A DNA stretch of 64,000 nt, taken from positions 372,001 to 436,000 of the forward strand of contig NZ_JAPEOR010000002.1 of the NCBI RefSeq assembly GCF_026341125.1, given 5' to 3'. Of this stretch, positions 1 to 64,000 are shown in pieces; position 1 is the first letter of the stretch, and each line of letters begins with the position of its first letter. This DNA is from Streptomyces sp. NBC_01142. GTDB lineage: Bacteria; Actinomycetota; Actinomycetes; Streptomycetales; Streptomycetaceae. The notes under the pieces were generated by a model. It saw only the letters and a list, made by a program, of their open reading frames with translations, was not told the DNA's origin and made no database searches. The translations under genes were made by a program, and so were the position numbers.

Positions 1-777
1 CGAGGCACCCATCTCGTGGTGGGGGAAGGCGAGATCCGACCCGCCGCCCTGCACGTCGAAGCCCATCCCCAGGTGGTCCAGAGCGATAGCCACACACTCG
101 ATGTGCCAGCCGGGCCGGCCGAGGCCGAGGCTGGCGCCGTCCCAGCTCGGCTCGCCCTCGCGGGCGGCCATCCACAGCATCGGGTCGAGCGGGTTCTTCT
201 TGCCGGGGCGGTCAGGGTCGCCGCCGCGCTCGGCGGACAGCAGCCGCATCGCCTCGGCGTCGAGGTTCGACACCTCGCCGAAGTGCGGGTCGGACTCGAC
301 GGAGAAGTAGATGTCCCCCTCGAGCTCATACGCGGCACCGGCGTCCCGCAGCCGCTCGACGAGCGGCACGATGCCGGGTATCGCCTCCACGGCGCCGATG
401 TAGTGCTGCGGCGGCAGCATCCGGAGCGCGGTCATGTCCTCGCGGAACAGCGCGGTCTCCCGCTCGGCGAGCTCGGTCCAGTCGTGCCCGTCGCGGATGG
501 CCCGTGCCAGAAGGGGGTCATCGACGTCGGTCACGTTCTGGACGTAGTGAACCTGCCGCTTGGTGTCGAGCCACACGCGCTGAACGAGGTCGAACGCGTT
601 GTAGGTCGCCGCGTGACCCATGTGGGTCGCGTCGTACGGAGTGATGCCGCAGACGTAGATACGGGCGACGGGGCCGGGGTCGAGGGTCACAGGACCACCG
701 GTCGCGGTGTCGTGGATCTGGAGGTCGCGGCCCTTGCCAGGCAGGGCGGGGACCTCAGAAGCGGGCCAGGCATGCAT
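1..777 (-). CDS. mshC: Cysteine:1D-myo-inosityl 2-amino-2-deoxy-alpha-D-glucopyranoside ligase MshC, 3' end off the left edge
   Basis: MshC joins L-cysteine to GlcN-Ins using ATP, the penultimate step of mycothiol synthesis in the cytoplasm. The visible 259 residues (family about 410) begin [19 protein letters not shown]. They carry the class I synthetase HIGH-like signature [14 protein letters not shown] around residues 43-56, then WHIEC near 228 and FPHHE near 253; family knowledge makes these cysteines and the histidine zinc ligands. The KMSKS loop would lie beyond the edge. The ATG at 777-775 opens this frame; the ATG at 773 is in another frame. It is the last gene of a leftward run behind the SCO1664-family, DUF3090 and phosphatase genes, but a 767-bp gap upstream suggests it has its own promoter. 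Very confident. Confidence 0.95.
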
Positions 778-880
778 GTCATGAGCCTAACCGGACGGGT
801 GTTCCGTATACGAACCGGATCACCGATCTTGGCCGGATAGGCAGTCTTGTGGATGGCGGGGGTCTGTGCGGGGTTCCGGT

Positions 881-942
881 GTGTCCGGTCCTGGGGGGTG
901 CGGGTGGGTGCCTTGGGGTGTCCGGTCCTGGGGGGTGCGGGT
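881..942. repeat. 25-bp direct repeat, two copies
   Basis: The same 25 bases occur at 881-905 and 918-942 (core GTCCGGTCCTGGGGGG), 37 bp from start to start. They lie 100-165 bp upstream of the mshC start codon, so they could overlap its control region; no known operator is recognised. Confidence 0.7.
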
Positions 943-1139
943 TTGGGGTCCGCTCCGGGGTTGCGCCGGGACTGCACGATTTACGGCGCGCTGAAGGTGA
1001 CCCCGTGAGGGTGCCGTTTCCCGTGCGCCACACATCACGCTTTACGTCCCGGCTCCACCCCTGCGCGTCCCCCCGCCCGTGACCGGAGCCAAGCCCGCAC
1101 GCGCCGCACCCAGCAAAGCCGACGCCCATGGGGGGCGTG

Positions 1140-1345
1140 CCGCTCGCGTCGCGTGGCCGATGCTCGTGGGGGTGTGGCCCGTAAGCCGCTCGCTGCGGTC
1201 GATGCTCGTGAGGTGTGTGCCTCTCGCGTCGCGCCGCATGGACGGCGCTCTTGGGGGTGTACCCCTCGCGTCGCGTGGACGGTGCTCGTGGGGGTGTGTC
1301 TCTCGCGTCGCGTGGGCGGTGCCCCAGGGGGTGTGGGGCATCGGC
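1140..1345. repeat. Degenerate tandem array, about five 35-43 bp units
   Basis: Units share CTCGCGTCGCGTGG followed by GCTCGTGGGGGTGT and start near 1142, 1187, 1222, 1264 and 1301. The units differ in length, so a conserved reading frame is unlikely. Function unknown; it looks like noncoding tandem duplication. Confidence 0.6.
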
Positions 1346-1511
1346 TTCGCATGTCTGCCTCACCCCGCGGGGGTGTGGGGCATCGTGCCGGGAAGCCGAC
1401 GCAGTCCGGTGCTCGTTGGCGGTGCCCGTACGTCTCGCGCCGCGAAGGTGGCGTCCCTGGGGGTGTGGGGGCGTCAGTCCCCACACCCACCTTCCCCCAC
1501 GTAGTGGGGGC

Positions 1512-1528
1512 CTGGGGGCTCCCCCCAG
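1512..1528 (-). terminator. Short GC hairpin after the SCO1664-family gene
   Basis: CTGGGGG at 1512-1518 pairs with CCCCCAG at 1522-1528 across a 3-base loop, 17 bp past the stop codon of the leftward gene ending at 1545. There is no T tract, as is usual in Streptomyces. Confidence 0.4.
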
Positions 1529-1544
1529 TTTCGGGTTCGGGAAC

Positions 1545-2363
1545 TCACACCGGGGGCCACGGTATCGCCGGCCACTCCCCCGACGGCAGCGGATGCACCC
1601 CCGCCCCCAGCAGCACCCCCACCCTCCCCCGGAGCGCCTCCACCTCCGCCGAGGTGAGCAGTTCCGCCAGACGGGTGGCGAGCGGCGCGCCCTCGGTCAG
1701 GGTCGCGGCCAGCTCCGTCAGCGTCCGGCTCGCATCCGCCGGCAGCGGCTCCCCCGCCCACCCCCACAGCAGCGTCCGCAGCTTGTCGTCCACGTTGAAC
1801 GTGACCCCGTGGTCGATCGCGTACAGATTCCCGTCCGCCGTCGGCAGCAGATGCCCGCCCTTGCGGTCACCGTTGTTGATCACCGCGTCGAGCACGGCAA
1901 GCCGCCGCAGCCGCACGTCGTCCGCGTGCACGAGCAGCGCCGTACGCCCCTCGCCCACCTCCGCGAAACCGACCGCCTTCCAGCCCTCGCCCGGCTCCTC
2001 GTCCTCGACGAGGGCGAGCAGGGACTCCGACGGGTCGGCCTCGATCCAGAGCTGGACCATGCCCTGGCCGTACGGTCCGTCCCGCAGGACCGTGGGCGGC
2101 ACCAGGCCCCACCCGGTCGCCTCGGAGAGCTCGTACGCCGCCACCTCGCGCTGCGCGAGCGTCCCGTCCGGGAAGTCCCACAGCGGCCGCTCGCCGGCGA
2201 CCGGCTTGTAGACGCAGTGGGCCTGTTCGCCCTCGTACGAGACCGAGCAGTACAGCACCGCGTTGGACGCCTCACGAACCCGTCCACGGACAGTGAGCTC
2301 GCCCTTGGCAAGCAGGTCCACCGAGCTCACGCGCCCCGGCGGTATCCGTTCTGGCGCGGGCAT
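1545..2363 (-). CDS. SCO1664-family protein (kinase-fold, function unknown)
   Basis: A 272-residue protein starting MPAPERIPPGRVSSVDLL. It resembles the actinobacterial SCO1664 family, which looks distantly like PI3/PI4-kinase and HipA-type phosphotransferases. Visible features are a possible ATP-binding lysine in HCVYKPVAGERPLWDFP, the catalytic-loop-like NNGDRKGGHLL, and a metal-site-like AIDHGVTFN. No substrate is established. The ATG at 2363 lies inside the 3' end of the DUF3090 gene (37-bp overlap), so the two are probably translationally coupled. With the phosphatase upstream and mshC downstream this is a conserved actinobacterial neighbourhood; a role near mycothiol is only inference from position. 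Confidence 0.85.
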   Translation of the reverse strand: MPAPERIPPGRVSSVDLLAKGELTVRGRVREASNAVLYCSVSYEGEQAHCVYKPVAGERPLWDFPDGTLAQREVAAYELSEATGWGLVPPTVLRDGPYGQGMVQLWIEADPSESLLALVEDEEPGEGWKAVGFAEVGEGRTALLVHADDVRLRRLAVLDAVINNGDRKGGHLLPTADGNLYAIDHGVTFNVDDKLRTLLWGWAGEPLPADASRTLTELAATLTEGAPLATRLAELLTSAEVEALRGRVGVLLGAGVHPLPSGEWPAIPWPPV

Positions 2364-2917
2364 ACGTGTCCTTCCGGATCGAGCGGCAGACTGCACAGCG
2401 GGCACGGCGGCCGGCCAGCGTTGACGACGTCCAGCGCGCGTTTGGCAAAGGCCCTGGCCTGCGCTCCGCTCAGCCGCACCCGCAGCATCGGCGGACCGTT
2501 CTCCTCGTCCTGCAGCAGCCGCTCCTCGGCCTCCGCGAGGTCCTCCGCGGAGTCCGCGTCGAGCTCCACGAGTGCCTGCGCCTCGACGATCATGCGCTGT
2601 TCCTCGCCGTCCCAGGCCAGCGCCATCGTGCCGACCCGGAACTCCTCCTCGACCGGAGCGTCGAGCGGCGCGGTGTCGGTGACGTCGGCGGGCGCCATGG
2701 CCGGCACCGGCGCGTTGCCCCCGGTACGGCGCACCACTTCGTCGAGCAGCTCGTCGATCCGCTCGGCGAGCGCGGCGACCTGGGTCTTCTCCAGGGCGAC
2801 ACTGGTGACGCGCCCTGCGGCGGAAGCCTGCAGGAAGAACGTACGGCGTCCAGGCAGCCCGACCGTACCGGCCACGAAGCGGTCCGGCGGGTCGTAGAGG
2901 AACACCTGACGGGACAC
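2327..2917 (-). CDS. DUF3090 family protein
   Basis: A 196-residue protein of unknown function, starting VSRQVFLYDPPDRFVAGTVG, the full length of the DUF3090 family. The GTG at 2917 is preceded at good spacing by AGGGAG. The C-terminus holds a CPLC...HVC cluster followed by basic residues, which looks like a small zinc-binding knuckle. Family members sit beside the SCO1664-family and MSMEG_4193-type phosphatase genes across actinobacteria, so all three probably act in one process, which is not known. The 3' end overlaps the next gene by 37 bp. Confidence 0.88.
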   Translation of the reverse strand: MSRQVFLYDPPDRFVAGTVGLPGRRTFFLQASAAGRVTSVALEKTQVAALAERIDELLDEVVRRTGGNAPVPAMAPADVTDTAPLDAPVEEEFRVGTMALAWDGEEQRMIVEAQALVELDADSAEDLAEAEERLLQDEENGPPMLRVRLSGAQARAFAKRALDVVNAGRPPCPLCSLPLDPEGHVCPRQNGYRRGA

Positions 2918-3017
2918 GTTCTGTCTCCCTTGGGATCGGTCGGTATCGACGGCTGTCGGAGGAGCGGCGAGCGGACGTGCGGGTTTTCGGCCCGTCCACC
3001 CTACTGCGCGAAAGCGA

Positions 3018-3704
3018 TCACGGTGCGCCCGCGCCGCCCCCCACGACCGCGGCCCCGCCCTCGCCGTTCCCGCGCGGCGCCAGGGAGCCGAAGTCCCCGG
3101 TGTCACCGAGGCGTAGGAGGAAGGGACGGGTGCGCGTGTAGCGGATCGCGGTGACCGAGCACGGCTCCACATGGATCCGCTGGAAGAGATCGAGATGCAT
3201 GCCGAGCGCGTCCGCCACCAGGGACTTGATGATGTCGCCGTGCGAGCACATCACATACGTGGCGTCCTCGCCGTGCGCCGCGTCGATACGTTCGTTCCAG
3301 TCGCGTACGGCGTCGACCGCCCGCGCCTGCATGGCCCGCATCGACTCGCCGCCGGGGAAGGCCGCCGCGGACGGATGCTGCTGCACGACCTCCATCAGCG
3401 GCTCGTCGGCGAGCTCCGCGAGCTTGCGCCCCGACCAGTCGCCGTAGTGGCATTCGCCGATCCGCTCGTCGGTGTGCAGTTGCAGCTCCGGCCGGGCGTC
3501 CAGCAGCGGCTGGAGGGTCTGCAGACAGCGCTCCAGGGGGCTGGTGACGGCGGCGGCGAGCGGCACGGCGGCAAGCCGCCCCGGCAGCGCGGCGGCCTGC
3601 GCGGCGCCGCGTCCGTCGAGGGAGACGCCCGGCGTCCAGCCTGCGAGCACCCCCGCGGTGTTGGCGGTGGAACGTCCGTGGCGTACGAGGATCAGCGTGG
3701 CCAT
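3018..3704 (-). CDS. Histidine phosphatase family protein (MSMEG_4193 type)
   Basis: A 228-residue member of the phosphoglycerate-mutase-like histidine phosphatase superfamily. The nucleophile is in LVRHGRSTAN (His9), the acid residue is likely in GECHYGDW, and the second catalytic histidine is in CSHGDIIKS near residue 156. The last 20 residues are a Gly/Ala-rich tail outside the fold. The substrate is unknown; family members are often annotated phosphoglycerate mutase without proof. It is the first gene of the leftward cluster phosphatase, DUF3090, SCO1664 family and mshC, with about 100 bp between it and the DUF3090 start. The divergent corA gene begins 68 bp away, so that gap must hold both promoters. 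Confidence 0.9.
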   Translation of the reverse strand: MATLILVRHGRSTANTAGVLAGWTPGVSLDGRGAAQAAALPGRLAAVPLAAAVTSPLERCLQTLQPLLDARPELQLHTDERIGECHYGDWSGRKLAELADEPLMEVVQQHPSAAAFPGGESMRAMQARAVDAVRDWNERIDAAHGEDATYVMCSHGDIIKSLVADALGMHLDLFQRIHVEPCSVTAIRYTRTRPFLLRLGDTGDFGSLAPRGNGEGGAAVVGGGAGAP

Positions 3705-3771
3705 GCGGTCAGCCTAGGCGGACCGGCACCCGGGGGTGCGTTCGGGCCGGAGGCAGGGAAGAATACGCGCC

Positions 3772-4758
3772 GTGATCGTGGACTGTGCCATCTACCGCGA
3801 CGGCCGCCGAACCGAGGGCCCGTCCGACTTTTCCGATGCCCTGGACGAGGCACGGGCCACCGGAGACGCCTTTCTCTGGATCGGGCTGCACGAGCCGACC
3901 GAGAAGGAGTTCGACCACGTTTCGGCGGAGTTCGGGCTGCACCCGCTGGCGGTGGAGGACGCACTCAAGGCTCACCAGCGCCCCAAGCTCGAGGTGTACG
4001 ACGACTCGCTGTTCATGGTCCTGAAGCCGGTGGTGTACGAGCCGGAGAGCGACACCGTCACCGCCGACGAGCTGATGGTCTTCATCGGCGACTCGTTCGT
4101 GGTGACGGTCCGGCACGGTGAGGGCGCGCCGCTGCATGCCGTGCGCGTACGTCTGGAGGCCGAGCCCGAGGTGCTCAAGCACGGCCCGACGGCGGTGCTG
4201 TACGCGATCAGCGACGCGGTCGTCGACCACTACATCGATGTCGCCGCGGAGCTCCAGGTGGACCTGGCGGAGTTGGAGACGGAGGTCTTCTCGCCCAGCG
4301 GCGGCGGCGGCACGCGCCACAGCGCATCGCGGATCTACACCTTCAAGCGGCAGGTGCTGGAGTTCCGCCGGGCCGCCGGGCCGCTGTCGGCCCCTGTGAG
4401 CCGTCTTGCGAGCGCGGGCGTGCCGTTCGTCCATGAGCATTCGCAGCCCTTCTTCCGGGATGTCAGCGACCATCTGACGCGCGTGAACGAGCAGGTGGAA
4501 GGGTTGGACCGGCTGTTGTCGGACGTCCTGTCGGCCCATCTGGCGCAGATGGGCGTGCAACAGAACGACGACCTGCGCAAGATCTCGGCATGGGCGGCCA
4601 TGGTCGCTGTCCCCACGATGCTCGCGGGGATCTACGGCATGAACTTCGATCACATGCCGGAACTGCGGTGGGTGTGGGCCTATCCGGCGGTGGTGCTGCT
4701 GATGGCCGGGGCGGTCTACGGGCTGTTCCGGCTGTTCAAGCGCCGCGGCTGGCTGTAG
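3772..4758 (+). CDS. corA: CorA-type magnesium/cobalt transporter
   Basis: A 328-residue divalent-cation channel of the inner membrane. The long N-terminal cytoplasmic domain is followed by two C-terminal membrane helices; the family signature GMN (in AGIYGMNFDHMPEL) closes the first helix near residue 290. GMN is the selectivity loop of the pentameric channel. The GTG at 3772 was chosen because it begins VIVDCAIYRDGRRTEG, typical of the family; a GTG two codons later is possible. The GGAGG at 3749 is rather far upstream. Its 3' end overlaps the convergent ferritin-like gene by 23 bp, so no separate terminator separates them. Confidence 0.93.
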   Translation: MIVDCAIYRDGRRTEGPSDFSDALDEARATGDAFLWIGLHEPTEKEFDHVSAEFGLHPLAVEDALKAHQRPKLEVYDDSLFMVLKPVVYEPESDTVTADELMVFIGDSFVVTVRHGEGAPLHAVRVRLEAEPEVLKHGPTAVLYAISDAVVDHYIDVAAELQVDLAELETEVFSPSGGGGTRHSASRIYTFKRQVLEFRRAAGPLSAPVSRLASAGVPFVHEHSQPFFRDVSDHLTRVNEQVEGLDRLLSDVLSAHLAQMGVQQNDDLRKISAWAAMVAVPTMLAGIYGMNFDHMPELRWVWAYPAVVLLMAGAVYGLFRLFKRRGWL

Positions 4759-5557
4759 GCGCGGCCGGCCCCTGGAAAGCGGATGCCGCGGTGGCGGGTC
4801 CGTCCAGGGCGCCCCGCCGCTCCGGCATCTTCAGATCCACCATCCGGTGCCAGCCGCCGAACCGCTCGTACGCGTACATCCCGTGGATACCGGCGGTCAG
4901 CGCGGCCGACTTGGCATTGGGCCAGTGCAGCAGGCGCCCCATGTGTCCCATCACTGCCAGGCTCACCTCGCGGTAGACCCTGATCTCGGCGAGGGCGCTC
5001 TCGCGCAGCACCTGCTGGATGGTACGGCCGTGTCCCTCGGCGGCCAGCCGGAGCAACTCCTCGTGGCAGTACGCCAGATGGTTGTCCTCGTCGCTGCCGA
5101 TCATTCTGATCGCCCTGCCCACTTCCGGGTGGTCGCCGAAGTACTTCACCAGCATGTCCATCTGGTCGGCGGCCCGCTGCTCGGTGACCCGGCTGTGCGA
5201 GAGATAGACGACGATGTCCCTTTCGGTCAGCGGCTCGTCGCGGCGCAGCTTGTCGTGGGTGAGGCCGATGCCCTGCTGTTCGAGCAGCCGTGTGTAGTCG
5301 GTCTCGGGCGGCACCTCGACCGGCTCCAGGCCGCGCTTCTTCAGCAGTGCGCTGAAGAGCCGGCCGTGCTTGTCCTCGTCCGCGCCGTGCCGGGTGATCT
5401 TCGGCGCGAGCGCACGCATGCTCTCGGGCACGAGGGCGGCGATACGGGCGTTCTCCCAGCCTCCCTGGGCCTCCCCGCTGGCGGCGATGGAGCAGAAGAG
5501 CTGGAAGGCATCGTCACTGTCGATGATTTCCTGGAAAAGACCTCGGGCCGAGAGCAT
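4736..5557 (-). CDS. Ferritin-like domain protein
   Basis: A 273-residue, mostly helical protein. Paired acid/histidine motifs (HGADEDKHGRLF and GSDEDNHLAYCHEELL) fit a ferritin-like four-helix di-iron core, with two more E/H-containing helices before them. The role is unknown; relatives include di-iron oxidases and storage proteins. The ATG at 5557 is preceded by GGAGG with an 8-base spacer, better than the in-frame ATG at 5581. The last 25 residues are an Ala/Pro-rich tail that runs into the convergent corA end. Confidence 0.8.
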   Translation of the reverse strand: MLSARGLFQEIIDSDDAFQLFCSIAASGEAQGGWENARIAALVPESMRALAPKITRHGADEDKHGRLFSALLKKRGLEPVEVPPETDYTRLLEQQGIGLTHDKLRRDEPLTERDIVVYLSHSRVTEQRAADQMDMLVKYFGDHPEVGRAIRMIGSDEDNHLAYCHEELLRLAAEGHGRTIQQVLRESALAEIRVYREVSLAVMGHMGRLLHWPNAKSAALTAGIHGMYAYERFGGWHRMVDLKMPERRGALDGPATAASAFQGPAAPTASRGA

Positions 5558-5781
5558 CACTGCCACCTCCGTGAAGGGCATCCGCAAAGAAATAGTCAAA
5601 TGCCATACAAGTGGTGGGGCAACAGCTGGGCCGGACAACTCCGCCGAACGGAGGAAGGCGCAGGGCACCGAGGCAGTAACCCGGACAGCCTTTCATGCGT
5701 TGTGCTCCGTGACGGCCGTGGCGGGGAAGACCCCCCGAGCCCCCACCACGGCCGCGGACTTCCCGGGGTACACCCCCGGTT

Positions 5782-6831
5782 CTAGGCGAGCCCGGCACGC
5801 TCCATGGCCTCGGTGCCCGCCCGCAGTGCGGTGAGCCGCTCGTCGAGCGTGAAGCCGGCCGGGGCCAGCGTGAGGGTGGTGACGCCCGCCGCGGCGTACG
5901 CCTGCATCCGCTCGGCGATCCGCTCCACGGAGCCCAGCAGCGCGGTCTGGTCGATCAGCTGGTGCGGGACGGCCGCGGCCGCGCCCTGCTTGTCGCCGGA
6001 AAGATACTTGTCCTGGATCTCGACGGCTTCCTTCTCGTAGCCCATGCGCTGCGCAAGCTGGTTGTAGAAGTTCTGCTTGCGGCTGCCCATGCCGCCGACG
6101 TACAGGGCGGTGTACGGACGGAACATGTCGGCCAGGCCGATCACGTCGTCGCCGATCGCGAGCGGCAGCGTCGGACAGACGTCGAAGCCGTCCATGGTCT
6201 TTCCGGCCTTCTCCCGGCCCGCGCGCAGGTGCTTGATCGCGGTGTCCTCGAGGTGGTCGGCGGACGGGAAGATCAGCAGGGCGCCGTCGGCGATCTCGCC
6301 GGTCTGCTCCAGGTTCTTCGGCCCGATGGCGGCGATGTAGAGCGGGATGTGCTCGCGCTCCGGGTGGACGGTGAGCTTGATCGGCTTGCCCGGGCCGTCG
6401 GGCAGCGGGAGCGTCCAGTGCTCGCCCTCGTAGGAGAGGCGCTCGCGGGACATCGCCCTGCGGACGATCTCGACGTACTCGCGGGTGCGGGAGAGCGGCT
6501 TGTCGAACTTGACGCCGTACCAGCCCTCGGAGACCTGCGGGCCCGAGACGCCCAGGCCGAGACGGAAGCGGCCGCCGGAGAGGGAGTCGAGGGTGGCGGC
6601 GGTCATCGCGGTCATGGCGGGCTGACGGGCCGGGATCTGCATGATGGCGGAGCCGACGTCGATGCGCTCGGTCTGGGCGGCGACCCAGGTGAGCACGGTG
6701 GGGGCGTCGGAGCCGTACGCCTCGGCGGCCCAGCAGACGTCGTAGCCGAGCGTGTCGGCCTCCTTGGCGACGGCGAGGTTGTCGCCGTCCATCCCCGCGC
6801 CCCAGTAGCCGAGGTTGATGCCGAGCCGCAT
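5782..6831 (-). CDS. LLM-class F420-dependent oxidoreductase (Rv3520c type)
   Basis: A 349-residue luciferase-like monooxygenase-fold protein beginning MRLGINLGYWGAGMDGDNLA. Conserved blocks are RFRLGLGVSGPQVSEGWYG near residue 90 and IAAIGPKNLEQTGEIADG near 165, typical of the subgroup predicted to use coenzyme F420 rather than FMN. The substrate is unknown. It stands alone: the ferritin-like gene starts 225 bp downstream and the aldo/keto reductase is divergent. A perfect 14-bp palindrome 13 bp upstream of the ATG suggests control by a TetR- or similar dimeric repressor (separate entry). Confidence 0.92.
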   Translation of the reverse strand: MRLGINLGYWGAGMDGDNLAVAKEADTLGYDVCWAAEAYGSDAPTVLTWVAAQTERIDVGSAIMQIPARQPAMTAMTAATLDSLSGGRFRLGLGVSGPQVSEGWYGVKFDKPLSRTREYVEIVRRAMSRERLSYEGEHWTLPLPDGPGKPIKLTVHPEREHIPLYIAAIGPKNLEQTGEIADGALLIFPSADHLEDTAIKHLRAGREKAGKTMDGFDVCPTLPLAIGDDVIGLADMFRPYTALYVGGMGSRKQNFYNQLAQRMGYEKEAVEIQDKYLSGDKQGAAAAVPHQLIDQTALLGSVERIAERMQAYAAAGVTTLTLAPAGFTLDERLTALRAGTEAMERAGLA

Positions 6832-6843
6832 AACCGCTCCCTC

Positions 6844-6857
6844 TTACTGATCAGTAA
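6844..6857. promoter_or_regulatory. Perfect palindrome TTACTGATCAGTAA, likely repressor operator
   Basis: The 14-bp perfect inverted repeat lies 13-26 bp upstream of the LLM oxidoreductase start, overlapping where the transcript start or leader would be. Its size and AT-rich ends suit a TetR-family dimer. No regulator gene is adjacent, so the cognate protein is unknown. Confidence 0.5.
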
Positions 6858-6961
6858 CGTCCGTGTGCCGGGGACTCTAGCGCGCGTTCGCACGATCCGG
6901 CAGGGGGAGGTTGTCCACAGGCTCTCTCGGGGTGGGCCCTTGGCCAGTAATCTCGGCACCC

Positions 6962-7945
6962 ATGGAGCAGAGGCATCTCGGCCGTACCGGCCTGCGTGTG
7001 TCCCGGATCGGGCTCGGCACCCTCACCTGGGGCCGGGACACCGATGAGCACGACGCCGCCGACCAGCTGAAGGCGTTCTGGGAGGCGGGCGGGACGCTGG
7101 TCGACACAGCTGATGTGTACGGCGGCGGGGATGCCGAATACCTGCTGGGGCAGCTCGTCGAGCGGCTCGTACCTCGGCGCGATCTCGTCATAGCCACCAA
7201 GGCCGGGAGCGTGCCCGACCCGGACCGCCGCTTCGACAGCTCACGGGGCCATCTGCTCACCGCGCTCGATGCGTCGCTGGAGCGGCTCGGGACGGACTAT
7301 GTCGACCTGTGGCAGGTCCATGCCTTCGACCCCGGGACCCCGCTGGAGGAGACGCTCCAGGCGCTGGACATCGCGGTCAGCAGCGGGCGGGCGCGGTACG
7401 CGGGCGTGTCGAACTTCTGCGGCTGGCAGCTGGCGAAGGCAGCGACCTGGCAGCTGGCCGCGCCGGGGGTGCGGACACGGCTGGCCAGCACACAGATGGA
7501 GTACTCCTTGCTGAAGCGGGGGGTGGAGCGGGAGGTGCTGCCGGCCGCCCTCGACCTGGGTGTCGGGCTGCTGCCGTCCTCGCCACTCGGCCGCGGGGTG
7601 CTCACCGGGAAGTACCGGACCGCGACTCCGGTGGACTCGCGGGGCGCGTCGGAGCAGATGGCGCCGTTCGTGGAGCCGTATCTCGACGAAGCGGCGCGCC
7701 TCATCGTGGACGCGGTGGCGACGGCGGCGGACGGGCTGGCCGCGACGCCGCTCGAGGTGGCGCTGGCGTGGGTGCGGGACCGGCCCGGAGTGGTGGCCCC
7801 CATCGTGGGCGCGCGCAACGCGCAGCAGCTCACGGCCGCATTGTCAGTGGAGGCCCTTAGTCTTCCTGACGAGATCTGCCAGGCGCTCGACGATGTGTCG
7901 GCGCCCGTGCACCGCTATCCCGACCAGGACTGGAGCACGCTGTGA
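6962..7945 (+). CDS. Aldo/keto reductase
   Basis: A 327-residue TIM-barrel NAD(P)H-dependent reductase starting MEQRHLGRTGLRVSRIGLG. The catalytic tetrad is visible: Asp and Tyr in DTADVYGGG, Lys in VIATKAG, His in LWQVHAFDPG. The cofactor-binding end includes PIVGARNAQQL near residue 285. The physiological substrate is not predictable. Its stop codon overlaps the GTG start of the next gene (GTGA), so the two are translationally coupled, an arrangement I recall from other Streptomyces. Confidence 0.93.
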   Translation: MEQRHLGRTGLRVSRIGLGTLTWGRDTDEHDAADQLKAFWEAGGTLVDTADVYGGGDAEYLLGQLVERLVPRRDLVIATKAGSVPDPDRRFDSSRGHLLTALDASLERLGTDYVDLWQVHAFDPGTPLEETLQALDIAVSSGRARYAGVSNFCGWQLAKAATWQLAAPGVRTRLASTQMEYSLLKRGVEREVLPAALDLGVGLLPSSPLGRGVLTGKYRTATPVDSRGASEQMAPFVEPYLDEAARLIVDAVATAADGLAATPLEVALAWVRDRPGVVAPIVGARNAQQLTAALSVEALSLPDEICQALDDVSAPVHRYPDQDWSTL

Positions 7946-10146
7946 CTGTGCCTTCCCGGCCTTCCCCGGGGACGTCCCCCGGCACCCCGGCCGAGGACCG
8001 CGCCCCCGCGGACGAGACGGACGCGCCGGAGGCCCCCGGGGCTCCGAAGGCTCCGGCCTCGGACACCACCGAGCGGGAGGCGCCCACGGCCGCGGGGCCC
8101 GCCGAGGGTGCCGGCAACGGTTCCGACGAGGATGCCGCCGAGGATGCCGGCGACGGTTCCGCCGAGGGGGAGACCGCCGGCGGCGACAAGACCACCGAGC
8201 TCTCCGAGGCCGAGGCCGAGCTGGCCGCGCAGCGGGAGTTGCAGGCCAGGATCGCGCAGCGCAAGGCCGAGAAGGCCGAGCCCATCGAGAGCGGCACCAA
8301 GCTGAGCGGGCCGGCCGCCGATCTCCTCGCGGCGGTACGGGCCGTGGAGAGCGGCGAGAAGGCCGGCACCGCGTTCTTCGACTCCCCCGCACCGGCCCCC
8401 AGGCGCGCACCCGCGGCGGCCGAGGCCGTGCGGCACCGGGTTCCGGAGCCCGCGCGGGCCCCGCGGACGACAGCGCCGGAGACCGTGGCGGATGTACGGG
8501 CCGTGCTCACCGAGGGCGGCGCACCCGAGGCGCTGGCCGCTCAGGTCGCGGATGTGCTCGGCGACCGCGCCGCGGATGCCCTGCGCGAGGACCCCTGGCG
8601 GCTACTTTCGGTTCCGGGCGTCCGCCCCGAGCAGGCCGACGGCTTCGCCCGGGCACTGCTCGGCACCGAGTGCGGCCCGGGTGACGATCGCCGGGCGGCG
8701 GCACTCGTCGCCTGGCAACTGGAGCGCGCGGCGCTTCAGGGCCATACGGCGCTGGAATCCTCGGCCGTGCGCGGGGCGCTGGCCGAGCGCTCGGTGCCCG
8801 ACCCCGACGAAGCGCTGCAGCAGGCCATCGCCGAAGGTGCCGTGCTGGTGTTCCAGGACGGCCTCGACGAGGTGGAGGAAGCCGGGGAGGACGGCGAGGA
8901 GCCCGAGCGGCCGGCCGTGCCGGTGCTCCTGGGACTGGACCGGTACGCCCTCGCCGAGGAGAGCCTCGCGGACGGACTGGCACGGCTGGCCAAGACCGGC
9001 GCCGACACCGTCTGGGAAGCGGCGGCACCCACCGAGCTGGTGCGCGCGGTCGCGGCGAGTGGCCTGGTCGTGCACACGGGCGGTGAGGCGTCGCGGGGCG
9101 AGCCGGTCGGGCTGGCCGAGGCCGCCGTTGCGCTCGGCCTGCGCGCGGTCGTCGCGGTCCACAGTGAGAACGGCATGCGGCGGCTCGGTGCCGCTGCGGT
9201 CACCGTCGCCGGGCTGCTCTCCGGCGCACAGGGGCCCGGCCGGGACGAGGACGGGGCCTTCGCGCTCGACCTCCTGATCGTGCTGGACGCACCGCAGTTG
9301 GACGTGGAGACCGCCGCGATGCTGGTGGAATCCATGCCGGACGGCAGCCGTCTGGTGCTGAGCGGCGACCCCGGTGTGCTGTGCTCGGCGGGCGCGGGCC
9401 GCGTGTTCGCGGATGTACTGGCCGCCCGGGCCTGCCCGCAGATCGCCTCCCGGACACCGGACCCCGGCCCGATCGGAGAGCTTGTTTCGGGCATCGGCAT
9501 CGGCGAGCTGAACCAGGTGGAGGCGCCCGGCAAGGAGGTCGTCATCGTGCCGGTGCGCGACGCGGGCGAGGCGGTCCACCGCACGGTCCAGCTGGTCGCG
9601 GACTCGGTGCCGCGGGCCATCGGGGTGCCGACCGAGCAGACCCAGGTGATCACCGTGGGGCACGGCGGCTCCGCGGGTACCCGCGCGCTGAACGCGGCGC
9701 TCAAGCAACGACTGAACCCGGGTTCCGGACGGTTCGGCGGCTTCGACCCGGGCGACCGGGTCGCGTACGCCCCGGCCGTCGGCCGGACACTGACCGGCAC
9801 GGTCGTTTCGGCGGACGCGGAGGGCCTGCACCTGGACTGCGAGGGCACGCCTGTCGTCGTACCGAAGGAGCGGGTCGAATCGGCGGTCCGGCACGGTTGG
9901 GCGCTGACCGCGCACCAAGCGGCCGGCATGCGGTGGCCCGCGGCGGTCGTGGTACTGCCGGGGGATGCGGCACAGGGGCTGAGCCGGCCGTGGGTCTACA
10001 CCGCGTTCAGCCGCGGCGAACGCCATCTGTCGGTGGTGCACGGAGTGGACCAGGCGCTGCCGCGGGCGGTGGCGGAGGCCCCGTCCCAGGACCGTACGAC
10101 GCGGCTGCGGCCGCTGCTGGAAGGCCTGCTGGCGCCGACGCCATAA
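7942..10146 (+). CDS. RecD2-like helix-hairpin-helix protein with lost Walker A motif
   Basis: A 734-residue protein. Residues 1-170 are acidic, Ala/Pro/Glu-rich and probably disordered. About 175-235 form a helix-hairpin-helix region (DPWRLLSVPGVRPEQADGFA) like the N-domain of RecD2 helicases. The C-terminal half follows the RecD order: a Walker B-like block with DAPQLD, a motif III-like LVLSGDPGVLCSAGAGRVF, then the UvrD-C-like ends ALTAHQAAGMRWPAAVVVL and YTAFSRGERHLSVVHG. No GxxGxGKT is present where Walker A should be (around VVAVHSENGMRR), and Walker B lacks the usual DEA. It may bind DNA without ATP-driven unwinding. Coupled to the upstream reductase by a GTGA overlap. Confidence 0.75.
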   Translation: MTVPSRPSPGTSPGTPAEDRAPADETDAPEAPGAPKAPASDTTEREAPTAAGPAEGAGNGSDEDAAEDAGDGSAEGETAGGDKTTELSEAEAELAAQRELQARIAQRKAEKAEPIESGTKLSGPAADLLAAVRAVESGEKAGTAFFDSPAPAPRRAPAAAEAVRHRVPEPARAPRTTAPETVADVRAVLTEGGAPEALAAQVADVLGDRAADALREDPWRLLSVPGVRPEQADGFARALLGTECGPGDDRRAAALVAWQLERAALQGHTALESSAVRGALAERSVPDPDEALQQAIAEGAVLVFQDGLDEVEEAGEDGEEPERPAVPVLLGLDRYALAEESLADGLARLAKTGADTVWEAAAPTELVRAVAASGLVVHTGGEASRGEPVGLAEAAVALGLRAVVAVHSENGMRRLGAAAVTVAGLLSGAQGPGRDEDGAFALDLLIVLDAPQLDVETAAMLVESMPDGSRLVLSGDPGVLCSAGAGRVFADVLAARACPQIASRTPDPGPIGELVSGIGIGELNQVEAPGKEVVIVPVRDAGEAVHRTVQLVADSVPRAIGVPTEQTQVITVGHGGSAGTRALNAALKQRLNPGSGRFGGFDPGDRVAYAPAVGRTLTGTVVSADAEGLHLDCEGTPVVVPKERVESAVRHGWALTAHQAAGMRWPAAVVVLPGDAAQGLSRPWVYTAFSRGERHLSVVHGVDQALPRAVAEAPSQDRTTRLRPLLEGLLAPTP

Positions 10147-10150
10147 CCGA

Positions 10151-10204
10151 GCGGGCCCGGCCTCCTGGGCGACTCGCCGAAGTCGTCCAGGAGGCCGGGC
10201 CCGC
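10151..10204. terminator. Strong 18-bp stem between convergent genes
   Basis: 10151-10168 pairs perfectly with 10187-10204 (arm begins GCGGGCCCGGCC), loop 18 bases. It sits 4 bp after the RecD2-like gene and 24 bp from the end of the convergent gene, so it can serve both directions. Confidence 0.85.
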
Positions 10205-10227
10205 ATCGCGGGTCACACCACGCGGGG

Positions 10228-10887
10228 TCAGGACTGCACTTCGTCGAGGTCGTCCAGGTCCTCGCCCAGCTCGTCCTCGTCGAAGACAGAGCTGACGTCG
10301 AACCGGCACACGACCCGCTGGGGGTCCGCCTGGTCGAACGGAGTGCTCAGCCATTCGCCCGGTTCGGGCAGGTTGTCCGCCGCCGACACCCACAGCGTGG
10401 AGTCGCCCTCCTCGAGGCCGAACTCCTTGTGCCGGGAGCCGATTTCATCCGGTTCGTACTCACCGAAGAGCACGCCCAGCGCTGCGTGGACGCTCGTGCC
10501 GACCACCGCGGCGCTGTCAGAGCGGTCCTCGTCGGGATCCAGGTCGGCGATGCGCTGCGCCTGAGCGAGCAGACGCTGCGGCTCCACCACCGCGTAGTCC
10601 CGGCGGATCAGCACCGTGAGCGCGTTCGGCTCCTCCGGCCCCGCGTACGGCGGCAGCGAGTCGTCCGCCCCCGGGATCTCGAACGGTGTCACCTCGTCGT
10701 AGCGGTCGTAGAGCCGCTCGTCGTACGCCTCCGCCGCGGCGGCAAGGGCGTTGAACGCGTCGTAGACGGCCGGGTCGTCCTCGCCCGTGCGGTGTTCGAC
10801 CGCCTCGAGGTGACGGTCCAGTGCGGCTTTGACCGCCTCGGCGGCGGCACGTACCTCGGCAGCGGTGGGCTGCGCAGCATCAGACAT
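10228..10887 (-). CDS. Conserved hypothetical protein with acidic C-terminus
   Basis: A 219-residue soluble protein starting MSDAAQPTAAEVRAAAEAVK, with a helical N-terminal third and an acidic tail rich in Asp/Glu (DEDELGEDLDDLDEVQS). I recognise no catalytic motif or named family; it looks like a conserved Streptomyces protein found next to the DUF5703 gene. It is divergent from that gene with a 47-bp gap and ends against the strong bidirectional terminator. No function is proposed. Confidence 0.75.
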   Translation of the reverse strand: MSDAAQPTAAEVRAAAEAVKAALDRHLEAVEHRTGEDDPAVYDAFNALAAAAEAYDERLYDRYDEVTPFEIPGADDSLPPYAGPEEPNALTVLIRRDYAVVEPQRLLAQAQRIADLDPDEDRSDSAAVVGTSVHAALGVLFGEYEPDEIGSRHKEFGLEEGDSTLWVSAADNLPEPGEWLSTPFDQADPQRVVCRFDVSSVFDEDELGEDLDDLDEVQS

Positions 10888-10934
10888 AGTGCAGACGCTA
10901 TCCGTACCTGGGCTCTGCCCGCACAATAGATGCG

Positions 10935-11123
10935 ATGCCGGAATACGAATTTGTCGACGTGTACGTGCCACGCGGGGTCTCCCGCAAGGAAGCGACCCGT
11001 CTACTGACCGACCATGCCGAGTACGGACACTGGGAGTTGGACCGACTGAGTCTGCACCGGGACGGCAGCCGCAGAGTGCGGCTGCGCCGGCGCATTATCC
11101 GTCAGGTGCGCGCCACCTGGTGA
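10935..11123 (+). CDS. DUF5703 family small protein
   Basis: A 62-residue basic protein (MPEYEFVDVYVPRGVSRKEA) with a conserved N-terminal strand followed by a helix (SRKEATRLLTDHAEYGHWEL) and an Arg-rich end RRVRLRRRIIRQ. This matches the short actinobacterial DUF5703 family, whose function is unknown. It is followed 13 bp later by a clear terminator, so it is probably monocistronic. Size, start and conserved pattern make it a real gene despite its length. Confidence 0.85.
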   Translation: MPEYEFVDVYVPRGVSRKEATRLLTDHAEYGHWELDRLSLHRDGSRRVRLRRRIIRQVRATW

Positions 11124-11136
11124 GCGAGTGAATACG

Positions 11137-11172
11137 ACGGGGTGGGCACCGCGACTGCAGTGCCCACCCCGT
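11137..11172. terminator. 12-bp stem between DUF5703 and chpC
   Basis: ACGGGGTGGGCA (11137-11148) pairs perfectly with 11161-11172 across a 12-base loop. It lies between convergent genes and probably ends the DUF5703 transcript and the chpC transcript. Confidence 0.8.
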
Positions 11173-11207
11173 TCTGTGCCGGTATGACGGCGGATGTTGC
11201 GGTGCGG

Positions 11208-12023
<816 letters not shown>

Positions 12024-12092
12024 AAATTGAACCCTGCCTTCTGATTCAGGAGTACCCTCGGGGCTTCTGCGCCCGGAGGCGGAATGCCCGAC

Positions 12093-12125
12093 GGCCCCGG
12101 AGTGCATGGCGCGCACTCCGGGGCC
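12093..12125 (-). terminator. 13-bp perfect stem between chpH and chpC
   Basis: GGCCCCGGAGTGC (12093-12105) pairs with 12113-12125 across a 7-base loop. It lies 44 bp past the chpH stop and 70 bp upstream of chpC, so chpC must be transcribed mainly from its own promoter. Confidence 0.8.
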
Positions 12126-12168
12126 GCCCGGGTTCAAACCCAGACCCTCACGGGCCCGAGTCATCACG

Positions 12169-12402
12169 TCAGTAGTTGACGCAGGTGTTGCCGAAGGTGG
12201 GGTTCAGCAGCCCGACCACAGAGATCGTGTTGCCACACGCGTTCACCGGCACGTGGATGGGCGCCTGAATGACGTTCCCCGAGACGATGCCGGGCGAGTT
12301 GACCGCAGCACCCTGGGCACCCGTGTGAGCCATGGCCATGCCCGCACCGGCGAGCAGCAGACCACCAGTGGCAGCCGCGACGGCGACGACCTTCTTGATC
12401 AT
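12169..12402 (-). CDS. chpH: Short chaplin ChpH
   Basis: A 77-residue secreted chaplin: signal peptide MIKKVVAVAAATGGLLLAGA ending AMAHT, then one chaplin domain with NSPGIVSGNVIQAPIHVPVN, the cysteine in ACGNTISV and the second cysteine in GNTCVNY at the C-terminus. It has no sortase signal, so it is released and assembles into amyloid fibrils at the air interface, with roles in aerial growth known for S. coelicolor ChpH. The ATG at 12402 has an excellent AAGGAGG site 5 bases upstream. In S. coelicolor chpH depends on the sigma factor BldN; I cannot assign its promoter elements here with confidence within the 166-bp upstream gap. Confidence 0.95.
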   Translation of the reverse strand: MIKKVVAVAAATGGLLLAGAGMAMAHTGAQGAAVNSPGIVSGNVIQAPIHVPVNACGNTISVVGLLNPTFGNTCVNY

Positions 12403-12568
12403 TGTTCCTCCTTGTTGGCAATGCGGTCCCAGCCGCGGACCACACCACCTGTAACGAGGAGAAAGCAGGGGGGCTACGAGGTGATGACCACTTTCACTCT
12501 TTTCAGTCAAGTACGCACGCGCTGCCGATTGTTGGAGTTTCCGTTCATCGGTTCTTGGCCGATACGGG

Positions 12569-13903
12569 TCAGCACTGATCCAGGAATCGGTCGAGCACGC
12601 GTACACCGAACTTCAGGCCGTCGACCGGCACTCGCTCGTCCACGCCGTGGAACATGCCCGCGAAGTCCAGCTCCGGCGGCAGCTTGAGCGGCGCGAAGCC
12701 GAAGCAGCGGATGCCCAGGTCGTCGAAGGACTTGGCGTCGGTCCCGCCGGAGAGCATGTACGGGACGGCCCGGGCAATCGGGTCCTCGGCCTTGAGCGCG
12801 ACCTGCATCGCGTCCACGAGCGCACCGTCGAAGCTGGTCTCCAGCGCCTTGTCGCCGTGCACGTCCTCCCGCTTGACCCGCGGCCCGAGCAGCCGGTCGA
12901 GGTCGGCCAGGAACTCCTCTTCGTACCCGGGCAGGAAGCGGCCGTCGACATGGGCGGTGGCCTGTCCGGGGATGACGTTCACCTTGTAGCCGGCGCCGAG
13001 CATGGTGGGCGCCGCGGAGTTGCGCAGGGTGGCGCCGACCATCTTCGCGATGCCGCCGAGCTTGGCGAGCGTCGCGTCCATGTCCTCCGGGTCGAGCGGC
13101 GTTCCGAGTGCGTCGGAGAGCTCGTCGAGGAAGGACCTCACGGTCTTGGTGACCCTGACCGGCCAGGTGTGGCGGCCGAGCCGGCCGACGGCCTCGCAGA
13201 GCTCGGTGATCGCGTTGTCGTTGTTGGTCATGGAGCCGTGCCCGGCGGTGCCTTCGACGGTGAGGCGCATCCAGTGCATACCCTTCTGCGCCGTCTCGAC
13301 GAGATAGAGCCGCAGATTCTCATTGACGGTGAAGGAGAAACCGCCGACCTCGCCGATCGCCTCGGTGACGCCCTCGAAGAGATCCGGGTGCTTGTCGACC
13401 AGATACCGCGCCCCGTAGGTGCCGCCGGCCTCCTCGTCGGCGAGGAAGGCCAGCACGATGTCGCGCGGCGGCTTGCGGCCGCTGCGCAGCCGGTCCCGTA
13501 CGACCGCCAGGGTCATCGCGTCCATGTCCTTCATGTCGACCGCGCCGCGGCCCCAGACACAGTCGTCCGCGATCTCTCCGGAGAAGGGGTGGTGCTTCCA
13601 GTCGTCGGCGTTGGCCGGTACGACATCGGTGTGGCCGTGGATGAGCAGCGCGGGCCGGGACGGGTCCTCGCCCGCGATACGGGCCACGGTGGAGGCGCGG
13701 CCCTTGTGGGATTCGAAGATCTTCGGCTCGAGCCCCACCTCGGCGAGCTTCTCGGCTACGTACTCCGCCGCGGCACGCTCCCCCGGGCCCGAGTGGTCAC
13801 CGTAGTTGCTGGTGTCGATCCGGATCAGCTCACGGCAGAGGTCGACGACCTCGTCCTCGCCCGTGACGGGCTTGGTCCTGTCGGCCCTGTTCGACTCGCT
13901 CAC
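12569..13903 (-). CDS. M20/M25/M40 family metallopeptidase
   Basis: A 444-residue dizinc hydrolase of the ArgE/DapE/carboxypeptidase G2 family. Metal and catalytic motifs are clear: HGHTDVVPA, WGRGAVDMKD, and the general-base pair in ADEEAGGTYG, with a late GGTDAKSF histidine-equivalent region. The substrate (acyl-amino acid or dipeptide) cannot be assigned. The GTG at 13903 is preceded by GGGAGG with good spacing, better than upstream alternatives. It is divergent from tRNA-Leu. I recall a peptidase in this position next to chpH in S. coelicolor. Confidence 0.92.
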   Translation of the reverse strand: MSESNRADRTKPVTGEDEVVDLCRELIRIDTSNYGDHSGPGERAAAEYVAEKLAEVGLEPKIFESHKGRASTVARIAGEDPSRPALLIHGHTDVVPANADDWKHHPFSGEIADDCVWGRGAVDMKDMDAMTLAVVRDRLRSGRKPPRDIVLAFLADEEAGGTYGARYLVDKHPDLFEGVTEAIGEVGGFSFTVNENLRLYLVETAQKGMHWMRLTVEGTAGHGSMTNNDNAITELCEAVGRLGRHTWPVRVTKTVRSFLDELSDALGTPLDPEDMDATLAKLGGIAKMVGATLRNSAAPTMLGAGYKVNVIPGQATAHVDGRFLPGYEEEFLADLDRLLGPRVKREDVHGDKALETSFDGALVDAMQVALKAEDPIARAVPYMLSGGTDAKSFDDLGIRCFGFAPLKLPPELDFAGMFHGVDERVPVDGLKFGVRVLDRFLDQC

Positions 13904-14089
13904 GCTGATTCCTCCCACTGTCGTTGCTGGTGGTTCCTCCTCATCCTCCCGCGACCTCCCCCTGTGCCCAAGGGCGACTGTCCGCCGTCGTACGACCGTC
14001 ACACGGAACCGGGCCGTGATCGAGCACAGCCGAATGTTTGCTATGGTTTTCCACGTCGGAACGGCCCAGGGCCGCGCGACAGACACCTT

Positions 14090-14177
14090 GTCCGGGTGGC
14101 GGAATGGCAGACGCGCTAGCTTGAGGTGCTAGTGCCCTTTATCGGGCGTGGGGGTTCAAGTCCCCCCTCGGACACCA
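14090..14177 (+). tRNA. tRNA-Leu (anticodon GAG), CCA encoded
   Basis: An 88-nt type II tRNA. Acceptor GTCCGGG (14090-14096) pairs with CTCGGAC (14167-14173, one G-T), discriminator A, and CCA at 14175-14177. The anticodon stem CTAGC/GCTAG closes the loop TTGAGGT, giving anticodon GAG. A long variable arm with a CCC/GGG stem (GCCCTTTATCGGGC) and a T arm GGGGGTTCAAGTCCCCC are present. Its 3' 24 bases are the integration site of the element that follows. A possible -10 (TATGGT, about 14042) lies 43 bp upstream. Confidence 0.97.
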
Positions 14178-14179
14178 GC
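14154..14179 (+). repeat. attL: 26-bp repeat within the tRNA-Leu 3' end
   Basis: Starts GTTCAAGTCCCCCC and continues through the acceptor stem, CCA and two more bases. An identical copy lies at 17845-17870. The left copy completes the functional tRNA. Confidence 0.9.
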
Positions 14180-14183
14180 TGAG

Positions 14184-14206
14184 ACCCCACTTCACGTGGG
14201 GTTTTC
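14184..14206 (+). terminator. Intrinsic terminator of tRNA-Leu
   Basis: ACCCCAC, loop TTCAC, GTGGGGT, then TTT: a canonical rho-independent terminator 7 bp after the tRNA. Because it lies inside the repeats, it probably came with the integrated element; the original one is likely that at 17871-17900. Confidence 0.85.
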
Positions 14207-14253
14207 TGCATTCCAGGGCTGTGGCGTGACCAACAGCCTGGAGAATCCCCAGG

Positions 14254-14660
14254 TCAGACTAGGGATGACAGGCCGAGTCGGCCCGCACCGGAGGCGGCTA
14301 GCTTCCGCGCTCCGTCCTTACGAGAGTGGCCGTATCGGGCCATGGTGTAGCCAGGCGAGTGGTGCCGGACGTTCGCCGAGACCTCTACGGGGTTCTCCCC
14401 GGCCTCCAGATCGTTTGTGACCTTGCTGTGCCTCCAGTCGTGGATACGGAACTCCTCGGGCAGCTTCAACCTGGTGCGCATAGTGCGCCACCGAGCCGAG
14501 ACTTTCTCCGGGTCCTGTGGGCCGCCTGCTTCGACCCGGTAGAGCTTGAAGCCGTCGCGGGCGAACACCAGGTCATGATCCGTCCAGGCAGAGCCGAGCC
14601 GCTTACGCTCCGCGTCCTGGCGCTGCTTCGTCCGCGATGATAATTCCCGTAACGCAGCGC
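14254..14660 (-). pseudogene. Tyrosine recombinase (integrase), C-terminal fragment
   Basis: About 135 residues matching the end of actinobacterial phage/AICE integrases. It has DHDLVFARDGFKLY, then the catalytic box RIHDWRHSKVT (HxxRH), the late histidine region VRHHSPGYTMARYGH with the nucleophilic Tyr in ARYGH, and a basic tail. The N-terminal arm and the first catalytic arginine (family length about 380-450) are missing. The open frame continues to 14715, but its first 20 residues do not look like integrase, so the break is near 14660. It lies beside attL in the usual orientation. Not expected to be active. Confidence 0.8.
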
Positions 14661-14805
14661 TGACCGTGGAGCCAGAGCCGGCGAAGCGGACAGTAATGGC
14701 AAGCAACGGAACCAAGGTCGTCCAGATGGACGCTTACCGACCGGAACCGCCCGCCCATTCCAACCCGTTCCGCGCTCTGCTCTGATCGCTCGAACAAACC
14801 AAAGA

Positions 14806-14835
14806 AACGCCCCTGCTGTGATCGGCAGGGGCGTT
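14806..14835. terminator. 11-bp stem downstream of the zinc-ribbon gene
   Basis: AACGCCCCTGC (14806-14816) pairs with 14825-14835 over an 8-base loop, with AACAAAC and GTTTGTT extending it imperfectly. It lies 12 bp after the stop of the leftward gene ending at 14847 and probably ends the element's small-gene transcript. Confidence 0.8.
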
Positions 14836-14846
14836 CGTTTGTTGGA

Positions 14847-15029
14847 TCAGCGGCGGAGATCCCGGAACGCGTTCAGCGTCCGCAGTGCAGACATGAGCAT
14901 CGGCCGGTTGCCGGGACAGTTCCGCTCAGTTGGCAGTGCCCACACTTCCCAGCACGACATGCAGCGCATCACCCCGGAGTGCTCCGGGTCGGACTCCGCG
15001 CTACCACCACACCGGGGGCACTGCTGCAT
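14847..15029 (-). CDS. Small zinc-ribbon-like protein
   Basis: 60 residues, MQQCPRCGGSAESDPEHSGV..., with two CxxC pairs (CPRC and CMSC) about 18 residues apart, the pattern of a zinc ribbon. The C-terminal half is basic. It begins 9 bp after the DUF397 gene stop with a GGGAG just upstream and is closed by a terminator, which supports a real gene. Function unknown; probably an accessory regulator or metal-stabilised adaptor of the element. Confidence 0.6.
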   Translation of the reverse strand: MQQCPRCGGSAESDPEHSGVMRCMSCWEVWALPTERNCPGNRPMLMSALRTLNAFRDLRR

Positions 15030-15038
15030 GACGACTCC

Positions 15039-15248
15039 CTACGCCGTGACGTCGAACTCCCCCAGCTTGGCACCAGGAAGGAACTCCGCCCACTCCACGG
15101 CGGTGAACTCGACCGTCTGGCCGCTCACGGAGTTGCGGACCATCACCTTGCCGGGAACGTTGGTGGCGACCTCGACACAGCGGGGGTCGTTGTTGTTGTA
15201 CTGGCACACACTGGACGTGCGGAACTCGAACTCGGGAACTGCGGTCAT
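15039..15248 (-). CDS. DUF397 domain protein
   Basis: A 69-residue protein with the full DUF397 pattern: FRTSSVC, DPRCVEVATNVPGKVMVRNS, TVEFTAVEWAEFLPGAKLGEF. In Streptomyces DUF397 proteins are partners of XRE/DUF5753 regulators, and such pairs influence development and antibiotic production (for example the WhiJ/BldB-related sets). The matching XRE gene lies 720 bp upstream on the same strand. The ATG at 15248 has AAAGGGA at about 9 bases. The pair has two unrelated small genes inserted between its members, less usual than direct adjacency. Confidence 0.9.
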   Translation of the reverse strand: MTAVPEFEFRTSSVCQYNNNDPRCVEVATNVPGKVMVRNSVSGQTVEFTAVEWAEFLPGAKLGEFDVTA

Positions 15249-15357
15249 CGTGCCTATCCCTTTCGCCGTACGTACGGGGAATCGGTCCCCGCGCCGCCGT
15301 GCAACCCGCCCCGACCGCTCGACCTGTCCAGGGTTTCCACCGCCGGGGCGGGGGCCT

Positions 15358-15582
15358 CTACTCAGCGCGGACCACCATGGCGAACGACGTACGAATGTGC
15401 CGAAAACCAGCGTGCCCGGACCGCCCCGTGTGGCTCATGCACTCGACATCGACAGGCGCCGGGTCGTCAGAAGGCGTCGCCTTCCATGTGCAGTGCAGGC
15501 ACTCGGCCTCAAAGGTCACGTCCGTATCCGGGTGCTCGGTGATCCTGTGCATCACGTACCGCATAGCCGTTCTGATGCTCAC
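15358..15582 (-). CDS. DUF7848-like small protein
   Basis: A 74-residue protein (GTG start, reading SIRTAMRYVMHRITEHPD) with the conserved AECLHCTWKA, VECMSHTGRSGH and SFAMVVRAE blocks of a short actinobacterial family common in Streptomyces regulatory clusters. The Cys and His residues suggest zinc binding. Its start overlaps the stop of the 15579-15881 gene by 4 bp (GTGA), indicating translational coupling. Function unknown. Confidence 0.75.
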   Translation of the reverse strand: MSIRTAMRYVMHRITEHPDTDVTFEAECLHCTWKATPSDDPAPVDVECMSHTGRSGHAGFRHIRTSFAMVVRAE

Positions 15583-15881
15583 AGCCCACCCCTACGGCTC
15601 CGCGCGTTGGCCTCGGCAACTCTGCTGCTCAGTCCCTCTGTCGGCCTATTCGGCGGGGCCTTGTAGTCAGGACACTTCGGGCTCCCGCACTCGCACCGAG
15701 GCCAGCGCAAGGTCGAACTGGGCGCCAGGTCGGCGCCTTCGGGGCCAGGGTCGCTCTTCTGCACCATGAGCACTCCGCCTACGCCGAATGCTCCGGAGAG
15801 GCGGGAGAGGAACTGCCGGGCCTCACCGCTGCCCAGATGATCAGTTGATTCGGCGTCGTGCATCCTGCCTTCGCTCGCCAT
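15579..15881 (-). CDS. Small hypothetical protein with Cys-containing motif
   Basis: 100 residues, starting MASEGRMHDAESTDHLG, with CECGSPKCPDYKAPP near residues 63-77 that looks like a metal-binding knuckle. No family is recognised. GGGAGG lies 8 bases before the ATG at 15881, and the 3' end is coupled to the next gene by a 4-bp overlap, so it is probably expressed. The 90 bp between it and the XRE stop codon may hold a promoter. Confidence 0.6.
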   Translation of the reverse strand: MASEGRMHDAESTDHLGSGEARQFLSRLSGAFGVGGVLMVQKSDPGPEGADLAPSSTLRWPRCECGSPKCPDYKAPPNRPTEGLSSRVAEANARSRRGGL

Positions 15882-15971
15882 GGCCTGCCCTCCCCGGTGA
15901 CTCCGCTATGTCAAGGACGGTAGGGAGACGGGCAGTTGCCAGTCCATGATGTTGCACGGGATTGCACGCGA

Positions 15972-16820
15972 TCACTCGATGGAGTTCATGGCGGCTGTGA
16001 TCAGTGCGCGGGCTTTTGCTCCGTAGACAGCCAAGTCGGCCAACTCCCCGAACGTGTCGGCGTACATGGCTACCTCGCTGGGCTGAGTGATCGTGAGGTA
16101 GCCGGAAACCAACTCGACGTTGACCTGTGCCGTGTCATAGATCCAAAACCCTTCGACCGGCCAGCGCTCCCGATCCGGCCTCATGGGCACAACTCCCAAG
16201 CTGACATTGGGAAGCGAGGCAATTGAGATCAGGTGGCCAAGCTGCCCGGACATGACCTCAGCGCCGCCGATACCGGACCGGATCACGGACTCCTCAACGA
16301 GGAATGCGAACCGCCGGTCACCTTCGTACAGCACCCGCTGGCGCTCCATACGAACGGCCACCGCTTCGGCCACATCGTCCACCAGACCGCGCCGTCGCTG
16401 AATGGCTTGCAAGGCTGCCGTCGTGTACGGCTGCGTCTGGATCATGCCGGGCACGAGCCACGAGGAGTAAGAACGAAAGCGTCGGGTCCGCTGATACAGC
16501 GGTAGGCGGGCCTCCTGCGCCTGCTTAAGCCCGGCCCGCTCCATGCGCCGCCAGCCGACCCACATCCCCTCGGCGGTCCGAAGCATGGCAATCAGGTCCT
16601 CGGCCTGGCCATCGGCCCCGCACGCCCGGCACCACGCCCGAAGGTCCTCAGCGGACGGGGGTGTCCGGCCGTTCATGATCCGAGAGGACTTGGACGGGCT
16701 CCACTCGCAGCGTGCGGCAATGTCGCGCCCGGTCAGCCCGGCATCCCGGCACAGCTCCGCGAGTCGGTCCGCGAGAGCTTGCCGGGCCTGCTGGGCACTG
16801 GAAGATGCAGAGATAGCCAT
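15972..16820 (-). CDS. XRE-family regulator with DUF5753 effector domain
   Basis: A 282-residue transcription factor. Residues 12-70 form the helix-turn-helix (LAELCRDAGLTGRDIAARCE then WSPSKSSRIMNG). The rest is DUF5753, with YSSWLVPGMIQTQPYTTAAL, VAVRMERQRVL and FWIYDTAQVNVELVSGYLTI. This class works with DUF397 proteins, present 720 bp downstream. It lies 17 bp after the DUF6879 gene and belongs to the element's leftward transcription unit. Target sites are unknown. Confidence 0.92.
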   Translation of the reverse strand: MAISASSSAQQARQALADRLAELCRDAGLTGRDIAARCEWSPSKSSRIMNGRTPPSAEDLRAWCRACGADGQAEDLIAMLRTAEGMWVGWRRMERAGLKQAQEARLPLYQRTRRFRSYSSWLVPGMIQTQPYTTAALQAIQRRRGLVDDVAEAVAVRMERQRVLYEGDRRFAFLVEESVIRSGIGGAEVMSGQLGHLISIASLPNVSLGVVPMRPDRERWPVEGFWIYDTAQVNVELVSGYLTITQPSEVAMYADTFGELADLAVYGAKARALITAAMNSIE

Positions 16821-16837
16821 GGTGCGTGTTCGTCAGT

Positions 16838-17368
16838 TCAGCTCGGCCGGTACTCCGCGTGCGGGATCGCACGTTCCCACGCCGCCTCATACGCCATGGC
16901 GTACTGCTTGGCGAGCGCCGGATCGTGACAGACCTCCATGCGCGGGCCGGTCCACTGACCGTCACCGCTGAAGTGGTGAAGGATCAAGGTCTGTTCGTCC
17001 ATGACCCAGCCGTCCAGCACAGGGAGCAGCAGATCACGGGCGCGAGAGCGAGGCAGCCAACGCACGTCCTCCCCCGCTGCGACGTTCGTGAACGTGCCGT
17101 CGTACTCATACCGCACGTAGTCGCTCAGCGGCTCGGAGACAACGCGCAGCCGCCGCATGACCACGCCTCGGCCGGTCGTCTCGGCCACGACGTCCAGCCA
17201 TGACCGCCACCACGACTCGCGGTCGTTCGGGTCGTACCGGTGCCCGTGCTGCCAGCGGAGGAACTCGGGGTCGTCCCTCATGTAGCTGTCCCGCATCTCA
17301 AGGTGCATCGCTGAGCGCTGCGCCATTGCGAGAGCTTCACGTACCGCTGTTGCCACCGTTGACCTCAC
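16838..17368 (-). CDS. DUF6879 family protein
   Basis: A 176-residue protein with the family features: a helix with SAMHLEMRDSY, ESWWRSWLDVVAETTGRGVVMRRLRVV, WLPRSRARDLLLPVLDGWVMDE and LILHHFSGDG. DUF6879 genes accompany XRE/DUF397 regulators in Streptomyces; their biochemical role is unknown. The GTG at 17368 keeps the conserved N-terminal helix and overlaps the upstream gene by 32 bp; an ATG at 17326 would give a 162-residue form starting just after that gene. Confidence 0.85.
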   Translation of the reverse strand: MRSTVATAVREALAMAQRSAMHLEMRDSYMRDDPEFLRWQHGHRYDPNDRESWWRSWLDVVAETTGRGVVMRRLRVVSEPLSDYVRYEYDGTFTNVAAGEDVRWLPRSRARDLLLPVLDGWVMDEQTLILHHFSGDGQWTGPRMEVCHDPALAKQYAMAYEAAWERAIPHAEYRPS

Positions 17369-17603
17369 TGTCGGGGCGGGGGATGAACTGGAGCATGTTT
17401 GCGGGCAGCCGGATCACGGTCTCGTGCTCCGGAACGTCGGTCGAGTGGCCCGGCACCGAGCCGACTTCCTGCGCCTGACGGACGGTCGCCTCGTCCGCCT
17501 TCCATGACTGGATGATCAGGTCTCCGGTCGTGTCGTCGAGCCAGATCGTGGGCGAGCCGTCGTCCGGGGTGTTCGGCCAAATCCCGAGGAACTTTAGGGC
17601 CAT
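17337..17603 (-). CDS. Small hypothetical protein preceding DUF6879
   Basis: 88 residues, starting MALKFLGIWPNTPDDGSPT. It has an acidic beta-rich first half (IWLDDTTGDLIIQSWKAD), a helix and the conserved HETVIRLPANMLQFIPRPD end. Homologous short proteins precede DUF6879 in many Streptomyces regulator cassettes. The ATG at 17603 has GAGGAG at 6 bases and was preferred to an upstream start that would add a non-conserved leader. It is the first gene of the element's unit; its promoter must lie in 17604-17844. Confidence 0.8.
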   Translation of the reverse strand: MALKFLGIWPNTPDDGSPTIWLDDTTGDLIIQSWKADEATVRQAQEVGSVPGHSTDVPEHETVIRLPANMLQFIPRPDSEVNGGNSGT

Positions 17604-17844
17604 TGGGCACTCCTCTAGCGAGTGGGTTGCACCAGCGTGCACGAGCCTCACGCTTCCGGCTGATCAGGGCAAGAGGGGAGCGGACGGCTCGGGCAGTTGG
17701 CCACGTGACCAACGCATGACCAACACCGGCCAGGAACGGGCAGAAACAGCAGGTGAGCATGACCAATCGCCTCAAGGTCCAAGGGGCCTCAGAGGGTGTG
17801 TTTCCGCAGGTCAGCTAACTAATGAGCTGGCGCCCGAGTGGAGA

Positions 17845-17870
17845 GTTCAAGTCCCCCCTCGGACACCAGC
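17845..17870 (+). repeat. attR: second copy of the 26-bp tRNA-Leu 3' sequence
   Basis: Identical to 14154-14179. Only T arm, acceptor 3' strand and CCA are present, so it is not a tRNA gene. It overlaps the 3' end of the leftward adenosine-kinase-like gene, whose stop codon lies inside it. Confidence 0.9.
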
Positions 17871-18851
17871 AAGATCCCCACGGAATCCCGTGGGGATCTT
17901 TGTGTATTCCTGGGTGCCGTGTGTCTCCAGTACGACCGCGGCGAGGGCGCAGCCGAAGCGGGCCGCCCGCTTGTGCGGCCACCCCCGTGCGACGCCCGCG
18001 AGGAAGCCGGCCCGGAAAGCGTCGCCCGCGCCGGTCGGGTCGGCGACGGTGTCCGGCGGGACGGCGGGTACGCGCACTGGCGGGGCGCCGGAGCCCGCCA
18101 GTCGGACACCGTCCGCGCCCAGCGTGGTGATCCAGGTGCCGACCCGGCCCAGCACCTCCCGCTCGCTCCATCCCGTCCGCTCGCGCAGCAGCGCGGCCTC
18201 GTAGGCGTTGGTGAAGAGGAAGCGGGCGCCGTGCACCAGCCGACGGGTCTGCGGGCGGTCCAGTCCGGCGAGTTGCTGGGAGGGGTCTGCCGCGAAGGGA
18301 AGCCCGAGGGACCGGCAGGCCTCGGTGTGCCTGAGCATCGCCTCGGGGTCGTCGGCGCCGATGAGGACGAGGTCGAGACCTCCGGTGCGCCGGGCGACCG
18401 CGGCGAGGTCGATCTCGCGGGCCTCGGCCATGGCGCCGGCGTAGAAGGTGGCGATCTGGTTCTGGTCGGTGTCCGTGGTGCAGACGAAGCGTGCGGTGTG
18501 CAGGGTTTCGCTGATACGGACCGAGGCGGTGTCGACGCCGACGGCCCGCAGGCGGGCGCCGTGGTCGGCGAAGTCCGCGCCGACGGCTCCGACGAGGGTG
18601 GGGCGATGCCCGAGGACGGCCAGACCGTACGCGATGTTGGCGGCCACTCCGCCCTGGTGGATCTCGAGCCGGTCGGCGAGGAAGGAGAGCGAGACATGCC
18701 GGAGCTGGTCGGCGAGGAGCTGGTCGGTGAAGCGGCCGGGGAAGGTCATCAGATGGTCGGTGGCGATGGAGCCGGTGACGGCGATCCGCATGCCGGGCCG
18801 GACGTCGGCCGGCACGTTGAGCCGGACGTCGGACGGGGTCTCGGATCGCAT
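17847..18851 (-). CDS. PfkB-family kinase resembling mycobacterial adenosine kinase, altered C-terminus
   Basis: From MRIAVTGSIATDHLMTFPGR onward the sequence follows M. tuberculosis adenosine kinase closely: LEIHQGGVAANIAYGLAVLG, ISETLHTARFVCTTD, ADPSQQLA, LFTNAYEA, and the PfkB signature DPTGAGDAFRAGFL with the catalytic Asp. It would make AMP from adenosine, the by-product of SAM-dependent methylation, matching its place behind metK. The ATG at 18851 follows the metK stop by one base (coupled start, 334 residues); 18791 would give the classical N-terminus (314). After GTQEY the usual 25-30 residue tail is replaced by KIPTGFRGDLAGVRGGT, encoded by the hairpin at 17871-17900 and the att repeat. 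Activity is uncertain. Confidence 0.85.
   Translation of the reverse strand: MRSETPSDVRLNVPADVRPGMRIAVTGSIATDHLMTFPGRFTDQLLADQLRHVSLSFLADRLEIHQGGVAANIAYGLAVLGHRPTLVGAVGADFADHGARLRAVGVDTASVRISETLHTARFVCTTDTDQNQIATFYAGAMAEAREIDLAAVARRTGGLDLVLIGADDPEAMLRHTEACRSLGLPFAADPSQQLAGLDRPQTRRLVHGARFLFTNAYEAALLRERTGWSEREVLGRVGTWITTLGADGVRLAGSGAPPVRVPAVPPDTVADPTGAGDAFRAGFLAGVARGWPHKRAARFGCALAAVVLETHGTQEYTKIPTGFRGDLAGVRGGT
17871..17900. terminator. 13-bp hairpin next to attR, probable original tRNA-Leu terminator
   Basis: AAGATCCCCACGG (17871-17883) pairs with 17888-17900 over a 4-base loop, followed by TGTGTATT. In the chromosome before integration it would have directly followed tRNA-Leu. It now also encodes part of the kinase C-terminus on the other strand. 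Confidence 0.75.
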
Positions 18852-18852
18852 G

Positions 18853-20016
18853 TCAGATTCCCGCCGCCCGGCGCAGGGCGTCCGCACGGTCGGTGCGTTC
18901 CCAGGTGAAGTCGGGGAGTTCGCGGCCGAAGTGTCCGTACGCAGCCGTCCGCGCGTAGATGGGGCGCAGCAGGTCGAGGTCGCGGATGAGCGCGGCCGGG
19001 CGGAGGTCGAAGACCTCGGTGACGGCCTTTTCGATGACGGGCTGGGCGACCACCGCGGTCTCGAAGGTCTCGACGAACAGGCCCACGGGTTCGGCGACGC
19101 CGATGGCGTACGCGACCTGGACCTCGCAGCGGCGGGCGAGTCCGGCCGCGACCACGTTCTTGGCGACCCAGCGCATCGCGTACGCCGCGCTGCGGTCCAC
19201 CTTGGACGGGTCCTTGCCGGAGAACGCGCCGCCCCCGTGGCGGGCCATCCCACCGTACGTATCGACGATGATCTTCCGGCCGGTCACTCCCGCATCGCCC
19301 ATGGGACCGCCGATCTCGAACCGCCCCGTCGGGTTGACCAGCAGGCGGTAGCCGTCGGTCTCCAGCTTGGTTCCCTCGTCGGCCAGTTCGCCCAGGACGT
19401 GTTCCACGACCGAGCGGCGGATGTCGGGGGTGAGCAGGGTGTCCAGGTCGATGCCCGGGGCGTGCTGCGAGGAGACGACGACGGTGTTGAGCCGGGACGG
19501 GCGGCGGCCCAGGTATTCGACAGTCACCTGGGTCTTGCCGTCGGGGCGCAGATAGGGGACGGTCCCGTCCCCGCGGACCTCCGCGAGACGGCGCGCGAAG
19601 CGGTGCGCGAGGTGGATCGGCAGGGGCATCAGCTCCGGGGTCTCGTCGCAGGCGTACCCGAACATCAGGCCCTGGTCGCCCGCTCCCCCGGTGTCGACGC
19701 CCTGCGCGATGTCCGGCGACTGCGCGCCGATAGACACCGAGACCCCGCACGAGGCTCCGTCGAAGCCCTTCGAGGAGGAGTCGTAGCCGATCTCGAGGAT
19801 CTTGTTCCGTACCAGGGTGGGCACGTCGGCGTGGGCGGTGGTGCTGACCTCGCCCGCGATATGCACCTGGCCGGTGGTGATCAGGGTCTCGATGGCGACC
19901 CTGGCGTGCGGGTCGTCCGCGAGGAGGGCGTCGAGCAGGGTGTCGCTGATCTGGTCGGCGATCTTGTCGGGGTGGCCCTCGGTGACGGACTCCGAGGTGA
20001 ACAGACGACGTGACAT
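18853..20016 (-). CDS. metK: S-adenosylmethionine synthetase (extra, cluster-linked copy)
   Basis: A 387-residue MAT that makes SAM from methionine and ATP. All key motifs are present: [13 protein letters not shown] at the N-terminus, [35 protein letters not shown], and [19 protein letters not shown]. The ATG at 20016 starts the canonical [14 protein letters not shown]; the frame continues upstream through a tandem repeat that is not coding. The housekeeping metK of Streptomyces normally lies near primosome and pyrimidine genes (from memory), so this looks like a second, dedicated copy. It is preceded by the CPBP gene (73-bp gap) and followed after one base by the adenosine-kinase-like gene. 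Confidence 0.95.
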
Positions 20017-20033
20017 CAACTCATCCCATCGGT

Positions 20034-20087
20034 GGTCGGGCTGTGGTGAGTGGTCGGGCTGTGGTGAGTGCTCGGACTGCGGTGCGT
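20034..20087. repeat. 18-bp tandem repeat, three units, in the metK leader
   Basis: Two identical units GGTCGGGCTGTGGTGAGT (20034-20051, 20052-20069) and a variant at 20070-20087, filling the gap between the CPBP stop codon and metK. Could be a regulator-binding array or simply expanded spacer. Confidence 0.8.
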
Positions 20088-20089
20088 GC

Positions 20090-20812
20090 TCAGAGCGGGA
20101 CGGCGACGGCCCCGAGCAGCAGGAGATTGCAGGCCCCCTGCGCGCATGCGCAGGCGAGGGCGGATCCGGTGACGGCACGGCAGACGCCGAGCGCCAGACC
20201 CATCAGAAAGACGGAGGGCAGTACGCCGCAGATCACTCTGAGGTTCAGCGGGTTGAGGCCGTAGTCGCCCAGGTGCACGAGCGACCAGCCGAGCGCGGTC
20301 ACGACGATCGCCGTGTAGGTGCCGCGCTGTTGCTCGACGGCCCGGTACAGGACGCCGCGGTAGCAGACCTCCTCGACGACGGGGACCAGGACGCCGAGGC
20401 ACAGCAGCATCGCCGCCGTGCCCAGCATGGGGACGCCCGGCACCAGGTCCTCGAAGAGCCGGGGGACCCACACGGTCCAGTTGTCGTCGCCGTCGCCGAA
20501 GGCCGCCCGGGTGGCGAAGTACGTCTGTGCGTACACCAGCGCGACCAGCGTCGTGCCCACCACCGCGGGGAGCGGGGCGAACCGGCACACGCCCGCCGCC
20601 GCCCACTCCTGGCGGGGCAGTGCGAGCAGGACGGCGGCGCTCAGCGCGACGGAGAGCACCATCAGCGGGAAGGCGAACGCGCCGGCGACCCGGACCACCG
20701 CGAGCACCGCGAAGAGCGCGGCGGCCGAGGCGAGCGGGAAGGCCGCATGGTGGCGGCGCAGCCGGGCGAGCGCGCCGGGACGGGCCTGCGCCCGGTGCTT
20801 CGTGGTGGCCAT
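20090..20812 (-). CDS. CPBP-family intramembrane glutamic endopeptidase homologue
   Basis: A 240-residue polytopic membrane protein (about 7-8 hydrophobic segments) of the CPBP/Rce1 family. Motif 1 is [15 protein letters not shown] (EExxxR), motif 2 is [13 protein letters not shown]. The third motif, usually HxxxN/B, reads AQGACN with Gln for His, so catalysis may be altered. Family members process prenylated or small membrane peptides, or confer bacteriocin immunity. It follows the MMPL gene by 6 bp and belongs to the leftward operon; maturation or immunity for the cluster product is speculation. Confidence 0.85.
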
Positions 20813-20818
20813 GGCGGA

Positions 20819-23392
20819 TCACCCCGGCGCCTTCTGCCGCGACCGGCCGAAGCTGGGCATCCACCAGTTGTACTTGCGGAAGAGCAGCAGGGTCGCCGGC
20901 ACGAAGAGCATGCGGATCAGGGTGGCGTCGAGCAGGACGGCGAGGCCGAGCCCGGCTCCGTACTCCTGGAGCATCAGGGTGGAGGACAGGGCCATCGTGC
21001 CGAGGCTTCCGGCCATGACCAGGCCGGCGGCGTTGATCACGCGCCCGGTGTCCACCACCGCCTGAAGGGTGGCTTCCTCCTGGGACAGGCCGCTGCGGGC
21101 CAGGTCGCGTACGCGGGTGACGAGGAAGATCTCGTAGTCCATCCCGAGGCCCATCATCAGGACCGTGAGGAAGATCGGCAGATCGTCGATGATCGCCTCG
21201 CCGCGCCAGTGGTGGAAGATCAGTACGGTCAGGCCCACCGCCCAGACATTGCTCAGCATGATCGTGCCGATCAACCGGATCGGGACGAGCAGCGAGCGCA
21301 GCGCGATGACCAGCATCACGAACACGCCGATACTGACGAGCACGACCATCTGCCAGAAGCTGCGGCTCAGGGCGGAGCCGTACTGGCGGTCCACCTGGGT
21401 CGCGCCGCCGACATCCAGTTCTCCGACGGTGCTGCGCGCCGCGGCGGTCACTTTCTCCACGCGCTGTACGGCCGCGGCCGCGCCGGGTGAGTACGGATCG
21501 TCCTCGAGGGCGACGACGAACCGCAGGGAGCCGTCGCGGGCGACGTAGTCGTCGCGCAGGCTCTGGGGCATGGCTGCGACCTCGTCCGCCGTCCACCGGG
21601 TGCCGAAGGGATGGGTGGCGGAGTCGACGGAGGCGACGCCCTTCGTCGCGGCGAGCTGGTCGGTCAGCCGGGCCACCGCCTGCTGTCCGTCGGCCGAGAG
21701 TGCTCCCTTGTCCACGGTCCCGGCCGCGGAGGCGCCGACCACGACGGTGGGAAGCACCGCGGCGTCCCCCCACCGTTCGGCGACCGTCTCGAAGCCGTCC
21801 CGGGAGTCGGTGGCGGGGCTGAGTGCGACGGGGTCCGCCGTGGAGCGGCTGTCGGCCACGACCAGTGCGAACGGCACGGTCACGGCGAGGAATACGACGA
21901 CGATCGCCACCTTGCGGCGGCGGGCGAACTCGGCGGTGCGGCGCAGATGGCGCCCCACGGCGCCGGTGTGTTCCAGGTCGGACAGCGGTGCGCGTCCCAG
22001 GGCGAAGAAGCGGTCGCCGAGCAGGACCAGCAGGCAGGGGGTGAGAGTGAGGGCGGCGGCCAGCACGATGGGGATGCCGAGGAGCCCGCCGTAGCCGAGC
22101 GGCGGAATCCAGTCGACCGGCGACAGCAGCGTCGCACCGAAGGCCAGTGCCACGGCGATGGCGGCCAGCAGCATGCTCTCGCCCGCGTGCACCGTGGCCT
22201 GGACGGCGGCTTCGCGGGGGGCGCGGCCCGCCAGCCGCTCCTGCCGGTATCGGGAGGAGAGCAGCATGCTGTAGTCGACGCCCGCGCCCAGCATCACGAA
22301 CGTCATGATGGTGACGGTGAACTGAGTGAGCGTCACTTCCTTGCCGAGCAGATAGAGCGCCGCCTGGCTGACGTTCATCGCGAGCCCGATGACGACCAGG
22401 GTGAGGACGGCGGGCACGATGGCGCGGAAGAAGAGCAGCAGGACGACGAAGATGATGACGTACGCCACCGACTCCATCAGAGCGTTGTCGGACTCGGCCT
22501 TCTCGTAGGTGTCGTGGATGAGTGCGAGCTCACCGGTGACATGGACCTCGGCCTGTCCGCCCAGGCCCGCCTTGTCGAGGAGTTCGCCGGCGGAGTCGCG
22601 CAGGCCCTCGACATCGGGGTCGTTGCCCGCCTCGGCGGTGTAGCTGACGGATGCCAGTGCCGCTGTGCCGTCCTCGGCGATCAGTCGCGCGGCGGCTTCC
22701 TCCGGTACGTCGAGCGGGAAGTTCTGCCAGTCGGTTCCGGCCGCGAACGCCCCTGCGATACGGGAGACGGCCGCGGCGTCCCGGGCGGTGACGGCCGCGC
22801 GCGCCGGGCCTTCCAGCGGGGCCGGTACCCGGCCCTGGGCGATCTCCCGGTCGATGAATTCGCGTCTGGATCCGGCATCCCCCGCCGGTGCCTGTGCGTC
22901 TGCTCTCGCGCGGATACCGGTGAGGAACTGCGCGGTCGCGTCCCGGTGGAGGGTGAAGGCGGACGAGGAGCGCTCAACCTCCCCGTCCTTCTGCAGGGCG
23001 GCGATGGTGGTGTCCAACTCGGCCAGGAACCGGCGCACTTCGGGTGTGTTGACCCGGTCGGCTTCGAGGACGAGGACGACCTCGCGCTGCGAGCGGTGCG
23101 GGAAGGACGTGGCCGTCAGTTCCTCGGCGCGTGCGCTGCTGGTGCCGGGCACGACCTTGGACGCGCCCTGGTCGGTGAGGACGGAGGTCAGCTGGAGGGC
23201 GAAGGGCGTACAGAGCGCGATCAGCACCGCCCACACCAGGATCACCGTCTTGGGGCGGGAGGTGATCCGCTGCGCGAATCGGAGCAGTACGCGCTGGACT
23301 GCGGCCGGGGGCGGCCCCGTTGGCCGCGTACCGCCCGGCCCGGTGTCCGGGGCGGGCGCGGCCGGCAGGCCTTGCTTGGTCGGGTTCGTCAT
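20819..23392 (-). CDS. MMPL-family (RND superfamily) exporter
   Basis: An 857-residue inner-membrane transporter with the two-fold MMPL layout. TM1 (TVILVWAVLIALCTPFAL) precedes a large periplasmic loop, five helices follow, then a second loop and five helices. Both proton-relay signatures are present: GAGVDYSMLLSSRYRQE in the first half and GLGMDYEIFLVTRVRDL in the second. Actinobacterial MMPLs export lipids, glycolipids and lipid-linked metabolites. Its start overlaps the methyltransferase stop by 4 bp, so it is an integral part of the operon and probably exports the product. An N-terminal Pro/Gly-rich segment of about 30 residues is cytoplasmic. Confidence 0.95.
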   Translation of the reverse strand: MTNPTKQGLPAAPAPDTGPGGTRPTGPPPAAVQRVLLRFAQRITSRPKTVILVWAVLIALCTPFALQLTSVLTDQGASKVVPGTSSARAEELTATSFPHRSQREVVLVLEADRVNTPEVRRFLAELDTTIAALQKDGEVERSSSAFTLHRDATAQFLTGIRARADAQAPAGDAGSRREFIDREIAQGRVPAPLEGPARAAVTARDAAAVSRIAGAFAAGTDWQNFPLDVPEEAAARLIAEDGTAALASVSYTAEAGNDPDVEGLRDSAGELLDKAGLGGQAEVHVTGELALIHDTYEKAESDNALMESVAYVIIFVVLLLFFRAIVPAVLTLVVIGLAMNVSQAALYLLGKEVTLTQFTVTIMTFVMLGAGVDYSMLLSSRYRQERLAGRAPREAAVQATVHAGESMLLAAIAVALAFGATLLSPVDWIPPLGYGGLLGIPIVLAAALTLTPCLLVLLGDRFFALGRAPLSDLEHTGAVGRHLRRTAEFARRRKVAIVVVFLAVTVPFALVVADSRSTADPVALSPATDSRDGFETVAERWGDAAVLPTVVVGASAAGTVDKGALSADGQQAVARLTDQLAATKGVASVDSATHPFGTRWTADEVAAMPQSLRDDYVARDGSLRFVVALEDDPYSPGAAAAVQRVEKVTAAARSTVGELDVGGATQVDRQYGSALSRSFWQMVVLVSIGVFVMLVIALRSLLVPIRLIGTIMLSNVWAVGLTVLIFHHWRGEAIIDDLPIFLTVLMMGLGMDYEIFLVTRVRDLARSGLSQEEATLQAVVDTGRVINAAGLVMAGSLGTMALSSTLMLQEYGAGLGLAVLLDATLIRMLFVPATLLLFRKYNWWMPSFGRSRQKAPG

Positions 23393-24321
23393 ACGACCGA
23401 TGCCTCCTCGCCCACGGCCCGGCGGCGGGCGGCCGCGCTGTCGGCCTGTTTGGTGCCGGTGACCACGACGAAGGTGTGCTGGATGTCGAGGACGCCGTGC
23501 CGGGCGAGGTGTTCACGCAGTCCGGCGGCGATACGGTCCAGGACCAGCTGTTCGCGGTCGCTGTCGACGGCGGTCTTGAAACCGGCCGCGGCCCCGGAGC
23601 GCTGGACCCATTCGACGGCTTGCTCGGGGGTGTGGGCGGGGATGGTCTGTGCACCGTCGCGTCGGCTGTCGACCGTCAGCCCCGCCTTGATGAACCAGCG
23701 CGCGACGGTCGCCGCGTCCTTGGGGAGCGTGACCCGGATCAGGCCGGTCAGCAGGGAGGGGTCGTCGGCGAAGATCCGCTCGAGGCGTTCGGTGAGCGCC
23801 CGGTGGGCGTCGGCACGGGTCTCGATGACGACGACGCGGCCGCCGGGGCGCAGTACCCGCTCGATCTGGGTGAGCAGCCGGGTCGGCTTGGTGTAGCAGA
23901 TGGCCCAGCCGACGACGACCAGGTCGGCGCTGTCCGAGGGCCGGGACTCGATGAAGGTGTCCATGTCGCCCTCGGAGAGCTCCACGTGCAGACCGGGGGC
24001 GGCGTCGGCCAGGGGAAGGACCTTGTCCTTGGCGACCTGCAGCATCCCGGGCGACTTGTCGACGGCGTACACCGCGCCGCTGCCGTTCAGCCGCCGTACG
24101 ACCTCCTCCGTCAAGTGGCCGGTGCCGCAGGCCAGTTCCACGACAGTGTCCCCGGGGGTGACGGGCACGGTGTCGAGGGCCTCTATCGAGTGCTTGCCCA
24201 TCACCGGGCTGAAGAAGGTGTCGTAGTCCCCACTGGCGGCGTCGTAGTCCGCCGTGGGATCGGCATGTGCCTTGTTGATCGCGAGGCGCAGTGCTCGTGC
24301 GGCCAGTCGTACGCGTGACAT
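23389..24321 (-). CDS. Class I SAM-dependent methyltransferase
   Basis: A 310-residue Rossmann methyltransferase. Motif I is VVELACGTGHLTEEV (residues about 60-74), the acidic end of strand 2 is in VYAVDKSPGML, motif II/III are in DLVVVGWAICY and VLRPGGRVVVIETR. A C-terminal part of about 100 residues (helical, HTPEQAVEWVQRSGAAAG) is likely the substrate cap. The substrate is not predictable; an amine or hydroxyl of the oxoamine synthase product is the natural guess. It lies 12 bp after the small membrane protein and overlaps the MMPL gene by 4 bp. Confidence 0.92.
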   Translation of the reverse strand: MSRVRLAARALRLAINKAHADPTADYDAASGDYDTFFSPVMGKHSIEALDTVPVTPGDTVVELACGTGHLTEEVVRRLNGSGAVYAVDKSPGMLQVAKDKVLPLADAAPGLHVELSEGDMDTFIESRPSDSADLVVVGWAICYTKPTRLLTQIERVLRPGGRVVVIETRADAHRALTERLERIFADDPSLLTGLIRVTLPKDAATVARWFIKAGLTVDSRRDGAQTIPAHTPEQAVEWVQRSGAAAGFKTAVDSDREQLVLDRIAAGLREHLARHGVLDIQHTFVVVTGTKQADSAAARRRAVGEEASVV

Positions 24322-24333
24322 GTGCGGGCTCCT

Positions 24334-24861
24334 TCATGAGGACGAACGGGCAGGGGCGGCCGAGCGGGCGAGGTGGAGCAGTGCGCCCGTACAGGCGAGG
24401 ACGCTTGCGGCGGCGCGGGCCTCGGCCAGGCAGAGGGCGCCGGCCGCGCATCCGGCTGCCGCGCCGGCGAGCAGCACGGTGATGTGTACGGCGGCCGGGC
24501 CGGGGCCGGCCGTTCCCCGGGCCGGTTCGGCGGCCGGCCCGGGGAACAGGAGGGAGACCGCGACGAGCGCGGTGGCGAATGCGCAGACCGCGAGGACGGT
24601 CAGGGTGGCGGCCGTCTGCTGCGGGCGCGGACACGGTACGGCCGCGCCGAGCAGCAGCAGACCCGCCGCGACCGGCATCCGCCGGGTGCGGTCCTCGAGC
24701 CGGTCCGCGGCCGCGCGGGCGGTCAGGGCGCCCGCGGCGAGCGCCAGGACCAGTACCAGGAACGTCAGCCCCACGAGGCTCGGGGTGGCGACCGGCGCCG
24801 GGAACGCGACCGGGGACACCCCCGCCGCGATCCCCGTGACCGGCAGGGCTGTGCGGGTCAT
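24334..24861 (-). CDS. Small polytopic membrane protein of unknown function
   Basis: 175 residues with about five hydrophobic segments rich in Ala, Leu and Val (LVGLTFLVLVLALAAGALTA, AAGLLLLGAAVPC, LTVLAVCAFATALVAVSLLF, AVHITVLLAGAAAGCAAGAL, VLACTGALLHL). No family motif is recognised. The ATG at 24861 overlaps the oxoamine synthase stop (ATGA), so co-translation is likely. It could be a transport partner of the MMPL protein or a membrane anchor for the methyltransferase; both are guesses. Confidence 0.75.
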   Translation of the reverse strand: MTRTALPVTGIAAGVSPVAFPAPVATPSLVGLTFLVLVLALAAGALTARAAADRLEDRTRRMPVAAGLLLLGAAVPCPRPQQTAATLTVLAVCAFATALVAVSLLFPGPAAEPARGTAGPGPAAVHITVLLAGAAAGCAAGALCLAEARAAASVLACTGALLHLARSAAPARSSS

Positions 24862-26078
24862 GCCGACGTCACCCCGGACGGCACGCATACGCGGGGGCGG
24901 ATGAGGTCCGCCTCGGCCGCGAACGCCTCGATCACCCGGTCCAGTTGTCCGACGCTGTGGGTGGCCATGAAGCTCGTACGCAGCCGGGGCGAGGCGGCGG
25001 GCGGGAGGACCGGGTTCACATAGACGCCCCGGTCGATGAGGCGGTGCCAGGCGGAGAGCGTCTCGAGGGCGCCGGCGGTCGGTATGGGGATGATCGGTGT
25101 GGTGCTCGCCCCGGTCTCCACTCCGGCTTCGGCGAGTCCGCGCCGTATGTATGCGGCGTTGGCCTGTACGGCGTCGACCAGTTGGGGCTCCTCGCGCAGG
25201 ATACGCAGCGCGGCCAGCGCGGAGGCCGTGTTGGCGGGGGTCATGGACGCGCTGAACATCAGGCTGCGGGCATGGTGTTTGAGGTAGTGGATCGCCTCCT
25301 CGCTGCCCGCGACGGCACCGCCGAGGGAGGCGAGGGACTTGCTGAAGGTGACCGTGATCAGGTCCACCTGGTCGGTGAGCCCGAAGTGGGCGGCGGTGCC
25401 GCGGCCGGAGGCGAGGACGCCGAGACCGTGTGCGTCGTCCAGTACCAGCCGTGCGCCGTACCTCCGGCACACGGCCACGATCGCGGGAAGGTCGCAGAGA
25501 TCGCCCTCCATGGAGTAGACGCCGTCGACGACGACCAGGCGGGGGGCGTCGTCGGGCAGCCCCTCCAGGGCCTGGGCGAGCGCGGTCGCGTCGTTGTGCG
25601 GGAACCAGCGCACCTTGGCGCCGCTGAGCCGGCATCCGTCGACGAGGGAGGCGTGCGCGTCCTTGTCGACCAGGACGTAGTCACGGGGCGTCAGCAGGGC
25701 GGCGATCACCCCGAGGTTGGTCTGGTATCCGGTCGTCATCACCAGCGCTGCGGGCTTGCCCAGGAAGCGGGCGAGTTCGTCCTCCAGCTGGAGGTGGAGA
25801 TCGATGTTGCCGTTGAGGAAGCGGGAGCCGGTGCAGGAACTCCCGTACACATCGAGTGCGTCGCGGGCCGCGGCCCGCACCCGGGGATCGGCGGTCAGGC
25901 CGAGGTAGTTGTTGGAGCCGCACATGATCAGTTCGCGGCCACCGCGCCGTACGGTCGCGCCCTCGTGGCCCTCGAGCGGCAGGAAGTAGGGATAGAGACC
26001 GCTCTCGATCAGTTCTGCCGCGACGGTGAAGGCCGCGAACCGTGAAAAGACATCCGTCTGCTCTGCTATCGCATTCAC
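24858..26078 (-). CDS. Alpha-oxoamine synthase (SPT/KBL/BioF/ALAS family), PLP-dependent
   Basis: A 406-residue fold-type I PLP enzyme that condenses an amino acid with an acyl-CoA to give an alpha-amino ketone with loss of CO2. Signatures are GSNNYLGL, SCTGSRFLNGNIDLHLQLE, DAHAS (His142 stacks on PLP), DDAHGLGV (Asp215/His217) and the Schiff-base lysine Lys247 in VTFSKSLASLGG. The length and motifs resemble serine palmitoyltransferase and CqsA more than BioF; there are no biotin or heme genes nearby. The GTG at 26078 has AAGGGG 8 bases upstream; an upstream in-frame ATG lacks a site. It is the first gene of the seven-gene leftward operon and likely sets the scaffold. Confidence 0.92.
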   Translation of the reverse strand: MNAIAEQTDVFSRFAAFTVAAELIESGLYPYFLPLEGHEGATVRRGGRELIMCGSNNYLGLTADPRVRAAARDALDVYGSSCTGSRFLNGNIDLHLQLEDELARFLGKPAALVMTTGYQTNLGVIAALLTPRDYVLVDKDAHASLVDGCRLSGAKVRWFPHNDATALAQALEGLPDDAPRLVVVDGVYSMEGDLCDLPAIVAVCRRYGARLVLDDAHGLGVLASGRGTAAHFGLTDQVDLITVTFSKSLASLGGAVAGSEEAIHYLKHHARSLMFSASMTPANTASALAALRILREEPQLVDAVQANAAYIRRGLAEAGVETGASTTPIIPIPTAGALETLSAWHRLIDRGVYVNPVLPPAASPRLRTSFMATHSVGQLDRVIEAFAAEADLIRPRVCVPSGVTSA

Positions 26079-26116
26079 GAAGAATTCCCCTTGCAGCTGG
26101 AATGCGCGCGCGACTG

Positions 26117-26157
26117 GTCCGGCCATGACCCACGGCCGGACTTTTCCCGCGCGGGAA
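26117..26157 (-). promoter_or_regulatory. Two palindromes in the leader of the oxoamine synthase operon
   Basis: A perfect palindrome TTCCCGCGCGGGAA (26144-26157) and a stem GTCCGGCC/GGCCGGAC (26117-26124 with 26134-26141, 9-base loop) lie 39-79 bp upstream of the GTG. Either could be an operator or an RNA leader structure. On the opposite strand the stem is followed by TTTT and could stop antisense transcription. Confidence 0.5.
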
Positions 26158-26664
26158 GGAGCGATTCACGCAGCATGAATACAGCACCTGGCATTACCGC
26201 TGACCATGCGGGCAGGAATGGCCGCACACATGAGGCGGGTGAAGGTGATCACGTGAACCGAAAGGGAACCCACATCACAGGATGATGATGGATTCAAGGT
26301 CGCCGTTGACCTGGGCAGGCCTGTCCGCAGGTCGTTGGCGACCGCTCCGGTACAGGGCTGCAAGAAGCACCCGGGGGCGGGCCGAGGGGCGCGTTACGGC
26401 ACTCCCTGCGGCCCGCCGAAAGTCGGGTGCGGAATCTAAGTTCTCGGTTTCTTCGCCATTCAAGTCCCCCGATCGACAAGCCGTGGAACCGCCTCAAGGG
26501 CAGTAACTAATTCAGCGAATGGACCGTAACCATATCCGGCCATTCATGTCAACCAACTCTTGACAGCGCCCCGCCAATCCACCTGGATTTAACAATTCCG
26601 CTTTCCGTGAGTGCGCCCCCGCGCCGGTCGAACACGCCGTCCGTACAAGATGCTACGCTGCATT
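26158..26664. other. About 500-bp divergent intergenic region, lower G+C, no gene seen
   Basis: The region between the leftward biosynthetic operon and the rightward TetR gene is visibly richer in A/T than its surroundings, and no frame has coding character. It must carry promoters for both units. A consensus -35 (TTGACA, 26560-26565) has only a weak -10 candidate. TTCAAGTCCCCC at 26459-26470 equals 12 bases of the tRNA-Leu att repeat (see findings). Confidence 0.5.
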
Positions 26665-26682
26665 CGACCGTCCAGACGGTCG
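26665..26682. promoter_or_regulatory. TetR operator: CGACCGTC-CA-GACGGTCG
   Basis: An 8+2+8 perfect inverted repeat 27 bp upstream of the TetR start, directly after a possible -10 (TACGCT, 26654-26659). Position and symmetry fit autoregulation by the TetR protein encoded next, as in QacR-type efflux systems. Confidence 0.7.
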
Positions 26683-26709
26683 GTCCTGTGAAGCGGTACC
26701 GGAAGACGG

Positions 26710-27258
26710 GTGGGACAGGTGCGCGATCGGCTCCTCGACGCGGTGGAACGGCTCCTGGTGAAGGGCGGCGTGGACGCCGTCCGGCTGGACGCCGTGGCAT
26801 CGGAGGCCGGGGTGAGCAAGGGCGGCCTGCTCCATCACTTCCCCAGCAAACGCGCCCTGGTGGAGGGCGTGGTCCAGCGCCTGGTCGAGCGGTTCGAGGC
26901 GGTCCTGCCCGGACCGGACGCGCCGGCCGGCTCGTACACCATGGCCTGGCTCGACGCCTCTGTCCCGCCGGAGTCCCCCGAGGACGGTGACGACCCTCGC
27001 AACGAGGTGCCGGTCGCCCTGCTCGCGGCAGCCGGCGGTCCCGAGGTGCTCGATGTGCTCCAGCGCCACTACCGCACATGGCAGGAGCGCCTCGACGCGG
27101 ACGGGCTGCCGCCCGGCGTCAGCTCTCTGGTCCGGATGGCGGTCGACGGCTGGTGGACGGCGCGCCTGCTCGGGCTCGCCGCACCCCGGGGCGACGCCCA
27201 TGTGCAGCTGCGCCGGCTGGTGAGTGAACTCATCGACCAGGAACGGGAGTCGAGCTGA
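26710..27258 (+). CDS. TetR-family regulator of the adjacent SMR pump
   Basis: A 182-residue repressor. The helix-turn-helix spans about residues 3-48 (LLDAVERLLVKGGVDAVRLD, ASEAGVSKGGLLHHFPSKRA). The C-terminal ligand domain contains a tryptophan-rich stretch (DGWWTARLL). The GTG at 26710 is used; a second GTG three codons on is possible. Its stop overlaps the start of the SMR gene by one base, and a perfect palindrome stands upstream, so it probably controls its own operon and releases on binding a cationic drug or metabolite. Confidence 0.92.
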   Translation: MGQVRDRLLDAVERLLVKGGVDAVRLDAVASEAGVSKGGLLHHFPSKRALVEGVVQRLVERFEAVLPGPDAPAGSYTMAWLDASVPPESPEDGDDPRNEVPVALLAAAGGPEVLDVLQRHYRTWQERLDADGLPPGVSSLVRMAVDGWWTARLLGLAAPRGDAHVQLRRLVSELIDQERESS

Positions 27259-27584
27259 TGGGCATCGTCCTGGTCGCGGGCGCGATCCTCTCGGAGGTGA
27301 TCGCCACCCTGGCGCTGCGGGCCTCGCACGGACTGAGCCGCCTCGGCCCGACCGCCCTGGTGGTCATCGGCTACGGGACGGCGTTCGTCCTGCTCGCGCA
27401 GGCGCTCAAGACCCTGAACGTCGGCCCGGTGTATGCCGTGTGGTCGGGAGTGGGGACGGTCGGCGCCTTCCTCGGCGGAGTCCTCCTGTTCGACGAACCG
27501 GTACGGGCGGCGACGGTCGTGGGTATCGCCCTCGTCGTCCTCGGTGTCGCCGTGATGTATCTGGGCGGCGGAATGGAGCACTGA
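27258..27584 (+). CDS. Small multidrug resistance (SMR/EmrE-type) exporter
   Basis: A 108-residue inner-membrane protein with four helices. It starts MGIVLVAGAILSEVIATLAL, including the membrane-embedded Glu14-equivalent (SEVIAT) that couples protons to drug export. The conserved block GPVYAVWSGVGTVGAFLGG near residues 55-73 and LFDEP follow. SMR proteins act as antiparallel dimers exporting quaternary or guanidinium cations. It is coupled to the TetR gene upstream (TGATG) and to the DUF5360 gene downstream (TGATG). Confidence 0.95.
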   Translation: MGIVLVAGAILSEVIATLALRASHGLSRLGPTALVVIGYGTAFVLLAQALKTLNVGPVYAVWSGVGTVGAFLGGVLLFDEPVRAATVVGIALVVLGVAVMYLGGGMEH

Positions 27585-28093
27585 TGAAGAGCCGTGTCCC
27601 GACGCAGCGTGGCTTCCGGCTGGTCAAGGCGGCGATGCTGGCGACCGACGTCACCTTCCTCCTCTACTGGACGGCCTCGCTCCTCGTCCTCATTCCGCCC
27701 GCGTACGCGTACAAGGACTACGACGACCCGGTGATGAGTGACTGGAACTACTCGTTCCTGCCGCTGGACGTGGCCGCCAGCGCGACCGGGCTCGCCGCGC
27801 TTGTCCTCGTGCGCGGGCGCTGCACGCGCCGGCTTGCCCGTCACCGTCCCCTCTGGCGGCCGCTGATGCTCATCTCCCTGACGCTGACCAGCACCGCAGG
27901 ACTGCAGGCGGTCGTCTTCTGGGCGCTGCGCGGTGACTGGTCCCCGACCTGGTGGATTCCCAACCTTTTCCTGCTGCTGTTCCCCCTCCCCTCGATCGCG
28001 CTGCTGCTCCGGCACGATGTCGGCCCCGGGACCGGGGGCGGGGCCGGGGTTCCGCAGACCTCCGACGCGGTGCGCATACAGTCAGGTCGGTGA
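27584..28093 (+). CDS. DUF5360 family membrane protein
   Basis: A 169-residue protein with four likely membrane helices (TFLLYWTASLLVLIPPAYAY, FLPLDVAASATGLAALVLV, MLISLTLTSTAGLQAVVFWA, WIPNLFLLLFPLPSIALLL), matching a small actinobacterial family of unknown function. The motif YDDPVMSDWNYSF between TM1 and TM2 is typical. It starts on the last base of the SMR stop and ends overlapping the pseudouridine synthase start (GTGA), so the TetR-SMR-DUF5360 unit may read into the RNA-modification gene. Confidence 0.8.
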   Translation: MKSRVPTQRGFRLVKAAMLATDVTFLLYWTASLLVLIPPAYAYKDYDDPVMSDWNYSFLPLDVAASATGLAALVLVRGRCTRRLARHRPLWRPLMLISLTLTSTAGLQAVVFWALRGDWSPTWWIPNLFLLLFPLPSIALLLRHDVGPGTGGGAGVPQTSDAVRIQSGR

Positions 28094-29034
28094 GACGCAG
28101 ACACAAAGCCCCGCCCGCGCCGCTCCCCCAGCGCGACGGGATCGACCCGGTGCGGCTGCGGCTGCCCGCCGACCCGGACGGCGCCTGGGCGACGGTGGGC
28201 GACCATGTCGCCGCGCGGTACGCCGATGCGATCGGGACCGAGCAGGTCGACGCCATGTTCCGGGAGGGGCGCATTGTCGGCGCGAACGGGCCGGTCGGCG
28301 CCGACGAGCCGTACGCCGAAGGGCGCTACCTCTGGTTCCACCGGGACTTCGCCCCCGAGGCACCGGTCCCCTTCGAGGTGCGGATCGTGTACCGGGACGA
28401 GCGCGTGGTGATCGCCGACAAGCCGCACTTCCTGGCCACCACTCCGCGCGGCGGGCACATCACCGAGACGGCGCTGGCCCGGCTGCGTCGCGATCTTGCG
28501 CTGCCTCAGCTGCAGCCCGCACACCGGCTCGACCGGCTGACGGCCGGGCTCACGCTCTTCGTCGTACGGCCCGGGGACCGGGGCGCCTATCAGTCGCTGT
28601 TCCAGGAGCGGCAGGTGCGCAAGGAGTACGAGGCGGTGGCCCCGTACGACCCGGCGGTGGCGCTGCCCCGCACCGTACGCAGCCGGATCGTGAAGGAGCG
28701 CGGGGTGCTGGCCGCCCGCGAGGAGCCGGGCGAACCGAACAGCGAGAGCCGGATCGAGCTGCTGGAGCACCGCGCCGGGCTCGGCCGGTACCGGCTGCTG
28801 CCGGCCACCGGCCGCACCCATCAGCTGCGGGTCCATATGAACAGCCTGGGGCTGCCGATCCTGGACGACCCGCTCTATCCTCTCGTCCGGGAGCCGGAGC
28901 CCGACGACTTCTCCCGTCCGCTTCAACTCCTGGCGAAGGTACTGGAGTTCACCGATCCGGTGACAGGAGAGCCGTTCCGCTTCGAGAGCCGGCTGCGGCT
29001 GGCCCGGTGGTCCCGTCCCACGGCAGGCCACTAA
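28090..29034 (+). CDS. RluA-family 23S rRNA/tRNA pseudouridine synthase
   Basis: A 314-residue enzyme converting uridine to pseudouridine. The catalytic aspartate is in AHRLDRLTAGLTLFV, and YEAVAPYDP, GRTHQLRVHM and LGLPILDDPLYP are the other family motifs. The N-terminal 90 residues form an S4-like or specificity region (EQVDAMFREGRIVGANG). The target base cannot be assigned. The GTG at 28090 overlaps the preceding stop. It is convergent with the MBL hydrolase gene, sharing 4 bp. Confidence 0.93.
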   Translation: MRRRHKAPPAPLPQRDGIDPVRLRLPADPDGAWATVGDHVAARYADAIGTEQVDAMFREGRIVGANGPVGADEPYAEGRYLWFHRDFAPEAPVPFEVRIVYRDERVVIADKPHFLATTPRGGHITETALARLRRDLALPQLQPAHRLDRLTAGLTLFVVRPGDRGAYQSLFQERQVRKEYEAVAPYDPAVALPRTVRSRIVKERGVLAAREEPGEPNSESRIELLEHRAGLGRYRLLPATGRTHQLRVHMNSLGLPILDDPLYPLVREPEPDDFSRPLQLLAKVLEFTDPVTGEPFRFESRLRLARWSRPTAGH

Positions 29035-29666
29035 GGGGAGGCAATCCACTCCTCCAGGTGGGGCGCCTCGTCGCCGATGACGGTCGAGTCGCCGTGACCC
29101 GTACGCACGACTGTCTGCGGCGGCAGCGTGAACAGCCGGTCCCGGATCGAGTCGATGATCGTCGGGAAGTGCGAGAAGGACCGGCCGGTGGCGCCCGGGC
29201 CGCCCTGGAAGAGGGTGTCGCCGGTGAAGACCGTCGACAGCTCGGGGGCGTACAGACAGACGGCGCCCGGGGCATGGCCCGGGGTGTGCAGCACGGTGAG
29301 CGTCACGCCGCCGGCGGTGAGGGTCTGACCGTCGGCCAGTGCGCCGTCGGGGGCGCGGTCGGGGTGCGTCTGCTTCCACAGCGGCAGATCGTCGGGATGA
29401 AGCAGGATGGGCGCGCCGGTGGCGTCGGCGAGCGCGGGGGCGGCATCGATGTGGTCGTTGTGCGCGTGGGTGCAGACGATGGCGCGCAGCGTACGGCCGT
29501 CGAGCGCATCGAGGATGGCGGGGGCGTCGTGAGCGGCGTCGATGACGATCGCCTCCCGCTCGTCTCCGACGATCCAGACGTTGTTGTCGACGTCCCAGGT
29601 GCCGCCGTCGAGGGAGAAGGTGCCGGAGGTGACCAGATGGTCGATCCCGCTGTTCGGGGGGTTCAT
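29031..29666 (-). CDS. MBL-fold hydrolase, probable S-formylmycothiol hydrolase partner
   Basis: A 211-residue metallo-beta-lactamase-fold, glyoxalase II-like protein. Metal ligands are THAHNDH, HTPGHAPG, FTGDTLFQGG and the late RTGHGDST. Its ATG overlaps the stop of the mycothiol-dependent dehydrogenase gene (TGATG). In actinobacteria this pair works together: the dehydrogenase makes S-formylmycothiol and the MBL protein is thought to hydrolyse it to formate and mycothiol. The pairing supports this role strongly, but the hydrolase activity here is inferred. Confidence 0.9.
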   Translation of the reverse strand: MNPPNSGIDHLVTSGTFSLDGGTWDVDNNVWIVGDEREAIVIDAAHDAPAILDALDGRTLRAIVCTHAHNDHIDAAPALADATGAPILLHPDDLPLWKQTHPDRAPDGALADGQTLTAGGVTLTVLHTPGHAPGAVCLYAPELSTVFTGDTLFQGGPGATGRSFSHFPTIIDSIRDRLFTLPPQTVVRTGHGDSTVIGDEAPHLEEWIASP

Positions 29667-30751
29667 CAGAACTCCACCACCGAACGCAGTACGTCGCCCT
29701 CGTGCATCCGGGCGAAGGCCTTCTCCACGTCGCCGAGTCCGATGGTCTCGGTGACGAACGCACTGAGGTCGATACGGCCCTGCTGGTGCAGATCGATGAG
29801 CATCGGGAAGTCGCGGGAGGGCAGACAGTCGCCGTACCAGGACGACTTGAGGGCACCGCCGCGGCCGAAGACATCCAGGAGCGGCAGCTCCAGCTTCATC
29901 TCGGGCGTGGGCACGCCGACGAGGACGACCGTGCCGGCCAGGTCGCGGGCGTAGAAGGCCTGCCGGTACGTCTCCGGGTGGCCTACGGCCTCGATGACGA
30001 CATCCGCGCCGAAGCCACCGGTGAGCTCGCGGATCGCCTCGACGGGGTCGGTGGAGCGGGAGTTCACGGTATGGGTGGCGCCCATCTTCTTCGCCGTCTC
30101 GAGCTTGCGGTCGTCGATGTCGACGGCGATGATCCGGGCCGCGCCGGCCAGGCGCGCGCCGACGACTGCCGCGTCGCCCACGCCTCCGCAGCCGATGACG
30201 GCGACACTGTCGCCGCGGCCGACCTGGCCGGTGTTGATGGCGGCGCCGATGCCGGCCATCACGCCGCAGCCGAGCAGGCCCGCGACTGCCGGGGAGACGG
30301 CGGGATCGACCTTGGTGCACTGGCCGGCCGCGACCAGGGTCTTCTCGGCGAAGGCCCCGATGCCGAGCGCCGGGGAAAGCTCCGTCCCCCCGGTCAGCGT
30401 CATCTTCTGCTTCGCGTTGTGGGTGTCGAAGCAGTACTGCGGACGGCCGCGCAGACACGCCCGGCAACTTCCGCACACCGCACGCCAGTTGAGTACGACA
30501 AAATCTCCGGGCGCGACATTCGTGACGCCGTCGCCGACCGACTCCACCACGCCTGCGGCCTCATGGCCGAGGAGGAAGGGGAAGTCGTCGTTGATCGCGC
30601 CCTGCTTGTAGTGCAGATCGGTGTGACAGACCCCGCAGGCCTGCACCTTCACCACGGCCTCACCCGGGCCGGGATCGGGGATGATGATCGTCTCGACTCG
30701 TACCGGCTCGTTCTTCCCCGGCGCGACCACGCCTTGCACCTGCTGCGACAT
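29666..30751 (-). CDS. mscR: S-(hydroxymethyl)mycothiol dehydrogenase (MscR/AdhE2 type)
   Basis: A 361-residue zinc alcohol dehydrogenase that oxidises the formaldehyde-mycothiol adduct with NAD, also linked to nitrosomycothiol reduction. Catalytic zinc ligands lie in ACGVCHTDL and GHEAAGVV; the structural zinc Cys set is [15 protein letters not shown]. The NAD fold carries [12 protein letters not shown], and [19 protein letters not shown] ends in the NAD-selecting Asp. The sequence follows the mycothiol-specific subgroup ([32 protein letters not shown]). Upstream of its start is about 250 bp of mostly noncoding sequence ending at the permease terminator. It complements mshC at the left of the window. 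Confidence 0.93.
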
Positions 30752-30914
30752 CGCAGAACCTGCCCTTCCTCGTACATGAAGTCGACCACCACTATGGCCT
30801 GTCACGGCGGCGCCCCGCGATGGCGGGTTTGTACGCCACTCGCTGGGCGCAGCCGCGCCGGCCAGAGCCGTGACCGCCGTGACCGCCGTGACCGAGGCTG
30901 GGCGGGGTGACGGC

Positions 30915-30950
30915 AGCGGCCCCCGCGGGATTTCTCCCGCGGGGGCCGCT
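30915..30950. terminator. 15-bp perfect stem downstream of the permease
   Basis: AGCGGCCCCCGCGGG (30915-30929) pairs with 30936-30950 over a 6-base loop, 52 bp after the permease stop codon. It also insulates the mscR promoter region. Confidence 0.85.
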
Positions 30951-31001
30951 GTCGTCATCAGGATTCCGGCAAGGAATCAGGCAAGGAAACCCGGCAACGT
31001 A

Positions 31002-32462
31002 TCAGGCGTCCTGGCGCTCCGCGGCGATCTCGCTCACCCGGCGGCGGACGGTGAACCAGCCGATGACCAGCGCCGCCGCGATCAGCGGCAGACACATCAC
31101 GGTCGTACGGCCCACGCCGCCGCCCCACCACATCAGGACCACCACGCTGGCGAGGAAGACCAGCGTGACGATCTGGGTGTACGGCGCCCAGGGCAGCCGG
31201 TAGGAGGGGCGGGTGACCCGCCCGTCCTGCGAGCGGTGCCAGAACAGCAGCGAGCAGAGCATGATCATGCCCCAGGTGCCGAGGATGCCGATCGAGGCGA
31301 AGTTGAGGACGATCTCGAAGGCCTCGCCGGGCATCAGGAAGTTGAGCCCGACGCCGATCACACCGAAGCCGGCGGTCAGCAGGATGCCGCCGTAGGGCAC
31401 CTGGCCCTTGTTCATCTTGCCGGTGAACTTGGGTGCGGAGCCCGAGAGCGCCATGGAGCGCAGGATGCGTCCGGTGGAGTACAGGCCGGAGTTGAGGCTG
31501 GAGAGCGCAGCGGTCAGCACCACGAGGTTCATCACGCCGGCCGTGCCCGGGATACCGAGCTTCTCCATCACGGTGACGAAGGGGCTCTGATCGCCGGAGT
31601 ACGCCGTGTACGGAAGGATCAGCGCGAGCAGCACGACCGAGCCGACGTAGAACAGACCCACGCGCCACATGATCGAGTTGATCGCCTTGGGCATGATCTT
31701 CTCGGGGTTCTCGGTCTCACCGGCGGCGACGCCGCACAGCTCGACGGAGGCGTACGCGAAGACGACGCCCTGGATCACCAGCAGCATCGGCAGCATGCCC
31801 ACCGGGAAGATGCCGCCGTTGTCGGTGATGGTGGAGAAGCCGGGGGTGTGACCGTCGACCGGGGTCTGCGTGACCACCAGGTAGATGCCGACCAGCATGA
31901 AGGCGACCAGCGCGGCGACCTTGACGATCGCGAACCAGAACTCCATCTCGCCGAAGTACTTCACCGAGATGAGGTTGGCGGTCAGGACGACCGCGAGGGC
32001 GATCAGCGCGAGGATCCACTGCGGGATGTCGCTGAACATGGCCCAGAAGTGGGCGTAGACGGCTGCCGCGGTGATGTCGGCGATCGCGGTGGTCGACCAG
32101 TTGAGGAAGTAGAGCCAGCCGGCCGCGAAGGCGCCCTTCTCGCCCATGAACTCACGGGCGTACGAGACGAAGGCACCGGAGGACGGGCGGTACAGGACCA
32201 GCTCGCCGAGCGCGCGGACGACGAAGAAGGCGAAGACACCGCAGACCGCGTAGGCGACGGCGAGGGAGGGGCCCGCGCCGGCCATCCGGCCGCCCGCGCC
32301 GAGGAACAGGCCGGTGCCTATCGCGCCGCCGATCGCGATCATGTTGATGTGGCGGGACTTGAGGTCCTTGCTGTAACCGGCGTCGCCGGCGTCCACGTGG
32401 GGGGAGCTCTTCGCCGGTGCCCCGGCGGCGAGCGTTTCGGCCGCAGTGGTGCGGTCACTCAT
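31002..32462 (-). CDS. Amino-acid permease (APC superfamily, AnsP/GABA-permease group)
   Basis: A 486-residue transporter with 12 predicted membrane helices. The APC entry signature SRHINMIAIGGAIGTGLFLGA lies at residues about 37-57, followed by RALGELVLYRPSSGAFVSY, ISVKYFGEMEFWFAIVKV and ETENPEKIMPKAINS, all typical of the L-asparagine/aromatic/GABA permease group. Substrate specificity within the group is not certain; asparagine or a neutral amino acid is likely. The ATG at 32462 starts MSDRTTAAE. It is transcribed alone: a terminator follows and 364 bp without genes precede it. Confidence 0.93.
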   Translation of the reverse strand: MSDRTTAAETLAAGAPAKSSPHVDAGDAGYSKDLKSRHINMIAIGGAIGTGLFLGAGGRMAGAGPSLAVAYAVCGVFAFFVVRALGELVLYRPSSGAFVSYAREFMGEKGAFAAGWLYFLNWSTTAIADITAAAVYAHFWAMFSDIPQWILALIALAVVLTANLISVKYFGEMEFWFAIVKVAALVAFMLVGIYLVVTQTPVDGHTPGFSTITDNGGIFPVGMLPMLLVIQGVVFAYASVELCGVAAGETENPEKIMPKAINSIMWRVGLFYVGSVVLLALILPYTAYSGDQSPFVTVMEKLGIPGTAGVMNLVVLTAALSSLNSGLYSTGRILRSMALSGSAPKFTGKMNKGQVPYGGILLTAGFGVIGVGLNFLMPGEAFEIVLNFASIGILGTWGMIMLCSLLFWHRSQDGRVTRPSYRLPWAPYTQIVTLVFLASVVVLMWWGGGVGRTTVMCLPLIAAALVIGWFTVRRRVSEIAAERQDA

Positions 32463-32826
32463 GGAGGGGTTCGCCTTCGTGAGGGGAGGATGGGCGGTCC
32501 CGGCCTTAGCCGGTGAGGGGGTGGTCACCGTGGCATGGCCCGACGGCACATATTCAGGCAACCCTGGGATTTTGGCAGTGGCCCACGTCACGCAGCGATA
32601 GATCTGAGGTGTTTCAGAGGTTACGGTGCAGTAAAGCAAGGGTGCCGAGTCCTCAGGCGCCCGGGGGTACCGGAGGGGGACCGACCTGCCGGAGCGGACA
32701 GTTCGGGAGGTGTCGGATATCTCACCGCGAGGGGTGCCGGAGGTGCGGACGCCGGAGGGCTGAAGGCTCAGGGGACGCGGTGGGGGAGGCTCAGGGGCGC
32801 GCGAACGCCGGAGGGCCGGACACTCA
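32463..32826. other. Intergenic region between the permease and the IS5 element
   Basis: The half next to the permease is ordinary, with alternating G+C, and must contain its promoter. The half next to the IS is a purine-rich array with recurring GGAGGCTCAGGGGCGCG and GCCGGAGGGCCGGACACTCAG words that continue on the other side of the IS. No frame with coding character was found. Confidence 0.5.
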
Positions 32827-33754
32827 GAGCGTGTCTGAGATCCGCCGTATCGGCTGTATGGGTGACTCGTTGAGTGGTGTGTGAGTGCTGCTGGGGATGG
32901 TTACCCGTCTGATCTGACGGATGAACAGTGGGCGTTGATTGAGCCGTTGCTGCCTGCTCCAAGGACGGGTCGCAAGGGCGGGCGGCGGGAGAAGCACCCG
33001 CGTCGGCGGATCGTGGACGCGATCTTGTACTTGGCGCGGACCGGGTGCCAGTGGCGGTATCTGCCCAAGGATTTCCCGCCCTTCCAGACGGTGTACTGGT
33101 ACTTCACCTGGTGGCACGACGACGGCACCGTGGAGCGCGTCCACGACGCGCTGCGGGTCAAGGTCCGCGAGGCCGACGGCCGTTCCGCTGAGCCGTCCGC
33201 GGGCCTGGTCGACTCGCAGTCCGTGCGGGCGGCCGACACGGTGCCGAAGTCCACCAGCGGCTTCGACGCGGGCAAGAAGACCAAGGGCCGCAAACGGTTC
33301 ATCGTCACCGACACCCTCGGCCTCCTCCTGGCCGTGCACGTGCTGGCCGCAAGCGTCCAGGACCGCGACGGAGCCAAGCGCTCCCTGCTGTGGACCCGCC
33401 TGGACCACCCAACCATCGAGAAGATCTGGGCCGACCAGGGCTTCGCCGGCCGACTCGTCGAGTGGTCCTCTGCCGTCTTGCACCGCACGCTGGAGATCGT
33501 CCGCAAGGACCCCGGACAGCGCGGCTTCAAGGTCCAGCCGAAGCGCTGGGCGGTGGAGCGCACGTTCGCCTGGATCACCACACGCCGCCGCCTGGCCTGC
33601 GACTACGAACGCAACCCGGCCCACTCCGAAACCATGATCCGCTGGGCCATGACCGACCTGATACTCCGCCGACTCACCCGAGGCCGACCCGCCACCCGCC
33701 AAGGACCCCGACCACTACGGAAAATCACCCCGTAACCCGATCTCAGACACGCTC
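32827..33754 (+). mobile_element. Complete IS5-family insertion sequence, 928 bp
   Basis: Perfect 16-bp terminal inverted repeats GAGCGTGTCTGAGATC at 32827-32842 and (reversed) 33739-33754 flank one intact transposase gene. The flanking trinucleotide TCA at 32824-32826 and 33755-33757 fits the 3-bp TNA target duplication of the IS1031-like IS5 subgroup. Intact ends, frame and duplication indicate a recent insertion that may still be mobile. It landed in a local repeat array. Confidence 0.92.
32881..33735 (+). CDS. IS5-family DDE transposase
   Basis: A 284-residue transposase in a single frame. The N-terminal domain (SDLTDEQWALIEPLLPAP, RRRIVDAILYLARTGCQWRYLPKDFPP) is the DUF4096-type DNA-binding part. 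The DDE catalytic triad is visible as LVDSQSVRAADT, IWADQGFAG and RWAVERTFAWI, with YERNPAHSETMIRWAM at the end. The GTG at 32881 is 54 bp inside the left terminal repeat. No frameshift signal is needed, unlike two-frame IS427-type relatives. Confidence 0.95.
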   Translation: MSAAGDGYPSDLTDEQWALIEPLLPAPRTGRKGGRREKHPRRRIVDAILYLARTGCQWRYLPKDFPPFQTVYWYFTWWHDDGTVERVHDALRVKVREADGRSAEPSAGLVDSQSVRAADTVPKSTSGFDAGKKTKGRKRFIVTDTLGLLLAVHVLAASVQDRDGAKRSLLWTRLDHPTIEKIWADQGFAGRLVEWSSAVLHRTLEIVRKDPGQRGFKVQPKRWAVERTFAWITTRRRLACDYERNPAHSETMIRWAMTDLILRRLTRGRPATRQGPRPLRKITP

Positions 33755-33843
33755 TCAGGGGCGCGGCGCGGGAGGCTCAGCGGCGCGCGACGCCGGAGGG
33801 CCGGACACTCAGGGCGCGGCGCAGTGCCGTGCGGGCCCGACGC

Positions 33844-34545
33844 TCAGGGCGCCAGCACTTCCAGCTCCGCGAGGGCACCGACGGCGATCTGACGCGTGAT
33901 CTCCTCGGCCCGGGCGGCATCGCCCCCGCGGACCGCCTCGGCCACCTGGACATGCAGGGTCACGGCCGCCGGATCGGGGTCGTCGAACATCACCTGGTGA
34001 TGCGTACGGCCGGTGAGGACTTCGGCCACCACATCGCCGAGCCGGGCGAACATTTCGTTGCCTGAGGCGTTGAGCACGATCCGGTGGAAGGCGACGTCGT
34101 GCTCCAGATACTTCTCGAGCTGGTGCCCGCGGGAGGTGGCGACCATACCCAGGGCCTGCTCGGTGAGTGCGGCGCACTGCTCGGGGGTGGCGTTGCGGGC
34201 CGCCAGCCCGGCCGCGACCGGCTCGATCGCGGAGCGCAGCACGGTCAGTGAGCGCAGCTGGCGCGGGCGGTCGGAGCCGGCCAGGCGCCAGCGGATGACG
34301 CGCGGGTCGTAGACGTTCCACTCCTCGGTGGGACGTACGGTCACGCCGACCCGGCGCCGGGACTCCACCAGGTGCATCGATTCGAGGACCCGGACCACTT
34401 CGCGTACGACGGTGCGCGAGACGTCGAAGCGCTGTGCCACCTCATCGGTGCGCACCACACTGCCCGTTGGGTACTCGCCCGCGGTGATCGCGAGGCCGAG
34501 GGTGTCCAGCACATGGATATGGAGCCCCTGGCCCTCTGTGGTCAT
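33844..34545 (-). CDS. gntR: GntR/FadR-family regulator of gluconate genes
   Basis: A 233-residue FCD-type repressor. The winged helix spans residues about 8-75 (TGSVVRTDEVAQRFDVSRTV, REVVRVLESMHLVESRRRVG). The FCD effector domain (90-225) has metal/ligand residues in LEHDVAFHRIVLNASGN and TLHVQVAEAV. It is divergent from gntK-gntP, the classical arrangement in which gluconate or its phosphate releases repression. The ATG at 34545 was chosen over an upstream ATG at 34578 because it begins the conserved MTTEGQGLHIHVLDTLG. The 140-bp divergent gap holds TTGTATAC-containing sequence that may include its operator. Confidence 0.92.
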   Translation of the reverse strand: MTTEGQGLHIHVLDTLGLAITAGEYPTGSVVRTDEVAQRFDVSRTVVREVVRVLESMHLVESRRRVGVTVRPTEEWNVYDPRVIRWRLAGSDRPRQLRSLTVLRSAIEPVAAGLAARNATPEQCAALTEQALGMVATSRGHQLEKYLEHDVAFHRIVLNASGNEMFARLGDVVAEVLTGRTHHQVMFDDPDPAAVTLHVQVAEAVRGGDAARAEEITRQIAVGALAELEVLAP

Positions 34546-34685
34546 GGGGCAAGCGTACGGGGCGCCACTCGAGAACAAAAAGTATGACGTTTGAGTCTCG
34601 ACGTCTTGTATACGTCGTACCTAATAGGTTTCAGTAGCGCGACGGACGGATGTCGACGAAGACAGCGAAGACAGCGAGGCACGTA

Positions 34686-35195
34686 ATGAGCTCCCCCCAC
34701 GTCGTCGTGGTGATGGGCGTGGCAGGCACCGGCAAGACCACGATCGGTCCCCTGCTCGCCGCCGCACTGGGCGTCCCGTACGCCGAGGGCGACGACTTCC
34801 ACCCCCCGGCGAACATCGCCAAGATGTCGGCCGGCACCCCGCTGGACGACGCGGACCGCCGGCCGTGGCTCGATGCGATCGGGCTGTGGGCCCACGGCCG
34901 GGCGGGCCTCGGCGGGGTGGTCTCCAGCTCCGCGCTCAAGCGGAGCTATCGCGACCGGCTGCGGGCAGCCGCACCGGATGCCGTCTTCCTCCACCTCACC
35001 GGCGACCGCCCGCTCATCGAGCAGCGGATGTCGGAGCGCACCGGGCACTTCATGCCCACCGCGCTGCTGGACTCGCAGTTCGCGACGCTCCAGCCGCTGG
35101 GAGACGACGAGGCGGGCGTCGCCGTCGATGTGTCCGGCACCCCCGAAGAAATCACCGAACGAGCCGTCGCCGCGCTGCGCCGGCTCGAGAACTGA
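34686..35195 (+). CDS. gntK: Gluconokinase
   Basis: A 169-residue kinase that phosphorylates D-gluconate to 6-phosphogluconate for the pentose phosphate pathway. The P-loop is VMGVAGTGKTTIG at residues 6-18, and GDDFHPPANIAKMSAGTPLDDADR is the substrate-binding block typical of thermoresistant-type GntK, followed by SSALKRSYRDRLR and FLHLTGDRPLIEQRMSER. The ATG at 34686 has GAGG at 6 bases and gives the normal length; an ATG at 34650 lacks a convincing site. It is followed after 12 bp by gntP. Confidence 0.95.
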   Translation: MSSPHVVVVMGVAGTGKTTIGPLLAAALGVPYAEGDDFHPPANIAKMSAGTPLDDADRRPWLDAIGLWAHGRAGLGGVVSSSALKRSYRDRLRAAAPDAVFLHLTGDRPLIEQRMSERTGHFMPTALLDSQFATLQPLGDDEAGVAVDVSGTPEEITERAVAALRRLEN

Positions 35196-35207
35196 GGAAT
35201 CGCCACC

Positions 35208-36605
35208 GTGACCAGTCTCAGCGTCGAGACGCTGGCAGCGGCCGCCACCGAAACGATCACTTCGGCCGGCAACGCGCAGTTGGGCATGGCCGTTCTCGCG
35301 GGCATAGCCGTCATCGTCCTGCTCATCACCAAGTTCAAGGTCCACGCGTTTCTGGCACTGACCATCGGCTCCCTGGCGCTCGGCGCGTTCGCGGGCGCAC
35401 CGCTGGACAAGACCATCACCAGCTTCACCACCGGTCTCGGCGTGACGGTCGCGGGGGTGGGCGTACTGATCGCGCTGGGCGCGATCCTCGGCAAGCTGCT
35501 CGCCGACTCCGGCGGTGCGGACCAGATCGTCGACACCATCCTCGCCAGGGCGAGCGGCCGCGCGATGCCGTGGGCGATGGTCCTGATCGCCTCGGTGATC
35601 GGACTGCCCCTCTTCTTCGAGGTCGGCATCGTGCTGCTGATCCCGGTGGTGCTGCTCGTCGCCAAGCGCGGCAACTACTCCCTGATGCGGATCGGTATCC
35701 CGGCCCTGGCCGGTCTCTCCGTGATGCACGGTCTGATTCCGCCGCACCCCGGCCCGCTGGTGGCGATCGACGCCATCGGCGCGGACCTCGGTGTCACGCT
35801 GGCGCTGGGTGTCGTCGTCGCCATTCCGACCGTGATCATCGCGGGGCCGGTCTTCTCCCGTTACGCCGCGCGCTGGGTGGACATCCCCGCCCCCGAGCGG
35901 ATGATCCCCACGCGTCCGTCGGAGGACCTCGAGCGGCGCCCCGGCTTCGGCGCCACCGTGGCCACCGTGCTGCTGCCCGTCGTACTGATGCTGGTGAAGG
36001 CACTCGTCGACGTCGTCGTGGACAACCCCGAGCACGGCCTCCAGCGCGTTACGGACGTCATCGGCTCACCGCTCATCGCGCTGCTCGCCGCCGTGATCGT
36101 CGGTATGTTCACGCTGGGCCGCGCGGCCGGGTTCACCAAGGAGCGGCTCTCCACCACCGTCGAGAAGTCCCTCGTCCCGATCGCGGGCATTCTGCTGATC
36201 GTCGGCGCGGGCGGCGGCTTCAAGCAGACGCTGATCGATGTCGGCGTGGGCCAGATGATCCTGGACTTCTCCAAGGACTGGTCGATCCCGGCACTGCTGC
36301 TGGCCTGGCTGATCGCCGTCGCCATCCGCCTCGCAACCGGATCGGCGACCGTGGCCACCATCTCGGCGGCCGGTCTGGTGGCCCCGCTGGCGGCCGGCAT
36401 GTCGACCTCGGAGTCGGCACTGCTGGTGCTGGCGATCGGCGCGGGCTCCCTCTTCTTCAGCCATGTCAACGACGCCGGATTCTGGCTGGTGAAGGAGTAC
36501 TTCGGGATGACCGTCGGCCAGACGATCAAGACCTGGTCGGTGATGGAGACCATCATCTCCGTCGTCGGACTCGGCTTCGTCCTGCTGCTGTCACTCGTCC
36601 TCTAG
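35208..36605 (+). CDS. gntP: Gluconate:H+ symporter GntP
   Basis: A 465-residue inner-membrane permease of the GntP family with about 12-14 helices. Characteristic blocks are GLGVTVAGVGVLIALGAILG, GLPLFFEVGIVLLIPVVL, SVMHGLIPPHPGPLVA and the C-terminal LFFSHVNDAGFWLVKEYFGM. It imports gluconate for GntK. It lies 12 bp after gntK in the same unit under GntR. The 3' end overlaps the convergent cytochrome b gene by 15 bp. Confidence 0.95.
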   Translation: MTSLSVETLAAAATETITSAGNAQLGMAVLAGIAVIVLLITKFKVHAFLALTIGSLALGAFAGAPLDKTITSFTTGLGVTVAGVGVLIALGAILGKLLADSGGADQIVDTILARASGRAMPWAMVLIASVIGLPLFFEVGIVLLIPVVLLVAKRGNYSLMRIGIPALAGLSVMHGLIPPHPGPLVAIDAIGADLGVTLALGVVVAIPTVIIAGPVFSRYAARWVDIPAPERMIPTRPSEDLERRPGFGATVATVLLPVVLMLVKALVDVVVDNPEHGLQRVTDVIGSPLIALLAAVIVGMFTLGRAAGFTKERLSTTVEKSLVPIAGILLIVGAGGGFKQTLIDVGVGQMILDFSKDWSIPALLLAWLIAVAIRLATGSATVATISAAGLVAPLAAGMSTSESALLVLAIGAGSLFFSHVNDAGFWLVKEYFGMTVGQTIKTWSVMETIISVVGLGFVLLLSLVL

Positions 36606-37253
36606 CCACAGCGGGTGCTCCCGCTTCGCCCACGGGCGCTCGACCGACCCGGTACGCATACCCCTGCGTGACTCCGGGTCGGCGAGCGCCATTCCGATGT
36701 GTCCGAAGAGCACAATGCCGACGGCCAGCGACAGCCAGTCGTGGACGAAGGTGGCGCTGGTGCGCCACACCAGCGGAGTGAGCGAGGTGAACCACATCAG
36801 CAGCCCGGTCGCGAGCATCACCAGCACCGCGCCCGCGATCCAGGCCGAGTAGACCTTCTGCCCGGCGTTGAACTTGCCCGCCGGACGCGCCTTGGGCCGG
36901 TGGTCGCGCCGCCGGACCGCACGCAGCCACGTCCGGTCGTGCGGCCCGAAGCGGTTGAGCCTGCGCAGATCGGCGCGGAAGGCGCGCGAGGCGAGGCCGA
37001 GCAGGAAGGGCACGGGCAGCAACAGCCCCGACCACTGGTGGACAGTGACCACCAGATAGCGTCGGCCGACGAGTTCGGCGATCTGCGGTACGTACAGAGC
37101 GGCGGCGGTCACCACGCACAGCAGCATCAGCGCGGCGGTGGTGCGGTGCACCCAGCGCTCGGCGCGGCTGAACCGGCGTACCCGCACGGGCCGTTCAGAC
37201 GGTGGGGGTGTCGCTGCGGCCGTTGGACCGGCCGACCCAGGCGTCGACGTCAT
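36591..37253 (-). CDS. Cytochrome b/b6-domain membrane protein
   Basis: A 220-residue protein with four membrane helices and histidines placed as heme ligands (RWVHRTTAALMLL, VVTVHQWSGLLLPVPF, SATFVHDWLSLAVGIVLFGH). The fold is the di-heme cytochrome b561/formate dehydrogenase gamma type. Its start overlaps the molybdopterin oxidoreductase gene by 59 bp, so it is the likely membrane electron carrier of that enzyme, comparable to the MsrQ partner of MsrP but of a different family. Confidence 0.85.
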   Translation of the reverse strand: MTSTPGSAGPTAAATPPPSERPVRVRRFSRAERWVHRTTAALMLLCVVTAAALYVPQIAELVGRRYLVVTVHQWSGLLLPVPFLLGLASRAFRADLRRLNRFGPHDRTWLRAVRRRDHRPKARPAGKFNAGQKVYSAWIAGAVLVMLATGLLMWFTSLTPLVWRTSATFVHDWLSLAVGIVLFGHIGMALADPESRRGMRTGSVERPWAKREHPLWLEDE

Positions 37254-37920
37254 ATCCCCGCTCCTCCCAGTAGCCGGGCCGGACGTCGGAGGTGACGGTG
37301 ATCCCGGAGAGCCATTTCGCCGACTTGTAGAAGTACATCGGCGCCACATACAGCCGGACCGGACCGCCGTGGGAGTGGCTGAGTGGTTTGTCCTGCATCT
37401 GCAGACAGACCAGCACATCGTCGCGGCGGGCCTGCGGGAGGGTGAGGCTCTCGCTGTAGGTGCCGTCGAAGCAGGTGAAGCGGATGGCCCTGCCTTGCGC
37501 GCGTACACCCGCGGCGTCCAGCAGCAGCGACAGCTTGACCCCCGCGAACGGCGTGTCGGGGACCCGCCAGCCGGTGACGCACTGGACGTCACGGACGACG
37601 CGGGTCTGCGGCAGCTTGCGCAGCGCGTCGAGGGTGTACGTCGTCGGCCGGTCGACCAGCCCGTCGACGGTCAGCCGGTAGTTCTGACCGCTCTTGCGGG
37701 GTACGGAGGAGGCCACCGAGTAGTAGCGGAAGCCGCCGCCGTTGGGGAGCAGGCCGGACAGACCGGTCGGGTCCTTGTCGGCGGCCGCGCCGAGGAAGGA
37801 TTCGAGCCCGCGCTGCAGATAGGGCGCCGTGGCGACGCCGGCCGCGCCGAGCCCCAGCATGCCGAGTACCAGGCGCCGGCCGACGGGCGAGCCCTCGGCG
37901 TCGGGGTGGTGAGTGGTCAC
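37195..37920 (-). CDS. Molybdopterin-dependent oxidoreductase, sulfite-oxidase/MsrP fold, Tat signal
   Basis: A 241-residue protein of the oxidoreductase molybdopterin-binding family. The N-terminus has twin arginines and a hydrophobic stretch (GRRLVLGMLGLGAAG), a likely Tat signal or anchor. The molybdenum-ligand cysteine is in RDVQCVTGWRVPD, followed by HSHGGPVRLYVAPMYFYKSAKW. It probably acts outside the membrane on a sulfoxide or similar substrate, exchanging electrons with the overlapping cytochrome b gene product. The GTG at 37920 gives a normal N-terminus; a longer frame upstream has no signal character. Confidence 0.88.
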   Translation of the reverse strand: MTTHHPDAEGSPVGRRLVLGMLGLGAAGVATAPYLQRGLESFLGAAADKDPTGLSGLLPNGGGFRYYSVASSVPRKSGQNYRLTVDGLVDRPTTYTLDALRKLPQTRVVRDVQCVTGWRVPDTPFAGVKLSLLLDAAGVRAQGRAIRFTCFDGTYSESLTLPQARRDDVLVCLQMQDKPLSHSHGGPVRLYVAPMYFYKSAKWLSGITVTSDVRPGYWEERGYDVDAWVGRSNGRSDTPTV

Positions 37921-37996
37921 CCTTCGATTCGAACACTCGGGAGCCTCAGAAGCCAGGAAAACCGGCCGCACGTCAGACTTCCGTCACACTCGGCGC

Positions 37997-38428
37997 ATGG
38001 ACAAGCGTGAGAACCGTGAACCGCTCAAGCCGTATCTGCTCGCACTTCCCGGACCGCTTCGGGACCGGTTGGTGGCAGCCGTACTGTCCGGGCGGAAGGT
38101 CTCGACGACGGGGCTCCTCGCGGAGTACGAGGCAGAGAAGGAGGAACTGCCGCCGGTCGGCGAGCGATCGGCGCTGATCGACTCGGACGGGCACGAGGTG
38201 GCGGTGGTGGAGCTGACGGAGGTACGGGTGCTGCCGCTCGGGGAGGTCGATCTGCAGCATGCACTGGACGAGGGCGAGGGGCATGTGTCGGTCGCGGGGT
38301 GGCGCGCGGCGCACGAGAGGTTCTGGCACAGCGAGGAGATGCGCGAGGCGCTCGGCGACCCGGAGTTCGAGGTCGACGACGAGACGCTGGTCGTGGCGGA
38401 GCGCTTCCAGGTGGTGGAGCGGTTCTAG
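37997..38428 (+). CDS. ASCH domain protein
   Basis: 143 residues, MDKRENREPLKPYLLALPGP. The beta-barrel ASCH pattern, related to PUA RNA-binding domains, is seen in GRKVSTTGLLAEYEAEKEEL, ALIDSDGHEVAVVELTEVRV, and GEGHVSVAGWRAAHERFW. ASCH proteins bind RNA or hydrolyse modified nucleosides. The substrate is unknown. It is divergent from the molybdopterin gene, with 76 bp between the starts. Confidence 0.88.
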   Translation: MDKRENREPLKPYLLALPGPLRDRLVAAVLSGRKVSTTGLLAEYEAEKEELPPVGERSALIDSDGHEVAVVELTEVRVLPLGEVDLQHALDEGEGHVSVAGWRAAHERFWHSEEMREALGDPEFEVDDETLVVAERFQVVERF

Positions 38429-38535
38429 AGGGAGCGGTTCCAGATGGTGCGGTTCCAGGTGCCCAGGGGTTCTTTCCCCCACCCGCCTCAGGAACCTTGC
38501 TCGACCAGACAGGCTCGTTGTGAGCGGATGGCTTC

Positions 38536-39276
38536 TCAGGTCAGATTCAGCCCTCCGTCGAGCACGATGACCTCGCCGGTGAGATAGGTGCCGGCGATCA
38601 GCGCCGCCACCAGGTCGGCCACGTCGGCGGGCTGGGCCGGGCGGCGCATCGGCGCGCGGTCCCGCCACAGCTCGTGCGCCTGCGCCCAGTCCTTCGTCAT
38701 CGGCGTGTCCACCAGCCCCGGCGCGACCGCGTTGACACGCACCTCGGGCCCGAGCGCAGCCGCGAGCAGCCGGGTCACGTGATTCAGCGCGGCCTTGCTC
38801 GCCGCGTACGGCACCGACGAGCCCTTGGGACGCACCCCGGCATGACTGGTGACGTTCACGATGCTGCCGCCCCCGGGGGATTGGCGCAGCGCCGGAAGTG
38901 CAGCCGTGCACAGCACCCATGGCGCGATCAGGTTGACCTCCAGCAGTTGCCGCCAGTCCGCCGGTGTCGCCGCGGCCAGGTCGTCATGCGGGATCGGCCG
39001 GCTGATGCCCGCGTTGTTCACCAGCACGTCCAGCCGCCCGTACCGGCCGAGCGCCGCCTCGACCAGCCCCCGGGCCTCCTCCTCCACCGCCAGATCCGCC
39101 CGCACGTACGCCCCGCCGAGCTCCGCCGCCAGCGCCTCCCCGGCCTCCGCACTGCGCCGCGAGTGCACGACGACCCGCATCCCGTCCGCCGCCAGCCTCC
39201 GCGCGACGGCCTCCCCGATCCCCGACGTGGACCCGCTGACCAGGGCGACGGGCCGATCCGCTTGTTCCATCCTCAT
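38536..39276 (-). CDS. Short-chain dehydrogenase/reductase
   Basis: A 246-residue Rossmann-fold oxidoreductase. The NAD(P) site is SGSTSGIGEAVARRL, NNAGIS follows, and the catalytic tetrad is Asn/Ser in VNVTSHAG and Tyr/Lys in YAASKAALN. The Arg after strand 2 (VVVHSRRSAEAG) suggests NADPH. It ends TGEVIVLDGGLNLT, as in FabG-like reductases. The ATG at 39276 or 39270 could be used; a longer upstream frame is not SDR-like. Substrate unknown; it stands alone. Confidence 0.9.
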   Translation of the reverse strand: MRMEQADRPVALVSGSTSGIGEAVARRLAADGMRVVVHSRRSAEAGEALAAELGGAYVRADLAVEEEARGLVEAALGRYGRLDVLVNNAGISRPIPHDDLAAATPADWRQLLEVNLIAPWVLCTAALPALRQSPGGGSIVNVTSHAGVRPKGSSVPYAASKAALNHVTRLLAAALGPEVRVNAVAPGLVDTPMTKDWAQAHELWRDRAPMRRPAQPADVADLVAALIAGTYLTGEVIVLDGGLNLT

Positions 39277-39449
39277 GCCCGCGGATCCTGCCACGGCTTC
39301 AGCAGACCGAGCACCACCGAAGGCGCCGGCCACCTCCACCAGCGACGCGAGCGGATGAACCGCTCCATCTCTCCCGCCGCCGACCGGAGTTCGTACCCAC
39401 CCATTCCGAGGCCCGAGGTCGAGAACAGCTCAGGACGAAGAAGACCTGC

Positions 39450-39857
39450 TCAGTCGATGACCGCGGTGGCTTCGATCTCCACCAGATGGTCGGGTACGTC
39501 CAGTGCCGCAACGCCCAGCAGCGTGGCCGGCGGGACCGGGGTCACGCCGAGCTTCGCGGTTGCCCGGGCGATCCCTTCCATGAGCCGGGGCATCTTGTCG
39601 GGGGTCCAGTCGACGACGTAGACGGTCAGTTTCGCCACGTCGTCGAAGGAACCACCGGCCTCGGCCAGGGCGATGCCGATGTTGAGATAGCACTGCTCGA
39701 CCTGAGCGGCGAGGTCGCCTTCGCCGACCGTGACACCGTCGACGTCCCAGGCGACCTGCCCGGCGATGAAGACCAGCTTCGACCCGGTCGCGATCGACAC
39801 CTGCCGGTAGGCGTCGATTTCCGGCAATCCGTTGGGGTTTACCAGAGTGATGGCCAT
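39450..39857 (-). CDS. RidA family protein (YjgF/YER057c/UK114)
   Basis: A 135-residue trimer-forming protein. RidA enzymes deaminate reactive enamines and imines from PLP enzymes. The conserved blocks are VFIAGQVAWDVDG, the helix QVEQCYLNIGIALAEAGGSF, DDVAKLTVYVVDW and PPATLLGVAALDVPDHLVEIEA. The arginine usually found near residue 105 is replaced by Thr/Leu (ATLLGV), so it may belong to a non-deaminating subgroup. It is divergent from an HxlR regulator that probably controls it. Confidence 0.88.
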   Translation of the reverse strand: MAITLVNPNGLPEIDAYRQVSIATGSKLVFIAGQVAWDVDGVTVGEGDLAAQVEQCYLNIGIALAEAGGSFDDVAKLTVYVVDWTPDKMPRLMEGIARATAKLGVTPVPPATLLGVAALDVPDHLVEIEATAVID

Positions 39858-39929
39858 GCTGCCTGCCTCCTTGTCATGAGAGCGCGTGGGCGCGCTTCCA
39901 CCCAGCCACGACGCATTCGCTCTCTTGTG

Positions 39930-40000
39930 GTTACTCAGGAACCGTAGGAGAGTGGTCGCTGACATGGAAGAACGCACTTTTCAGTGACTGAGGAACCTTA
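39930..40000. promoter_or_regulatory. Repeated GTNACTNAGGAACC motif between ridA and hxlR
   Basis: GTTACTCAGGAACCGTA (39930-39946) and GTGACTGAGGAACCTTA (39984-40000) are 17-bp direct repeats 54 bp (about five helical turns) apart. The second touches the HxlR start codon. They are candidates for HxlR binding with autoregulation. Confidence 0.5.
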
Positions 40001-40380
40001 TGGTGACCAAGCAGTTCACGGGCTCACCCGACGAAGCGGACCTGAGGCGCGCGGACTCTCTCGCGCGGGAGATCTTCTCGGACGTCGCCAACAAGTGGGC
40101 ACTCCTGATCATTGAGGCTCTGGGGGAGCGCACCCTGCGCTTCGGCGAACTGCGGAACGAGATCGAGGGCATCAGCCACAAGATGCTCACCCAGAACCTG
40201 CGCATGCTGGAGCGCAACGGCCTGGTCGAGCGGACGGTGCACCCCGTCGTACCGCCGCGGGTCGAGTACACCCTCACGGAGCCGGGCCAAGCCCTGCGGG
40301 TGACGATCGACGGACTGTGCGACTGGACCCACCAGTACCTCGGTCACATCGAGACCTCCCGCCACCGCTTCGACACCTGA
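40000..40380 (+). CDS. HxlR-family transcriptional regulator
   Basis: A 126-residue winged-helix protein. The pattern DVANKWALLIIEALGERTLRFGELRNEI, then ISHKMLTQNLRMLERNGLVERTVHPVVPPRVEYTLTEPGQAL is diagnostic of the HxlR/MarR-like group, many of which sense quinones, aldehydes or other electrophiles. There is one cysteine, in GLCDWTHQY, which could be redox-active. It is divergent from ridA (142-bp gap with a repeated motif), so ridA is its likely target. Confidence 0.93.
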   Translation: MVTKQFTGSPDEADLRRADSLAREIFSDVANKWALLIIEALGERTLRFGELRNEIEGISHKMLTQNLRMLERNGLVERTVHPVVPPRVEYTLTEPGQALRVTIDGLCDWTHQYLGHIETSRHRFDT

Positions 40381-40554
40381 CAGGTTGAGCACTCGCCGGC
40401 CGCCCCGCGCGGGGCCGTTCCACCGGCTGCGGCACCGCCGCGTGGTCGACAGAAGCAACCCGTCCGGGTGTGCGGCGGTCTTACCGGGCGTCGTGCTCAG
40501 AGGATCAGCCTCTGTCGGCTCGTACTGGTATACCGACCGGAAAGGGCACACTCC

Positions 40555-40812
40555 ATGGTGCTGGATCCCAACTTCTGCCTGGACGTTCCGGAGGGTTTCG
40601 ACGACTCGGACGCTGAGACCGGGGTGCATCCCATTGCCAGGAAGCTGTTCCCCGCCACCACTGCCGCAGAAGCCTTCAGGAAAGCCCATGAGTGGGTGCG
40701 GGAACAAAGGGTCCGCCTCTCAGACGTGTCGTGGGATTTCTTCCACGACGAGGACGAGCCCTACGTACTGAGCATCTATTTCACGTTCGAGCTGGATCCC
40801 GAAGACGCCTGA
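40555..40812 (+). CDS. Small acidic hypothetical protein
   Basis: 85 residues, MVLDPNFCLDVPEGFDDSD, with a helical middle (AAEAFRKAHEWVREQRVR) and an acidic, beta-rich end (DEDEPYVLSIYFTFELDPEDA). No family is recognised. GAAAGGG at 10 bases supports the ATG at 40555. It lies at the left edge of an accessory region with recombinase remnants and a barstar gene; the size and acidity resemble immunity proteins, but no toxin gene is seen. Confidence 0.55.
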   Translation: MVLDPNFCLDVPEGFDDSDAETGVHPIARKLFPATTAAEAFRKAHEWVREQRVRLSDVSWDFFHDEDEPYVLSIYFTFELDPEDA

Positions 40813-40900
40813 TCCACCTCACAGCCGACGGCCACTGCCGACCCCTGGCCTTCCACCTCGTGGCCGGTGCCGTGGTGATGCGCAAGGTGGGGAGGACCGG

Positions 40901-41140
40901 GGTGGCGTCGGGCAGTTCCAGAGCATTGGTCGCGGTACCGGCGCACGCGTCCGTGCCAGGGGTGTTGGGGCACACGCAGCGAGGAACTCCGCTCCTTGCA
41001 CAGCCGTTCATCCGCCACCCACATAGCGTGCCGTCCGCCTTCGGCTTCCCGCATCGCAGCACACCGGAGGGCAAACAGCCGCGCCGCGTAGTCCCCTCCA
41101 CCCTCTCCCGACGGATCGGGTCGGACAGGATCCTTCGCAC
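40901..41140 (-). pseudogene. Large serine recombinase, zinc-ribbon fragment
   Basis: About 80 residues resemble the zinc-ribbon region of large serine integrases: ILSDPIRRERV, RRGCLPSGVLRCGKPKADGT, LCGWRMNG, RSGVPRCVCPNTPGTDACAG. Catalytic and coiled-coil parts are missing and the frame decays after it. It marks an old integration event near the HxlR gene. Confidence 0.5.
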
Positions 41141-41311
41141 CCGTCAGTCCTCATGGCTCACGATCGCGGGCCACACGGCCTCCGCAACAATCTCCCCGAG
41201 CAGCGGCCTGGTTCCCTCCCACGAATCACGGGGCGTGTGCTCGCGGCGGCCACTTATCCGGGCAGACACCAACAGGCGGCGCAATATGTCCGCGACGGCC
41301 AGCCTCAGAAC

Positions 41312-41467
41312 ATGTCCTGCCTCACGGGCCTCTACGAGCGCAAGCGCCGAGAAGGCAAGAACCACAAGCAAGCCGTGCTCTTCCTCGCCCGCCGACGAAT
41401 CAACCCGCCCTGGGTCATGATCCGTAACGGAGCGTTCTACCCACCAGCACCCGCCATCATCGCGGCT
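41312..41467 (+). pseudogene. IS110-family transposase, C-terminal remnant
   Basis: About 52 residues, LYERKRREGKNHKQAVLFLA then RRRINPPWVMIRNGAFYPP, match the extreme C-terminus of IS110/IS116 transposases (pattern FYDRKRAEGK...QAV..LARRR.N.LWAM.RDG..Y). The catalytic DEDD part upstream is lost or scrambled. Not functional. Confidence 0.65.
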
Positions 41468-41593
41468 TGGCAGCAGCCGATGCGGCTCCCCCGAAGCCTG
41501 CCGCCGGTCTCACGATCGCTCTGGTCGCGCTGGCTGTCCAGGTGCACGGGTGGAATTTGCGCGGCCTGCCGGCCGACGCCGTGCAGCTGGTGT

Positions 41594-41863
41594 TCAGCGA
41601 TACTCAGCCACGAACTGTGCGCGGTACTGATGTTGGTAGCGGTCGAGCGAGGCCCGCAGAGCTTCGGCCTCACGCGGAAGGTGCTCAGCCAGACCGTCCC
41701 AGCCGAGGAAGCGGACGTGATCCGGCATCACGACCAAGCCGGTGATCGCATCCCAGAAGGCGTCCCAGTTCATCCCGTAGAAGGCGGGGAAGCCGAGAGC
41801 CTGGCTCAGAGCGGCATGGAGTTGTCGCCCATCGCGGGCGGCGCTGACGTCAATGATGACCAC
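41594..41863 (-). CDS. Barstar family protein (RNase inhibitor)
   Basis: 89 residues, the length of barstar. The sequence VVIIDVSAARDGRQLHAALS, then ALGFPAFYGMNWDAFWDAIT follows the barstar fold, including the FYGxNWDAFWD block that plugs the RNase active site, and ends YRAQFVAEYR. The GTG at 41863 is chosen; the frame upstream is not barstar-like. No barnase-type RNase gene is seen within the window. It may protect against an external or lost toxin, or inhibit a chromosomal RNase. Confidence 0.8.
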   Translation of the reverse strand: MVIIDVSAARDGRQLHAALSQALGFPAFYGMNWDAFWDAITGLVVMPDHVRFLGWDGLAEHLPREAEALRASLDRYQHQYRAQFVAEYR

Positions 41864-42230
41864 GTCGCATGATCTCAAGAACGGCCGGCCGCGAGCAGGG
41901 CGGGCGATCTCCTGTGGTGATCCAGTTTCACCGAGCCTCCTTCGCGAAGGCCGACGGCGAGACCTCCTCGGGTGAAGGCCCGGACCAGGGCCTATTCGTA
42001 GTGGGTGCAGCTGCCGTTGGCGTACTTTTGGCCCAGTTGTCGGCGGTCGCGAGATGGAGGCGCCGACCTGGGTTCCAGCTGACTTGCCAAGGGTTCTACG
42101 CACGCCGTTCGCCTGACACCATGGTTACCCCCCCTCCGCACATCTCGTCAGAGTGACGTGAATTACCGAACCTGCATCCGCCTACGGATCGGTCTGAGAT
42201 CCTGAAGGCCGATCGAGAGGGGCCGCAGAC
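41864..42230. other. 367-bp region without a supported gene
   Basis: Translations in all frames lack family features, and codon bias is weaker than in neighbours. Together with the two pseudogenes it looks like a scar of past insertions. The promoter of the NUDIX gene at 42231 must be near its right end. Confidence 0.45.
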
Positions 42231-42764
42231 ATGCAGTGGAAGACCCACGGTGAGCGACAGATCTACACCAACCCTTGGGTGAATCTGTGTCTGGTCGACG
42301 TCCAGCAGCCGGACGGACGCAGGTGGGAGTATCACGTCGTTCGGCTCCGGCACCTGGCCGTGGCCGCCGTGGTCAATGACCGCCGTGAGGTCCTGATGAT
42401 GTGGCGGCATCGCTTCATCACAGACACATGGGCCTGGGAACTGCCCATGGGGCTGGTCGAGGACGGCGAGTCACCGGAGCAGGCGGCGGCCCGCGAAGTC
42501 CTGGAAGAGACAGGTTGGCGACCTGGTCCCATCAAGCAACTGATCTATGCGGAGCCCGCCAACGGAATCACCGACTCGCAGCACCACGTCTTCCGCGTGG
42601 ATGACGCAAGCTATGTTGGGCCGCCGACAGAGAAGAACGAGTCCGACCGCATCGAATGGATCCCCCTCGCCGACGTGCGCGGAATGATCGACCGTCGCGA
42701 GATCGTGAGCAGCGGTTCCCTCGTTGGCCTCCTGTACCTGCTCATGGATGAGGTCATCCGCTGA
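42231..42764 (+). CDS. NUDIX hydrolase, ADP-ribose pyrophosphatase-like
   Basis: A 177-residue hydrolase of nucleoside diphosphates linked to another moiety. The NUDIX box is GLVEDGESPEQAAAREVLEE then TGW, a full match to GX5EX7REUXEEXGU, metal sites included. The preceding strand WAWELPMG and the N-terminal part (YTNPWVNLCLVDVQQPDG) fit the ADP-ribose/NDP-sugar group. AGGGG lies 9 bases before the ATG. Its 3' end overlaps the convergent XRE-TPR gene by 11 bp. Substrate unknown. Confidence 0.92.
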   Translation: MQWKTHGERQIYTNPWVNLCLVDVQQPDGRRWEYHVVRLRHLAVAAVVNDRREVLMMWRHRFITDTWAWELPMGLVEDGESPEQAAAREVLEETGWRPGPIKQLIYAEPANGITDSQHHVFRVDDASYVGPPTEKNESDRIEWIPLADVRGMIDRREIVSSGSLVGLLYLLMDEVIR

Positions 42765-44085
42765 CTCGCTTCGGCAGGACTTCCCGTAGGCGTGCCTCGA
42801 AGGCCAGGACAACGGGCTCCTGCCGGTGTGGGGCCAGCTGGTCGTAGAACTCCCTCAGATGACCGGTCACGCGCTCGGAGGCCACCGCCGACGCGGGCTC
42901 CAGAGCTTGCGTGGCTGTGTGGCACGCCTGGTCCAACTTGCCTTGGTCCAGCTGCGTCCGGGCGAGCCAGAACGCGTGGAACGCGCGACCGCGCTGGTTG
43001 ATGTGGTTCTCCCTGCGCAAGGCATCCGCGATCAAGGGTTCAGCCGTCGCTGTCTCGCCCAGTCGGCCATGAGCAATGCCGGTATCCACGATGAGCTTCG
43101 GCTCGTCGAAATAGGACACCCATGAAGGTTCTGGGTCACCTGCTCGGATCTGCTCGAACTGGCGGTGGGCTTCGGTGATTGCCCCATGCGTGGCAGTCCG
43201 GTTGCCGAGGGTGGCATGGGCAAAGGCTTCGCGCATGGACAGCATCGACAGGACGCGCGGGGTGGCGCCGAGGGCGGAGCGGGCTTGGTCCTGGGCGGCG
43301 GTCACAAGTGCCAGGGAGTCCGCGGGCTTGTCCTGGTACGTCGCCTGCAAGCTCATACAGGCAAGAACATTGGCCATGAATTGGCGTTCGTCGATCACCT
43401 TGGCCAGTTGCAGCGCTTCGGTGAAGTATGCGCGGGCCTGGTTGTACTGGCGGGCGTCGAAGTAGGTCCAGCCTGTGAGGCGTGCCAGCTCGGCTGCGAT
43501 TCCGTACAGGCCGTGCTGGATGAGCGTCGGCCTACTCTCCTTCAGGAGCCCGACGACGTAGCGGAGCTGGCCAACGACCGCCGGCCTCAGAGCCTCGCCG
43601 CCGTGCTGGTCGTCGCGTCGCCAGTAGTCCTCGATCGAAGACCGAAGCGCGTCAAGCGTGGCCGGACTCAGGCTGGTTCGCGAGGCCATCGCAAGGATGC
43701 TGTCCACATCTGGGCCTGGCAGAGCGGCGAGCGCCGACTGCTCCGGCTCAAGCACTTGAGGAGCCTCGCGCTCGTTGACAACGAAGGCTTGGGGCGTCTC
43801 CCACAAACGCCGGGCAAGCCCGAGCATGTGCCCTGGGATACGCAAGCCATCCGCAATGCGCTCGATGACATCCATGTGCAGCAACTGACGTCGGCCGGCG
43901 ATTACTTCGCCGACGCGACTTGGTGTTAGCTCGCACCGTCTTGCGATCATCGACGGGTAAATGCCCGCTCTGGTCTTGACCAGCCGGAAGACCCTGGTGA
44001 AGTCCCGAACCCGACACGCGTTGAGCATCTCGGGGTCAGTGAGCAGCCTGGCAGGGAGTTCCTGCGGCCGGGACGCTTCGGGCAT
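42754..44085 (-). CDS. XRE-type regulator with C-terminal TPR-like repeats
   Basis: A 443-residue regulator. The helix-turn-helix is at residues about 30-80 (VFRLVKTRAGIYPSMIARRC, ELTPSRVGEVIAGRRQL). The remainder is helical TPR-like (LTGWTYFDARQYNQARAYFT, MLSMREAFAHATLGNRTATH, ERVTGHLREFYDQLAPHR), like peptide- or protein-sensing regulators of Streptomyces. The ATG at 44085 has GGGAG upstream. It is divergent from four small genes, and a perfect 17-bp palindrome lies in the 124-bp gap, so it probably controls both directions. Confidence 0.88.
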   Translation of the reverse strand: MPEASRPQELPARLLTDPEMLNACRVRDFTRVFRLVKTRAGIYPSMIARRCELTPSRVGEVIAGRRQLLHMDVIERIADGLRIPGHMLGLARRLWETPQAFVVNEREAPQVLEPEQSALAALPGPDVDSILAMASRTSLSPATLDALRSSIEDYWRRDDQHGGEALRPAVVGQLRYVVGLLKESRPTLIQHGLYGIAAELARLTGWTYFDARQYNQARAYFTEALQLAKVIDERQFMANVLACMSLQATYQDKPADSLALVTAAQDQARSALGATPRVLSMLSMREAFAHATLGNRTATHGAITEAHRQFEQIRAGDPEPSWVSYFDEPKLIVDTGIAHGRLGETATAEPLIADALRRENHINQRGRAFHAFWLARTQLDQGKLDQACHTATQALEPASAVASERVTGHLREFYDQLAPHRQEPVVLAFEARLREVLPKRVSG

Positions 44086-44144
44086 CGGCAAGCTCCCACA
44101 GACGAGGGCCACGCAACGTCGCTGATTCTCTACCTGTCGTGACC

Positions 44145-44161
44145 TTACCCAAGTTGGGTAA
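44145..44161. promoter_or_regulatory. Perfect palindrome TTACCCAA-G-TTGGGTAA
   Basis: An 8+1+8 inverted repeat, 60 bp upstream of the XRE-TPR start and 49 bp upstream of the divergent small gene. It is the obvious operator candidate for the XRE regulator and for coordinate control of both units. Confidence 0.7.
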
Positions 44162-44209
44162 TCAGCCGGGCCTTTTGGCGGCGCTTCACGGGTCGCGATC
44201 CTGCTGTGC

Positions 44210-44440
44210 ATGGCGAGCAACCAGCAGACCAGACCGGGCATCGGTGAACTGGCCAAGGACACGGCCAGTGGACGCATTGGCGTCCTCATGGGCGAGACGG
44301 GTGGCCGTGTGCAGATGCGGCCGATACGCGGCGGCATTGAGTGGGACGCCATGCCCGACAAGGTCGCGGCACTCAGCGCGCGGGAAGAGCTGAGCGCCCG
44401 CCTGGCCGTGAAGAACAACAACAGCAGGGTCGGTCTGTGA
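44210..44440 (+). CDS. Small hypothetical protein, first gene of the divergent unit
   Basis: 76 residues, MASNQQTRPGIGELAKDTAS, then GRIGVLMGETGGRVQMRPIRG and IEWDAMPDKVAALSAREELS. I recall similar short proteins beside XRE regulators in many Streptomyces, without a function. There is no convincing Shine-Dalgarno, so it may be leaderless or translated from an upstream site. It overlaps the next gene (TGATG). Confidence 0.65.
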   Translation: MASNQQTRPGIGELAKDTASGRIGVLMGETGGRVQMRPIRGGIEWDAMPDKVAALSAREELSARLAVKNNNSRVGL

Positions 44441-44538
44441 TGCGCGTCATCGGCCGGTGCGCCGGGGTCCTGTTCATCATCTGCATCAGCGGCTCGTGCG
44501 GCCTGGTGCTCGGAATGGCCCTCGGCACCAGCCAGTAG
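44440..44538 (+). CDS. Tiny single-pass membrane protein
   Basis: 32 residues, MRVIGRCAGVLFIICISGSC followed by GLVLGMALGTSQ. One hydrophobic segment covers nearly the whole length, with arginines at the N-terminus. It starts on the last base of the previous stop codon, which favours coupled translation over chance. Function unknown. Confidence 0.5.
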   Translation: MRVIGRCAGVLFIICISGSCGLVLGMALGTSQ

Positions 44539-44695
44539 ACCGGTCCGCCCTGGACGGGTGCCAACTACGGCTCCCCCGTCCCCGTTCAGGGCGGGCCATC
44601 CACGCCCGCTCCCGGTCGTCTACGAGCCGAGCTCGGCGACGACCGGGAGCTGGAGGTAACTGCCAAGCACCGCCTCACACCAAGGAGACGTACGC

Positions 44696-45139
44696 ATGAC
44701 GACAACGGCGAACGACCAGAAGACCGGCCGCGCGGTGGCCGGCGAGGAACTGTTCTATAGCCTCGCCCACTTCGTGGTTACCCACAACGGACAGCCGCCC
44801 GAGCGTGCCGAGCGGATCGCGGACCAGGCCATTGCCTTCCTGGTCACCGCGGCCACCGCCACCGTCCCGATGGTCCCGTCCGACGACGTCGACCTGGGCC
44901 TGCACGCGCTCATCCTGCACACCGAGGAGTACGCCGAGCTCTGCGAGACCCATGCGGGCCGCTTCCTGCACCACAACCCAAAGCCGGGTGGTGGCGGGCG
45001 CGATCCGGAAGTGCTCGCTGCCTCGGCGCACGCCATGAAGGCTGCCGGGTTCATGGTCTTCGATGACCTGTGGACTGTGGACGGCGAAAACCTCGCGCAG
45101 TGCGACTCGGACTGCGGCCGACCGTACGGTCAGGCGTAG
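44696..45139 (+). CDS. Hypothetical protein with GRDP-like motif
   Basis: 147 residues, starting MTTTANDQKTGRAVAGEELF. The stretch VDLGLHALILHTEEYAELCE, THAGRFLHHNP resembles the metal-binding-like block of glycine-rich domain (GRDP-like) proteins, where VDxxWH and FCxxHxGxFxHH recur. The protein has three histidines in that block and a Gly-rich segment (KPGGGGRDP) after it. AAGGAG is 8 bases before the ATG. The function is unknown; it belongs to the XRE-controlled set. Confidence 0.65.
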   Translation: MTTTANDQKTGRAVAGEELFYSLAHFVVTHNGQPPERAERIADQAIAFLVTAATATVPMVPSDDVDLGLHALILHTEEYAELCETHAGRFLHHNPKPGGGGRDPEVLAASAHAMKAAGFMVFDDLWTVDGENLAQCDSDCGRPYGQA

Positions 45140-45209
45140 TCCTCGGCAGCAGCGACGTGGCCGGCCTCTGCTCGGGGTCGGCCGCGCCCCATTGGAAGGA
45201 GAAGTGACC

Positions 45210-46046
45210 TTGTCCGGCCCAACCCCTGAACTGCCGTTCGTTTTGTTCGACGCGCTGGTGCCCACGGCTCAGCGCCTCGTACTCAACCGCCGGGGCTCCA
45301 CGGTCTGGGACGTGGAGAGCCACCGCGGACGGTACGCCGTGAAGCTCGGCCATCCGATCGAAGCAACTCCCGAATGGCCTGCACAGCCCTGGACTGCCCT
45401 CGCACCCGCGCGCGAGGGTGTCGTTCTGCACCGCCTCGGCTCCGACGAGATCGCCTACGGCGAGTGGGAGCGCGGGACATGGAACATCCAGCCATGGCAC
45501 GAGGGTCCCGACCTGTACCGGTTGTGGAAGCCATGCCGCGCGGAGGGCTCGTCGGTCCAACCGCACACCAGCGTGGCCCTGGGCTGCGTCGAGGCCCTGG
45601 CCGAACTCCACGCCCAAGGCTGGGCCCACGGGGACGTGCAACCGGCTCACTTCATCGTCTGCCACGAGCGGACGCACCTCATCGACCTCGCCCTGGCCCG
45701 TGGTGGGCACGTGCCTGAGAGGTACGACTTCCCGTTCCGCGGATGCCTCGTCCACTACGAGGCACCGGAGATCTCCCGCAGCGTGCTCTCCACTGGAGAG
45801 GCGGAGCCGACGCAGGCCGCTGACATCTACGCCCTCGGCGCGTCCCTGCTGATCTCCGCCACAGGGTGGCGGCCGGTCGAGTATCCGGACGACGCACCGC
45901 GCCCTGTGCAGCGACAGGCAGTCGCTGACGGTCAACGTCGGCCCGTCACCGTGCCCGGTGAGCTCGGAAAGCTGATCGAGGCGATGCTCAACCCTGCACC
46001 CGAGCAACGGCCAACCATCTACGAGGTGGGCAAAGCCCTGAGCTGA
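45210..46046 (+). CDS. Protein-kinase-like protein
   Basis: A 278-residue kinase-fold protein. Visible kinase elements are a beta-3-type lysine (GRYAVKLG), the catalytic-loop variant WAHGDVQPAHFIV (HGD instead of HRD), IDLALA where DFG normally stands, HYEAPEIS (APE) and AADIYALGASLLIS (subdomain IX Asp/Gly). The DFG change and HGD are seen in atypical and pseudo-kinases, so phosphotransfer is not certain. TTG at 45210 has GGAG 8 bases upstream; GTG at 45204 would leave only 2 bases. Last gene of the XRE-linked unit. Confidence 0.75.
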   Translation: MSGPTPELPFVLFDALVPTAQRLVLNRRGSTVWDVESHRGRYAVKLGHPIEATPEWPAQPWTALAPAREGVVLHRLGSDEIAYGEWERGTWNIQPWHEGPDLYRLWKPCRAEGSSVQPHTSVALGCVEALAELHAQGWAHGDVQPAHFIVCHERTHLIDLALARGGHVPERYDFPFRGCLVHYEAPEISRSVLSTGEAEPTQAADIYALGASLLISATGWRPVEYPDDAPRPVQRQAVADGQRRPVTVPGELGKLIEAMLNPAPEQRPTIYEVGKALS

Positions 46047-46189
46047 GCGCCACGACCCCCGGTTCATCCGGTGCCGCTCGTGGGCGGCTGAGTTCAACAA
46101 CGAAAGACCGGAACACCCCCTGGCCCGGACAGCATCGGGGGTGGTCCGGTCGGGGCCCTGATCAGGACCCCGGTGCCGAGGTTTGCGGT

Positions 46190-47845
46190 CTACCCGACCG
46201 CCTTCGCCGCCGCCCGCCCCGCCGCCCGCCCCGAGAAGATGCACCCCCCGAGGAACGTCCCCTCCAGTGAGCGGTAGCCGTGCACCCCGCCGCCACCGAA
46301 GCCGGCCGCCTCCCCCGCCGCGTACAGACCGGCCAGCGGCTCGCCGTCATCGGTCAGCACGCGCGAGGAGAGGTCGGTCTCCAGTCCGCCGAGGGACTTG
46401 CGGGTGACGATGTTCAGCCGTACGGCGATGAGCGGGCCGGCCTTGGGGTCGAGGATGCGGTGTGGCGCGGCCGTACGGATCAGCTTGTCGCCCAGATACT
46501 TGCGGGCCCCGCGGATGGCGGTGACCTGGAGGTCCTTGGTGAAGGGGTTCGTGATCTCCCGGTCCCGCGCGGTGATCTCCCGCCGCAGTTCCACCTCGTC
46601 GATCAGCGGCTCCTTGGTGAGCGCGTTCATTCCGCGTACGAGGGCGGCGAGATCCTTCTCGACGACGAAGTCGGCGCCGTTGTCCATGAATGCCTTCACC
46701 GGGCCCGGCACATCGGCCCGGGCCCGCCCGATCACATCGCGGATCGACCTCCCCGTCAGGTCCGGGTTCTGCTCGGAGCCCGACAGTGCGAACTCCTTGC
46801 CGATGATCTTCCGGTCGAGCACGAACCACGTGTAGTCGTGACCGGACCTCATGATGTGCTCGAGCGTGCCGAGGGTGTCGAAGCCGGGGAAGAGCGGTAC
46901 GGGCAGCCGCTTGCCGCGTGCGTCCAGCCAGAGCGAGGAAGGCCCCGGCAGGATGCGGATGCCGTGCCTGGCCCAGATCGGGTTCCAGTTCTCGATGCCC
47001 TCGGTGTAGTGCCACATCCGGTCGCGGTTGATGTGGCTGGCGCCCGCGCGCTCCGCGATGCCGAGCATCAGCCCGTCGACATGGGCGGGGACGCCGGAGA
47101 GCATCTTCTCGGGCGGGGCGCCGAGCCGCTCGGGCCACTGGGCACGTACGAGATCGTGGTTGGCGCCGATGCCGCCGGAAGTGACGATCACCGCCTGCGC
47201 CCGGAACTCGAAGGCCCCGGACACCTCACGGCTGCTCGCGGTGCCGCGCTCGGCCCCGGACGGCTGGAGAACCTCGCCGCTCACCGTGTCCAGCGATCCC
47301 GCGCTGCTGCTCAGCCCCGTGACCCGGTGCCGGAACCTCAGCTCGACGAGGCCACGTGCGACGCCTTCCCTGACCCGCCGTTCGAAGGGCTCGACGACGC
47401 CTGGTCCCGTCCCCCAGGTGATGTGGAAGCGCGGCACGGAGTTGCCGTGCCCGGTGGCGTCGTAGCCGCCGCGCTCCGCCCATCCGACGACCGGGAAGAA
47501 CCGCATTCCCTGCGCATGCAGCCAGGCCCGCTTCTCACCGGAGGCGAAGTCGACGTACGCCTCGGCCCACTCGCGCGGCCACCGGTCCTCTTCGCGGTCG
47601 AATCCCGCCGTGCCGTACCAGTCCTGGAGCGCCAGCGCGCGGCTGTCCTTGATCCGCATCCGGCGCTGCTCGGGCGAGTCGACGAAGAACAGCCCGCCGA
47701 AGGACCAGTGCGCCTGCCCGCCGATCGACTGCTCCGGCTCCTGGTCGAGCAGGATGACCTTGCGGCCGGCGTCGACGAGCTCCGCGGTGGCCACGAGGCC
47801 CGCGAGCCCTGCCCCGATCACGATCACATCAGCGTCGTACGCCAT
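46190..47845 (-). CDS. FAD-binding dehydrogenase (KstD/Rv1817-like)
   Basis: A 551-residue flavoprotein of the fumarate reductase/ketosteroid dehydrogenase superfamily. The N-terminal Rossmann motif is VIVIGAGLAGLVATAELVDA with the FAD-binding LLDQEPEQSIGGQAHWSFGG, and the C-terminal FAD block is LYAAGEAAGFGGGGVHGYRS then LEGTFLGGCIFSGRAAGR. It probably oxidises a CH-CH bond of a lipid or steroid-like substrate; the substrate is not known. The ATG at 47845 begins the motif directly; another ATG three codons earlier is possible. It is transcribed alone. Confidence 0.9.
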   Translation of the reverse strand: MAYDADVIVIGAGLAGLVATAELVDAGRKVILLDQEPEQSIGGQAHWSFGGLFFVDSPEQRRMRIKDSRALALQDWYGTAGFDREEDRWPREWAEAYVDFASGEKRAWLHAQGMRFFPVVGWAERGGYDATGHGNSVPRFHITWGTGPGVVEPFERRVREGVARGLVELRFRHRVTGLSSSAGSLDTVSGEVLQPSGAERGTASSREVSGAFEFRAQAVIVTSGGIGANHDLVRAQWPERLGAPPEKMLSGVPAHVDGLMLGIAERAGASHINRDRMWHYTEGIENWNPIWARHGIRILPGPSSLWLDARGKRLPVPLFPGFDTLGTLEHIMRSGHDYTWFVLDRKIIGKEFALSGSEQNPDLTGRSIRDVIGRARADVPGPVKAFMDNGADFVVEKDLAALVRGMNALTKEPLIDEVELRREITARDREITNPFTKDLQVTAIRGARKYLGDKLIRTAAPHRILDPKAGPLIAVRLNIVTRKSLGGLETDLSSRVLTDDGEPLAGLYAAGEAAGFGGGGVHGYRSLEGTFLGGCIFSGRAAGRAAAKAVG

Positions 47846-48062
47846 GGGGTCCATCCTTGTCCGGGGAGGGCGGGGTGCGATGGCTCCGATCTTCTGTACG
47901 GGGCAGTAACTAGTCAACAGTTGCGCGGCATCCTCCGGCAGGCCGGAACCGAGCCGTTCACCGGCGGGGCCGGCCTGCCCGGCAGGACCGGCGTCCTCAC
48001 GGGCGGCGCCCGATCCCCCACGTGACGGCCGGTGAGTCACGAGCCGGTGATTGGATGGCGCT

Positions 48063-48575
48063 ATGAGTGCTGACGAAATCCTGGACGTCGTCGACGAGAA
48101 CGACGAGGTGATCGGCCAGTCCCCGCGCGGTGAGGCCTACGCGCGGGGTCTGCGCCACCGCTGCGTGTTCGTGCTGGCCAGGGACGCGGAGGGCCGGATC
48201 TTCGTGCACCGCCGTACCCCGGCGAAGCTGGTCTTCCCGTCCCTGTACGACATGTTCGTGGGCGGCGTCGTCGGCATGGGCGAGAGCTACGACGGGGCGG
48301 CGCTGCGCGAGGCCGAGGAGGAGCTCGGGGTCCGCGGCCTCCCCCGGCCCGTGCCGCTGTTCAAGTTCCTGTACGACAACGGCAGTCAGACCTGGTGGTC
48401 GGCCGTGTACGAGGTGCGGTGCGAGCTGCCGGTGAAGCCTCAGGTGGAGGAGGTCGCCTGGCACGACTTCCTCCGCCCGGCAGAGCTGGAGCGGCGGCTC
48501 ACGGAGTGGGAGTGGGTGCCGGACGGTCTGGCGGCGTGGCAGCGGCTGCGGGAGTCGGGGCTGCCGCTCTCCTGA
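48063..48575 (+). CDS. NUDIX hydrolase (isopentenyl-diphosphate isomerase-like subgroup)
   Basis: A 170-residue NUDIX protein starting MSADEILDVVDENDEVIGQS. The NUDIX box is GGVVGMGESYDGAALREAEE, ELGV, complete with metal-binding glutamates. The N-terminal layout (LDVVDENDEVIG...GLRHRCVFVLARDAEGR) and the trailing VEEVAWHDF match the YfcD-like/IDI-like subgroup, which are hydrolases rather than isomerases. A TTG 12 bp upstream is a weaker start. Substrate unknown. Convergent with the following hypothetical gene (15-bp gap). Confidence 0.9.
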   Translation: MSADEILDVVDENDEVIGQSPRGEAYARGLRHRCVFVLARDAEGRIFVHRRTPAKLVFPSLYDMFVGGVVGMGESYDGAALREAEEELGVRGLPRPVPLFKFLYDNGSQTWWSAVYEVRCELPVKPQVEEVAWHDFLRPAELERRLTEWEWVPDGLAAWQRLRESGLPLS

Positions 48576-48590
48576 CAGGACGAGCGGGAG

Positions 48591-49322
48591 TCAGGCCTTG
48601 CGCTCTCCTGACAGGGCTTCGGCGAGATCCCGGGCCTGCCCGGCCGTGATGCCCTGGGCGAGAGGGATCGCCCGCGGACTGGCGGACGCGCCGCAGACCG
48701 GGACGGGACTGCCGTCCCGCACAACCCAACTCGGCAGCTCCCAGAAGGAGTTGTCGAGGATCTTCCCCGCGATGTGCGGTGCGTGCTCCGGCGGTATGCC
48801 GCACTGTGTCAGCGCCCGCGCGACGACCGCCGCGGCGTCGTGCGGCGTGTCGATGTCGCCGAGCATCGGCAGCAGCGTCAGAAAGCGCTCGGCAGGATCG
48901 GTCAGACCTTCCGCGCCGTCCGGTACGTCCGCCGCGATGGCGGTCAGCTCCTTCCAGGACAGCCCGGGCCCCGTGTCGTGACCGTCCATCTGTCCCAGGT
49001 GGCCGAGCCTGCCCCACTCGGGGTGGTGAACGAAGTAGTCGATGCCGCTGTCGTCCGGGAAGTTACGGAGTGCCACGACCGCGGTGTGCCCGCCCCCGAA
49101 GGGCACCCGGAAGACGGGCCAGGGTGCGTCGTCGTCGGTGAGCCGGTCGGACAGCGCGTCGACATCGGCGGGATCCGCGCCGAACCGCTCCACCAGCGCC
49201 CGCAGATCCTCCTGCCACCAGCACAGATGGAGGAACCAGAAGGCCGGTCCGCCCACCAGTTCCTCCCCCGCCATCAGCTCGGATTCCTGCTCGTACTCGG
49301 GAATGTGCACGCGCTTGCTCAT
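48591..49322 (-). CDS. Conserved hypothetical protein
   Basis: A 243-residue soluble protein, MSKRVHIPEYEQESELMAGE, with aromatic-rich segments (AFWFLHLCWWQEDLRALVER, IDYFVHHPEWGRLGHLGQMD) and ILDNSFWELPSWVV. I do not recognise a domain, and no catalytic triad or membrane segment is visible. It appears to be a single-gene unit, divergent from the DUF202 pair. Codon usage and third-position G+C are like its neighbours, so it is a normal resident gene. Confidence 0.75.
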   Translation of the reverse strand: MSKRVHIPEYEQESELMAGEELVGGPAFWFLHLCWWQEDLRALVERFGADPADVDALSDRLTDDDAPWPVFRVPFGGGHTAVVALRNFPDDSGIDYFVHHPEWGRLGHLGQMDGHDTGPGLSWKELTAIAADVPDGAEGLTDPAERFLTLLPMLGDIDTPHDAAAVVARALTQCGIPPEHAPHIAGKILDNSFWELPSWVVRDGSPVPVCGASASPRAIPLAQGITAGQARDLAEALSGERKA

Positions 49323-49373
49323 GCCCGGACGGTAGACCGTGCCACTGACAACGCCGCAGGTAAGGTGCGTCGC

Positions 49374-49769
49374 GTGAGCGACTTCGTACAGAGCCTGCGG
49401 CTGTGGTTCGCGCCCCAGCGGATCCGGGAGGACGGCGAGACACCCGACTACCGCTTCTCGCTCGCCAACGAGCGGACGTTCCTCGCCTGGCTCCGTACGG
49501 CTCTCGCGCTCATCGGCGGTGGCTTCGCGGTCGATCAGTTCCTGCCGGACCTGGCCTGGGGAGTGCGCGCGGGGATGGCACTCGGGCTGCTCGCGGCGGG
49601 TGTGCTGTGCGCGCTGCGGGCGGTCAACCACTGGGTGCGCTGCGAGCGGGCGATGCGCCGCGGTGAGGATCTGCCGGTCTCCCGCTTTCCCGTCCTGCTG
49701 AGCCTGGTCATCGCCCTCGTCGCGGTCGCGATGGTGGTGGTCGTGCTGTTCGGCTGGGACGGCAGTTGA
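49374..49769 (+). CDS. DUF202 (YidH-type) membrane protein
   Basis: 131 residues with three membrane helices (TFLAWLRTALALIGGGFAVD, GMALGLLAAGVLCALRAVN, LLSLVIALVAVAMVVVVLFG). The DUF202 signature SLANERTFLAWLRTALALIG lies near residue 30. The family function is unknown. The GTG at 49374 begins the frame. Its stop overlaps the start of a second, shorter DUF202 gene (TTGA), so the two are likely hetero-oligomeric partners. Confidence 0.9.
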   Translation: MSDFVQSLRLWFAPQRIREDGETPDYRFSLANERTFLAWLRTALALIGGGFAVDQFLPDLAWGVRAGMALGLLAAGVLCALRAVNHWVRCERAMRRGEDLPVSRFPVLLSLVIALVAVAMVVVVLFGWDGS

Positions 49770-50092
49770 CCGCGGCCGCCGGCGCCCGGGAGCGGGATCC
49801 GGGGCTTCAGCCCGAGCGGACCCGGCTGGCCTGGCGCCGGACCACGCTGTCGTTCACCGTGGTGGCCGTGCTGGCGGCACGTCAGGCGGCGGGCGGAGAT
49901 CTGAGCGCGGCGGGATTCGTCGCGGTGGCCTGCAGCACGCTGGTCTGGCTGGGTTTTCTGCGCGCCGCCCACCGCCGCGTCCAGACGCTGGGCAGCGGCC
50001 CCACGCCGCAGGCGATGTCGGCGCGTGCCGCGCTGACCGCCGTGGCCTGCACGATCGCTCTGGCCGCATTCGCCGTCGCCGTGGTGGTCTGA
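49766..50092 (+). CDS. Second DUF202-domain membrane protein
   Basis: 108 residues. The start is divergent DUF202 (RDPGLQPERTRLAWRRTTLS, LAWRRT being the signature), followed by three hydrophobic segments. The TTG at 49766 is used because it overlaps the previous stop and keeps the motif near the N-terminus. Pairs of YidH-like proteins in this order are common in actinobacteria. Function unknown. Confidence 0.88.
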   Translation: MTAAAGARERDPGLQPERTRLAWRRTTLSFTVVAVLAARQAAGGDLSAAGFVAVACSTLVWLGFLRAAHRRVQTLGSGPTPQAMSARAALTAVACTIALAAFAVAVVV

Positions 50093-50105
50093 GGCCGGGC
50101 GCCCG

Positions 50106-50228
50106 TCAGGTGCCCCCGTCCACGGTGGCGACGATCTTGCCGCGGGTGCGGCCCTGCGCGCTCAGTACATGTGCCTGAGCCGCCTGCTCCAGGAGGAAGG
50201 TCCGGTCCACCTGGACCGGGCCCGGCCG
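50106..50228 (-). pseudogene. Zinc-type quinone oxidoreductase, C-terminal remnant
   Basis: About 39 residues reading VQVDRTFLLEQAAQAHVLSA, QGRTRGKIVATVDGGT then stop, a perfect match in pattern to the end of MDR/zinc-binding quinone reductases (FPLEQAAEAH..SGRTRGKIVL.VD). Upstream the similarity stops abruptly in a repeat-rich stretch, so the rest of the gene was deleted. Confidence 0.75.
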
Positions 50229-50275
50229 CCTGGGCCCGGCTCGGGGTCGGGACGCTCCCCGTGCTCCAGGACCCC

Positions 50276-50320
50276 CTCCGGTCTGCTCAGCACTCCAGAC
50301 CTCCTCCGGTCTGCTCAGCG
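50276..50320. repeat. 17-bp direct repeat CCTCCGGTCTGCTCAGC
   Basis: Copies at 50276-50292 and 50304-50320, 28 bp apart, next to the deleted oxidoreductase remnant. They may have mediated or resulted from the deletion. Confidence 0.65.
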
Positions 50321-50470
50321 CTTGCGCAAGCCGGAGCCGCCTGCGCGGACCGGAGCGATCATCCGGCTTTCACTGGGAGCGGCACGGGGCCGGCACACCG
50401 GACGGACAGCTCCTCGACGGCTAGCCTGAATGGTGACAGAACGCCACGAAACGTACCAAAGGTGAGCCTC

Positions 50471-50767
50471 ATGTCCGTTCTCCATCACGAGCACCCCACG
50501 CACGAGCACCGCCACGGCCCGGCCTGCGGCCACACCGGGATCCCGCACGGTGACCACATCGACTACGCGCACGACGGCCACGTCCACCGGGAGCACTCCG
50601 GCCACTGGGACGAGTGCGAGCCCGGCGAGCATGTCGCACACAGCGGGCACGCGCACGAGCACGGCAACGGCTGCGGACACCCCGCCATCGTGCACGGCGA
50701 CCACGTCGACTACGCCCACGACGGACACCGGCACGCCGAGCACGACGGGCACTGGGACGACCACTGA
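50471..50767 (+). CDS. Histidine-rich, probable metal-binding protein
   Basis: 98 residues, of which 28 are histidine. The protein is an internal duplication of a roughly 30-residue block (IPHGDHIDYAHDGHVHREHS / IVHGDHVDYAHDGHRHAEHD, each followed by GHWD), with three cysteines. There is no signal peptide or membrane helix. Such proteins buffer or deliver zinc, nickel or copper. Similar genes occur widely in Streptomyces. AAAGGTGAG lies before the ATG at 50471. It is transcribed alone and could be under a zinc or nickel regulator, but no operator was recognised. Confidence 0.85.
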   Translation: MSVLHHEHPTHEHRHGPACGHTGIPHGDHIDYAHDGHVHREHSGHWDECEPGEHVAHSGHAHEHGNGCGHPAIVHGDHVDYAHDGHRHAEHDGHWDDH

Positions 50768-50848
50768 GCAGCACCCCGCCTTCCCCCGCGCCCCGGCCGG
50801 CTGGCAGGCTCCTACCGACCTGTCCGGCCTTGACCCGGGGGAGCTCCG

Positions 50849-51760
50849 ATGCCTGCCACAGATCCGTACACCGTCCAGATCGCGCCTCAGGTACATGCCT
50901 ACGTCCAGCCGGACGGCGGCTGGTGCCTGAACAACGCAGGCTTCGTCAGCGACGGGGAATCGACCCTCCTCGTCGACACCACCGCCACCGAGCGGCGGGC
51001 GCGGGCACTGCGTGAGGCGGTCCTGGCGACCGGCGTCCCGCTCCCCCGCACCCTCGTCAATACGCACCACCACGGCGACCACACCTACGGCAATGGCGTC
51101 TTCGTTCCCGAAGCCGTGGTGATCGGGCACGACTCCTGTCGCAGCGAGGCGCTGTCGGCGGGCCATCAGCTCCATCTGCTGTGGCCGCGGACCGACTTCG
51201 GCGACATCAGGATCACCGCGCCGACGGTGACGTACAACGACCGTCTCACCGTGCATGTGGGAGAGATCGAGGTACGGCTCATCCACCCGGGCGTCGCGCA
51301 CACCCCCGGCGACACGATCGTGCATCTGCCGGGACAGGGAGTGGTCTTCACCGGGGACCTGATCTTCCAGGGCGGCACGCCGTTCGTACCGATGGGCTCG
51401 CTGAGCGGGTCCCTGCGGGCGCTGGAGATGCTGCGCTCCCTCGATGCGACGACGGTGGTCCCCGGCCACGGCCCGCTCACCGACCCGTCGGCGTACGACG
51501 CGACCGAGCGCTATCTGCGGTACGTCGCCGAGCTGGCCCTGGATGGTCACGCCAAGGGGCGCACACCGCTGGAGACCGCGCGCGAGGCGGATCTGGGCGT
51601 CTTCGCCGAACTGCGGGAGAGCGAACGGATGGTGGCGAATCTGCACCGGGCGTACGCGGAGCTGAACGGGGAGCCGGACGGCTCGCCGCTCGACGCGGCC
51701 GCCCTGTTCGCCGACATGGCGGCGATGAACGGCGGTGTACCCGTGGCCTGCCACGCCTGA
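50849..51760 (+). CDS. MBL-fold metallo-hydrolase
   Basis: A 303-residue metallo-beta-lactamase-fold hydrolase. The metal motif is NTHHHGDHTYGN (HxHxDH type), with IHPGVAHTPGD, VFTGDLIFQG and VVPGHGPLTD providing the remaining ligands. The C-terminal 80 residues are helical and vary in the family. Substrate unknown; members include quinoprotein relay/SoxH-like enzymes. It follows the His-rich gene by 81 bp on the same strand. Confidence 0.9.
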   Translation: MPATDPYTVQIAPQVHAYVQPDGGWCLNNAGFVSDGESTLLVDTTATERRARALREAVLATGVPLPRTLVNTHHHGDHTYGNGVFVPEAVVIGHDSCRSEALSAGHQLHLLWPRTDFGDIRITAPTVTYNDRLTVHVGEIEVRLIHPGVAHTPGDTIVHLPGQGVVFTGDLIFQGGTPFVPMGSLSGSLRALEMLRSLDATTVVPGHGPLTDPSAYDATERYLRYVAELALDGHAKGRTPLETAREADLGVFAELRESERMVANLHRAYAELNGEPDGSPLDAAALFADMAAMNGGVPVACHA

Positions 51761-51884
51761 GGCGTTCGCGAACGCCCGCCTCCCGGTTCCGACCCGGCGC
51801 ACCTCTGTTCGCGTATGTGAACAACGGGCATGGACATGTAGCTGGCGCATGTGATCTGCGCACGGGTTCCGCGGGCGCACTGGA

Positions 51885-51904
51885 CTACATACCGACTGGT
51901 CGGT
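51885..51904. promoter_or_regulatory. Shared operator 1: CTACATACCGACTGGTCGGT
   Basis: Contains ACCGAC-TG-GTCGGT, a 6+2+6 inverted repeat, 46 bp upstream of the APH-like gene. The first 16 bases recur in the promoter region of the divergent-locus SDR gene (57439-57454, opposite strand). Likely the operator of the TetR protein encoded at 54337-54930. Confidence 0.7.
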
Positions 51905-51949
51905 CATCATGAACGGGACCCGTTCTACCGCCCACCGGAGGAGCGAACA

Positions 51950-52972
51950 ATGAGCTCAGTCCACCCCCCAGGCCTCGATCCCGAGCAGCTGCGCGGATAT
52001 CTCGACCGCGAGCGGCCGGGCCTGGTGAGCGGACCGCTCAGTGCCCGGCTGATCCAAGGCGGCCGCTCCAACCTCACGTACTCCGTCACCGACGGCACCG
52101 ACCGCTGGGTCGTCCGCCGGCCCCCGCTCGGCCATGTGCTGGCGACCGCGCACGACATGAAGCGCGAGCACCGGGTGATCAGCGCACTGCACCCGACCGC
52201 CGTGCCGGTCCCCCGGCCGGTGCTGCTGTGCGAGGACGAGTCGGTGATCGGCTCGCCGTTCTACGTCATGGAGTTCGTGGACGGCACTCCGTTCCGTACG
52301 GCCGAGGAACTCGCCCCGCTCGGCCCCGAGCGCACCCGGGACGCGGTGCTCGCCCTGGTCGACACTCTCGTCGAACTGCACGCCGTGGACCCCGAGTCGG
52401 TCGGCCTGGGCGACTTCGGCCGGCCCGAGGGCTTCCTCGACCGGCAGCTGCGGCGCTGGGGCAAGCAGCTGGACGCCTCCCGCAACCGCGAACTGGCCGG
52501 CATCGACGAGCTGCACGCCGCGCTCGGCCGCTCGCTCCCCGCCTCCCCCGCGCCGGCCGTCATCCACGGCGACTACCGGCTCGACAACGTCCTGATCGGC
52601 GAGGACGACCGGATCAAGGCGGTGCTGGACTGGGAGATGTCGACGCTGGGCGACCCGCTCACGGACCTCGGACTGCTGGTGATGTACAGCCAGAAGCTGG
52701 AGCTGCCCGGCTCCCCGATCAGTACGACGGCGGGCGCGGCGGGCCACCCGGACGCGGCCGAGCTGATCGAGCGGTACGCCGCCCGCTCCGGCCGCGACAC
52801 CTCCGCCATTGCCTGGTACACGGCCTTCGCCTGGTTCAAGCTCGCCGTGATCCTCGAGGGCATCCACTACCGCTACACCCTCGGCCAGACCGTAGGCGCC
52901 GGCTTCGACCGGATCGGCGATCTCGTTCCCGTCTTCATCGAGCACGGTCTCACCACCCTCCAGGAAGGCTGA
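51950..52972 (+). CDS. Phosphotransferase of the ACAD10/APH family
   Basis: A 340-residue APH-fold protein. Kinase elements are GGRSNLTYSVTDG (glycine loop), WVVRRPP, the catalytic loop VIHGDYRLDNVLIG (HGDxxxxN) and the metal site VLDWEMSTLGDPLTDLG. Relatives are fused or adjacent to acyl-CoA dehydrogenases (ACAD10/ACAD11), and recent work on those shows phosphorylation of 4-hydroxy fatty acyl-CoAs before beta-oxidation. The next gene is an acyl-CoA dehydrogenase 8 bp away, so the pair may treat hydroxy-acyl-CoA. GGAGGAG lies 7-8 bases before the ATG. Confidence 0.9.
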   Translation: MSSVHPPGLDPEQLRGYLDRERPGLVSGPLSARLIQGGRSNLTYSVTDGTDRWVVRRPPLGHVLATAHDMKREHRVISALHPTAVPVPRPVLLCEDESVIGSPFYVMEFVDGTPFRTAEELAPLGPERTRDAVLALVDTLVELHAVDPESVGLGDFGRPEGFLDRQLRRWGKQLDASRNRELAGIDELHAALGRSLPASPAPAVIHGDYRLDNVLIGEDDRIKAVLDWEMSTLGDPLTDLGLLVMYSQKLELPGSPISTTAGAAGHPDAAELIERYAARSGRDTSAIAWYTAFAWFKLAVILEGIHYRYTLGQTVGAGFDRIGDLVPVFIEHGLTTLQEG

Positions 52973-52980
52973 GTACACCC

Positions 52981-54195
52981 ATGGACTTCGCATTCGACGC
53001 GCGTACCGAAGAGCTCCGGGGCAAGCTGCTTGCCTTCATGGACGAGTACGTCTACCCGGCCGAGGAGATCGCGCACGAGCAGCGACTGCAGCTGGCCTCG
53101 CCGTGGGACACCCCGGTGATCGTGGAGGAGCTCAAGGCCGAGGCGCGCAGGCAGGGCCTGTGGAACCTCTTCCTTCCCGACACCGAGCACGGCGCGGGGC
53201 TGACCAACCTCCAGTACGCCCCGCTCGCCGAAATCACCGGCCGGAGCCCTCACTTGGCCCCGACCGCGCTGAACTGCGCCGCGCCCGACACCGGAAACAT
53301 GGAGGTGCTCGCGCAGTTCGCCACCGACCAGCAGAAGAAGCAGTGGCTGGAGCCGCTGCTCGCCGGCGAGATCCGCTCCGCCTTCGCCATGACCGAACCC
53401 GAGGTCGCCTCGTCCGACGCGACGAACATCCGGACGCGGATCGACCGCGACGGCGACGACTACGTCATCAACGGCCGCAAGTGGTACATCTCCGGGGCGA
53501 TGAACCCCGACTGCAAGATCTTCATCGTGATGGGCAAGACGGATCCGGACGGCGCGGACACCCGCCGCCAGCAGTCGATGATTCTGGTGCCGCGCGACAC
53601 CCCGGGACTCGAGGTCCGGCGCGCCATGCAGGTGTACGGCTACGAGGACCACTCCCACGGCGGCCATGCGGAGATCGTCTTCGACAATGCCCGCGTTCCC
53701 GCCTCCTGCCTGATCGGCGAGGAGGGCGGCGGCTTCGCCATCGCCCAGGCGCGCCTGGGCCCGGGCCGTATCCACCACTGCATGCGGCTGATCGGCATGG
53801 CCGAGCGGGCCATCGAGCTGATGTGCCGGCGGGCCGTGTCCCGTGAGGCCTTCGGCAAGGCGATCGCTCAGCAGGGTGTCGTACAGAACTGGATCGCGGA
53901 CGCCCGCGTCACGGTCGAGCAGCTGCGGTTGCTGGTGCTCAAGACCGCCTGGCTGATGGACACGGTCGGCAACCGCGGCGCACACACCGAGATCCAGGCC
54001 ATCAAGATCGCCACCCCGCGCGCGGTCGTGGACATCCTCGACAAGGCGGTCCAGGTACACGGCGCGGGCGGTGTCAGCCAGGACTTCCCGCTGGCCGAAC
54101 TGTGGGCCGCGGCGCGGACGTTGAAGCTCGCGGACGGCCCGGACGAAGTGCACCAGCGCTCGCTCGCGCGGCGTGAGCTGAAGAAGTACCTCTAG
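52981..54195 (+). CDS. Acyl-CoA dehydrogenase
   Basis: A 404-residue FAD enzyme. FAD and substrate sites are seen in FAMTEPEVASSDATNIRTRI, INGRKWYISGA, the CoA/FAD region RLGPGRIHHCMRLIGMAERA, and QVHGAGGVSQDFPLAELWAA near the end. This is the ACAD10/11 C-domain subgroup, with bases from different helices, not the short-chain family. It acts in fatty-acid or hydroxy-acyl oxidation together with the kinase-like gene upstream; its own electron acceptor would be ETF. It ends the rightward unit before hairpins. Confidence 0.93.
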   Translation: MDFAFDARTEELRGKLLAFMDEYVYPAEEIAHEQRLQLASPWDTPVIVEELKAEARRQGLWNLFLPDTEHGAGLTNLQYAPLAEITGRSPHLAPTALNCAAPDTGNMEVLAQFATDQQKKQWLEPLLAGEIRSAFAMTEPEVASSDATNIRTRIDRDGDDYVINGRKWYISGAMNPDCKIFIVMGKTDPDGADTRRQQSMILVPRDTPGLEVRRAMQVYGYEDHSHGGHAEIVFDNARVPASCLIGEEGGGFAIAQARLGPGRIHHCMRLIGMAERAIELMCRRAVSREAFGKAIAQQGVVQNWIADARVTVEQLRLLVLKTAWLMDTVGNRGAHTEIQAIKIATPRAVVDILDKAVQVHGAGGVSQDFPLAELWAAARTLKLADGPDEVHQRSLARRELKKYL

Positions 54196-54200
54196 CGGTC

Positions 54201-54295
54201 CGGGGGCTCGGGCCCCCGGGTCCTGGGACCTCAATCCCCCGACGGGCCGGATTTCGCGCCCGTAGGGGGGAATCCAGCCCCGCCGGAGATTGAGG
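54201..54295. terminator. Hairpin and palindromic repeat between convergent units
   Basis: CGGGGGC (54201-54207) pairs with 54212-54218; then CCTCAATCCCCCGACGGG at 54229 is answered by an imperfect complement ending ATTGAGG at 54295. The CCTCAATC...GATTGAGG form is a dispersed repeat type I recall from Streptomyces intergenic regions. It separates the dehydrogenase from the convergent TetR gene. Confidence 0.75.
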
Positions 54296-54336
54296 CGCCC
54301 GGTCCGGGACAGCGCCCCGGCCCGGGCGGCCGGCCG

Positions 54337-54930
54337 CTACGGCCGCAGCGCGCGCAGCAGCAGGTCCGCGAGGTGGTCCGCGACCTGCTGCGGGGTGAGC
54401 GGGCCGTCCGGCCGGTACCAGGTCGACAGATGGTGGACGGACCCGAAGTGGTAGTCCACCACCAGGTCGGCGGGGGTGGCCGAGGAGAACACCCCGCTCT
54501 GCTGGCCCTCCTCGATCAGCGCCCTGAACCGCTCGTGGTAGCGGCGGCGCTCGGCCCGTACCTGCTTGTGCTTCTCCGGGCTCAGATGGTGCATGGACCG
54601 GAAGAAGATCGCCGCGTCGTCCAGGTTGTCGATCGTCGTCACGACCACATCGGCCGCGGCGCCCCGCAGCCGTACCTCCACCGCTTCGTCGGCCTGCGCG
54701 TAGGCGTCGAGGCGCTCCTGCTGGAGGCGCAGCACGCGCGCGTACACCTCCTGGAGCAGGTCCTCCTTGGAGCCGAAGTAGTGGTAGAGCGCCCCCTTGG
54801 TGACGCCCGCCGCCTCGACGATCTCCTGGACCGATGTGCGGTCGTAGCCGCGCTCGGCGAAGAGCCGGGTGGCGGCGGCCAGCAGCCTCTGGGGGACGGG
54901 GGTGCTGTCCCCGTCCGTCGTCCTGGCCAT
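54337..54930 (-). CDS. TetR-family regulator of acyl-CoA metabolism
   Basis: A 197-residue repressor. The helix-turn-helix is TRLFAERGYDRTSVQEIVEA, AGVTKGALYHYFGSKEDLL; the C-terminal domain has FFRSMHHLSPEKHKQVRAER, as in KstR2/FadR-like acyl-CoA-sensing TetR proteins. It is the last gene of the leftward unit SDR, acyl-CoA ligase, TetR. Two promoters of the locus share an operator-like word (51885-51904 and 57435-57454), suggesting one regulon induced by an acyl-CoA. Confidence 0.92.
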   Translation of the reverse strand: MARTTDGDSTPVPQRLLAAATRLFAERGYDRTSVQEIVEAAGVTKGALYHYFGSKEDLLQEVYARVLRLQQERLDAYAQADEAVEVRLRGAAADVVVTTIDNLDDAAIFFRSMHHLSPEKHKQVRAERRRYHERFRALIEEGQQSGVFSSATPADLVVDYHFGSVHHLSTWYRPDGPLTPQQVADHLADLLLRALRP

Positions 54931-54964
54931 TGCCGACTCCTGCCTTTCGTTCAGTTCTCTGGTT

Positions 54965-56617
54965 CTACGCCGGGTAACGCAGTTCCCGCCTGAGGATCTT
55001 CCCACTTGTGGTCTTCGGCAGCTCGGGCAGGATCTCCACTTCCCGGGGGTATTTGTACGCGGCCAGCCGTTCCGCGCAGTATGCCGAGATTTCGGCGGGC
55101 TCCGCATCCACCCCCGGGCGGAGACTGACGTATGCCTTGACCGACTCACCCCGGTACGCGTCGGGTATGCCGATGACGGCCGCCTCGCGCACCGCCGGGT
55201 GGGTGTACAGGACGTCCTCGACCTCGCGCGGCCAGACCTTGAAGCCGGAGGCGTTGATCATGTCCTTCTTGCGGTCGACGACATAGAGCCAGCCGTCCGC
55301 GTCCATGAAGCCGATGTCGCCGGTGCGCAGCTCGCCGTCCGGGAACGCCTCCGCGCTGGCCTCGGGCAGCCGCCAGTAGCCGGGCACGACCTGGGGGCCG
55401 CGGACCGCGATCTCGCCCTGCTCGCCGAAGGGCACGTCCTCACCCTTGTCGTCGACGATCCGCACGACCGTGTCCGGTCCCGGAAGACCGACGGAGAGGG
55501 TGCCGGAGGCCGGGTCGACGGGGGCCTCCGCCTCCGGCGGTACGGAGGCGCAGGGGGCAGTGCACTCGGTGAGGCCGTAGCCGTTGCGGATGTACGGGCC
55601 GAAACCCGCGCGGAACTTCTCGACCAGCGCGGGCGGCACCGGCGCACCGCCCGAAGAGATCACCCGGAAGGAGTCGAAGTGGTCGCGGGTTGCGGCGGGG
55701 TGCGCGGCCAGTGCCATGAAGGCGGTGGAGGGGCCGACGGTGAACGCGGGCCGGTGCTCGGCGAAGGCGTCGAGGACGACACCCGCCTCGAAGCGGTAGG
55801 CCAGCGCGAGCGTGCCGGCGTTGGCGATGCAGGCGGCGAGCTCGCAGACCATGCCGGTGATGTGGAAGAGGGGCGCGAGCGCGAAGTAGCAGGCACCCTC
55901 CTCGACGGGGTGGCCGGTGCGCTGGCGCTCGGCGTTGTAGGTGATCCCGCCGTGGAGGTTCAGCGCGCCCTTGGGGGTGCCGCTGGTGCCGGAGGTGTAG
56001 CTGATCAGCGCCACATCGGCGGCGGTGAGACCGCGTTCGGCGGGGCCGGGAAGCCCGCGGCGGGCAACGGTCACCAGGTCCTCGGCGTCGTGCGGCTGCG
56101 GCAGCCGCTCGAAGCCCAGGACGCGGGCGTCACTGCGCGTCTGGAAGTCGAGTTCGCAGGCGGTGAGGGCGATACGAACGGGTGAGGCGGCGGCGACCTC
56201 CCGCAGATACGACTCCCAGGCGCGGTCGGAACAGATCAGCGCGCCGGCGTCGGCGTCACTCAGTACGTGTGCGACCTCGGCCGACTTGTACATCGGGTTG
56301 AGCGGGACGACGGTGGCGCCCGCCTTCCAGGCGCCGAGCAGCGCGAGGACGAAGTGCGGGGTGTTCTGGAGCATGATCGCGACCCGGTCGCCGCGTTCGA
56401 TGCCGCGCGCGGCGAGGTGGCCCGCGACGGAGTCGGAGAGCTCATCGGTCTCGCGGTAGGTCAGCCGTCCGTCGAAGTAGGCGAGGGCGGTGTGCTCGGG
56501 GGCGCGGTCGACGGCGGCCCGGAAGGAGTGCACGACGGTCGGCGGCGGGGAGACGGCGGCGCGCTGGGCGTCGGTGAGCCGGCCGAGCCAGGGCTTGGCG
56601 GCGTAGATCGAGGTCAC
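54965..56617 (-). CDS. Acyl-CoA ligase (class I adenylate-forming enzyme)
   Basis: A 550-residue AMP-forming ligase. Motif A3 is LISYTSGTSGTPKGALNLHG, A5 is NGYGLTECTAP, A7 YVVDRKKDMI, A8 GFKVWPREVEDVLYTHPAV, and the A10 lysine is in LPKTTSGKILRRELR. It activates a fatty or aromatic acid to its CoA thioester for oxidation by the dehydrogenase across the locus. The GTG at 56617 overlaps the SDR stop (GTGA), so the two are coupled. Acid specificity is not predictable from sequence. Confidence 0.93.
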   Translation of the reverse strand: MTSIYAAKPWLGRLTDAQRAAVSPPPTVVHSFRAAVDRAPEHTALAYFDGRLTYRETDELSDSVAGHLAARGIERGDRVAIMLQNTPHFVLALLGAWKAGATVVPLNPMYKSAEVAHVLSDADAGALICSDRAWESYLREVAAASPVRIALTACELDFQTRSDARVLGFERLPQPHDAEDLVTVARRGLPGPAERGLTAADVALISYTSGTSGTPKGALNLHGGITYNAERQRTGHPVEEGACYFALAPLFHITGMVCELAACIANAGTLALAYRFEAGVVLDAFAEHRPAFTVGPSTAFMALAAHPAATRDHFDSFRVISSGGAPVPPALVEKFRAGFGPYIRNGYGLTECTAPCASVPPEAEAPVDPASGTLSVGLPGPDTVVRIVDDKGEDVPFGEQGEIAVRGPQVVPGYWRLPEASAEAFPDGELRTGDIGFMDADGWLYVVDRKKDMINASGFKVWPREVEDVLYTHPAVREAAVIGIPDAYRGESVKAYVSLRPGVDAEPAEISAYCAERLAAYKYPREVEILPELPKTTSGKILRRELRYPA

Positions 56618-57378
56618 CGGCCCACCCCCTCCCACCTCTGCTGGATGTGGTTCATGCCGGCCAGCCAGCGTTCCGGGGTGGCGGCGCGCGCCTGGTAGTA
56701 CCCGGCGACCTCCGGGTGCGGCAGGATCAGGAAGCGGTCGGTCTCGATCCCCTCGAACAGCGCGTCGGCGACGTCCTCGGGCTCGATGGCGGTCGGGGCG
56801 AGGACGAGTTCGCCCGCCGATCCGGCGGCCGTGAGCATGTCCGTACGCACACCCTGGGGGCAGATGGCGTGGACCTTGAGGCCGCGGTGACGGTAGGTGA
56901 GCGAGAGCCATTCGGCGAAGGCGTACGCACCGTGCTTGGACGTGCTGTACGGGGCTGCGCCCACCATGGTGAGCAGTCCCGCGGCGGAGACGGTGGAGAC
57001 GAAGCGGCCGCTGCCGCGCTCCAGCCAGTCGGGCAGCAGGGTGCGGGCCGCGCGGACGTGCGCCATGACATTGACGTCCCAGGCGGCGGCCCAGACCTCC
57101 TCGTCGGCGAAGGCGTCTCCGGGCGAGGCGAGGCCGGCGTTGGCGCAGTAGACATCGACGGTGCCGTCGAGTGCGTCGCGGGCAGCGTCCACGATCTCGG
57201 AGGCGTCACCGGGGACCGCGGTCGCGCCGATCTCGTCGGCCACCGCCTTGGTCCTGACGGGGTCGATGTCGTTGACCACGACGCGGGCACCCTCCGCCGC
57301 GAACCTGCGGGCAAGTGCGGCACCGATGCCGCCGCCCGCGCCCGTCACCACAACTCCAGCGCCCTGCACCGTACTCAT
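56614..57378 (-). CDS. Short-chain dehydrogenase/reductase of the acyl-CoA locus
   Basis: A 254-residue SDR. The cofactor motif is VVVTGAGGGIGAALARRF, with Asp in VVVNDIDPVR favouring NAD; CANAGLA replaces NNAG; the catalytic Ser is in STVSAAGLL and YSTSKHGAYAFAEWL holds Tyr and Lys. It likely oxidises a hydroxyacyl intermediate. The ATG at 57378 is one codon after an in-frame TTG. It is the first gene of a three-gene leftward unit. An operator-like motif is 57 bp upstream. Confidence 0.92.
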   Translation of the reverse strand: MSTVQGAGVVVTGAGGGIGAALARRFAAEGARVVVNDIDPVRTKAVADEIGATAVPGDASEIVDAARDALDGTVDVYCANAGLASPGDAFADEEVWAAAWDVNVMAHVRAARTLLPDWLERGSGRFVSTVSAAGLLTMVGAAPYSTSKHGAYAFAEWLSLTYRHRGLKVHAICPQGVRTDMLTAAGSAGELVLAPTAIEPEDVADALFEGIETDRFLILPHPEVAGYYQARAATPERWLAGMNHIQQRWEGVGR

Positions 57379-57434
57379 CAAGTTCCGCCTCTCCGTGTGC
57401 CGGCATCCCGTCCGTGTGCCGGCATCCCGAGCAG

Positions 57435-57454
57435 ACTAACCAGTCGGTATGTAG
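57435..57454. promoter_or_regulatory. Shared operator 2 upstream of the SDR gene
   Basis: On the minus strand this reads CTACATACCGACTGGTTAGT, sharing its first 16 bases with the motif at 51885-51904. It contains the half-site pair ACCGAC/GTTAGT around TG, at 57-76 bp upstream of the ATG. Confidence 0.7.
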
Positions 57455-57619
57455 TGAGGGAAGGGGGCGGGTCCGAAGGGGCGGCACGGAAACGGCAGGA
57501 CGGCACGGAAGGGGCACAGAGGAGCGGGGTGCGAACCGCGGTGCCGGGGTCGTTCCCCGCGCCCGGTGTGCGCGCTAGCGTGCATGGCCATGACAGTCGT
57601 CGATCACGGAGGTAGCTCG

Positions 57620-58858
57620 ATGAGCCTGTCCAGACGGGGTTTGCTGGCCGCCGGCGGTGCGGCGGGGGCGCTGGCCGCGACTCCCGCTCCCGCGGCCGCC
57701 CACTCGGACCGGGGCCGGGTCCGCACCGGATTCGACCGGCTGGCCGCCGACGGATACGCGCCGCTGTCCGGGCAGCGGGTCGGAGTGGTCACCAACCCGA
57801 CCGGGATCACCCGGGACGTGAGGCACATCGTCGATGTGATGCACGCCGACGACCGGGTGAACCTGACCGCCGTCTTCGGCCCCGAGCACGGCTTCCGCGG
57901 CACGGCGCAGGCGGGCGGTTCCGAGGGGCGCTACGACGACCCCGCGACCGGGCTGCCGGTCTACGACACCTACCTCAAGAGCGGGCAGCCGCTCGCCGAC
58001 ATCTTCACCGCTTCGGGCGTGGAGACGATCGTCTTCGACATCCAGGACGCCGGCGCCCGCTTCTACACGTACATCTGGACGCTCTTCGACTGCATGCAGG
58101 CGGCCGCGCTCGCGAGGAAGCGGTTCGTCGTGCTCGACCGGCCGAACCCGGTGACGGGACGGGCCGCCCTCGGACCCGTGCTGGACAAGGCCTTCGCGAC
58201 CTTCGTGGGCCGCGAGCCGATCGCGCAGGCGCACGGTATGACCGTCACGGAGCTGGCGCGCCTGTTCAACGGCGAGTTCCTGACGCAGCCCGTGGAGCTG
58301 GAGACGGTACGGATGTCGGGGTGGAAGCGCTCGGACTTCTTCGACGGGACGGGCCTGCCGTGGGTGCCGCCGAGCCCCAACATGCCGACGCCGGACACCG
58401 CGCTGGTCTACTCCGGCACCTGCCTCTTCGAGGGGACCAACCTCTCGGAGGGACGCGGGACGACGCGTCCGTTCGAGCTGTTGGGCGCGGAGGGCATCGA
58501 CCGCCGCTGGGCCGAGGCCGCCAACGCCCTGGAGCTGCCGGGCGTCCGCTTCCGTGAGGCGTACTTCGCCCCGACGTTCTCCAAGTTCCAGGGCAAGACC
58601 GTCGGCGGGGTCCAACTGCACGTCCACGACCGGGAGTCGTACGATCCCGTGCGCACGGGCACCGCTCTGCTGGTGACGGCGAAGCGCACCTGGAGCGGAT
58701 TCGCCTGGCGCCCGGACAACTGGATCGACAAGCTGACCGGCTCCACGAAGGTACGCACGCTGATCGACGCGGGGGCCGGGACGGACGACGTCGTGGCGGC
58801 GTGGCAGGGCGACCTGGCCAGGTTCAGAGCCGTACGGAAGAGGTATCTCCGCTACTGA
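57620..58858 (+). CDS. namZ: Exo-beta-N-acetylmuramidase NamZ (DUF1343 family), Tat-exported
   Basis: A 412-residue cell-wall hydrolase that removes terminal MurNAc from peptidoglycan fragments. A twin-arginine signal (MSLSRRGLLAAGGAAGALAA, cut after AAA) precedes the catalytic domain. Family signatures are GVVTNPTGITRDVRHIVD, VFGPEHGFRGTAQAG, ETIVFDIQDAGARFYTYIW, VLDRPNPVTG and LFEGTNLSEGRGTTRPFELLG. The ATG at 57620 is chosen because GGAGG lies 8 bases before it and the Tat motif follows at once; an ATG at 57590 is less likely. In Streptomyces it probably serves wall turnover or fungal/bacterial fragment use. Confidence 0.9.
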   Translation: MSLSRRGLLAAGGAAGALAATPAPAAAHSDRGRVRTGFDRLAADGYAPLSGQRVGVVTNPTGITRDVRHIVDVMHADDRVNLTAVFGPEHGFRGTAQAGGSEGRYDDPATGLPVYDTYLKSGQPLADIFTASGVETIVFDIQDAGARFYTYIWTLFDCMQAAALARKRFVVLDRPNPVTGRAALGPVLDKAFATFVGREPIAQAHGMTVTELARLFNGEFLTQPVELETVRMSGWKRSDFFDGTGLPWVPPSPNMPTPDTALVYSGTCLFEGTNLSEGRGTTRPFELLGAEGIDRRWAEAANALELPGVRFREAYFAPTFSKFQGKTVGGVQLHVHDRESYDPVRTGTALLVTAKRTWSGFAWRPDNWIDKLTGSTKVRTLIDAGAGTDDVVAAWQGDLARFRAVRKRYLRY

Positions 58859-58932
58859 CGGGGGCCAGCACCACCACGGAGAGGGGTGCCGGCTGGTTGG
58901 CCGGGCCCCCTGCCCGGCGACACCCTTGATCC

Positions 58933-60261
58933 ATGTACTCGCACACACGACATCGGTTACGGCAACTGCTGCTGCTCGCGCTCGCTCTCGGCTCGCTCGT
59001 CGTGGCGGGGACCGCACGGGCACAGCCGTCTTCCGGGCCCCCTTCCGACGATCCCGGACGAGCCCTGGCGCGGGCCGCACGGCCACTGTCCGATCTGCGG
59101 CCGCTGGAGCGGATGATCGGCACGGCGAAGATCGTGGGCATCGGCGAGGCCACCCACAACTCCCGTGAGTTCTTCACCACCAAGCACCGCGTCTTTGGGG
59201 ACCTGGTGGAGCGCAAGGGGTTCACCACCTATGCCCTGGAGGCCAACTGGAGCACGGGCCTGCGCCTCAACGACTATGTGCTGCACGGCAAGGGCGATCC
59301 GCGGCGGATCATGCGGGAGGAGTTCCAGAACTCGTATCTCATCTGGCACACCCGCGAGTATCTGGATCTGATCCGCTGGATGCGGCAGCACAATCTCCGT
59401 CATCCGCACCACCCCGTCCAGTTCATGGGTAACGACCTCGGCTACGCGGGACCACGGCTCTTCGACACGGTGACGGCGTACGTCGGACAGCACTATCCGG
59501 CGCTGCTGCCGCAGATCGGCCGGCTCTACCGGGAGTCCCGGCCGACCGGGGGCGTGGACGCGACCATGAAGGCGTACATGGCCAGGCCGCTGCCCGAACG
59601 CCGTGCACTGGCGAAGGACGTACAGCGGGCGCTGGCTCTGCTGGAGCGGCAGCGGCCCGGGCCCGACCGCGAGAAGCACGCCTGGATGCTCCAGGATGCG
59701 CGCGCCATCGCCCAGACCGGCACGGAGTTCTCGTACGACCTCACCGACCCGGCCGAGATCGGGGAGGCGATGCGCTACCGGGACCGGATCATGGCCGAGA
59801 ACACGGTGTGGTGGCAGCGGCAGACCGGGCACCGGATGCTCCTGTCCGCCCACAACGGGCACGTCGGGTACGAGTCGAGCAACACCGCGCAGTACCCGAA
59901 GCTGCAGGGCGCTTTCCTGCGGGACATGATCGGCGACGAGTACATCAGCGCCGGATTCACCTTCGGGCAGGGGTCGTTCAACGCACTCGATGTGACGGAT
60001 CCGGCCGAGCCCATCCGCCGGTTCGAGGTCGGTCCGCCGGAGAGGGGCAGCAATGAGCACACCCTGGAGCGGGTGTCGCGCCGTGACTACTACCTCGACA
60101 TGCGCACGGCGCCGGCCGCCGCGCGGAACTGGCTGGGTGTGGTCCGCCAGACCCGGAACATCGGCAACGCATGGCCGGCCGAGGAGGAACCGGTGCGGCT
60201 CGCCGCCTCGTACGACGTGCTGATCCATCTCCACCGGGTCACCGCCGCCGACCGGCTCTGA
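58933..60261 (+). CDS. Erythromycin esterase family protein, secreted
   Basis: A 442-residue protein. The N-terminus is a signal peptide (HRLRQLLLLALALGSLVVAG, then ARA). The Ere-type catalytic elements are visible: IVGIGEATHNSREFF (EATH), TYALEANWSTGLRLN, LLSAHNGHVGYESS, and IGDEYISAGFTFGQGS. EreA/B hydrolyse the macrolide lactone, but most chromosomal homologues, including succinoglycan-linked ones, have other or unknown substrates, and their export differs from the resistance enzymes. No macrolide resistance gene is nearby. It follows namZ by 74 bp. Confidence 0.85.
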   Translation: MYSHTRHRLRQLLLLALALGSLVVAGTARAQPSSGPPSDDPGRALARAARPLSDLRPLERMIGTAKIVGIGEATHNSREFFTTKHRVFGDLVERKGFTTYALEANWSTGLRLNDYVLHGKGDPRRIMREEFQNSYLIWHTREYLDLIRWMRQHNLRHPHHPVQFMGNDLGYAGPRLFDTVTAYVGQHYPALLPQIGRLYRESRPTGGVDATMKAYMARPLPERRALAKDVQRALALLERQRPGPDREKHAWMLQDARAIAQTGTEFSYDLTDPAEIGEAMRYRDRIMAENTVWWQRQTGHRMLLSAHNGHVGYESSNTAQYPKLQGAFLRDMIGDEYISAGFTFGQGSFNALDVTDPAEPIRRFEVGPPERGSNEHTLERVSRRDYYLDMRTAPAAARNWLGVVRQTRNIGNAWPAEEEPVRLAASYDVLIHLHRVTAADRL

Positions 60262-60268
60262 CCGTCTG

Positions 60269-60284
60269 CGACCGACATCGGTCG
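60269..60284. promoter_or_regulatory. Inverted repeat CGACCGA-CA-TCGGTCG
   Basis: A perfect 7+2+7 repeat 8 bp after the esterase stop and 71 bp upstream of the next start. Its 2-base spacer is too short for an RNA loop, so it is more likely a protein site than a terminator. Confidence 0.4.
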
Positions 60285-60354
60285 AAGGTATGGCCGTCCC
60301 TCCCTTTACGCAGGATGCTGTGCCATCAGCGGACAAAAACGGGGAGGGCCGGTC

Positions 60355-61659
60355 ATGCCGGAAATGAGTGTGGGGCCGTACCAGGAGATCACCTTCGACG
60401 CGGACGGCGATGTCGACACCGCCCAGCGCGCCCGGCTTGCGGGGCTGGACGTCACCGATCTGGTGATGTTCGCACACGGCTGGAACAACTCTGTCTCTGT
60501 TGCCTCCCGGCTGTATTCGGCCTTCTTCGCCCCCTTCCCCGGCCTGCTGGCTTCCTCGCCGGGTGTGCGGCTCGGGTACGCGGGTGTGGTGTGGCCGTCG
60601 ATGAAGTTCACGGACGAGCCGATCCCCGACTTCCGGCCGTCGGCCGCGGCGCACGAGACACCGGGGCTGGACCGGGAGACGCAGCACGCTCTCGCCGAGC
60701 TCTTCCCGGGGCACCGGGGCACGGTGGCGCGGCTGACCCGACTGCTCGACGAACAGCCCGAGTCGGAGGCGGCCTTCGCGGAGTTCGGCGTACTGGCCCG
60801 GCAGTTGGCCGAAGTGCCCGCCGGCGGGCTGGAGGCAAGCTTCTCCGACGACCTTCCGCTGGACGAGCAGGGCCCTCCGGCCGTGCTGTACGAGGACACC
60901 CTCACGATGTGCCGGAAGTTCACCCTCGCGCTGGAGGAGACCGGGGCGGTGACCAAGGAGGAACCGGCCGCCTGGTCCTTCTCGTTCGGCGGCGGACTGA
61001 AAAGGCTGTGGAAGGGCGCCAAGGAGCTGCTGCGGCAGACGACGTACTACGCGATGAAGCGCCGGGCCGGCACGGTAGGTGAACTGGGACTCGGTCCGCT
61101 CCTCGGCCAGCTCGCCCGGTCCTCGCCCCAGGTGCGTGTGCATCTGGTCGGCCACAGCCAGGGGGCGCGGCTGGTCGCCTTCGCACTGCGCGGGCTGCCC
61201 GACGGCGCGGGGAACGTGAAGTCGGTGACGCTCCTTCAGGGAGCCTTCTCACACTATGCGTTCTCCTCGAACCTGCCCCACGCCCCGCACCGCGGCGGCG
61301 CGCTGCGCAGCATGCAGCACCGGGTCGACGGGCCCGTCGTGGCCTGCTATTCGCGGCACGACAGCGCGCTCGGGGTGATCTATCCGTTGGCGTCGAGTCT
61401 GGCCGGGGACTCGTCGACGGCGGCCGGGGACGACCGTCGGTGGTGGGCGATGGGGCACGACGGCATACAGGCCGTCGAGCGCACGGCCCGGCTGACGCTG
61501 GAGGAGGCGCTCAGGGCGGGGATTCCTTCCTCCGGCTGCGTCAGCGTGGACACGGCGTCGGTGGTACGACGCGGCGGGCCGCCGTCGGGCGCGCACAGCG
61601 ACATCTGTCATGCGGAGCTGGCCCGGGTGGTGCTCGCCGCGGGCCGCATCGGGCGCTGA
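60355..61659 (+). CDS. Alpha/beta-hydrolase family protein
   Basis: A 434-residue protein, MPEMSVGPYQEITFDADGDV. The nucleophile elbow is VHLVGHSQGARLVAFAL (GHSQG); an oxyanion-type stretch VMFAHGWNNSVSVASRLYS lies near residue 37. Two candidate triad residues are Asp in CYSRHDSALGV and His in AMGHDGIQ. A 150-residue helical insert separates the first two motifs. I know similar proteins as serine peptidases or esterases in Streptomyces. There is no signal peptide, so it acts inside the cell. Substrate unknown. Confidence 0.85.
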   Translation: MPEMSVGPYQEITFDADGDVDTAQRARLAGLDVTDLVMFAHGWNNSVSVASRLYSAFFAPFPGLLASSPGVRLGYAGVVWPSMKFTDEPIPDFRPSAAAHETPGLDRETQHALAELFPGHRGTVARLTRLLDEQPESEAAFAEFGVLARQLAEVPAGGLEASFSDDLPLDEQGPPAVLYEDTLTMCRKFTLALEETGAVTKEEPAAWSFSFGGGLKRLWKGAKELLRQTTYYAMKRRAGTVGELGLGPLLGQLARSSPQVRVHLVGHSQGARLVAFALRGLPDGAGNVKSVTLLQGAFSHYAFSSNLPHAPHRGGALRSMQHRVDGPVVACYSRHDSALGVIYPLASSLAGDSSTAAGDDRRWWAMGHDGIQAVERTARLTLEEALRAGIPSSGCVSVDTASVVRRGGPPSGAHSDICHAELARVVLAAGRIGR

Positions 61660-61697
61660 CGCCCGCGCGGCCCGCGGCTGTGGTCACCGGCGGCCCG

Positions 61698-64000
61698 TCA
61701 CCGGTGCGACGGGAACTCGACGACCTGCTGATAGGTCGGCCGGTTCTGCCAGTGGGCCGCCGGGTGGGTGATGCCGCCCAGCGCACGGTGGATGATCGCG
61801 TCCGTGCACCACTGGTCGCCGGCCCCGCAGCCGGCATCGCCGGGGTAGACCTCGCCCGCCGGCTTGGCCATGGCCTGCTTCAGCGTGGCGAGGAGCGCGT
61901 CACGGCAGGCGGCGAGGTCGCCGTTGCCGCAGTACGCCTTCGCCAACGGGCCCTCGACCTGCTCCCCCAGGACCTGGCGGAGATCCTTGTCGGCGAAGCC
62001 CCACCAGCCGTACTGGAAGGCGGAGCCGCCATGGGCCCCGGTCGCGCCATGCGCGGCGGCCGGGGATTCGTCGGTCGGCAGACTCGCGGTGAGTGCCTTG
62101 TAGAGGCCGTCGCCGAGTCCCGGCATGAACTCGGCCTCGATCAGCAGCGGCCACCAGGCATCCATGATCCGTACCGCGTCGGCATGGGTGTAGCGGTGCG
62201 AACCGGGCGCGGTCTCCTTGCGCTGCGATCCCGCCGACTGCCAGGACTCCAACTGCTGTACTGCCGCATTGGTCTGCGGATCGGTGACGGGCCGGGAGCG
62301 CAGCACCTTCAGCAGCTCGGGCAACAGCTGCTCACCGCGCAGATCGGTGACGGCGGCTTCCGCCATCGCCCGGGTGAGCGAGGCACGGGTCACCCCGCCG
62401 TCCGCGACGAGCTTCGCCACCCGGTCGTCCAGCAGATCGCCGCGGTGCACGGCGCCGAAGCCGAAGGCCGCGGTGGCGTACCCCTTGGCCTGCCGGTTGT
62501 TCCAGGAGACGTAGTAGTCCTGGCCGATGGACCGGGGGTGCTGGGCGAAGGGGGTGTACAAGGCGGTGTTGTCCGCCGGGTCGTAGCCCTGCCACTCGTA
62601 CTGCCGCTCCGCGGTGACCGGCAGCGCCGGGTCGACGTCCTTCGCCCGCGCCGGATTCATACCGCTGTTGTAGAAGGCGGCGGTGCGGGAGTCGGCGTAG
62701 AACCAGTTGAAGGCGTAGTCGATGTTGTGGGCGGCCTGCTGGAAGGACGCGGCATCCTTCACATAGGACGGGTCGTTCAGCATCTGGAAGCCGATGATCG
62801 AGTCGGCCTCATGCCGGTAGGTGGTGCGCAGCGAGGTGTACGCGACGGGCTTGCCGGCGATGGTGGCGCGGTGGGTGACGATGCCGTAGTCGGTGCGCCA
62901 GACCTGCATCCGGTACGAGCCCTTGGCGGTGGAGTCGGCGACGGTCGGCTTCCAGGCGTTGCGTCGTTCCAGCTTCTCCATCGGCGTGCAGACACCCCGG
63001 TAGAGGTAGTGGACCGCGTCCTTGGCGGGCGTGCCGCCGCCGGGCGCGCACAGCTCGATCGCATAGGTGTCGGTGATGTCCTGGGCCGCGGAGGTGGCGG
63101 ACCAGGCGTAGTCCTGGCCGCGGCCCATCTGGACGTACATGCCGACTCCGGCGAAGGAGACTCCGCGGGCGGAGATGCCGGGGCCCTGGAGCTCCTGGAG
63201 CATCATCAGCTGTGGCGCGAAATAGCCGGTTTGCGGGCCAAAGACGGCGACAGGATTGCCACTCGCGGTGTGCTTGCCGGAGACGAGGAGCGCGTTGGAC
63301 ATCCCGCGTCTGCCGCCGAGCGAGCCGGGCGCGATCACCCCGTCGTCGTACATCCCCTGCGCCGGCTTCAGGCTCTTCGGTGCGCGCAGCGGGGACTTGG
63401 CGCCGGTGCCCGCCGAGCCGGTCCTGTCGTGCACCAGTTGCTCGGGGACGACGGAACCGGAGTCGGGCAGCGCGGTGCCACGCGGGTTCTCGGGCTTGCT
63501 GGCGTACGGGAAGCTCGTGCCGTCGTGGACGGTGAGCACGGCCTCGGGGTCCTCGCGCTGGCGGAAGGACTCCCAGACCTTGGTGCCTTCGGCCAGGCCG
63601 TACTTCTGCTGGGCGGCGAGGAGGGAGAGCGCGGCCTGCACCTCGCCGCCTCCGCCCCCGCCGAACTGGCCGCCGACGACCGAGGCGATGGAGATCAGGT
63701 CGGTGAGCTTGAAGGGCTGGATCTCCCCGACGTTGGTGATCGAGTCGATATGACCGGTGAGGACGTACTCACCGGGGAAGTACCGTCCGTTCTTGGACTT
63801 CTCGCGGTACGCGTTGATGCCGTCGACGTACGCCTGGGCGTCGGCCATGGCCTGTTCGCCGCGGGCGCCCTCGGTCTTTCTGATCTGCTCGATCTGCGCC
63901 TCGTAGTCGGCCTCGGTGTACGGGGCCTGCGGCCAGAACTGCTGCTCCAGGCCCTGGTTGGCGAGTGCGCCACCCGCGAACGGGGTCAGTTCGCCGCGGC
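61698..64000 (-). CDS. Penicillin acylase family protein (Ntn hydrolase), 5' end off the right edge
   Basis: 767 residues of a precursor that cuts itself into alpha and beta chains. The beta-chain N-terminal serine, which is the nucleophile, is in RRGMSNALLVSG; the following VFGPQTGYFAPQ and VGMYVQMGRGQDYAWSATSA are diagnostic. Before it, the alpha-chain end is visible (KPAQGMYDDGVIAPGSLGG) with its Gly just before Ser cleaved by self-processing. The frame continues to the window edge (GELTPFAGGALANQGLEQQF), so the signal peptide is outside. Substrates may be acyl-homoserine lactones, lipopeptides or beta-lactams. It is convergent with the hydrolase gene (38-bp gap). Confidence 0.93.
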   Translation of the reverse strand, partial: RGELTPFAGGALANQGLEQQFWPQAPYTEADYEAQIEQIRKTEGARGEQAMADAQAYVDGINAYREKSKNGRYFPGEYVLTGHIDSITNVGEIQPFKLTDLISIASVVGGQFGGGGGGEVQAALSLLAAQQKYGLAEGTKVWESFRQREDPEAVLTVHDGTSFPYASKPENPRGTALPDSGSVVPEQLVHDRTGSAGTGAKSPLRAPKSLKPAQGMYDDGVIAPGSLGGRRGMSNALLVSGKHTASGNPVAVFGPQTGYFAPQLMMLQELQGPGISARGVSFAGVGMYVQMGRGQDYAWSATSAAQDITDTYAIELCAPGGGTPAKDAVHYLYRGVCTPMEKLERRNAWKPTVADSTAKGSYRMQVWRTDYGIVTHRATIAGKPVAYTSLRTTYRHEADSIIGFQMLNDPSYVKDAASFQQAAHNIDYAFNWFYADSRTAAFYNSGMNPARAKDVDPALPVTAERQYEWQGYDPADNTALYTPFAQHPRSIGQDYYVSWNNRQAKGYATAAFGFGAVHRGDLLDDRVAKLVADGGVTRASLTRAMAEAAVTDLRGEQLLPELLKVLRSRPVTDPQTNAAVQQLESWQSAGSQRKETAPGSHRYTHADAVRIMDAWWPLLIEAEFMPGLGDGLYKALTASLPTDESPAAAHGATGAHGGSAFQYGWWGFADKDLRQVLGEQVEGPLAKAYCGNGDLAACRDALLATLKQAMAKPAGEVYPGDAGCGAGDQWCTDAIIHRALGGITHPAAHWQNRPTYQQVVEFPSHR

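What the first reader, a model, noticed from the sequence alone, without database searches (positions are those of the whole stretch)
17847..26078. Seven-gene operon coupling an alpha-oxoamine synthase and a methyltransferase to its own SAM supply, adenosine salvage and MMPL export
Order on the minus strand: oxoamine synthase, small membrane protein, SAM methyltransferase, MMPL exporter, CPBP protease homologue, metK, adenosine-kinase-like PfkB. Overlaps of 4 bp (24858-24861, 23389-23392), short gaps and a one-base junction metK/kinase show one unit (seen). Oxoamine synthases make alpha-amino ketones from an amino acid and acyl-CoA (SPT, CqsA, BioF family knowledge). The metK and adenosine kinase genes point to heavy methylation. 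A methylated amino-ketone lipid or signal exported by the MMPL protein is my inference. SAH hydrolase is absent, so it must be supplied elsewhere.
Basis: partly seen in the sequence, partly recalled or inferred. Interest (0 to 1): 0.75.

Follow-up and report, generated by a model that had tools for sequence, protein, structure and literature searches.

The report
Methylated aminoketone lipid gene cluster
A soil bacterium carries a rare, conserved gene cluster that probably builds, methylates and exports a fatty amino-ketone, with its own small drug-efflux pump beside it; the product has not been identified.

Summary
In detail: seven same-strand genes lie at 17847-26078 with the stated overlaps. 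The conserved unit is larger and has another core. SPT-like oxoamine synthase, methyltransferase, MMPL and CPBP genes are present in 10 of 10 complete Streptomyces clusters read and 5 of 5 Kitasatospora-like ones; the small membrane ORF was read in 12 of 15. A divergent TetR-SMR-DUF5360 set belongs to it: DUF5360 was found in 4 of 295 Streptomyces genomes, the four with the cluster or its relic. A 16-bp palindrome beside tetR is exact in 12 of 15 clusters, one mismatch in 3. Priestia megaterium plasmids combine TetR, SMR, oxoamine synthase, methyltransferase and DUF5360 too. The genome has 4 metK, 3 adoK, 2 sahH. Best reading: a methylated, exported, sphingoid-like alpha-aminoketone with SMR self-protection. 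Product, substrates and methylated atom are inferred.

The parts
24858..26078 (-). SPT-like alpha-oxoamine synthase (PLP)
   Evidence: PF00155; best NCBIfam NF047600 SPT (462 bits, cut-off 640 not reached); best PDB Sphingobacterium SPT (376 bits); active-site residues aligned
24334..24861 (-). Ala/Leu-rich membrane protein (3 predicted TM windows); conserved in position, hardly in sequence
   Evidence: ORF with 3-5 TM windows starting 4 bp inside the oxoamine stop in 12 of 15 clusters (in L120, L037, L041 the frame is open but the start was not read off); only L119 matched in sequence (52%); no Pfam hit
23389..24321 (-). class I SAM methyltransferase of a discrete family
   Evidence: PF13649; 94 proteins at E<=1e-15 among 8000 scored; model pLDDT 89.2 (19-row alignment); generic small-molecule methyltransferase fold
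20819..23392 (-). MMPL-family RND exporter
   Evidence: PF03176 3e-81; best PDB MmpL5 (143 bits)
20090..20812 (-). CPBP/Rce1-like membrane protein; EExxxR kept, Gln where the last motif usually has His (motif recalled)
   Evidence: PF02517 3.3e-16; alignment of window and 14 relatives (AQGxxN in all 15)
18853..20016 (-). metK, S-adenosylmethionine synthetase (one of four copies)
   Evidence: TIGR01034 534 bits (cut-off 309)
17847..18851 (-). adenosine kinase (PfkB), one of three copies
   Evidence: solved adenosine kinase 2pkf 343 bits (from M. tuberculosis, recalled); GAGD motif present
26666..26681 (.). 16-bp palindrome GACCGTCNNGACGGTC, putative TetR operator
   Evidence: 12 of 15 clusters exact, 3 of 15 one mismatch; only exact copy in the 10.1-Mb genome
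26710..27258 (+). TetR-family regulator
   Evidence: PF00440/PF17937; 68-82% identical in the 14 actinobacterial relatives
27258..27584 (+). SMR efflux protein; Ala at the Gdx Trp16 position
   Evidence: PF00893 1.2e-26
27584..28093 (+). YvaD-like DUF5360 membrane protein
   Evidence: PF17314 1.7e-40; 4 of 295 genomes; single copy in the genome

Best explanation
A secondary-metabolite cluster. Step 1 (inferred from family and active site): the SPT-like enzyme condenses a small amino acid, most likely serine (alanine or glycine possible), with a long-chain acyl thioester and releases CO2, giving an alpha-aminoketone. Step 2 (inferred): the UbiE-like methyltransferase methylates it, perhaps on nitrogen; SAM comes from housekeeping metK and, in most Streptomyces clusters, from a private metK, with adenosine kinase clearing adenosine after SAH hydrolysis encoded elsewhere. 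Step 3 (inferred): MMPL, helped by the CPBP and small membrane proteins, moves the amphiphile out. Step 4 (association shown, function inferred): SMR plus DUF5360, made from a divergent unit controlled by TetR at the conserved palindrome, expels product that re-enters or accumulates. I noted no ketosphinganine reductase, acyl carrier protein or ceramide synthase among the genes shared by the clusters, so the product is more likely a free methylated aminoketone than a ceramide.
For: Oxoamine synthase, methyltransferase, MMPL, CPBP, TetR and SMR together in 10 of 10 complete Streptomyces and 5 of 5 Kitasatospora-like clusters. DUF5360 in 4 of 295 Streptomyces, the same four with a close oxoamine gene or its relic. 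Oxoamine synthase, methyltransferase, SMR, DUF5360 and TetR together on two Priestia plasmids. Thirteen oxoamine/methyltransferase pairs among listed proteins share a longest-contig length, reaching Amycolatopsis (my comparison of the lists). SPT catalytic and serine-contact residues kept. Operator conserved. TetR-SMR-DUF5360 also stands without the biosynthetic genes in a 14.3-kb Tsukamurella stretch, as expected of a resistance set.
Against: SPT equivalog cut-off not reached (462 of 640). GTFSKS reads VTFSKS (VTFSKA in two relatives) and Ala79 near the amino-acid side chain is Thr, so the amino acid may differ. The fold search lists methyltransferases of several kinds with query TM-scores of 0.45-0.60 and does not name the methylated atom. 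MMPL, CPBP and kinase were not found in the Priestia clusters, which have an acyltransferase instead. The SMR's best PDB match is the guanidinium exporter Gdx-Clo (67 bits) over EmrE (53.5), and the window protein has Ala for the usual Ser42. The operator lies beside tetR, some 400-600 bp from the oxoamine gene, so control of the biosynthetic operon is not shown. The Streptomyces clusters were picked by their oxoamine gene; of the other 71 loci from that scan none gave a second cluster gene, so the enzyme type itself is far wider than the cluster (108 of 295 Streptomyces have a relative at E<=1e-60).
Confidence: 0.5

Rival explanations
1. A sphingolipid-type pathway: 3-ketosphinganine is made here and completed to a membrane or secreted sphingolipid by enzymes elsewhere; the methyltransferase caps a late intermediate.
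For: Best profile and PDB matches are SPTs; a bacterial oxoamine synthase with SPT activity in a secondary-metabolite cluster is published (PMC12134224, passages read).
Against: No ketosphinganine reductase or ceramide synthase noted among the genes shared by the clusters, though the rest of the genome was not searched for them; rare, patchy distribution unlike a membrane lipid (methyltransferase in 6 of 394 family genomes, own genome included).
Confidence: 0.2
2. CqsA-like: SAM itself is the amino-acid substrate, so metK feeds the oxoamine synthase rather than the methyltransferase (CqsA precedent recalled, not read here).
For: metK is in 7 of 10 Streptomyces clusters.
Against: CqsA-type model scores only 184 of 428 bits; serine-contact residues kept; an adenosine kinase fits SAH recycling rather than the methylthioadenosine that SAM use would give; metK absent from 8 of 15 clusters.
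Confidence: 0.07
3. The TetR-SMR-DUF5360 set is an unrelated resistance operon that merely neighbours a lipid-modifying operon.
For: It stands alone in Tsukamurella, and B. subtilis rings for DUF5360.
Against: Of 295 Streptomyces genomes, DUF5360 was found only in the 4 cluster or relic genomes; the association recurs in another phylum with a different gene order; one palindrome is conserved in 15 of 15 clusters.
Confidence: 0.15

Closest known systems
Sphingobacterium multivorum serine palmitoyltransferase (PDB 3A2B, 8GUH)
   Same: Same family; residues equivalent to Asn52, Ser81, His138, Asp210, His213, Thr241, Ser243, Lys244 kept
   Different: VTFSKS for GTFSKS, Thr for Ala79, below the SPT equivalog cut-off; sits in a methyltransferase/efflux cluster
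SgaAB of Pseudomonas fluorescens MYb115 (PMC12134224, passages read)
   Same: Secondary-metabolite cluster built on an oxoamine synthase with SPT homology
   Different: There a PKS supplies the acyl chain; none was seen in the stretch read around this gene (window 1-34000); here methyltransferase, MMPL and SMR genes
YvaD/YvaE SMR pair of Bacillus subtilis (PMC2716321, passages read)
   Same: SMR gene next to a YvaD-like gene with tetR nearby
   Different: That 2009 survey knew yvaD from Bacilli and Lactobacilli only and no resistance for YvaD; here the set is in actinobacteria and tied to an oxoamine synthase and methyltransferase
SAM-cycle cassette elsewhere in this genome (L116: metK, adoK, methionine-synthase-type, sahH)
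   Same: metK beside adenosine kinase
   Different: The window pair lacks the methionine-synthase and sahH genes and is optional across clusters

Membership tests
Serine palmitoyltransferase | NCBIfam SPT equivalog cut-off | tested here: not met
   NF047600 462 of 640 bits; NF047599 359 of 500
Serine palmitoyltransferase | PLP and serine-binding residues | tested here: met
   eight named residues kept; Ala79 is Thr
Serine palmitoyltransferase | GTFSKS motif | tested here: not met
   VTFSKS in the window (VTFSKA in L037 and L041); GTFSKS in Priestia
Serine palmitoyltransferase | activity with serine and palmitoyl-CoA | not testable with these tools
   needs enzyme assay
BioF / Kbl | profile cut-off and tree position | tested here: not met
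   bioF 355 of 426, glycine C-acetyltransferase 300 of 460; separated from E. coli BioF and Kbl at 100/99, both long branches
CqsA | NCBIfam equivalog cut-off | tested here: not met
   NF005526 184 of 428
MetK | equivalog cut-off, three Pfam domains | tested here: met
Adenosine kinase | kinship to solved enzyme and catalytic Asp | tested here: met
   the Kitasatospora-like kin fail the Asp test
SMR Qac subtype | Gly/Ala at the Trp16 position (PMC7695847, passages) | tested here: met
   Ala in the window and 14 of 14 actinobacterial relatives, Gly in Priestia
SMR Qac subtype | NCBIfam Qac equivalog cut-off | tested here: not met
   NF033137 78.5 of 188 bits
SMR Qac subtype | Ser42, highly conserved among SMRs (PMC7695847) | tested here: not met
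   Ala in the window protein
SMR Qac subtype | transport of quaternary ammonium compounds | not testable with these tools
   needs transport assay

The most novel reading that the evidence does not exclude
The cluster makes a natural quaternary-ammonium or N-methylated fatty aminoketone (a biological antiseptic-like cation), and its SMR-DUF5360 pair is the dedicated exporter of that compound. It would then be a native substrate system for a Qac-like branch of the SMR family, shared by Streptomyces, Kitasatospora and Priestia.
Probability: 0.2. Interest if true: 0.85.

Novelty: new variant of a known kind. Interest (0 to 1): 0.57.

Why it matters
It links an SPT-like enzyme in Gram-positive bacteria with methylation and two exporters, across two phyla. 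It gives a testable handle on what a Qac-like SMR protein and DUF5360 act on in nature: a search of the held papers for DUF5360 or PF17314 returned none. It also shows that the metK/adenosine-kinase pair is an optional add-on.

Tried and rejected
Phylum sample for the methyltransferase: 1 of 396, only the own genome. Order sample around another actinobacterium: 0 of 397, with no genome known to match in it. Rfam over 17000-28500: two matches under their gathering scores, taken as chance. Sigma-70-type scan: none found; terminator-like sites 6 against 2.5 expected. Fold search of the methyltransferase does not decide the methylated atom. First oxoamine tree had badly cut rows (three left out, one 12% filled); replaced after re-extraction, where I also dropped three long rows (L128, L118, Sphingomonas SPT). 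metK tree: the cluster copies are one side of a branch at only 81/80, so a single origin is weakly supported; the own cassette copy was entered with a long false N-terminus, trimmed only by column filtering. Papers: searches for oxoamine synthase or SPT with Streptomyces clusters, SAM recycling, sphingolipids in Actinobacteria and SMR self-resistance gave no title or abstract describing this cluster (listings only unless cited otherwise).

Co-occurrence caution: each drew 295 genomes of the genus; I take them as the same set from matching handles, which is not proven. Three of the four hits share one chromosomal site, so they are not four independent events.
Full report
The seven genes exist as described. 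ORFs and Pfam give: oxoamine synthase 24858-26078, small membrane ORF 24334-24861, methyltransferase 23389-24321, MMPL 20819-23392, CPBP 20090-20812, metK 18853-20016, PfkB 17847-18851, all minus strand, with the two 4-bp overlaps and a one-base metK/PfkB gap. The genome (10.1 Mb, 15 contigs) has four metK, three kinases of this type at E<=1e-10 and two SAH hydrolases. One other metK-adoK pair sits in a fuller SAM-cycle cassette with methionine-synthase-type and sahH genes (L116).

The enzyme. The best NCBIfam model is SPT at 462 bits (cut-off 640), then a second SPT model 359 (cut-off 500) and bioF 355; CqsA-type 184. The best solved relative is Sphingobacterium SPT (376 bits). From passages of PMC10196870 I took residues of that enzyme; those equivalent to Asn52, Ser81, His138, Asp210, His213, Thr241, Ser243 and Lys244 are kept, Ala79 is Thr, and GTFSKS is VTFSKS. 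A tree of 46 rows parts it from E. coli BioF and Kbl (100/99; both long branches). The cluster enzymes lie among actinobacterial and Chloroflexota relatives, with some other actinobacterial oxoamine synthases nested among them, and the Priestia enzyme falls outside that actinobacterial group. So it is SPT-like, not a proven SPT.

Recurrence. Ten complete Streptomyces clusters were read: the window, L119, L035/L120 (one genome), L036, L037, L038, L040, L041, L042, L043; L039 is cut by its contig end and not counted. All 15 have oxoamine synthase, methyltransferase, MMPL, CPBP, TetR and SMR. DUF5360 was recovered in 14 of 15; not in L140. metK and kinase are both present in 7 of 10 Streptomyces clusters and both absent in L119, L036 and L038. 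The five Kitasatospora-like clusters lack metK and keep a kinase 48-50% identical whose GAGD motif has lost its Asp in 5 of 5. A membrane ORF starting 4 bp inside the oxoamine stop holds the second position in 12 of 15, with little sequence similarity; in L120, L037 and L041 my script merged it with upstream frame and the start was not read off. These Streptomyces clusters were found through their oxoamine gene: of the 80 loci, the nine from Streptomyces (L035-L043) showed further cluster genes and the other 71, mostly Chloroflexota and Bacteroidota, showed none.

Rarity and linkage. The methyltransferase was found in 6 of 394 Streptomycetaceae genomes sampled, own genome included, and in 1 of 396 of the phylum, the own genome. 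A protein search gives 94 relatives at E<=1e-15 (the 8000 candidates sharing most words were scored), reaching Amycolatopsis, Actinocrispum, Dactylosporangium and a Bacillus. Thirteen pairs between the 120 listed oxoamine synthases (of 8000) and these 94 share a longest-contig length (my comparison by eye of the lists), which suggests but does not prove linkage. On two Priestia megaterium plasmids the records show TetR, SMR, oxoamine synthase (45%), methyltransferase (38-39%), an acyltransferase and YvaD/DUF5360 side by side; the Priestia TetR did not match the window's TetR by tblastn.

The divergent set. DUF5360 was found in 4 of 295 Streptomyces genomes at E<=1e-8: the window's, G174, G213 and G285. 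These are the genomes with oxoamine synthases 75% identical or more, whereas oxoamine relatives at E<=1e-60 are in 108 of 295. In G285 only relics remain at this site: a DUF5360 end, an oxoamine end, a metK end and part of the kinase. If four labels fell at random among 295 genomes, the same four would recur about once in 3e8 (hand calculation); shared ancestry of three of them makes the true figure weaker. The same set stands without biosynthetic genes in a 14.3-kb Tsukamurella stretch. A 2009 survey (PMC2716321, passages) lists ubi and acp/fab genes in the operons of 28.6% each of 7 yvaD loci; whether these are clusters like this one is unknown.

Control. A palindrome GACCGTCNNGACGGTC lies in the tetR/oxoamine gap in 15 of 15 clusters, exact in 12, one mismatch in L136, L137 and L139. 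It is the only exact copy in the genome. With one mismatch allowed there are 26 sites against 9 for the reversed control, so the relaxed motif is not specific; in the window, 21 matches with up to 3 mismatches against 12.6 expected. It lies 16-109 bp from the aligned tetR start and about 400-600 bp from the oxoamine start.

Efflux. The SMR protein has Ala at the position that is Trp in Gdx and Gly or Ala in Qac proteins (PMC7695847, passages; alignments). Against a simple Qac label: NCBIfam Qac scores are below cut-off, Gdx-Clo outranks EmrE by bits, and the usual Ser42 is Ala. MMPL is nearest to MmpL5/MmpL4 among solved proteins. The CPBP protein keeps EExxxR but has Gln for the last motif His in 15 of 15 actinobacterial sequences (the motif standard is recalled).

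Reading. The gene set fits making, methylating and exporting an amphiphilic aminoketone, with SMR-DUF5360 as self-protection. Shown: family membership at the stated levels, synteny, co-occurrence, operator conservation. Inferred: substrates, methylated atom, export roles, TetR binding and its control of the biosynthetic operon. The metK/adoK pair is best seen as a yield-raising accessory; its absence from several clusters and the inactive-looking Kitasatospora-like kinase argue that it does not define the pathway.

Noticed in passing
L136-L140 (Kitasatospora-like), kinase at the end of the operon: The adenosine-kinase homologue is kept in 5 of 5 clusters but its catalytic Asp (GAGDAF) is Gly: a conserved, apparently inactive kinase.
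   Followed up: partly
window 14090-17881: The 3' end of tRNA-Leu(gag) is repeated at 17845, inside the end of the adenosine kinase gene; between lie an integrase fragment and a DUF5753 regulator: probably the remnant of an integrated element.
   Followed up: partly
L116 (own genome, contig C1 about 2.57-2.59 Mb): A second metK-adoK pair in a fuller SAM cycle (methionine-synthase-type, sahH) beside P450, TENA and ABM-domain genes, perhaps another biosynthetic cluster.
   Followed up: partly
L124 9100-11400 (G285): Relic of the cluster: ends of DUF5360, oxoamine synthase and metK and part of the kinase lie together at the same chromosomal site next to tRNA-Leu.
   Followed up: partly
L035 18658-19587, similar ORFs in L036, L037, L038, L040: A reductive-aminase-like oxidoreductase (PF21761, tested in L035) follows the operon on the same strand in one Streptomyces group; part of the pathway or mere neighbour is unclear.
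   Followed up: no
L137 8318-9613: A transposase-like ORF (label recalled) sits between the small membrane gene and the methyltransferase gene, with the other cluster genes present.
   Followed up: no
window 11208-12606 (minus strand): Chaplin-like secreted proteins, one with collagen-like GEPGEPG repeats and an LAQTG stretch near its end (label recalled, sequence seen).
   Followed up: no
G000 contig C4 52239-53414 (L118): A second oxoamine synthase in this genome, 46% identical, with none of the other cluster genes matched in the 19 kb around it.
   Followed up: no
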